Positions 1 through 23,035 of a DNA stretch of 23,035 nt are shown here, piece by piece. The stretch's first letter is position 1, and the number at the start of each line of letters is the position of its first letter. Location of the stretch: IMG/VR virus record IMGVR_UViG_3300005533_000023, positions 1 to 23,035 of that record. The stretch is one strand, 5' to 3'. Position numbers and translations under genes: made by a program. Under the pieces are notes generated by a model that was given only the letters and a program-made list of their open reading frames with translations, was not told the DNA's origin and did no database searches. Origin of the DNA: a virus.

Positions 1-267
1 GAAGACAACGGCACCGGCTCGGGCGGCCCGACCGCGAATTACGATCAGTTTCTGATCTACGACGTGACCGCCAACGGCGCCCCGGTCAATCTTCAAACGC
101 AGGGCAGCCCGACCACCAGCTCGACCGCTTACGGCGGCACCAATGTGCAGAACCCGCCGGGCGTGACGAGCTTTTGGAGTTGTTGGTCGCCGGCCGGGGT
201 TGCGCTGACCTCGCCCTGCCCGAAGCGGGTTGCGACCCGCGCCGCGGCCGGTTTCCGCCGCCGCTAA
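1..267 (+). CDS. 3' end of an unrecognised phage gene (5' truncated by window)
   Basis: The frame is open from base 1 and stops at TAA 265-267, giving at least 88 residues. Codons end mostly in G or C, as in the other real genes here, so the frame looks genuine. The visible part is rich in Gly, Thr, Ser and Asn, with alternating polar and hydrophobic stretches such as YDQFLIYDV, and ends in a basic tail (AAAGFRRR). This would suit a beta-rich virion surface protein, but I do not recognise a family. It lies 4 bases upstream of the repeat-containing gene at 272. Because it sits just before the head genes, it may be a minor virion component; that is inference from position only. Confidence 0.6.
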   Translation, partial: EDNGTGSGGPTANYDQFLIYDVTANGAPVNLQTQGSPTTSSTAYGGTNVQNPPGVTSFWSCWSPAGVALTSPCPKRVATRAAAGFRRR

Positions 268-271
268 GCCG

Positions 272-1438
272 ATGCCGTGGATCGCCCCCGGCAATCGACC
301 TGGTGCGCCTCGGGCGGCGCAGTATTTTATCGCCCAGGCGGTAGCGGCGATCGTCGAGAGCGGGGCCGCCGCCGATACGCTGACCGAGACGGCACAGCTG
401 GCGCTCACCGTCAGCGAGGCCGGCGCGGCCGCTGACACGGTCACCACCACAGGAATCAGCGTCAACGTCGCCGAGAGCGGCGCGGCGGCCGACACGGTCA
501 CCGAGACGGTGCAGTTGGCGCTCAGCGTCGCCGAGAGCGGAGCGGCTGCCGACGCGCCACAGATCCCCGGCCAAGGGCAAGGCCAGTGGATCGCGCCCAG
601 CAACCGCCCAGGCGCGCCGCGCGCCGCGCACTATTTCCTGGCCGCGAGCGGTCCGATCGCCGTCAGCGTCGCCGAGAGCGGCGCGGCGGCCGACACGGTC
701 ACCGAGACGGCGCAGTTGGCGCTCAGCGTCGCCGAGAGCGGCGCGGCGGCCGACACGGTCCAATCGAACAGCATCACGGTCTCGATCAGCGAGAGCGGCT
801 CGGCGACTGACGCGGTCACCGAGACAATCACCATCACGGTGGGGATCACCGAGAGCGGGGCCGCGACCGACGGCCCCGGAGAGACCGGCAGATTTGGGCT
901 CACACAGGCGGAGAGCGGTCTTGCCACGGACGGATGGGCGGTGCCCGGTGCGGGCATCGGCACGATGGCGGAACAAGGAGCCGCACAAGAGAGCTGGAGC
1001 GCGGCGGTGCGCTCGCCGCAGCCGAGCCCGTATTACGACCTGCTTGCGATTTTTGCCCAATGCGCCCCGGGGGTGGTGCTGACCGCCGAGATCGACGCCG
1101 CGCTGCATCTCGCCTATCAGCAAAACGGCTATCAGCCGCTGACCTGCGCGCAGGTCTTGGCAGTGGTGTTGCCGCTGATCCCGGACGGAAACCCGCCGGA
1201 ATACACACTCGGCGCGCCGACCTGGCCGCCGCCGACGCCGCAACCCGGAGCCACTCCGACATTCACCGCGGAGCTGCCCGCGCAGCCGACGCAGACCACC
1301 GCGCAGATTGTCGGCGACGTGCCGCCGGGCCGCGGAGTGGCACTCTTTCCGTGGGGATTGCCGCGCTTCAAGGATTCGAACCCGACGCCCCTGGACGATT
1401 GGGCGATCGACAACGAGGCGGATTTTGGCGAGCCGTGA
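272..1438 (+). CDS. Repeat-rich putative virion protein (ESGxAxD repeats)
   Basis: A protein of 388 residues. I chose ATG 272 (MPWIAPGNRPG) over an in-frame ATG at 230 because 230 lies inside the upstream gene; no strong ribosome site decides it. A module beginning WIAPxNRPGAPRAAxYF occurs twice (near residues 3 and 106). Each copy is followed by repeats of about 20 residues with core ESGAAADT, about nine copies in all. The C-terminal part (from about residue 250) is non-repetitive: PSPYYDLLAIFAQ, a helical stretch, a Pro/Thr-rich linker, and an acidic end with WAIDNEADFGEP. There is no signal peptide or membrane segment. Similar Ser/Thr/Ala-rich repeats occur in fibrous or decorating phage proteins, so a surface virion role is plausible but unproven. 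Confidence 0.75.
   Translation: MPWIAPGNRPGAPRAAQYFIAQAVAAIVESGAAADTLTETAQLALTVSEAGAAADTVTTTGISVNVAESGAAADTVTETVQLALSVAESGAAADAPQIPGQGQGQWIAPSNRPGAPRAAHYFLAASGPIAVSVAESGAAADTVTETAQLALSVAESGAAADTVQSNSITVSISESGSATDAVTETITITVGITESGAATDGPGETGRFGLTQAESGLATDGWAVPGAGIGTMAEQGAAQESWSAAVRSPQPSPYYDLLAIFAQCAPGVVLTAEIDAALHLAYQQNGYQPLTCAQVLAVVLPLIPDGNPPEYTLGAPTWPPPTPQPGATPTFTAELPAQPTQTTAQIVGDVPPGRGVALFPWGLPRFKDSNPTPLDDWAIDNEADFGEP
356..934 (+). repeat. In-gene tandem repeats of about 60 bases coding ESGxAxD units
   Basis: About nine units of 57-60 bases run through the gene, each coding ESG(A/S)A(A/T)D followed by a beta-like stretch such as TVTETAQLALSV. The stretch 468-540 matches 669-741 with a single base difference over 73 bases, which points to recent duplication. 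The later units (from about 779) are more diverged (ESGSATD, ESGAATD, ESGLATD). Repeats keep frame throughout, so this is a coding repeat. Confidence 0.85.
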
Positions 1439-1453
1439 TCGTCTTGTTATGGG

Positions 1454-1705
1454 ATGAATGGGAAGATGGCTGCGCTATTCTCTCGCCCCTCGGCACCGGA
1501 AATCGTGCAGGTGCCCGCGCCGACCACGCCGAGCGTGACCCCGACGACGCCCCCGACGCCGACCAGCGCCAGCGTGCAGGCGGCCGGACAGACGGCCGCC
1601 GCCGCCGCCGGCTCTGGCGCCGGGCAGGCTTCAACGATCCTAACCTCGGGCTTGGGCGTCCTTGGCGCGCCACCCACCACAAAGCGGCAATTGCTAGGCG
1701 CATGA
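1454..1705 (+). CDS. Small pre-portal phage protein
   Basis: An 83-residue protein directly upstream of the portal gene (stop at 1703-1705, portal ATG at 1707). The middle is Pro/Thr-rich (about residues 15-45) and low in complexity. The C-terminus holds the conserved-looking GQASTILTSGLGVLGAPP followed by KRQLLGA. Short proteins with a closing STIL(T/S)xGLG...K..LLG pattern are common next to portal genes in podoviruses and are normally annotated as hypothetical. ATG 1466 (MAALFS) is an alternative start; neither has a clear Shine-Dalgarno sequence. A head-related role is inferred from position. Confidence 0.75.
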   Translation: MNGKMAALFSRPSAPEIVQVPAPTTPSVTPTTPPTPTSASVQAAGQTAAAAAGSGAGQASTILTSGLGVLGAPPTTKRQLLGA

Positions 1706-1706
1706 G

Positions 1707-3392
1707 ATGGCGGACGAGCTAGCTCAAGAAATCCTCCGCGACTGGGAGCGCGGAAACGCCGATCGCGGCGTATGGATGACGCACTGGCAGCGGATCGCCA
1801 ACTATCTACTGCCCAACCGCGCCGATTACATCGTGCACCGCGCGCCGGGCGCGAAGCGCATGCAGTGGATCTTTACGTCGGCACCGTTGACGGCGGTGGA
1901 TCAGTGCGCTTCCGGCCTGCATTCCTACCTGACCAGCCCTTATCTGCCCTGGTTCGCGCTGAGCCCCGATGACGATCGGCTCGCGCGCAACTGGCGCGTA
2001 CGGCGCTGGTTCGATCAAGCGACGCTGGCGATGTATCGGTACTTCAACGGGCCGTCGCACAATTTCGCCGCGCAAAGCTACGAGCTTTATCTCGATCTTG
2101 TGACCATCGGCACCGCGGCGATGCCGGTCTTGCCCTCGCCGCGCCGCACGATCCTGTTCTCGACGCGCCACATGCGGGAGCTGGTGTGCTGGGAGAACGA
2201 GGAAGACCGGATTGACCGGGTGGTGCGCCGCTGGCAGTTCACCGCCAAGCAGGCTGTAGACCAGTGGGGCGAGCGCGCCGGCGAAAAAGCGCTGAAGGCG
2301 GTTGCAGACGGCAAGCACGACGAAAAATTCTGGTACCTGCACCGGGTGCAGCCGCGCCAACGGCGCGACACGCAGCGCGGCGACCGCCGCAACATGCCGT
2401 TCGAAAGCGTGTATGTCAGCGAGGAAGACCGCACCGTCATCGACGTTGGCGGCTACCATGAATTTCCCTTCCTGGTGCCGCGCTTCGCCAAGGCCGCGGG
2501 CGAAATCTACGGACGCGGCCCCGGAATGCTGCAGCTGCCGGACGTGCAGATGCTCAATGAATTCGTCAAACTGCTGTGGAAGGGCGCGCAAAAAATCGTC
2601 GATCCGCCGCTCCAATTGCCGGATGACGGCTTCATCGTGCCGATTAAGACCACCCCCGGCAGCCTCAATTACTTCCGTTCTGGGACCAGACCCACCGATC
2701 GGATCGCGCCGATTGAGACAAAGGGGAATATCGAGATCGGCCTCGAGCTGTTGAACGCGCTCATTCAGCAGATCAACCGAGGCTTCTATCTGGAATATCT
2801 GGCGATGCCGGTCGATCCGCGCGATCCGGCCTCGACCGGCAAGGGTGTCACCGCCACGTTCTACGTGCAGAAACAGCAATCGGACATGCGGCTGTTGTCG
2901 CCGATGCTGTCGCGCCTGACAGCGGAGTTTCTGGAGCCGCTGATCAATCGCACCTTCATGATCTTGTGGCGCGAATCGCGCGCGCGCCGGTTCGGCCCCG
3001 GCAGCCCGTTTCCGGCGCCGCCCGAGGAACTGGCCGGGCAGCCTTGGCATGCCGAGTACGTATCGCCAATCGCGATCGCGCAGAAGGGCGCGCAACTCGA
3101 CGCCGTGCAGCGGCTGATGCAGACGCAGCTCGAGTTGCGCCAGATCGATCCGACAGCGCCAATGTCGATCGACACGGATGCGATCATGCGGCTGACGGCC
3201 GAGGATCTGAACGCGCCGGCTGCGGTGATGCTTCCGCCCGAGCAGGTGGCGGCGATCCGGCAGCGCCAGGCGGCGATGCAGCAGCAGGCGCACGAAGCGC
3301 AGACGGCCGAGCAGATCGCCGGCGCCGCCAATCAGGGTGGCGCCGCGCTTGTCAACCTGGCGCAGGTCGCGCAGCAGCGCGCGGCCGGATAG
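1707..3392 (+). CDS. Portal protein (podovirus head-tail connector, T7 gp8-like)
   Basis: A protein of 561 residues, close to the usual 500-570 for T7-type head-tail connectors. The N-terminus (LAQEILRDWERGNADRGVW, then RIANYLLPNR) and residues 50-88 (IFTSAPLTAVDQCASGLHSY, then LTSPYLPWFAL) match the connector pattern of a conserved segment ending in LTSP...WF. A central clip/wing region follows. The C-terminal 60 residues are Gln/Ala-rich helix (IRQRQAAMQQQAHEAQ), typical of the portal barrel end. Twelve copies normally form the ring at one capsid vertex through which DNA is packaged and ejected. It starts one base after the upstream stop and precedes scaffold and capsid genes, the canonical order. 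This is a secure call from pattern and context. Confidence 0.93.
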   Translation: MADELAQEILRDWERGNADRGVWMTHWQRIANYLLPNRADYIVHRAPGAKRMQWIFTSAPLTAVDQCASGLHSYLTSPYLPWFALSPDDDRLARNWRVRRWFDQATLAMYRYFNGPSHNFAAQSYELYLDLVTIGTAAMPVLPSPRRTILFSTRHMRELVCWENEEDRIDRVVRRWQFTAKQAVDQWGERAGEKALKAVADGKHDEKFWYLHRVQPRQRRDTQRGDRRNMPFESVYVSEEDRTVIDVGGYHEFPFLVPRFAKAAGEIYGRGPGMLQLPDVQMLNEFVKLLWKGAQKIVDPPLQLPDDGFIVPIKTTPGSLNYFRSGTRPTDRIAPIETKGNIEIGLELLNALIQQINRGFYLEYLAMPVDPRDPASTGKGVTATFYVQKQQSDMRLLSPMLSRLTAEFLEPLINRTFMILWRESRARRFGPGSPFPAPPEELAGQPWHAEYVSPIAIAQKGAQLDAVQRLMQTQLELRQIDPTAPMSIDTDAIMRLTAEDLNAPAAVMLPPEQVAAIRQRQAAMQQQAHEAQTAEQIAGAANQGGAALVNLAQVAQQRAAG

Positions 3393-3402
3393 GGGATAGC
3401 CT

Positions 3403-3684
3403 GTGACCAAGGAAGAGGCACACGATCGAGCGATCCTCGCGATCTGCCGGCCGATGATCGAGGATTTCCGCGCCGGGCTGATCGACGCGGAGCGGCTGAA
3501 AAAGGACATCCTCCGCCGCCGCGCTGAGATCGAGGAACATGTCCGCGCCCTGCTCGAGATCGCGGCCGCCGCACCCGCGCTTTGCGTGGTGTGCGCGACG
3601 ACCGCAACCACCAAGATCAAGGACAAGGATTATTGTGACCGGCATGCGCGGCTGGTACCGCGCCAGATCCCTGACAACCCATGA
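3403..3684 (+). CDS. Small Cys/His protein, putative zinc knuckle
   Basis: A 93-residue protein starting at GTG 3403, set by AGGGGA at 3391-3396 upstream. The first 55 residues are a charged helical region (RLKKDILRRRAEIEEHVRAL). The C-terminal part carries C61-x2-C64 and C78-x2-H81, a spacing able to bind one zinc ion. The function is unknown. Its stop overlaps the next start (ATGA at 3681), so the two are probably translationally coupled. The next gene also carries a Cys/His set, so both may be related small nucleic-acid- or protein-binding accessories of head assembly; that is inference. Confidence 0.75.
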   Translation: MTKEEAHDRAILAICRPMIEDFRAGLIDAERLKKDILRRRAEIEEHVRALLEIAAAAPALCVVCATTATTKIKDKDYCDRHARLVPRQIPDNP

Positions 3685-4130
3685 GCGACCCGCAATTCCG
3701 CCACCGTTTTGACCCGCGGCTCGGCAGCGTCTATGTGGCGGCCCGCTATGCGCAGGCCCGATGCGATCATGGCGGCTGCAGAATTCCGCCGGCCCGCGGA
3801 CTGTTTGTGAAAATTCCCGCGATGCCCTGGACCGTGCCGATGCCGAAGCCGATCAGGCTGCGCACGGTGCTGCATTTCTGCGACCTGCATCGGGCCGAGG
3901 TGACCGCGACGGACGTCTTGACGCCGCAGGTCAAGGCGATGGTCGAGGAGATCGCGCGACAGCTGGCGAGGCTGCCCGAGCCGCATAGCCGTTATTGGCG
4001 CACGACTCACCGCCCCGATTTTGAGGCGGCGTGGATCGAGTGGCCGCTGATCGGCACGCCGGAATATCGCCAGTTCTTAGTCGACCTCGAGCGCAACCAT
4101 GAACTTCCGCCGGGAGTGCGGGTGATATGA
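3681..4130 (+). CDS. Hypothetical phage protein with C-x4-C / C-x2-H motif
   Basis: A 149-residue protein starting in an ATGA overlap with the upstream gene and ending in another ATGA overlap at 4127. C28 and C33 (ARCDHGGC) pair with C67 and H70 (FCDLH) as a possible zinc site. The C-terminal half has an aromatic-rich stretch (SRYWRTTHRPDFEAAWIEWP). I do not recognise a family. Its place between portal and scaffold genes suggests a late, head-related or accessory role, not one of the main structural proteins. Confidence 0.75.
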   Translation: MSDPQFRHRFDPRLGSVYVAARYAQARCDHGGCRIPPARGLFVKIPAMPWTVPMPKPIRLRTVLHFCDLHRAEVTATDVLTPQVKAMVEEIARQLARLPEPHSRYWRTTHRPDFEAAWIEWPLIGTPEYRQFLVDLERNHELPPGVRVI

Positions 4131-4468
4131 ACGGCCGCCAATGGTTCGCCAGCGGTGCGCTGCGCCGGCTGTTTCCGCAATACAACCGCCGCATCGAGCT
4201 GGCCAATGCCTATCAGACGGTCTTTGATAGCCCCGAGGGCAGCCGCGTGCTGCGCGACCTGTTGACGGCCGGCGGCCTGTTATCGACGAGCGTCGTTGAA
4301 GGCGATGCGCAACTGACCGCCTACAACGAGGGCAAGCGCGCGCTGGCCCTGCACATCCTGCACCGGCTGCGATGGTCTGAGGGCGAGCTGATGCAGCTCG
4401 GCCAAGAGCTGACGGCGGAAGAGATCGAGGCCCGCGAGCAGGCAATGAGCCAGGAGACGATGACATGA
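4127..4468 (+). CDS. Bbp19-family phage protein
   Basis: A 113-residue protein. The pattern fits the Bbp19 family named after Bordetella phage BPP-1: an aromatic FDSPEGSRVLRDLLTAGGLL segment (residues 33-52) followed by AYNEGKRALALHILHRL (residues 65-81). The role of the family is not established; members sit between portal and scaffold or capsid genes in podoviruses, as here. It starts by ATGA overlap and ends by ATGA overlap, so it belongs to the coupled chain 3403-4971. The call rests on the motif seen by eye plus synteny. Confidence 0.8.
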   Translation: MNGRQWFASGALRRLFPQYNRRIELANAYQTVFDSPEGSRVLRDLLTAGGLLSTSVVEGDAQLTAYNEGKRALALHILHRLRWSEGELMQLGQELTAEEIEAREQAMSQETMT

Positions 4469-4668
4469 GCATCCTAACGGCAAAGGCGCGCAAAGCCATT
4501 CCACGCCGCGATTTTGCGATCCCGGAGAAGGCCCCCGGCCCGGGCAGCTACCCGATCGAGGATCGCGCGCATGCGCGCAACGCGTTGGCGCGCAGCGCCG
4601 GCAAGCCGGTGGCCGCCCGGGTGCGCCGCGCCGTTGAACGGAAATATCCGGGGTTGGCGAAGTCGTGA
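4465..4668 (+). CDS. Small phage protein with YPIED...HARNALAR motif
   Basis: A 67-residue basic protein starting by ATGA overlap. It contains FAIPEKAPGPGSYPIEDRAH followed by ARNALARSAGK and a helical, positively charged C-terminus (VRRAVERKYPGL). This FAxP...YPIxDxAHARNALAR pattern is a recurring short domain in phage proteins (DUF6582-like, recalled without a search), found alone or fused to structural proteins. Its function is unknown. It ends by GTGA overlap with the next gene. Confidence 0.75.
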   Translation: MSILTAKARKAIPRRDFAIPEKAPGPGSYPIEDRAHARNALARSAGKPVAARVRRAVERKYPGLAKS

Positions 4669-4868
4669 CCGAAATCAAATGGCCGCCGCGCGAAGAGGTG
4701 ATGAAGCGCTTCGCCTATAAATGCGAGTGGCTCAATCTGAGGATCGGCGGCCGCCATCCGATCTGGTATAGCTGGGAAGGCGACGAGATCAGGATGCAAT
4801 ATCCGCAGAGCCCTGGAAATGCCCCTAACTCCGAAAGGTCGCACAATTCTGACGGCGATGCGGAATAG
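4665..4868 (+). CDS. Hypothetical small protein
   Basis: A 67-residue frame starting at GTG 4665 by GTGA overlap with the previous stop. The N-terminal 50 residues (REEVMKRFAYKCEWLNLRIG, then HPIWYSWEGDEIRMQYP) look protein-like. The last 17 residues (GNAPNSERSHNSDGDAE) lie under the next gene's frame and look like run-on sequence. I do not recognise a family. The position in a coupled chain is its main support. Confidence 0.6.
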   Translation: MTEIKWPPREEVMKRFAYKCEWLNLRIGGRHPIWYSWEGDEIRMQYPQSPGNAPNSERSHNSDGDAE

Positions 4869-4971
4869 ATACGGAGACAAAAAGGGGAAGAGCGTGTTTT
4901 ACGCGTCCATCAACAAAGGCAAGCTGAGTGGCGTAGAGAAGCGCCCAGAGCCTAAAAGGAAACCGAAATGA
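4819..4971 (+). CDS. Short conserved-type phage protein (VFYASINKGK motif)
   Basis: A 50-residue gene in the frame of ATG 4819 (MPLTPKGRTILTAMRNRYGD) that continues with KKGKSVFYASINKGKLSGVE and a basic KRPEPKRKPK end. The arrangement 'xGxxIxxxMxxxYGxKKGxxVFYAxxNKGxxxGVE' is a recurrent small phage protein of unknown function, recognised from memory. It overlaps the 3' end of the 4665 gene by 50 bases and ends in an ATGA overlap with the scaffold gene at 4968. An internal start at GTG 4894 with AAGGGGAAG just upstream would give a 25-residue form. Because of its length and overlap it is easily missed. Confidence 0.78.
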   Translation: MPLTPKGRTILTAMRNRYGDKKGKSVFYASINKGKLSGVEKRPEPKRKPK

Positions 4972-5876
4972 GCGGCGCGCAAGGGATTACCGCCGCCGGC
5001 CCGAGCAGCGCGCCGCCCGCGCCGAACGCACCCGCGCCGCAAGCCGCGGCCCCCGAGGACCCGACCGCCGCGTTCCTGGCGCAGGTACCCGAGAACATCC
5101 GCGGCGAGGCCTATTTCAAGGACATTAAAGATGTCCCGACCCTCGCGCTCAAAGCCTACCACCAGGCGAAGCTTATCGGCCGCGACCCGGAAACGATGGT
5201 CGTCATTCCTGGCCCCGACGATGCCGAAGGGTGGGCGCGCCTCTGGCAAAAGCTCGGCCGGCCGGAAAAGCCCGAAGAATACAAATTCGCCGCGCCTCAA
5301 CTTCCCGAGGGCCTGACCCTCGACGAGAGCCTGCATCAGGCATTCACCGCCAAGGTGCACGAGCTGGGCTTGTCGCAGCGTCAGGCCGAACAGCTTTATC
5401 AGTGGTGGAACGAGCAGCGGATCGGCGCGCATAACGCGTTCCGCGCGCAGGAAACCACGCGCCAGCAGGCGGCTATCGCCCAGCTGCGCGCCGATCCCGA
5501 ATTCGGCGGCGCGGCCTTTGAGCAGAACGTCGAAACAGCGCAAGCCGCTCTGGCGCACTACGGCACGCCGGAGCTGATCGCCGAGCTTGACCGCACCGGC
5601 CTCGGCGACCATCCCGCCCTGATCAAGGTTTTCGCGAAGATCGGCCGCGAGCTGCAGGAAGACGGCTTGATCGGCCGCGCTGGCGAAGGCGCGGCGGCGA
5701 TGACGCCGGCCGAGGTCCAGCAGCAGATCAACGCTAAGCGCGCCGATCCCCAATTCCGGGCGCGCTATTATTCGCGGGACCGGAACACGCGCCAGGCCGC
5801 GATCGCTGAACTGAGCGCGCTTTACGATATGTTGGCCGAGGGCAACGCCGCGATGCGCGGCGAAAGCCCGGGCTGA
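4968..5876 (+). CDS. Capsid assembly scaffolding protein (putative)
   Basis: A protein of 302 residues starting by ATGA overlap. It has a Pro/Ala-rich disordered N-terminus (residues 1-45), then AYFKDIKDVPTLALKAYHQA and LIGRDPETMVVIPGPDDAEG, and WxKLGRPEKPEEYKF. This is the 'D(V/I)PTLxKAYxxxxxLIG...GRPxxPxxY' signature seen in podophage scaffold-type proteins placed before the capsid gene. The remainder is mostly helical and Glu/Gln/Ala-rich, which suits a scaffold that guides procapsid assembly and is then lost. Position directly before the major capsid gene agrees. The family has no activity I can show here. Confidence 0.82.
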   Translation: MSGAQGITAAGPSSAPPAPNAPAPQAAAPEDPTAAFLAQVPENIRGEAYFKDIKDVPTLALKAYHQAKLIGRDPETMVVIPGPDDAEGWARLWQKLGRPEKPEEYKFAAPQLPEGLTLDESLHQAFTAKVHELGLSQRQAEQLYQWWNEQRIGAHNAFRAQETTRQQAAIAQLRADPEFGGAAFEQNVETAQAALAHYGTPELIAELDRTGLGDHPALIKVFAKIGRELQEDGLIGRAGEGAAAMTPAEVQQQINAKRADPQFRARYYSRDRNTRQAAIAELSALYDMLAEGNAAMRGESPG

Positions 5877-6080
5877 TAGCGGCGGCCGGGGATCGCTCAG
5901 GCGTCCGGCCAACGCCCCTCTTACGGCAGAGGTAAAATCGCCGAGACACGGGTCCGCTGAGGCGACCGCCGGGTGCGGAAGCGGGAGCGGGGATCTCAGT
6001 CGCAACCGTAGCGCCGCCGGTCAGCGGCGCGCATCCCCCGCAAGCCGGAAGGAGAGCTTGCGGTACCAGGAGAGATCCTG
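5877..6080 (+). promoter_or_regulatory. Structured non-coding leader upstream of the capsid gene
   Basis: This is the longest gap in the structural block (204 bases). It contains several inverted repeats: CCTCT/AGAGG at about 5917-5932; a perfect 7-bp stem GCGCCGC 6011-6017 with GCGGCGC 6024-6030; a perfect 8-bp stem CCGCAAGC 6038-6045 with GCTTGCGG 6056-6063, whose loop carries GGAAGGAGA; and CAGGA 6067-6071 with TCCTG 6076-6080 around a GAGA loop directly before ATG 6081. The ribosome site AGGAGA (6068-6073) lies within this last hairpin. A TAAAAT near 5932 could be a -10 box, but I see no good -35. It may tune or boost capsid expression; I cannot assign it to a known RNA class. Confidence 0.5.
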
Positions 6081-6998
6081 ATGTCGTTCACGATCTCGGA
6101 GTCCTTTGTCCTGCAGTTCGGCGCCAACGTGATGGAACTGGCGCAGCAGCGCGTGTCCCGCTTCAAAGGACACGTCTATGAGGACCAGATCACCGGCGAA
6201 GCCGCCTACCTCGAGCAGCTGGCGCCGACCGCGGCCCGAAAAGTGACCGCCCGGCACGCCGATTCGCCGATGATGAATAGCCAGTGGCTCAGGCGCCGGA
6301 TCGCCCCCTACGATTACGACTGGGGCGATCTGATCGACCGGCTCGACAAGGTTCGGCTGTTGATCGATCCCGAAAGCCACTACACCCGGAACGCCGGCCG
6401 CGCGCTTGGCCGCGCCTATGACGACGAAATTATCGCGGCGGGCTTTGGCACCGCGTGGGCCGGCCATGCGGGCTCGATTGCGATCACCTGGCCGAACGGC
6501 AACACCGAATCGAACCCGGCGCAGCCCGGCGGGACACAGATCGCGGTCAATGACTGGACCTTTGGCAACGGCTCGGGCAACGCCGGCCTGACGATCTCGA
6601 AACTGATCTCGGCGAAGGTCGCCCTCGACCAGGCGGAAGTCGATGAGGACGAGGAGCGCTATCTAGCCGCCACCGGCCGTCAGCTCGGCAACCTGCTGGC
6701 CACGACGGAAGCCACCTCGAGCGACTACAACACGGTCAAAGCGCTTGTCCGAGGCGAGCTAGACGAGTTCCTCGGATTCAAGATCATCCGCTCCGAGCGG
6801 TTGCTTGTGAACGCGCTCGGTCAGACGCGCTGCATGGCGTGGGGCCGCATGGGGCTCGGGCTCGGCGTCGCGAAAGACATCTCGCCGCAAGCCGGCCCGC
6901 GGCCCGACAAGCGGTTTGCCCAATATATCTATTGCGACATGTCGATCGGCGCGGCCCGCCTCGAGGAGGCTCGGGTCGTTGAAGTGATCTGCGCCTAA
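6081..6998 (+). CDS. Major capsid protein
   Basis: A 305-residue protein with the pattern of podovirus major capsid proteins of the Phage_capsid_2 type: an N-terminal FVLQFGANVMELAQQRVSRF, a loop region with APTAARKVTARHADSPMM, then RRRIAPYDYDWGDLIDRLDK, and RAYDDEIIAAGFGTA. The C-terminal part has AALDQAEVDEDEE-like helix (residues 186-200), the domain GFKIIRSERLLV, and AVxxxxGLG-type strands near the end. It forms the HK97-fold icosahedral shell. AGGAGA 7-8 bases upstream sets ATG 6081. It follows the scaffold and precedes a probable cement protein and the tail adaptor. I am confident from motif pattern and gene order. Confidence 0.9.
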   Translation: MSFTISESFVLQFGANVMELAQQRVSRFKGHVYEDQITGEAAYLEQLAPTAARKVTARHADSPMMNSQWLRRRIAPYDYDWGDLIDRLDKVRLLIDPESHYTRNAGRALGRAYDDEIIAAGFGTAWAGHAGSIAITWPNGNTESNPAQPGGTQIAVNDWTFGNGSGNAGLTISKLISAKVALDQAEVDEDEERYLAATGRQLGNLLATTEATSSDYNTVKALVRGELDEFLGFKIIRSERLLVNALGQTRCMAWGRMGLGLGVAKDISPQAGPRPDKRFAQYIYCDMSIGAARLEEARVVEVICA

Positions 6999-7013
6999 CA
7001 GCGGAGGCCGCAA

Positions 7014-7523
7014 ATGGCTATTGCCACGCAATGGGGTACGCAGATGACGGCGCTGGTGAACAATGCCGGCGGCGCCATCCAAACACTGCCGCCCGTGAAC
7101 CTTGTAGGCGGCCGGCAGCGAACCTTTGTCGAGACCGTCAACCTGGCCGGCCAGGCCAACGGAACGGTGATCGGGGTCGCGCGGATCCCGCTTTACGCGG
7201 TGTTTCTCGGGATCACGCTGGTTAGCTCGGTCTCGCTCGGCACCGCCACGATCAGCTTTGGCGACGCGAACAACGCGACAGTGTTCGCACCGGCCGCGAC
7301 GCTGACGGTCACGACGCCCACCCTGGTGGGTGCCGCCGCGGCGATCGGTCAGCAGATCAGCGTCGGCTATGACAGCGTCACCGGCAACCAGGTGACGCCG
7401 TTCATGCCGCAAAAAATCGGCGAGGGCGGCGCGCTCTACGAGGATATCGTGATGACGGTGGGGGCGGCCGCGCTGCCCGGCTCGGGCGTGCTGGTCGTGA
7501 TGACGGACTTCGCGATCGACTAA
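7014..7523 (+). CDS. Probable capsid decoration/cement protein
   Basis: A 169-residue protein with ribosome site GGAGG 7 bases before ATG 7014. It is Ala/Thr/Val/Gly-rich with alternating beta-like stretches (AVFLGITLVSSVSLGTATIS; ISFGDANNATVFAP) and no Cys, as expected for a beta-barrel virion protein. It lies directly after the capsid gene. In BPP-1 the neighbour of the capsid gene is the cement protein Bbp16, so the same role is likely here by synteny. I see no decisive sequence motif, so the function is inference while the gene itself is secure. Confidence 0.72.
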   Translation: MAIATQWGTQMTALVNNAGGAIQTLPPVNLVGGRQRTFVETVNLAGQANGTVIGVARIPLYAVFLGITLVSSVSLGTATISFGDANNATVFAPAATLTVTTPTLVGAAAAIGQQISVGYDSVTGNQVTPFMPQKIGEGGALYEDIVMTVGAAALPGSGVLVVMTDFAID

Positions 7524-7528
7524 AAGCA

Positions 7529-8134
7529 ATGGCCGCCAACGACAGCCCGTTGACGATCGCAAATCTCGCGCTACTCGACCTCGGCGAGGAACCGATCAGC
7601 GCGATTTTCCCGCCCGACGGCAGCGACCGCGCGGCGAAGGCGGCCTTGTATTATCACAACGTCCGGCGGCAGGTCTTGAGAGATGGCCTGTGGGGCTGCG
7701 CCAAGCGCGACGTCTTGCTCGCAGCCTCGACCGTCACCCCGCCGTTCGGATGGGGGAACGCCTACCCCCTCCCAGCCGACTACCTGCGGATTGTCGATAG
7801 CCCCGAGGATTTCTATTGGGGCCGCGTCGGCCGGCGGCGGGTGCGCAACCTGGCGAATGTCGGCCCGTGCCTGTTGACGCCGGACGCCGCCCCGTATCGG
7901 CTGACCTACATCTTCGATCTGCAGGATTGCACGCAGATGACGGCCGATCTGGTGATGACGATCGCCAAATCGCTGGCCGCTGCCCTGGCCATCCCGCTAG
8001 CCAAGGATTTGCAGATCAAGCAGGACATGGAGGCGGCGCGCGAGGGCATGCTCGCGGTCGCGCGCACCACCAGCGCGCAGGAGAACGCCGCGGTCGAGTG
8101 GGACGTTGACGTGCTTTTGCGGAGCAGGTTCTGA
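7529..8134 (+). CDS. Tail adaptor (tail tubular protein A, T7 gp11-like)
   Basis: A 201-residue protein, near the 196 residues of T7 gp11. The N-terminus (LTIANLALLDLGEEPISAIF) and VRRQVLRDGLWGCAKRDV match the 'N.AL..LG..PI ... R..vL....W..A' pattern of this family. PLPADYLRIVDSPED follows, and then a C-terminal helical bundle (DLVMTIAKSLAAALAIPLAK). It forms the ring that joins the portal to the tail nozzle. The stop overlaps the next start by one base (TGATG), matching co-production with the nozzle protein. Confidence 0.9.
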   Translation: MAANDSPLTIANLALLDLGEEPISAIFPPDGSDRAAKAALYYHNVRRQVLRDGLWGCAKRDVLLAASTVTPPFGWGNAYPLPADYLRIVDSPEDFYWGRVGRRRVRNLANVGPCLLTPDAAPYRLTYIFDLQDCTQMTADLVMTIAKSLAAALAIPLAKDLQIKQDMEAAREGMLAVARTTSAQENAAVEWDVDVLLRSRF

Positions 8135-10857
8135 TGCTGCAGGACCTGCAAATCTCGAACTTCACCGCCGGCGAGCTGTCGCCGCGCATGAAGGGCCGCA
8201 CCGACTACCAAAAATATTACCAGGGCCTCGATGTCGAGCGGAACATGGTCACGATGCCGCAAGGCGGCGCGACCAAGCGGCCCGGCACGATGTTCGTCGC
8301 ATTAGCCAAGGACCAGCAGGCCGCCCCGTTCGCGGTGCGCCAGCTGCCCTTTATTTTCTCGCATGTGCAGGCCTACACCCTCGAGCTGGGCGGCGGCTAT
8401 GTCCGCATCTACGCCAATGACGGGCAGGTGTCGAGCGGCGGCTCGCCGGTCGAGATCGCAGTGCCATACCAGACAAACGAAATCTGGGACGTGCACATCA
8501 CCCAATCGGCCGACACGTTGTTTCTTGCCTGCGGTACCGGCGGCCCCAACGGCACCGGATACCCGCTCGCGACCATCACCCGCTCGGGGGCCACGACCTG
8601 GAGTTATCAGACCTATCCGCTGCTCGACGGCCCCTATACAGACCTTAACAGCGTGCCGCAGACGACGCTAGCGCTCTCAGGCAACCAGCAGGCGGTAACG
8701 GGTGCCGCGAATAACGGTTCCGGCGCGATCCGGCTCACGGTCGGCAGCACCACCGGCTTCGCCAGCGGCCAGGCGGTGACGGTCTCGCTTGTGGAGGGAA
8801 CGACAGAAGCGAATGGCCAGTGGACCGTGACCGTAGTCGATGGCACGCATCTCGACCTCAACAACTCGGTATTCCAAAATGCGTGGACGCAAGGCGGCAA
8901 GGTGTTTGCCTGCGCGACGCCAACCACGATCACCGCGAGCCAGACCGCCGGCATCAACGGCGGTGCCGGCTTCCAGGCGAGCGACGTCGGCCGCGCGCTG
9001 AGGATCAACACGACAGACGGCACTAACACAGGATGGTGCTGGTTTGTCATCAACACAGTGATGAGCCCGACGCAGGTGACCGCGACCCTGCAGGCCGCCA
9101 CGATCACGACCCAGGCGCAGGCGCAGGGCGGCCTGCCCACGTCGGAATGGCAGCTAGGCGCCTTCGGCCCGAGCCTCGGCTATCCCTATGTCGTGGGGTT
9201 CTGGCAGCAGCGGCTCACGCTCTTTGGGAACGCCGCGGTCCCCAATGCTGTGTGGCTCTCGAACACCGGTGCCTTCGACGTGTTCGGCACGACGAACGCC
9301 GATGGCACCGTGACTCCATCGAACGGCCTCTATTGGGTGATCGACACCACCTCGAGCAACGGCCAGATCAACGCCGCGCGATGGGTGATCACCGCCGGCA
9401 GCGCCGAGGCGCTGCAGCTGGGCCTCGGCACCTCCGGCAGCGAGGCGATCTTGCAGGCGGCGACCACGTCGGCCGCCCTGAGCGCCACGAACGTACAGGT
9501 GTACCAGGAAACGGCCTATGGCTCGGCCGCCAATGTGCCGCCCCTGCGGATCGGCAAGGCAGTGCTGTTCGCCGATGTGACGGGCCGAAAAATCCGCGAG
9601 TGGGCTTATTATTGGCAAGCCTTCGGCTACCTGGCGCCGGACAAGACAGCGGAAAGCGAGCACATCACCCGCGGGCCGCCGGGAACGCCGCCGACGAGCT
9701 GGGGCCTGCGCTGGATGGCCTATCAGCAATCGCCGCACCAGGTGATCTGGGCGGGGCGGAACGAGGGAGGCCTCATCTCGATCACCTACGACCGTGATCA
9801 ACAGATTTGGGCGCCCTCGCAGCACGTGCTCGGCGGCCAGTACTATGGCGGCCCGCCAATCGTCGAGAGCGGATGCGTCATCCCGTCTCCCGATGGAACC
9901 TATGACGAGCTGTGGCTTGTGGTGTTGCGCACGGTCGCCGGCCGGCCCACGCGCACCATCGAGGTGATGACACGATTTTACGACGCCATGCCGCAAGATC
10001 AGGCATGGTTCCTCGATTGCGCAATCGCCTCCCCGCTCACCTATCCTGACGCCACGCTGACAATCTCCGGGCTGAGCGGAACGAGCCCGCTTCCCGGCAC
10101 GGCCGCGCTGACCATGACGCCGGCGTGGGCCGGCACCGGCACCTTCAGCGCCAACGCGCCGGTGTTTTCCGGGGGCGCCCCCGATTTGGGAAAGATGATC
10201 CGCGTCAATGGTGGCCGGGCGGTGGTAACCGGCGCGATTTCGACCACCGCAGTCACCGCGCAGGTCACCACGCCGCTGTTGAGCCTCGCCCCCGCCGCCA
10301 GCGGGCAGTGGAGTTGTACTGCGCCACGATCGAGCTTCAGCGGGCTGGATTACGCCGTCGGCGAAACGGTGCGGGTGCTGGCCGATGGCGCCGACTTCGG
10401 CGAGCAGGTAGTGCCGGGCGCGCCAACCCCGGGCGAGATACAATTGCAGTTTCCGGCCAGCTATGTGGTCGCCGGATTTCCCTACACCCCGGTGCTGGTA
10501 TCGGAGCCGTTCGAGGCGCAGCGCGCCGCTTTTGCCGCCGCGCGCGGCAAGGCCAAGCGCTTGGTGCACCTCTATCTGCGATTTTACGAGACGGTCGGCG
10601 CGATCTTCGGCCGCCGGCTGACCGATCCGACATCCGGCCAGGTCAGCGACATTGTCGAGCGGCTGCCCTGGCGACAGCCAGCAAACCCGCTCAACGTGCC
10701 GCCGCCGCTCTTCTCCGGAATCCGCAGGCTCGACGCGCCAGGCGGCTTCGATCGAGAGGGCCAGGTCATCGTGACCCAGGACGGCCCCTTGCCGCTGACA
10801 GTGCTATCGATCAACGCGTCGGTCGAGGTTGGCGATGTCCCCATCACCGCGCAGTGA
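8134..10857 (+). CDS. Tail nozzle-type protein (tail tubular protein B-like)
   Basis: A protein of 907 residues. The N-terminus, FTAGELSPRMKGRTDYQKYY followed by RNMVTMPQGGATKRPGT, is the signature 'xGELSPrlxGRxDxxKYxxGxxxxxNmxxxpqGgxxkRPGT' of large podophage tail proteins at the gp12/nozzle position. It is larger than T7 gp12 (794). Residues of about 185-330 look like an inserted beta-rich Thr/Ser/Gly/Val domain. The C-terminus resumes with HLYLRFYETVGAIFGRR, a conserved closing segment of this family. It should form the distal tube of the short tail. The order adaptor, nozzle, internal proteins is canonical. Confidence 0.85.
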   Translation: MLQDLQISNFTAGELSPRMKGRTDYQKYYQGLDVERNMVTMPQGGATKRPGTMFVALAKDQQAAPFAVRQLPFIFSHVQAYTLELGGGYVRIYANDGQVSSGGSPVEIAVPYQTNEIWDVHITQSADTLFLACGTGGPNGTGYPLATITRSGATTWSYQTYPLLDGPYTDLNSVPQTTLALSGNQQAVTGAANNGSGAIRLTVGSTTGFASGQAVTVSLVEGTTEANGQWTVTVVDGTHLDLNNSVFQNAWTQGGKVFACATPTTITASQTAGINGGAGFQASDVGRALRINTTDGTNTGWCWFVINTVMSPTQVTATLQAATITTQAQAQGGLPTSEWQLGAFGPSLGYPYVVGFWQQRLTLFGNAAVPNAVWLSNTGAFDVFGTTNADGTVTPSNGLYWVIDTTSSNGQINAARWVITAGSAEALQLGLGTSGSEAILQAATTSAALSATNVQVYQETAYGSAANVPPLRIGKAVLFADVTGRKIREWAYYWQAFGYLAPDKTAESEHITRGPPGTPPTSWGLRWMAYQQSPHQVIWAGRNEGGLISITYDRDQQIWAPSQHVLGGQYYGGPPIVESGCVIPSPDGTYDELWLVVLRTVAGRPTRTIEVMTRFYDAMPQDQAWFLDCAIASPLTYPDATLTISGLSGTSPLPGTAALTMTPAWAGTGTFSANAPVFSGGAPDLGKMIRVNGGRAVVTGAISTTAVTAQVTTPLLSLAPAASGQWSCTAPRSSFSGLDYAVGETVRVLADGADFGEQVVPGAPTPGEIQLQFPASYVVAGFPYTPVLVSEPFEAQRAAFAAARGKAKRLVHLYLRFYETVGAIFGRRLTDPTSGQVSDIVERLPWRQPANPLNVPPPLFSGIRRLDAPGGFDREGQVIVTQDGPLPLTVLSINASVEVGDVPITAQ

Positions 10858-11320
10858 CGAGCTGACGATCGTTCCGCTCACCCCCGAGCTGCACCAGGCG
10901 CTGGTAGCGCGGCCGCTGCGCCATCAGACGCTTAAGTTGTTCGGCGCCGACGCAGCCGCCGAGGCGCGGCACTGCAATGAATACGGCTATGCCGTGACGG
11001 TTGACGGCTTCCCGGTGGCCGCCGGCGGCCTCGTTCCGTACTGGGAGGGACACGCCGAAGCGTGGCTGATCCTGGCTGACGCATGCGCGCCGCGGATGGT
11101 GCTGCGAATATTGACGGCTGCGCGCCGCCGCCTCGACCGCTGGCAGACCCTGCCGCACCTCGCTCGGATACAGATGTTCGTGCGCGCCGATGCGCGTTGG
11201 CGCAACAAATTCGGGCTGATGCTAGGCATGACCTGCGAGGGCGTGCATCGCCGATGGGGGCCGGACGGCGCGGATTATGAATGCTGGGCGCGCGTGGCGC
11301 CGCGATACGGCCGGCCATGA
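10835..11320 (+). CDS. Internal virion protein, T7 gp13-like (GNAT-related)
   Basis: A 161-residue protein. I chose ATG 10835 because GAGG at 10825-10828 is suitably spaced; a TTG two codons earlier is in frame. It overlaps the nozzle gene by 23 bases. The pattern of an opening helix (LTPELHQALVARPLR), a strand with EYGYAVTVDGFPVAAGGLVP, and a late MFVRADARWRNKFGLMLGM fits the gp13/DUF2833 group, whose fold resembles N-acetyltransferases. In T7, gp13 helps assemble the internal core. No convincing acetyl-CoA loop (R/QxxGxG/A) is visible, so enzyme activity is doubtful. Position between nozzle and gp14-like genes supports the call. Confidence 0.7.
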   Translation: MSPSPRSDELTIVPLTPELHQALVARPLRHQTLKLFGADAAAEARHCNEYGYAVTVDGFPVAAGGLVPYWEGHAEAWLILADACAPRMVLRILTAARRRLDRWQTLPHLARIQMFVRADARWRNKFGLMLGMTCEGVHRRWGPDGADYECWARVAPRYGRP

Positions 11321-11592
11321 CAGCGCACTTCGAGCCAACCGCGGGCGTCATCCGCGTCTACCGGCACGGCAACCAGTGGGGCGACCCGTTCGACCTCGCG
11401 CTTGCTGTCAGCGGCGACGAGGGCGTGGCGACACTGAAAGCGCTGTCGCATGCCACGCCGCGGCCCGACGATTTCGCGGCGATCGCGCAAGCGCTCCGCG
11501 CCGCCGGCTTCCACACCATGCGCTGGACCCGTCACCGGCCCGACGGCACGGTGCAAGAAAAGCGCTTCTCGACGGCCCGGCGCGATGGCTGA
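11317..11592 (+). CDS. Hypothetical protein between gp13-like and gp14-like genes
   Basis: A 91-residue protein. ATG 11317 overlaps the upstream stop (ATGA); a longer in-frame start at 11281 lies well inside the upstream gene and is less likely. It has FEPTAGVIRVYRHGNQWGDP, an Asp/Ala-rich helix (FAAIAQALRAAGFHTMRW), and a basic end (TRHRPDGTVQEKR). I recognise no family. Codon use matches neighbours. It overlaps the gp14-like gene by 8 bases, so it belongs to the same translation unit. Confidence 0.7.
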   Translation: MTAHFEPTAGVIRVYRHGNQWGDPFDLALAVSGDEGVATLKALSHATPRPDDFAAIAQALRAAGFHTMRWTRHRPDGTVQEKRFSTARRDG

Positions 11593-12118
11593 TTTCGGGA
11601 TCGGCGAGGCGTTGTTAGCGGCGACCGCCGCCGCCACGACGATCGGCTCCGCGATCTCGGCCGCCGGCGCCGCCAGCGAAGGGCAAGGCCAGGCCGCGGC
11701 CCTTCAGACCAACGCGCAAATCCAACAGCAGAATGCGCAGATCGCCACGGCGCAGGCGGCCGCCCAGGCCGCCATCGACAAGGCGCAAACAGAGCGCACC
11801 CTAGGGCAGATAGCGGCGAGTTATGGCGCCAGCGGCGTTGACGTGACGCGCGGCTCTCCGCTGCAGGTGATGGCTGACCAGGCCGCAACCGGCGAGCTGA
11901 CGCGCCAGCTCGACTTGTACCGCGGTGCCGTGGCGGCCACGGGCAACCTGAACCAGGCCCAGCTTTACCGGATCGAGGCGCAGCAGGCGCAACAGGCCGG
12001 GCAAATCCGCGCCGGCGCCACGATCCTGACGGGGCTTGGCGCGACGGCGCGGGCCGCCGCCCCGCTGTTCGGCAGCAGCGCCGTCAATCAGGACTTCTCC
12101 GGCCGGGTAAGCTACTGA
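11585..12118 (+). CDS. Internal virion protein, T7 gp14-like
   Basis: A 177-residue protein starting at ATG 11585. The frame stays open upstream to 11450, but that region is covered by the 11317 gene. The N-terminus is a membrane-prone Ala/Gly segment (EALLAATAAATTIGSAISAA, residues 8-27). Then comes a Gln/Ala-rich helix (QIQQQNAQIATAQAAAQAA) and ASYGASGVDVTRGSPLQVMA, a pattern typical of gp14-family internal core proteins (T7: 196 residues). In T7, gp14 is ejected first and forms the outer-membrane part of the channel. It is followed by a TGATG overlap to the next internal protein. Confidence 0.8.
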   Translation: MADFGIGEALLAATAAATTIGSAISAAGAASEGQGQAAALQTNAQIQQQNAQIATAQAAAQAAIDKAQTERTLGQIAASYGASGVDVTRGSPLQVMADQAATGELTRQLDLYRGAVAATGNLNQAQLYRIEAQQAQQAGQIRAGATILTGLGATARAAAPLFGSSAVNQDFSGRVSY

Positions 12119-14154
12119 TGCCGGTAATCCCCACCGACTTCAATCCCGGCCGCACGCCGTTTGCCGCCGGCGAGCTGCGCGCCGAGGCGAGCCCGGCTTA
12201 TTTCGGCATCGCCGGGGCTGCGACCGCCGCCGGCGGCGAGCAAATCTCAGCGGAAGCCCGGCAGTTCGCCACGCAATACGCAGACGCCATCCGACAGAAG
12301 ACCGCCAGCAACCTGGCGTTCACCGCGATGTCGCAAATCTCGCAAGCACAGGAGAAGTGGTCGAGGATCCCGGATTCACGGCAGGCGATCGCCGGGTTCG
12401 ATGCCGAGACGCGCCAAATCCGCGACCAGATCGCCGGACAGACCGAGGACCCGGAAGTGCAGGCGCTGGTATTGCGCCAATTGAACAGCCACGTGATTTG
12501 GTCGCAGCTGGGCGTTCAAAACCGCTCGTTTGCGCTCGAGGCCAGCGCGCACCGCGCGCAGCTCGACGAGCAGCTCTTTGGCCCGACCGGCTACGCGGCA
12601 ATGGCGATGCAAGCGCCGAATGCGCCGGCGCGCGCCAGCATCATCGACAGCGCCGCCGCCGCGATCAAGGGCGCCGTCGCCGCCGGCTGGATGTACGGCG
12701 AGCACGGCGAGGAGCGGCTAGAGCGCTTCCGGGACCAGGTCAACGCCTCGGTATTGCGCCGCGATCTGCGCGAAAATCCTCAACGGGCTCTCGCCGAGCT
12801 GGACAGCGGCCAGTATGATGGCCAGATCAGCCCGGCCCAGCGCGCTGCGCTGCAGCCGGAGATCGATCGCGCGCGCGGCGTGAAAGCCTTGAGCGAGGTG
12901 CTGAGCAGCGGGATCGGATTGCCCGCGCAACTGCCGAGCGACCCCAACGCCGCCGCCGAGCTGATCAAGACCCGCGAAAGCGGCGGCAGCTACACCACCG
13001 GCTATGGCGGCGTCGATCTGAGCAACGCGCCGCACGACGACACCGGCTTTCCGCAATGGGCGGGCGCGCCGGGGCCGGCAGGGATCACCCACGCCGCCGG
13101 CGCCTATCAGTTCGAGCCCGGCACCTGGCGCAAATACGCCGTGCCGCTTGGCATTCATGACTTCTCGCCGGCGAGCCAGGACCGGGTGTTTCGCGCGGCG
13201 TTCGGCGCGGAGGGTTATGCGCCTTGGCGCGAGACCTTCGCGCAGCGCAGCCTCACCGCCGCCTATGACCGGATCGACCAGATGGGGCTCGACCCCGAAA
13301 CGGCGCTGCGCGTCAAGGAAGAGGCCCGCGCCAATTACGCCGCCCTCGAGGCGGACCAGCTGCGCCAGGAACGGATACAGGCGCAGCAGCAGAAGGCCGC
13401 CCGCGAGGCGCGGGAAAACGAAATCATCGAGGACGCCTATAGCGGCCACCCAAAGATCGCCGCGCAGGACGTAGCCAACGATCCCGCCTTTGCCTCCGAC
13501 CCCGAGGCACGGCTGCGAATGATCGCCGTCGTGCGCAGCGGCGGCCAAGCGGGGCCGCCGCCGGGGCCCAGCCACGCCGAGGCGATGCAGCTCATCCAAC
13601 GGATCAGGCTGCCCGCCGATGACCCCAATCGCATCGCCTCGCTTGATCCGATCTATGATGCACTGATCGCTGGCCGGCTGACAAAATCCGATTTCGATTT
13701 TGTGCGAAACGAGTTCATCAATATTCGCTCGCCAGCCGGCGAGATATTCGCCAAGAGAAAGGCGGAATTCATCAAGGCGATCGAGCCGCAGATCGACCGA
13801 AGCATTCTAAGCGGAATCCCGGATTTGACGGGGAAAGAACGCCTATACGAATACGAATATGCGCTCGATCGGAAGATCGACGAATACCGTAAGGCGGGCA
13901 AGGACCCGAACGACCTGCTAGACCCTAGCAAGCCGGACTATTACGGCAAGCCCGAGGTGCTGAAGCCCTATCAGCGCACGCTGCAGCAATTGCTTTCGGA
14001 CCTTCCCGGCGCCGGCGAGCCGCCGCAATGGGCAATCGACCGGCTGCGCGAGCACCCCGAATGGCGCGCCGCGTTCGACCAGAAATTCGGCCCCGGCGCG
14101 GCGGCGAAGGTGCTCGGTCCCGCCGCCGGCGTCGCGGCGCCGATGGGGCGGTAG
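12118..14154 (+). CDS. Internal virion protein with lambda-R-like lytic transglycosylase domain
   Basis: A 678-residue protein. Residues 1-270 are helical and Gln/Ala-rich, like internal core proteins. Residues 282-380 resemble the lambda R endolysin: TRESGGSYTTGYGGVDLSN, then ITHAAGAYQFEPGTW, then LGIHDFSPASQDRVF. These align with lambda R 'SEGT...HGYD', 'STGAGRYQLL' and 'LGLKDFSPKSQD'. E287 would be the catalytic acid. The remaining 300 residues are helical and charged. By analogy with T7 gp16, whose transglycosylase opens peptidoglycan during ejection, this protein likely cuts the wall locally at DNA entry. Here the enzyme sits in the gp15 position, not the terminal gene. Confidence 0.8.
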   Translation: MPVIPTDFNPGRTPFAAGELRAEASPAYFGIAGAATAAGGEQISAEARQFATQYADAIRQKTASNLAFTAMSQISQAQEKWSRIPDSRQAIAGFDAETRQIRDQIAGQTEDPEVQALVLRQLNSHVIWSQLGVQNRSFALEASAHRAQLDEQLFGPTGYAAMAMQAPNAPARASIIDSAAAAIKGAVAAGWMYGEHGEERLERFRDQVNASVLRRDLRENPQRALAELDSGQYDGQISPAQRAALQPEIDRARGVKALSEVLSSGIGLPAQLPSDPNAAAELIKTRESGGSYTTGYGGVDLSNAPHDDTGFPQWAGAPGPAGITHAAGAYQFEPGTWRKYAVPLGIHDFSPASQDRVFRAAFGAEGYAPWRETFAQRSLTAAYDRIDQMGLDPETALRVKEEARANYAALEADQLRQERIQAQQQKAAREARENEIIEDAYSGHPKIAAQDVANDPAFASDPEARLRMIAVVRSGGQAGPPPGPSHAEAMQLIQRIRLPADDPNRIASLDPIYDALIAGRLTKSDFDFVRNEFINIRSPAGEIFAKRKAEFIKAIEPQIDRSILSGIPDLTGKERLYEYEYALDRKIDEYRKAGKDPNDLLDPSKPDYYGKPEVLKPYQRTLQQLLSDLPGAGEPPQWAIDRLREHPEWRAAFDQKFGPGAAAKVLGPAAGVAAPMGR

Positions 14155-14157
14155 CGG

Positions 14158-17100
14158 ATGGCCAATCCGTTCGACGCCCCGCCCGAACAAGCCAATCCCT
14201 TTGACGCGCCGCCCTCGACGCTGGCGCCGATCGGCCACGCCCTGGACGAGGCGCTCGGCCTTTCGAAATTCGCCGCCGGGTTCCGTGAAGGGTGGGGTGC
14301 CTCGCCGCCCGGCGAGGCCGCGACGCGAGCGCTGCGCGAGGCCGGCATTCTGCCGGATTACCAGCGCGGCCAGACCGGGATCATGCGCGAGATCAACGAG
14401 GCGCTGTTGCGGCCGCTATTGACGGCAGTAGACGCGGCGGCGCGCCTGCCTTACGCGACCGCCCGCGGGCTCGCCGAAGCGGCGCCGCTGATCGGCGGCC
14501 CGATCGCGGCGGCGATGGAAGCCTTTCCCGCCGCAAGTTTCACCGGGCTGCCCAACGTGCCGGGCGCCGGGCTGGCGGCCGCCGAAGCGGCGCGAGTGAT
14601 TGGACACGGCGAGGCCGGATGGAAAGGCTTGCCGGAGCGGCCGGCAGAGGCCGAACCGCCGACCGAAGCACCCGCGGAGCCGCCCTCGGCACCGCCGGCG
14701 GCGATCGCGGTGGCGGAGAGCGAGCCGCCGCCGGCACCGCAGATCAACGTGCACGCGGCGGCGCGCTCGATCGACCCCCAGACGATGGAGCAATACGACC
14801 GGCTCAAACAGCAGCGCGCGATCTTCCGCCAGCAGCTCGACGAATTGAGCGAGCTGCGCTCCCGCCAGGCGGAGGAGCTGGCGCCCGGCAGCGCGCGGAT
14901 TCCGCGGCTGCAGGAGCAGATCGCCGCCGCTGACGCGCGCCGCCGCGCGATCCTGCAAGACCGGCTTGACCGGCTGCAAGCGCAGCGCTCGGCATGGATC
15001 GAGGATTACCTCGGCCATGACACGCCCGAAATGGCGCGGGTGCGGCAGGACTTGATGCAGACCGATTTTCAGATGCGCGATCTTGCCGAGGCTGTCTCGG
15101 CGATCTACCGCCAGGCGCGCCAGATGGTTCCCGAGGAGATAAGCGCTGAGCAAGCCACGCCGGAGACACTCGAGCGACCGCCGCCGCCGCCGCAGGCTCC
15201 GCCGCCGCAGGCTCCGCCGCCGCAGGCTCAGCCGCCGCAGGCTCCGCCGCCGCAGGCTCCGCCGCCGCGCCCGACGACGACGCTACCATTACCGCCCGGC
15301 GGGATTGCCGCCGACGTAGCGAGGCAATTGATGGCCGCCGGCCGGCCAGCCGACGAAGCGCAAGCCGCGGCGCAGATCGTGACGGCCTACTACGATACCC
15401 GCGCGCAGCGCTTCCAGGGCCGGCTTGGCACGGCCGAAGACCTCTATGCGCGTGAGGCCGCGACCATCCGAGGCGCCGAACAGGGCGGCCCGCGAGGCGT
15501 GGCGCGGGGCCGCACTGTGATGCGGAACGGCCGCGCGATCGTGACCTTGTTCCGCCGCGCCGACGCCTCAACTTTTGTGCACGAGACGGCCCACCAATGG
15601 CTCGAGCAGCTGCTTGCCGATGCCGAGCGGCCCGAAGCCCCCGAGCAACTCCGCGCCGACGCGCGCACGGTTCGCGACTGGGCGCAGGAACCGACCGGCC
15701 CACTGCCCCGCGCGGCACACGAGCGCTTCGCGCGCAATTTCGAGGCCTATCTGCTGGAGGGCGTAGCGCCGTCGCGGCGCCTGGCCAGCGTATTCGCCCA
15801 GTTCCGGCTATGGCTGACGGAAGCCTATCGCGCGCTCAACCGCGTGCGGGCGCCGGTCGAGCCGCAGCTGCGCGCGATCTTCGACCGGATGCTGACCACG
15901 GCACCCGTCGAGCCGGTCATCGCTCCCGAGCAGCGCGTTCCCGATCTGGCGACAGCAATCGAGGACGCCGCGGAGCAAGCGCGGAACGAGGACGCCGAAG
16001 AGATCGCCGAGCAGGTCAGCGAGGCGCGCGCGCGAGCGGCCGACCGTCTAAGCGAGGGAGCCCAGAATGATCGGGAGCGAGAGCGACCGCATCCAGCACC
16101 ACCAGCGGCAGATCGAGGCCTTGCACCACGAAGTCAGGTGGCTGACGGTGGCGCAGATGAACCCGAAATATTCAATGTCGGATCGCGCGGTGTTCCGGCT
16201 CCTCGAGCGATCGGCGAGGGCGGAAATCAAACTGAGACGCAAGGCGATCGCGCACCTGGAGAGCAGCCCCAACCAGGCATAACGGTTACGCTGCGCCCGC
16301 TGAGTCGGCGGCCGCAAAGCCCCTATGCCGAGGTGCCCCCGGCGCCGGTAACGCTCAGCGAATTCCTGCGTCGGGCGGGCGGTGTGCAGAACCAGGACGG
16401 CGAGCTGACCCGCTACCTGCGGCGCAAGCCCGGTCTGATCAACCGCCGCGGCATGCCGCTCGATGAGGCGACGCTACAAGCGTGGGAAGCCGGCTATTTA
16501 CCGGGCCGCGAGCGGCCGGAGATCAGGGTGCTGCTCCAACATCTGGAGCGCGAGCTGACCGACGGCCAACCGGTTTATTCGGAGGCAGATCGCGACAAGC
16601 TCGCGGCGTGGGAGGCCGCGATCCAACACAATCGGGAGATCGATCGCCTCGGCCAGATGCTGGGCGTCGATCCGCGCGATTTCACCCAGGAGCAATTCCT
16701 GAACCTGACGGCCGAGATGCTTCGCGGCGAGGAAGCCGACGAGCTGGAGAAATCGCTGAGCGACGCGACCGAGGCCGAGATCGCGGAAGCTGAGCGCCGC
16801 GCGCAGGAGTGGGCGGAAAGCCGCGGCGACGCCTGGGAACCCGATTATTTTGCTGGGCCGCCGCGCACATGGGAGGACCTTGAGAATGAAGAGCGAGCAG
16901 AGGCAGAGGCTTACGGCCGTCTACCGCCGAGCGCTGGCGGCACTGCACCATCCCGACCTGCCGCCGGAGATCAAGGCTCTTTACAAGCGGGCGCTCGACA
17001 AAGCCGACCTGGCGCTGGGGCTGGATCACGCCAGAATGCGGCGCCAGGCCCTGGCAGACCTGGCGCCGACCGTCTCCCGCCCGGATCAGACCTGATCGAC

Positions 17101-19317
17101 AAGGCCGGCAACATCCGGCTCGACCTGCTCGACCTGCCGGAACAAGTCGATCAGGTGATCCGGGACGTAGCCGAGCGCAATAGCGATTTTTGGACCGAGC
17201 GGCGCGGCCGCATGTCGGACGGCGAAATCCTCGATCTTGCCCAGGCGCTCGGCCGCGATCCGGCCTTTCTCGACGCCAAGCGGATCGGGGAGGCATTCAA
17301 CGCCGAGGAAATCCGCGCCGCCCGCGGATTACTCAAGGCCGCCGCGGTGCAGGTATACGAGGGCTTTGTGCGGGTGCGCGCGGCCCTGATGGCCGGCCAG
17401 GACGCCGAGCAGGACACCGTCGCACTGGCGCGCAGCATCGCGCGCCTCGAGATGATACAAGGCAAGGTGGCGCAAGCCACGGCGGAGTGGGGCCGCGCCG
17501 GCCGAGCGCTGCAGATGCTCGCGAGCGAAGCGCCGGAAGACATCAACGAGTTCCTGCGTCAGAACACCGGCCGAACTTTCTACCAATTACAGGAAATGGC
17601 GCGCCGCGGCGTGTCGTTCCGCGACCCCGCCCAAGTATCCCGCTTTGTTACCGACACGGCGGGCGGGAAAATCACGAGGGCGGTGCTTTATTATTACATA
17701 AACGCATTAATCAGCGGCCCCTTTACTCACGCGAGATATAGCGTCGGCAACGCCTTAAATGCGCTATGGACACCGCTGGTGGAAATTCCGCTGGCCGCCG
17801 CCTACGGCAAGATGACCGCCGCCGAAAATCGCGTCTTTCTCGGCGAGGCCGGCGCGCAGCTTTATGCGCTGCTTAAAGGATCGAGGGATGGATGGCGCGC
17901 CGCGATCGAGGCCTATCGGACCGGCTACAGCGGCCCGCTGCGCGGCGAGCGGCCGCCGTCAAGCGTCACCGGGGTGGCCGCGGCGCCGCTCGGCCCGTTC
18001 AGCCGAGCCATCGGCGTTCCTTCCCGCGCTGTGTCCGCGATCCACTCGTTCTTTAAGACGCTGCGCTACGAGCAGCAAATCCAAGGGCTAGCCTACCGAG
18101 ACGCTATGGCGCGCGGCCTCGAGGGCGACGCTTTTGCCCGGCATGTCGCCTATCTCGAGCGCAGCCCGACCCCGGCAATGGTCGAGGAGGCGACATCAAC
18201 CGCGCTGCGCGAGCTGTATATGAGCCCGGTAGATTACGACAGCTTTGCCGGCCATTTGGTGCGCGCGACCGATCGCAACATCCTGGCGAAGATCGTGATC
18301 CCGTTCCTGCGGATCGGCAGCCAGATCACGCGCCAGGCTTTCATCGAGCACACACCGCTCGGCCTCGCCTCGCCCACAGTCCGCGGCCGCCTGGCCGGCG
18401 GCGGCCCTGCCGCGCAATTACAGGCCGCCCGGATCAGCGCCGGCGTGGCGCTGATGGGCGTCACAGTCGGCATGGCGGCCGAGGGGCTGATCACCGGCGA
18501 CGGCCCGGACGACCCCGCGCAGCGCGCGGTCTGGCGGCTCAACCATCGACCGAACACGCTGACGATCGGCGACATCACGATCCCGTTCATGGGGCTCGGC
18601 CATCTCGGCATGCTCATGAGATTCACGGCGAACATGTACGAGACCGCCGCCGGCTGGCGGCAAAACGACGGCGAGAAGCTCGCGGTCAGCTTTTTGAACG
18701 GCGTCAGCCGCGCTGTCCTAGACGACAATTTCATGCGCGGCCTCAAAGACGCGCTCGATGCCGTCTATCACTGGGAGGAATACGGCCCGAGATTTGTCAG
18801 GAACTTCGTAGTCAACTGGTTGCCCTATTCGATCGGCCTAGGGCAGACCGCACGTCAGATGGATCCCTATCAGCGCGAGGCGCGCAGCATCTTCGATGCC
18901 GCGCGCGAGCGGATACCGTTCCTGCGCGAGACCCTACCGCTGATGCGGGATGTATTCGGCGAGCCTATTCCCGCCGGCGCGCCGCTGGCGCGCTACGCCA
19001 ATGACCCCACCGTGCTGACCTTGGAACGGCTACAGATCGGGATCGCCAGGCTGCGCCCAAAGATCCGCGGCGTGGACCTCGACCCGCAGCAATACGACGA
19101 TTACGCGCGAATTGCGGGTCGGCTGACCAAGATGCGGCTCGACGCCTTGGTGACCTTGCCAAACTTCCACACCCTCGCCGTCACCCAGCAAGTCGAGCTG
19201 ATCCGCCACACCATCGCCGACAGCCGCGAGGCGGCGCGAAATATCGTCATGGGGATGTATCCGGCAATCGTCACCCAGGCACTCCAAGCGAAGGCGCAGG
19301 ACGCGGGGCAAAAATGA
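14158..19317 (+). CDS. Giant ejection / polyvalent-type internal virion protein with zincin-like motif
   Basis: A protein of 1719 residues in the position of T7 gp16. Visible layout: residues 1-19, two ANPFDAPP copies; about 60-155, hydrophobic; 205-325, coiled-coil (RLQEQIAAADARRRAILQDR); 342-371, PPPQA repeats; 470-570, H475-E-T-A-H479 followed by HERFARNFEAYLLEGVAPS (521-539), a pattern seen in zincin metallopeptidase domains of phage polyvalent proteins; 710-905, a helical domain with TLSEFLRRAGGVQNQDGEL and EAGYLPG; 980-1719, a long region opening with LIDKAGNIRLDLL and holding hydrophobic stretches (YYYINALISGPFTH; VALMGVTVGMAAEGL). The role is probably ejection into the cell with the DNA, possibly forming the inner-membrane channel. 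Residues about 637-708 and 910-979 are linker that overlaps two nested genes. Confidence 0.85.
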   Translation: MANPFDAPPEQANPFDAPPSTLAPIGHALDEALGLSKFAAGFREGWGASPPGEAATRALREAGILPDYQRGQTGIMREINEALLRPLLTAVDAAARLPYATARGLAEAAPLIGGPIAAAMEAFPAASFTGLPNVPGAGLAAAEAARVIGHGEAGWKGLPERPAEAEPPTEAPAEPPSAPPAAIAVAESEPPPAPQINVHAAARSIDPQTMEQYDRLKQQRAIFRQQLDELSELRSRQAEELAPGSARIPRLQEQIAAADARRRAILQDRLDRLQAQRSAWIEDYLGHDTPEMARVRQDLMQTDFQMRDLAEAVSAIYRQARQMVPEEISAEQATPETLERPPPPPQAPPPQAPPPQAQPPQAPPPQAPPPRPTTTLPLPPGGIAADVARQLMAAGRPADEAQAAAQIVTAYYDTRAQRFQGRLGTAEDLYAREAATIRGAEQGGPRGVARGRTVMRNGRAIVTLFRRADASTFVHETAHQWLEQLLADAERPEAPEQLRADARTVRDWAQEPTGPLPRAAHERFARNFEAYLLEGVAPSRRLASVFAQFRLWLTEAYRALNRVRAPVEPQLRAIFDRMLTTAPVEPVIAPEQRVPDLATAIEDAAEQARNEDAEEIAEQVSEARARAADRLSEGAQNDRERERPHPAPPAADRGLAPRSQVADGGADEPEIFNVGSRGVPAPRAIGEGGNQTETQGDRAPGEQPQPGITVTLRPLSRRPQSPYAEVPPAPVTLSEFLRRAGGVQNQDGELTRYLRRKPGLINRRGMPLDEATLQAWEAGYLPGRERPEIRVLLQHLERELTDGQPVYSEADRDKLAAWEAAIQHNREIDRLGQMLGVDPRDFTQEQFLNLTAEMLRGEEADELEKSLSDATEAEIAEAERRAQEWAESRGDAWEPDYFAGPPRTWEDLENEERAEAEAYGRLPPSAGGTAPSRPAAGDQGSLQAGARQSRPGAGAGSRQNAAPGPGRPGADRLPPGSDLIDKAGNIRLDLLDLPEQVDQVIRDVAERNSDFWTERRGRMSDGEILDLAQALGRDPAFLDAKRIGEAFNAEEIRAARGLLKAAAVQVYEGFVRVRAALMAGQDAEQDTVALARSIARLEMIQGKVAQATAEWGRAGRALQMLASEAPEDINEFLRQNTGRTFYQLQEMARRGVSFRDPAQVSRFVTDTAGGKITRAVLYYYINALISGPFTHARYSVGNALNALWTPLVEIPLAAAYGKMTAAENRVFLGEAGAQLYALLKGSRDGWRAAIEAYRTGYSGPLRGERPPSSVTGVAAAPLGPFSRAIGVPSRAVSAIHSFFKTLRYEQQIQGLAYRDAMARGLEGDAFARHVAYLERSPTPAMVEEATSTALRELYMSPVDYDSFAGHLVRATDRNILAKIVIPFLRIGSQITRQAFIEHTPLGLASPTVRGRLAGGGPAAQLQAARISAGVALMGVTVGMAAEGLITGDGPDDPAQRAVWRLNHRPNTLTIGDITIPFMGLGHLGMLMRFTANMYETAAGWRQNDGEKLAVSFLNGVSRAVLDDNFMRGLKDALDAVYHWEEYGPRFVRNFVVNWLPYSIGLGQTARQMDPYQREARSIFDAARERIPFLRETLPLMRDVFGEPIPAGAPLARYANDPTVLTLERLQIGIARLRPKIRGVDLDPQQYDDYARIAGRLTKMRLDALVTLPNFHTLAVTQQVELIRHTIADSREAARNIVMGMYPAIVTQALQAKAQDAGQK
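15181..15270 (+). repeat. 15-base tandem repeat coding PPPQA
   Basis: Five full units of CCGCCGCCGCAGGCT (the fourth begins CAG in place of CCG) plus a degenerate sixth, coding PPPQA PPPQA PPPQA QPPQA PPPQA PPPRP. It makes a stiff proline-rich spacer between the coiled-coil part and the zincin part of the giant protein. Copy number is likely to vary between relatives. Confidence 0.9.
16067..16282 (+). CDS. Nested gene in +1 frame inside the giant ORF (first)
   Basis: A 71-residue frame wholly inside the 14158-19317 gene, one frame forward. A strong ribosome site GAGGGAG (16054-16060) lies 6 bases before ATG 16067. By hand count 10 of 71 codons end in A or T, as in the other genes here. The giant frame over the same bases has about 43 of 72 A/T-ending codons and turns into Pro/Gly/Gln/Glu linker. 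Usage switches back sharply after TAA 16280-16282. The product is a charged helical protein (HHQRQIEALHHEVRWLTVAQ; FRLLERSARAEIKLRRKAIA) with no membrane segment. I do not recognise a family. Expression is inferred, not shown. Confidence 0.72.
   Translation: MIGSESDRIQHHQRQIEALHHEVRWLTVAQMNPKYSMSDRAVFRLLERSARAEIKLRRKAIAHLESSPNQA
16886..17095 (+). CDS. Nested gene in +1 frame inside the giant ORF (second)
   Basis: A 69-residue frame again one frame forward of the giant gene. Ribosome site GGGAGGA (16871-16877) lies 8 bases before ATG 16886. An upstream in-frame ATG at 16850 lacks such a site. By hand count 11 of 70 codons end in A or T, against about 36 of 70 in the giant frame, which here reads as Gly/Ala/Pro/Arg linker (SAGGTAPSRPAAGDQGSLQA). 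The product is a helical basic protein (RQRLTAVYRRALAALHHPDL; PPEIKALYKRALDKADLALG). Function is unknown. Its stop TGA 17093-17095 falls just where the giant frame resumes a conserved-looking segment (LIDKAGNIRLDLL). Confidence 0.72.
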   Translation: MKSEQRQRLTAVYRRALAALHHPDLPPEIKALYKRALDKADLALGLDHARMRRQALADLAPTVSRPDQT

Positions 19318-21395
19318 CCGTCACAAACACCCTCGACCGCTTCCAATATGCCGGCGATGGTACGACGACCGGCTTCCCGTTCCCGGTGGTATTCACCGCC
19401 CCCGCCGATATCAGCGTAGCGCTGACGATGGGTGCCGCGCAGGTGCCGGTGACGGTGGTGTTGAACGGCGGCGGCACCTACGATTACCAGGTGATCGGCA
19501 CGCCCGATCCGCAGACCGGCGAGTATCTGTCGGGCGCCACAGTGGCCTTCAACACCGCACCGCCCGCCGGCTACACCGTCACCCTGTGGCGGGAGCCGCC
19601 GATCACTCAGCTCGTCGCCTTCGCGGAGAACGACCCGCTCCCGGCCGGCGTGCTGAACGCCGCCCTCGACAAGGGCGCGATGATCAGCCAGTACCTCGAC
19701 GATCAGCTGCAGCGGGCGATCTGCGCGCCATGGACGGACCCGCCGCCGCCCTCGGCGCCCAACATGACCCTGCCGCCGGTTGCGACTCGCGCCGGACAGC
19801 TGGTCAGCTTCGACAGCGCCGGCAACGTCATTGTCGTGCCGCCGGCCGGCAGCTTTACGACCGGGAACTTTGTGGCCAACATGGCCGCGCTGCGCGCCAC
19901 GATCGGCGCGCCAGGCGAGCAAGCCGTATTGACCGGCTACTACACCGCCGGCGACAAGCCGATGGTTCTCTACACGTGGCAGCAGGCCGACAGCCGCAGC
20001 GACGACGGCGGCGCCGTCATCAACCCGACCGGCAACCCCGGCAGCGGCAGATGGAACCTCGACATCCGCGGCGGCCCCTATAGCGTGCTGGATTGGGGCG
20101 CCGACCCGACCGGCGCCACAGCGAGCGACGGCGCATTCAACAACTGCATCGCGGCTGCGATCACGGCCGGCGCCGCCGTGCAAATCCCGGCCGGCCACTA
20201 CGTCTTTGCGTCCCCGCAATATTGGAACGTCTCGAGCGACCGCACCAGCCCGATCTGTATTGCCGGCGCCGGCTCGGGCCTGACCCGCCTAGATTTCTCA
20301 ACCGTTAACGCGGCACCGGCATTGTTGATCGGCGCCAGCGCCGACATCTTCCGGCTCACGATCGACGGCCTCACGATAATCGCGAACGTTGCCGGCCCGG
20401 CGGTGCAGATCGGCCACGAGGATTTCTCGGACCCGATCAACACCAGCCGGATAGGCTACGATTTCAACGTTCAGAACAACTCGACATCAGCGGCGGCGTG
20501 CGCAGTTGAGGCTAACAGCTTCCTGAACGGGATATTGTGGGGCGAGTTCAATTGCGCCGGCCATGGCGACGCGCTCCGGCTCCGCCAGGTGCAATTCTCA
20601 ATGATCGGCGGCTCGCACTCGACGGCCGATTATTGCCACCATTGGACGGCCGGATACTCGTTCGGCAATATCATCGTGGGCGCCGACCTCGAGAACGTCT
20701 CGGCGACCGGCAACAATATCCTTGTGGACGTCACGACCGCATCGAGGAACACCTATCTCGGCGGCCAGTTTGTCGGATCGAGCGGCGGCGGCGCCTTCGT
20801 GCAGATGCAGGCCGCCTCTGATTATTTTCGTTTTGTGGGCTGCAACCCCGGCACGAGCAATCCGCTGATTGCCGGCCCCGCCGCCGCCGCCGCGATCTGG
20901 GAGGATTTATTCACCGGGACGAGCCCGTTCGGCGGCGTGTGGATCAAGCCCGGGAGCGGGCTCGACGCGGTGCTGCAACTCGACGCCGCGGCCGGCCAAA
21001 CGGCCGCCACCCAAATGAAATCGGCCAGCACCTTCCGCTGGCAGATCGCCAAGAACAACGCCACCGAGAGCGGCGGCAACAGCGGCAGCGATCTGATCGT
21101 TACGCGCTACAACGACGCCGGCGGGGCGATCGACAACCCGATCTCGATTCAGCGGTCCACCGGGATCGTGACGATCCAAGACGGACTAAGCGCGCCGAGC
21201 AGCGCTGTGTTCGGTTGGTTCGGTGTGACCCCAGTGGCGCAGCCGACCGGCGGCCACGGCTACAACCCGCACACTGGCGGCAGCGCCAGCCCGGCCCTCT
21301 ATGACACCGCGTGGGATGGCGGCGTGGGATCGCAGGCCTATACCGTTTTCGACCTAGTGCGAGCGCTGAAACTGTTGGGGCTGATCGCGAGCTGA
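19314..21395 (+). CDS. Tailspike protein (T7-type tail anchor plus pectate-lyase-like beta-helix)
   Basis: A 693-residue protein starting by ATGA overlap. Residues 1-140 match the T7 gp17-type tail-attachment domain: RFQYAGDGTTTGFPFPVVF, VTLWREPPITQLVAF, then DPLPAGVLNAALDKGAM. A linker with LTGYYTAGDKPMVLYTW and DDGGAVINPTG...GRWNL follows. From about residue 257, SVLDWGADPTGATASDGAFN is the entry motif of pectate-lyase-superfamily right-handed beta-helices, running to about residue 540. The C-terminus (ALYDTAWDGGVGSQAYTVFD) is probably a trimer or tip region. Such spikes bind and often cleave capsule, LPS or exopolysaccharide. The specific sugar and the active residues cannot be told from sequence. 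Confidence 0.88.
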   Translation: MTVTNTLDRFQYAGDGTTTGFPFPVVFTAPADISVALTMGAAQVPVTVVLNGGGTYDYQVIGTPDPQTGEYLSGATVAFNTAPPAGYTVTLWREPPITQLVAFAENDPLPAGVLNAALDKGAMISQYLDDQLQRAICAPWTDPPPPSAPNMTLPPVATRAGQLVSFDSAGNVIVVPPAGSFTTGNFVANMAALRATIGAPGEQAVLTGYYTAGDKPMVLYTWQQADSRSDDGGAVINPTGNPGSGRWNLDIRGGPYSVLDWGADPTGATASDGAFNNCIAAAITAGAAVQIPAGHYVFASPQYWNVSSDRTSPICIAGAGSGLTRLDFSTVNAAPALLIGASADIFRLTIDGLTIIANVAGPAVQIGHEDFSDPINTSRIGYDFNVQNNSTSAAACAVEANSFLNGILWGEFNCAGHGDALRLRQVQFSMIGGSHSTADYCHHWTAGYSFGNIIVGADLENVSATGNNILVDVTTASRNTYLGGQFVGSSGGGAFVQMQAASDYFRFVGCNPGTSNPLIAGPAAAAAIWEDLFTGTSPFGGVWIKPGSGLDAVLQLDAAAGQTAATQMKSASTFRWQIAKNNATESGGNSGSDLIVTRYNDAGGAIDNPISIQRSTGIVTIQDGLSAPSSAVFGWFGVTPVAQPTGGHGYNPHTGGSASPALYDTAWDGGVGSQAYTVFDLVRALKLLGLIAS

Positions 21396-21724
21396 TGATG
21401 ATGGACGAGGCACTGCATCGCATCCTTGCCGAGCTGGGCGAGCTGCGCGGCGACGTGCGCGCGCTGGTCAGCGCCTGCGCGCGGCTCGACAGCCGGATTG
21501 ACGATCACCTGGCGGCCGACGAGCGGGCCCATGCGAGGCAGGACGAGCGCATCCTGGAAGTGAGCGAGCGGCACGATCGCGAGATCGGCGAGCTGATGAA
21601 GCAACTAGCCCGCATCGAAGCCGGCCACGAGGCAGCCGTGCGCACAGCGATCGTGGTCTCGGCGGTACTCGGCGCTACGGTCGCCGCGCTGGGCGAGGCG
21701 CTGTTGAAGTTTTTGGCGCACTGA
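21395..21724 (+). CDS. Coiled-coil protein with C-terminal membrane segment (possible holin-like)
   Basis: A 109-residue protein. The start overlaps the tailspike stop (TGATGATGATG, with three possible ATGs at 21395, 21398 and 21401). Residues 5-80 form a strongly charged heptad-like helix (DEALHRILAELGELRGDVRA; HDREIGELMKQLARIEAGHE). Residues 83-107 form one membrane segment (TAIVVSAVLGATVAALGEAL) with a short tail. In T7 the holin (gp17.5) also follows the tail fibre gene, so a lysis role is possible. Long coiled-coil plus C-terminal anchor is unusual for a classic holin; a virion or membrane adaptor is the alternative. Confidence 0.65.
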   Translation: MMMDEALHRILAELGELRGDVRALVSACARLDSRIDDHLAADERAHARQDERILEVSERHDREIGELMKQLARIEAGHEAAVRTAIVVSAVLGATVAALGEALLKFLAH

Positions 21725-21802
21725 GGGGTGAGGTACCGGCGGCACAGAAAAACGCATCAGAGACCCGTTTGCGGCTGTTTTAGAGCACGAGGAGCTTAAG
21801 AA

Positions 21803-21988
21803 ATGTGGAAGAACCCGGTAATGGCGTGGATGGTGCTCGCGATCGTATTATCCGGGCTCGGCACGATCTGCACCAGCCTGGCGGCGCTGTGGCAGCATCC
21901 GCCCAGCGCCGGCAGCAGCGGCAGCGGCGGCAGCGCTGACGTGACACCGCCAGCGCCAGGCCCCTTGCCGCCGCCCGCGGCGCACTAA
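21803..21988 (+). CDS. Small membrane protein with Pro/Gly/Ser-rich tail
   Basis: A 61-residue protein. ATG 21803 is preceded by GAGGAG at about 21789-21794. Residues 5-30 form one hydrophobic segment (PVMAWMVLAIVLSGLGTICT) and the rest is disordered (SSGSGGSADVTPPAPGPLPP). No good lipobox is seen around the single Cys, so it is not a clear o-spanin. Its place after another membrane protein suggests a lysis cassette, but this is weak; the gene's size and composition also allow a chance frame. Confidence 0.5.
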   Translation: MWKNPVMAWMVLAIVLSGLGTICTSLAALWQHPPSAGSSGSGGSADVTPPAPGPLPPPAAH

Positions 21989-22065
21989 TCGCACCATTCT
22001 ATCGACCCGGCCAACAAAGGCGCCCTGCCCTGCCGCCGATGCCATCTGGCCTCCGAAGAACGACG

Positions 22066-22731
22066 ATGCGGCAAGCGCTTGACCTCTTTTGCGGGGTCGG
22101 CGGGGCCTCGGTCGGCTTGGCGCGCGCTGGCTTCGAGGTGACCGGCGTGGATATCCGCCCGCAACCGCGCTACCCCTTTCGGTTCATCCGAGCCGACGCG
22201 CTGGCGCCGCCGTTGTGCCGCGACGATTTCGCGCTGATCTGGGCGAGCCCGCCCTGTCAGGCGTTCTCCGCGGCGAACGCTGCGGCGCGGGCTGCCGGCC
22301 GCGTGCATCACCCGAACCTGATCCCCGCCGTCCGCAGGATGCTCGGCTTGGCGCGCGCACTGACGGTCATCGAGAATGTCCCGTTCGCGCCGCTGCGCCC
22401 CGACCTAATCCTCGACGGCACGATGTTTCCCGCGCTCCGGGTCGTCCGGCGCCGATGGTTCGAAACGAGCTGGTGGCCGGGTCTCGCGCCGCCCTCGCGG
22501 ATCAGGCGCGGCATGATCGCAGCCGGCTACAGCTGCGTCGCCGGGGGAGGGCGCAGCAACCATGCCCCGGTCGCCGCTAATGCTTGGCACACGACTGAAG
22601 CGCGGGCCCGCGCAATGGGAATCGACTGGCCGGCGACGCGCGACGAGGTCGCGCAGGCGGTACCGCCCGCTTATGCCGAATTCATCGGCCGCAGTGCCGC
22701 GGCCGTGCTCGACCAGCGGGGCGCCGCATGA
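22066..22731 (+). CDS. DNA (cytosine-5) methyltransferase, compact
   Basis: A 221-residue protein (an in-frame ATG at 22039 would add nine residues; neither start has a strong ribosome site). The C5-methyltransferase motifs appear in order: motif I LDLFCGVGGASVGL with FCGVGG at residues 8-13 (AdoMet binding), motif IV PPCQAF with catalytic C64, motif VI E103-N-V, an R128-R-R-W-F resembling motif VIII, and motif X PPAYAEFIG near 200-208. Only about 65 residues lie between motif VIII and X, so the target-recognition region is short. No restriction enzyme lies beside it. The likely role is self-methylation of phage DNA against host restriction; the site is unknown. Confidence 0.9.
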   Translation: MRQALDLFCGVGGASVGLARAGFEVTGVDIRPQPRYPFRFIRADALAPPLCRDDFALIWASPPCQAFSAANAAARAAGRVHHPNLIPAVRRMLGLARALTVIENVPFAPLRPDLILDGTMFPALRVVRRRWFETSWWPGLAPPSRIRRGMIAAGYSCVAGGGRSNHAPVAANAWHTTEARARAMGIDWPATRDEVAQAVPPAYAEFIGRSAAAVLDQRGAA

Positions 22732-22802
22732 CCGAGTATCCGTGGCCGCTGGTCGTCGAGCTCGACGGGCAGCCAAAGGCGCCCTGGGCGCCCATCTACT
22801 AG
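22728..22802 (+). CDS. 24-residue ORF coupled to the methyltransferase, possibly a broken gene
   Basis: The start overlaps the methyltransferase stop (ATGA at 22728), as for the real genes of this unit, and the peptide MTEYPWPLVVELDGQPKAPW plus APIY is not low-complexity. It stops at TAG 22800-22802. In the -1 frame the sequence continues as HLLEGHYELGLLRKDA to TAG at 22841-22843, just before the terminator. A single lost or gained base near 22780-22800 could have split one protein of about 38 residues. Either a true micro-protein or a frameshifted remnant. Confidence 0.4.
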   Translation: MTEYPWPLVVELDGQPKAPWAPIY

Positions 22803-22852
22803 AAGGCCACTACGAGCTTGGGCTGCTACGCAAGGACGCGTAGAACACGCCG

Positions 22853-22882
22853 AAGCGCCGCAGTTGACTGCGGCGCTTTTTG
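22853..22882 (+). terminator. Rho-independent terminator ending the late operon
   Basis: A perfect 11-bp stem, AAGCGCCGCAG (22853-22863) with CTGCGGCGCTT (22868-22878), around a TTGA loop, followed by a T-run (22877-22881). It is about 10 bases after the last in-frame stop. It is the only clear intrinsic terminator I see in the window, so the late transcript probably runs from upstream of the window to here. Confidence 0.92.
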
Positions 22883-22895
22883 TTAAGTTGTTGGA

Positions 22896-22915
22896 ATTGC
22901 GGGAAAACCCGCAAT
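22896..22915. repeat. Perfect 8-bp hairpin beside the tRNA fragment
   Basis: ATTGCGGG (22896-22903) and CCCGCAAT (22908-22915) with an AAAA loop. No T-run follows on either strand, so it is not a standard terminator. It abuts the first base of the tRNA-identical block, so it may be an integrase or accessory-protein site, or simply the hairpin left at the junction. Confidence 0.6.
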
Positions 22916-22970
22916 CTCAAAATCTGTTGTCCGAGAGGACGTGGGAGTTCAAGTCTCCCCGCCCGCACCA
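22916..22970 (+). other. 3' fragment of tRNA-Leu(CAA): probable phage attachment (att) core
   Basis: The block reads as tRNA from the anticodon loop to CCA: loop CTCAAAA with anticodon CAA at 22918-22920, stem strand TCTGT, long variable arm with GTCC-GAGA-GGAC, T-arm GGGAG-TTCAAGT-CTCCC (22943-22959), acceptor strand CGCCCGC (22960-22966), A, and encoded CCA (22968-22970). The long variable arm and the CAA anticodon indicate tRNA-Leu. No matching 5' half exists upstream: at the expected place there is neither a GCGGGCG acceptor strand nor an ACAGA anticodon-stem strand. Integrases commonly use the anticodon-to-3'-end part of tRNA genes, so this is probably attP or one prophage junction. From 22971 to the end I see nothing further. 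Confidence 0.85.
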
Positions 22971-23035
22971 CGGCGCAGGCCATTGGCGAGCCGGCCCAAG
23001 CTCGGCGGCGCGGCCCGCGCGGTCCGCTCCCTGAG

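What the first reader, a model, noticed from the sequence alone, without database searches (positions are those of the whole stretch)
16886..17095. Second overprinted gene in the next linker of the same protein
The same arrangement occurs again about 600 bases on: same +1 frame, strong site GGGAGGA, a helical basic 69-residue product, the same switch in codon bias, and a low-complexity long frame. Two independent cases in one gene, both precisely in inter-domain linkers, make chance less likely. They suggest either small genes inserted so that the long frame stayed open, or linkers evolving under small genes.
Basis: partly seen in the sequence, partly recalled or inferred. Interest (0 to 1): 0.8.

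Follow-up and report, generated by a model that had tools for sequence, protein, structure and literature searches.

The report
Small genes inside giant phage gene
A small gene really does lie, in a shifted reading frame, inside the stretch of a giant phage virion gene that encodes a joint between two protein domains; related viruses keep it in the same place and frame, and a sister small gene in the neighbouring joint is missing only together with most of the joint itself.

Summary
Confirmed and extended. The 69-codon ORF at 16886-17095 ("N2") and its neighbour at 16067-16282 ("N1") are genuine nested genes in the +1 frame of a 1719-aa internal-virion/polyvalent-type protein gene (14158-19317). 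Inside them codon bias leaves the long frame and enters +1. Relatives: N1 in 28 other contigs, N2 in 5; with the window, 32 viral giants. All 35 copies lie in +1 at the same inter-domain boundaries, and the long frame is open through every one. The nested frames are the constrained ones (N1 pN/pS 0.52, against 1.21 for the long frame over the same bases), yet the long frame stays open far more often than the small proteins' codons would allow. Three relatives lacking N1 have a 36-39 aa linker instead of 138-150 aa: linker and gene come and go together, which disfavours plain overprinting of an older linker. N2 always accompanies domain B, and N1 is missing only where N2 is present. Neither family convincingly matches Pfam, PHROGs, PDB or cultured phages. 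N1 is a confidently predicted helical hairpin, N2 probably similar. Function is inferred: a small partner of the ejection protein, made from its own ribosome site on the same mRNA.

The parts
16886..17095 (+). N2, the nested gene of the finding: 69 aa, ATG to TGA, frame +1 of the giant ORF
16871..16877 (+). N2 ribosome-binding site GGGAGGA, 8 nt before the ATG; the same position holds AGGAGG or AGAGGA in L013, L032, L038 and L125
16067..16282 (+). N1, first nested gene: 71 aa, frame +1; helical hairpin (pLDDT 93.4)
16054..16060 (+). N1 ribosome-binding site GAGGGAG, 6 nt before the ATG
14158..19317 (+). Host gene: giant internal virion protein of polyvalent type, 1719 aa
   Evidence: PHROG 9880 (2e-41) and PHROG 6651 internal virion protein (9e-19); long frame open through the nested regions in all relatives
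15328..16047 (+). A2 domain with HETAH (HEXXH) zincin-type metallopeptidase motif; ends just before N1
   Evidence: polyvalent metallopeptidase description in PMC5512222
16300..16887 (+). B domain; present in all six N2 genomes found
17110..19314 (+). C domain: T7-type internal virion protein D-like C-terminal region, begins about 15 nt after the N2 stop codon

Best explanation
N2 and N1 are real, selected, nested genes, translated by internal initiation from their own Shine-Dalgarno sites within the mRNA of a giant internal virion (ejection/polyvalent) protein. Shown by sequence: both frames are maintained. The nested frame has its amino-acid sequence conserved; the long frame only has to stay open and encodes a low-complexity Gly/Ala/Pro/Gln/Arg linker between domains. 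The +1 register is the permissive one: the third base of each nested codon, G/C-rich here, becomes the first base of the long-frame codon, and stop codons need T there. Gene and linker behave as one unit: N1 and about 100 aa of linker are missing together, and N2 is always found with domain B, so the giant protein appears to evolve by swapping domain cassettes that carry a small gene in their joint. Inferred: the products are short helical-hairpin accessory proteins of the same late virion module, most likely binding partners or chaperones of the giant protein made next to it. N1 and N2 may substitute for one another. Confidence: that they are real nested genes 0.95; that linker and gene form one evolutionary unit 0.8; the partner/chaperone role 0.4.
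For: Codon-bias flip at both genes. Unsupervised scan of C-domain-family giants: 36 islands favour +1, none +2; a few of the 36 are artefacts at misplaced gene starts. N1 in 29 contigs incl. the window, N2 in 6; all 35 copies +1 with the long frame open. Probability that the long frame is open given the nested protein and codon usage: product 1e-48 (28 N1 copies), 1e-10 (6 copies of the N2 set), phylogeny ignored. Pairs over 60% nt identity: N1 pN/pS nested 0.52, long 1.21, nested lower in 76 of 77; N2 shows the same direction, and the C domain as control shows the reverse. Shine-Dalgarno plus start codon at N2 starts; in L021 a stop codon directly precedes the N1 ATG, excluding frameshift entry from upstream. 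Linker 138-150 aa with N1, 36-39 aa without. N1 missing in 3 of 6 N2 genomes and in none of the others, p about 0.004 ignoring phylogeny, in three separate lineages. N1 fold pLDDT 93.4.
Against: No transcript, ribosome-profiling or protein data. Function rests on location and fold only; the hairpin has no significant structural match. N1/N2 paralogy is weak (hhalign P 0.004-0.027). N2 pN/pS values are high (0.6-0.9) because known copies are divergent. Several N1 copies have only a weak or no consensus ribosome site. The N2 linker cannot be tested apart from domain B.
Confidence: 0.85

Rival explanations
1. On origin: gene fusion across pre-existing small genes. Protease-type, B and C modules were once separate genes with small genes between them; loss of stop codons joined the large ones, and the small genes survived in place.
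For: The nested genes sit exactly at module junctions. C occurs without A2 in a sister clade of viruses lacking N1 and N2. N1 is present throughout the A2-C clade except in three genomes.
Against: No virus with separate A2, N1 and C genes was found; whole-collection searches for N1 and N2 gave only nested copies.
Confidence: 0.4
2. Classical overprinting: a long, disordered linker existed first and the small genes arose de novo in its +1 frame.
For: +1 is the commoner frame for de novo overlapping genes in viruses (Willis and Masel as reviewed in PMC8227390); the long-frame linker is low in complexity.
Against: Relatives without N1 have a linker about 100 aa shorter. The small protein is the ordered, conserved partner and the linker the unconstrained one.
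Confidence: 0.2
3. Chance ORFs in GC-rich DNA with no function.
For: ORFs of this length are common in the window.
Against: Codon bias, conservation in 32 viruses, and lower pN/pS in the nested frame.
Confidence: 0.02
4. Programmed frameshifting joins the upstream domain to the small frame, giving a truncated fusion isoform instead of a separate small protein.
For: Same strand and frame in all genomes.
Against: Shine-Dalgarno-like sites and start codons at most copies; a stop codon immediately upstream of the N1 start in L021 and within a few codons in many others.
Confidence: 0.03

Closest known systems
Embedded two-component spanin genes (lambda Rz1 inside Rz)
   Same: A small gene fully nested in another frame (+1 in lambda) of a larger phage gene, with its own start, often missed by annotation (PMC6139136)
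   Different: N1/N2 sit in linkers of a giant internal virion protein, have no lipobox or cysteine in the window copies, and are predicted soluble helical hairpins
phiX174-type internal overlaps and viral overprinted genes (gene E in D)
   Same: Complete internal overlap with both frames maintained (PMC8227390)
   Different: Here the small frame is the ordered and conserved one, the linker length depends on it, and the host is a large dsDNA tailed phage gene
Polyvalent proteins with zincin-like metallopeptidase domains (Iyer et al. 2017, PMC5512222)
   Same: The host gene has a HEXXH domain in a multidomain protein; such peptidases are proposed there to process the polypeptide
   Different: A keyword search of that paper found no mention of linkers or overlapping genes
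T7-type internal virion protein D genes
   Same: C domain and gene order (tail-tube proteins, lysozyme-type internal protein, giant, tail fibre) match
   Different: C-only relatives examined carry neither N1 nor N2

Membership tests
Nested (internal) overlapping gene pair | Small ORF wholly inside a larger same-strand ORF in another frame | tested here: met
Nested (internal) overlapping gene pair | Selection on the protein of the small frame | tested here: met
Nested (internal) overlapping gene pair | Large frame also maintained | tested here: met
   open in 35 of 35 copies against low expectation
Nested (internal) overlapping gene pair | Both proteins are produced | not testable with these tools
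   no expression data
De novo overprinted gene | Host sequence existed at the same length before the nested gene | tested here: not met
   N1: linker 36-39 aa without, 138-150 aa with the gene, though the N1-less genomes look like losses; not separable for N2
Embedded spanin (Rz/Rz1) | o-spanin lipoprotein signal in the nested product and i-spanin membrane anchor in the host product | tested here: not met
   window N1 and N2 contain no cysteine, hence no lipobox; the host is an internal virion protein
Polyvalent protein with zincin-like metallopeptidase | HEXXH domain in a multidomain phage protein | tested here: met
   HETAH in FVHETAHQWLE; no Pfam match, so by motif and relatives only
Programmed frameshift product | Nested frame entered by ribosomes from the upstream frame | tested here: not met
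   stop codon directly before the N1 start in L021; ribosome sites at most starts

The most novel reading that the evidence does not exclude
Giant phage ejection proteins evolve by exchanging domain cassettes whose joints each carry a small accessory gene in the +1 frame; the two hairpin families N1 and N2 are interchangeable cofactors of the protein, and at least one is present in every member of this clade examined (32 of 32). Unrelated small ORFs in other linkers (L025, L028, L041) and in a cultured phage (Limnohabitans DC33) suggest that such joints repeatedly host small genes.
Probability: 0.35. Interest if true: 0.85.

Novelty: new variant of a known kind. Interest (0 to 1): 0.7.

Why it matters
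Long, conserved nested genes are little documented in dsDNA tailed phages and gene callers tend to skip them. Here two undescribed protein families sit in the same position across divergent viruses, and the presence or absence of a gene sets the length of a protein linker. This gives a direct, testable case of a protein joint shaped by a hidden gene, and a simple codon-position rule for why the +1 frame is used. It also shows where to look for missing small phage proteins: joints of giant multidomain virion proteins.

Tried and rejected
Single-protein scans of IMG/VR with P0001, P0002 and P0003 found only the near-identical contig IMGVR_UViG_3300027706_000028; an alignment of the C domain was needed to reach relatives. 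That contig carries no differences within the gene, so gave no substitution test. phrog_8252 matched N1 at 5e-4, but other N1 members do not match it, so it was dropped. Pfam, PHROGs and PDB sequence searches for N1/N2: nothing convincing. tblastn of N1/N2 in cultured phages: none. PDB and BFVD fold searches: no match at E <= 0.001; generic helical hairpins. BPP-1-type giants with the A2 domain (L007-L009) show no nested islands. L087 and L062 first looked like A2-C fusions without a small gene; both turned out to hold a divergent N1 in +1. In the control scan of other large genes, apparent islands outside the giants mostly mark ORFs on the wrong strand or wrongly chosen starts, and many giants were labelled 'other' by the script, so no background rate is quoted from it.

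Full report
Observation. The window is a 23 kb virus record carrying a podovirus-type late module: portal, capsid, tail-tube proteins, lysozyme-type internal protein, a 1719-aa giant protein and a tail fibre. ORF 16886-17095 (N2, 69 aa) and ORF 16067-16282 (N1, 71 aa) both lie in frame +1 of the giant ORF. Their ribosome sites are GGGAGGA (16871-16877) and GAGGGAG (16054-16060). Codon scores trained on other window genes favour frame +1 only around these two stretches.

Relatives. Single-protein searches found only a near-identical contig. An alignment of the C domain with distant phage proteins found relatives at 50-53% identity, which carry N1, and in L013 also N2, in the same +1 frame. An N1 alignment brought in a dozen more contigs; every copy was nested in the +1 frame of an ORF of 1400-2600 codons. 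A genome-collection scan found one more, again nested, in a contig binned to a Patescibacteria MAG. A scan of the C-domain family returned 80 loci. Every one in which A2 and C are fused carries N1, N2 or both; L062 and L087, missed by the first profile, hold a divergent N1 in +1 (E = 5e-12 with the 28-member profile). C-only relatives have neither. N2 was found in six genomes: the window, L013, L032, L038, L055 and L125, always between B and C. L065 has a different small +1 ORF after its upstream B domain, included in the N2 set only. In total 29 N1 and 6 N2 copies in 32 giants, all +1.

Selection. For pairs above 60% nucleotide identity, pN/pS of N1 is 0.52 in the nested frame and 1.21 in the long frame over the same codons. 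N2 shows the same direction at greater divergence, and the C domain, as control, is constrained in the long frame and not in +1. If the nested proteins are held fixed and codons drawn from each giant gene's usage, the long frame would be open in all copies with probability about 1e-48 for N1 and 1e-10 for the N2 set, treating copies as independent. They are not, so these figures overstate the case, but single-genome values of 0.001-0.05 are frequent. The third frame was closed in all 34 ORFs of that test; in L125 it happens to be open as well. Both frames are therefore kept, for different reasons: sequence in the small one, openness in the long one.

Insertion or overprinting. Between the conserved FDR(M/L)(L/I) motif near the end of A2 and the start of B, genomes with N1 have 148, 138 and 150 aa; those without have 36, 39 and 37 aa. 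On a C-domain tree the three N1-less genomes fall in three separate places inside the N1-bearing clade, so repeated loss, or replacement together with a B-N2 cassette, is the simplest reading. The linker's extra length thus belongs to the gene. Whether the gene first entered an existing joint, or was trapped when large genes fused, is not settled. For N2 the same test is confounded because B and N2 always occur together. L026 has a B-like domain without a recognisable N2.

Mechanism. In the +1 arrangement the third base of a nested codon is the first base of the long-frame codon. Third bases are G/C-rich here, and all stop codons start with T, so this register is the least likely to interrupt the long frame. 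That follows from the code and agrees on the whole with the simulated probabilities. The products are short helical proteins: N1 is a two-helix hairpin (pLDDT 93.4), N2 probably two or three helices (pLDDT 70.6). N1 is absent only where N2 is present (3 of 6 against none of the rest; p about 0.004 ignoring phylogeny), and the two profiles align weakly in register (P 0.004-0.027; 2 of 200 column shuffles as good). This suggests, without proving, that they are distant paralogues with interchangeable roles. Their place in the virion operon and link to the A2-C giant make a partner or chaperone of that protein the most likely function. This step is inference.

Wider pattern. Other +1 islands of coding bias occur in further linkers: L025 7098-7313, L028 7212-7400, L041 7988-8152, with unrelated products. 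Two more occur in the giant gene of cultured Limnohabitans phage DC33 (L118 4415-4630 with AAGGAG, and 5264-5452). They were not tested by conservation.

Known kinds. Nested genes in another frame are known in phages, above all embedded spanins, and overlapping genes are a classic viral feature. The host protein resembles polyvalent proteins with zincin-like peptidases. N1 and N2 match no Pfam, PHROG or PDB family convincingly and were not found in cultured phages. Paper searches found no report of nested genes in internal virion protein genes, though subscription journals are not held. The case is a new variant of a known kind, with two new protein families.

Noticed in passing
L025 7098-7313; L028 7212-7400; L041 7988-8152: Further small +1-frame ORFs with coding bias inside the same giant gene, just upstream of the protease domain; their products are unrelated to each other and to N1/N2.
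   Followed up: partly
L118 4415-4630 and 5264-5452 (Limnohabitans phage DC33): Two +1-frame nested ORFs with coding bias, one with a strong AAGGAG site, inside a 3125-aa giant gene annotated as one hypothetical protein. The record is also classed as Inoviridae, which does not fit its 39 kb genome and gene content.
   Followed up: partly
L119 5867-6109 (MW202640): Another +1-frame island of coding bias in a BPP-1-type giant gene, ending close to the protease domain.
   Followed up: no
L099 8549-8791: A different small +1-frame ORF upstream of the C domain in a relative without the protease domain.
   Followed up: no
window 16871-16890: The N2 ribosome site and start codon also encode a conserved long-frame motif (EDLEN in the window and L013; EELEN in L032), so both frames constrain these bases.
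   Followed up: partly
window 230-1438: ORF with repeated segments of the type AESGAAADTVTETAQLAL.
   Followed up: no
window 22039-22731: Probable C5-cytosine DNA methyltransferase (motifs DLFCGVGG and SPPCQAFS) after the tail genes.
   Followed up: no

Follow-up and report, generated by a model that had tools for sequence, protein, structure and literature searches.

A displaced tRNA-Leu(CAA) fragment as the very probable attR of a temperate podovirus integrated in a soil alphaproteobacterium

Next to the right end of a 23,035-nucleotide viral contig (IMG/VR record IMGVR_UViG_3300005533_000023; the whole stretch analysed, hereafter the window), phage DNA is followed by part of a tRNA-Leu(CAA) gene, complete from the anticodon loop to CCA and with a 5′ side that is not tRNA. 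How did such a fragment come to lie there? The initial annotation had taken it for an integrase target and for a sign that the element is, or was, temperate. We compared the locus with bacterial and viral contigs, and the junctions recovered point to a prophage end in a host chromosome.

The tRNA-Leu block and its junctions

The block comprises 55 bases (CTCAAAATCTG...CCCGCACCA). ARAGORN, run over the whole window, reported no complete tRNA, as expected of a 3′ fragment. The same program located two intact 86-nucleotide tRNA-Leu genes, with the anticodon CAA at nucleotide 34, that hold the identical 55 bases: one at positions 5076–5161 of L004, a contig stretch of the alphaproteobacterial soil MAG Centralia_MAG_3, and one at 4491–4576 of L005. 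In L004 the block begins at tRNA nucleotide 32, with which the anticodon loop opens; this bears out both the break exactly at this loop and the run from there to CCA that had been read from the sequence alone. The span originally marked, 22883–22970, holds as tRNA from 22916 onward, its left 33 bases being non-tRNA phage sequence. A decayed tRNA 5′ half in these 33 bases was considered and rejected, the local alignment score of 6 being reached by 66% of 5,678 phage 33-mers.

Exact matches to the 55 bases, which are far above chance expectation, were found in four stretches. Three came from genome_contigs (84,980 genomes, one per species), on two contigs of Centralia_MAG_3 and one of CP_BE_BS_25, both alphaproteobacterial MAGs; the single match in viral_contigs (2.9 million contigs) was IMGVR_UViG_3300027706_000028 (39,775 bases; hereafter G001). 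Three of the four stretches belong to the matching host (two) or the matching phage (one), and the fourth is the tRNA gene of a related bacterium (L005, from CP_BE_BS_25). Within the host's family, the block occurred with at most three mismatches in 4 of 39 genomes (exactly in 2). Of these, the Centralia MAG alone had a further copy, on contig C192, which begins with the core. A 235-base query found no known phage with this junction in 'phages', and an 88-base query no known plasmid with it in 'plasmids'.

The host side of the comparison is provided by L004, which carries attB, i.e., the intact tRNA-Leu(CAA) followed by the same flank as in the window at 22971–23035. BLAST aligned window 22916–23022 to L004 5107–5213 with 107 of 107 identities, and window 22916–23035 to positions 1–120 of C192 with 120 of 120; the search for an intact host tRNA-Leu(CAA) sharing the block, proposed as a check, was thus successful. 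On the phage side, window 1–22970 gave a single BLAST match to G001 2483–25452 (22,970 bases, 2 mismatches, 99.991% identity; G001 coordinates minus 2482 give window coordinates), with the attP core at G001 25398–25452 (55 of 55). This match stops at the last CCA base and the two sequences diverge right after it: G001 enters a tyrosine integrase gene that is convergent (minus strand), and the window enters the host flank, which is missing from G001 at the corresponding place. From these alignments we place the phage/host boundary at 22970/22971. As the block is joined to the same host flank in attB and to an integrase gene in a near-identical phage, we take it to be the integration site and the window to contain attR (features collected in Table 1), in agreement with the original reading of the block as an integrase target.

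At the level of sequence, attB, attP and attR, i.e., three of the four expected recombination junctions, are established together with the exact limits of the core. No contig with attL was found: the integrase occurred in G001 only among viral contigs and in 0 of 9 genomes of the host's genus, Centralia_MAG_3 included. The portal gene was likewise found in 0 of 2 genomes, again including Centralia_MAG_3. Since it has neither integrase nor portal, the MAG bin itself shows the empty site only.

The host genes on both sides of the site are ordinary chromosomal ones. To its left lie genes for a luciferase-like monooxygenase and an HpcH/HpaI aldolase; to its right, C192 carries the type II secretion genes K, L and F. 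The initial annotation had suggested looking for an integrase either just beyond position 23035 or at the other end. Given the type II secretion genes past the site, the first of these places drops out, and the lysogen's integrase would lie at the unseen attL end.

Table 1 Features of the window (coordinates in window positions)
Feature	Position	Strand	Evidence
Right prophage part: virion genes, then DNA methyltransferase	1..22970	+	99.991% to G001 2483-25452; PHROGs
Head-tail connector (portal) gene	1707..3392	+	phrog_332, E 1.4e-121
DNA methyltransferase, last substantial gene before attR	22039..22731	+	phrog_363, E 3.3e-34
12-bp hairpin and T-rich run, TTTTTGTT overlapping its end	22853..22878	+	likely intrinsic terminator
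Perfect 8-bp hairpin (loop AAAA), phage side, directly at the core	22896..22915	.	sequence ATTGCGGG-AAAA-CCCGCAAT
attR core, tRNA-Leu(CAA) 3′ part, nucleotide 32 to CCA	22916..22970	+	exact in L004, L005 and G001
End of integrase ORF (last 6 codons and stop, plus one base), 22 bases in core	22949..22970	-	G001 ORF
Chromosomal flank of the host, following tRNA-Leu to the right of attR	22971..23035	+	65/65 identical to C192 56-120

The phage and its integrase

Scanning of 20 ORFs against PHROGs yielded matches to a head-tail connector, a major head protein, internal virion proteins and, for the tail, tail proteins and a tail spike; the T7-type set of connector, head, tail and internal virion proteins is complete (phrog_332, 3437, 394, 376, 308, 418 and 6651). 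The nearest relatives of the portal protein were those of HTVC010P-type pelagiphages, with about 38–41% identity (best 20 of 181 matching phage records). On this gene content, we assign the phage to the podoviruses of T7-like/HTVC010P type. The remainder of G001 encodes the integrase, primase-type proteins and the terminase; the largest of the ORFs listed on the right-hand side of the integrase has 638 aa and matches a family annotated as DNA primase. The two ends of the G001 record are identical over 118 bases, so that it is probably a complete circle, even though the matching ends fall in a repeat-rich gene. Searching G001 for the T7-type single-subunit RNA polymerase that marks Autographiviridae (PF00940) gave no match, with the controls equally unmatched. 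As regards a repressor, the only sign was a weak HTH match near the integrase (PF19575, 22.0 vs 23.8 bits, under the cut-off). The same phage also appeared in a third sample (IMG 3300048015), as a piece of 6,461 bases with 99.7–99.9% identity; its alignment is interrupted at window 3474–3512. In the host's order, a relative of the portal was seen in 1 of 43 genomes, at 26% identity; this distant relative (L020; G041 C82 5968–7509) is a 686-aa open frame, and the locus is possibly a related prophage.

Several further features of the window were recorded. Units resembling AESGAAADTVTET form internal repeats at window 277–825, within a 402-aa ORF (230–1438) that has no PHROGs match and near whose repeat region the window starts. 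Part of a 1719-aa ORF (window 15178–15301) is 70–77% similar to G001 at about 757–907 (other strand) and at 28638–28869. A 678-aa protein of the virion region (window 12118–14154) includes an endolysin or tail-lysozyme-like stretch at residues about 281–357.

The integrase ORF, at positions 5431–6684 (minus strand) of L013, a stretch of G001, encodes 417 aa and ends in GAGGET*. It matched PF00589 above the cut-off (E 6.8e-7; 29.7 vs 27.1 bits) and phrog_1 (E 4e-21), and its translation contains the stretches LRHTAITRL, GHS and ARYL, which we take to be the motifs expected of tyrosine integrases. The 3′ end of this ORF falls within the core, and in the window it is severed from the rest of the gene. 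attP and attB share this core, so that integration should not alter the integrase. Literature on an integrase overlapping attP was not found under that phrase.

The sequence CGTTCAAC occurs eight times in G001, three of them at 25490–25523, within the integrase gene and close to its 3′ end. These three form a cluster of two direct copies and one inverted copy, 38–71 bases right of the attP core (L013 5490–5523), and two further copies lie at G001 34074 and 34089. The copies are possible candidates for arm-type sites of the integrase or for excisionase sites.

Integration model and its alternatives

Judged from these comparisons, a temperate podovirus has very probably integrated in tRNA-Leu(CAA) of a soil alphaproteobacterium, and the feature is its attR. 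In the circular phage, attP is a copy of the tRNA 3′ part that runs from the anticodon loop to CCA and lies immediately downstream of the phage's tyrosine integrase gene; this integrase would presumably recombine attP with attB within the shared 55 bases. The crossover most likely falls in the anticodon-loop sequence CTCAAAA, between the arms of the anticodon stem; we place it there by analogy with the anticodon-centred class of sites, as sequence alone bounds it to the 55 bases. At attL, the host's tRNA 5′ half would be joined to the phage-borne 3′ half, which would restore the tRNA with every base unchanged; the former 3′ half of the host gene would be displaced to the far end, where the window shows it. 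Of the proposal that the element is temperate, integration is borne out by attB, attP and attR, and lysogenic maintenance is presumed. The likely host of this uncultivated soil podovirus is thereby fixed as an alphaproteobacterium of the Centralia_MAG_3 lineage; among the matches listed in a literature search on Centralia phages, none mentioned 'Centralia'.

The contig ends around the site bear on the competing explanation that free phage (attP) and empty site (attB) were misjoined during assembly through the 55-base block, integration itself being perhaps rare. G001 and L004 do exist as separate molecules and attL is missing, both as such a chimera would have it, and the host side of the window spans only 65 bases, which leaves some small probability to a chimeric join through the repeat. 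Against this stands the assembly footprint in the MAG, where contig names carry the label k107. C192 opens on exactly the first core base, and L004, on the tRNA side, stops exactly 107 bases past that base (5107–5213). In a de Bruijn graph, a 107-base node with two different left neighbours gives contig breaks of this kind. A misjoin would require an assembly overlap of at most 55 bases. The MAG contigs, with a k larger than the block, still break at the core's first base, which is best explained by a second left context; in addition, the phage integrase directly adjoins the site. The node is best read as having at least two left neighbours, one being the tRNA 5′ half of attB and the other, presumably, phage DNA as in the window, at attR. 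If the second neighbour is indeed the phage, empty and lysogenic chromosomes coexisted in the Centralia sample. The window itself ends 120 bases past the core's first base, which would fit a similar assembly cause. Integration thus tells where the contig ends and probably why, and we consider the chimera very improbable.

Two other origins of the fragment are less probable still. Old islands can leave displaced tRNA fragments, and the block might accordingly be the fossil of a past integration by a phage that no longer moves. Yet the phage part including the core is 99.99% identical to G001, a record with 118-base identical ends and without host flank, and the core with its host flank is 100% identical to the empty site. 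This near-identity to a phage record and identity to an empty site indicate very recent movement, and we regard a dead remnant as most improbable. Some phages carry tRNA genes, and a decayed gene of this kind, unconnected with integration, could also leave a partial tRNA; but no tRNA 5′ half is present left of the core, identity to the phage record ends exactly at the core, to be followed by host flank, and the match to attB refutes the idea, so that we give it next to no credence.

Hairpins beside the core and comparison with known systems

The perfect hairpin that the initial annotation had seen directly abutting the block does touch the core, with zero gap. Its interpretation as an intrinsic terminator was rejected, no T run following it on either strand. 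For the late operon, the likely intrinsic terminator is the neighbouring 12-bp hairpin with TTTTTGTT, to the left. When L013 5100–9200, a stretch that includes the core-abutting hairpin, was scanned for terminators, this hairpin was not listed, but the scan is not decisive because the 12-bp hairpin, in which the Ts begin inside the stem, was missed as well. Perfect 8-bp hairpins (loop 3–8) number 21 in G001, where 8 Markov sequences averaged 9.4, and 3 of the 21 lie within 190 bases at attP (G001 25336, 25378 and 25501). The chance of one ending exactly at the edge of the core, reckoned post hoc, is about 0.1% (21 x 2 / 39,775). On the int transcript, both hairpins fall just past the stop codon, with an RNA fold z of -6.39 (200 shuffles, none as stable); for the plus-strand DNA at 22840–22975, the fold z is -5.37.

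In phage lambda, the element sib lies past attP, and integration separates it from int. This downstream element retroregulates lambda int (PMC5300877). The geometry is the same here, with RNA structure beyond attP on the int transcript that is cut off by integration. By this analogy, the core-touching hairpin and the terminator hairpin might form a sib-like switch on the int transcript, thrown by integration and independently evolved around a tRNA site, an idea that we consider doubtful. Were it true, the convergent int mRNA of the circular phage would end in both hairpins; in the prophage, the hairpins would stay at attR, about 40 kb off, and int mRNA would instead cross the rebuilt tRNA-Leu in antisense. 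Opposite the integrase gene, the hairpin that abuts the core adds a small, testable detail.

The mechanism as such is textbook: elements that integrate at the anticodon loop and displace a 3′ tRNA fragment are common and well catalogued. In the Islander account (PMC4383910), elements whose tyrosine integrase acts at a tRNA gene have part of that gene in their attP, the gene is rebuilt upon integration, and a displaced fragment marks the other end of the island. The same account counts 3,919 candidates, comprising 3,760 islands with a 3′ and 159 with a 5′ fragment, and gives an anticodon-centred site for 2,083 of the 3,919. Compared with its elements of the anticodon-loop (A) subsite, as described there, the present case shows no essential difference: attP fragment, tRNA restoration and displaced fragment are the same, although the evidence here comes from several metagenome contigs and not from one replicon. 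The integrase genes of the viruses Mx8 and SSV extend across attP according to a passage in the same source, so that, as here, the end of int lies in the attachment core; in the present phage, just the last six codons and the stop fall within the 55-base block, and the protein should stay unchanged.

Related podoviruses offer closer parallels. For HTVC010P-related and other pelagiphages, the relevant section of PMC3861242 ties several new genomes to SAR11 by integrase and att site at a tRNA gene, and mentions an HTVC019P-like genome carrying 46 bases of tRNA-Leu. The portal is related to those of HTVC010P-type phages (about 38–41% for the best 20 of 181 records), but the host here is a soil alphaproteobacterium and the sequences are far apart. 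In the T7-like cyanophages P-SSP7 and S-TIP37, the integrase gene adjoins an attP that matches a segment of the host tRNA-Leu exactly, and integration was shown by PCR and lost on deletion of int or attP; the 39-base motifs match the first half of tRNA-Leu, and stable lysogens were not found, all as reported in the parts of PMC8776855 on integration. The present phage is likewise a podovirus with its integrase beside a tRNA-Leu attP, which here corresponds to the 3′ part of the tRNA. Finally, PMC10386132, on PhiGT1-like temperate podoviruses, describes prophages of about 40 kb gathered from alphaproteobacterial genomes, which were sought as insertions at tRNA genes with an integrase alongside. 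An integrase is likewise encoded by the metagenomic EPV2 (EBPR podovirus 2), and it is 29% identical to the G001 integrase over 75% of its length. As far as compared here, the likeness to this group consists in a podovirus of about 40 kb, insertion in a tRNA gene and an integrase.
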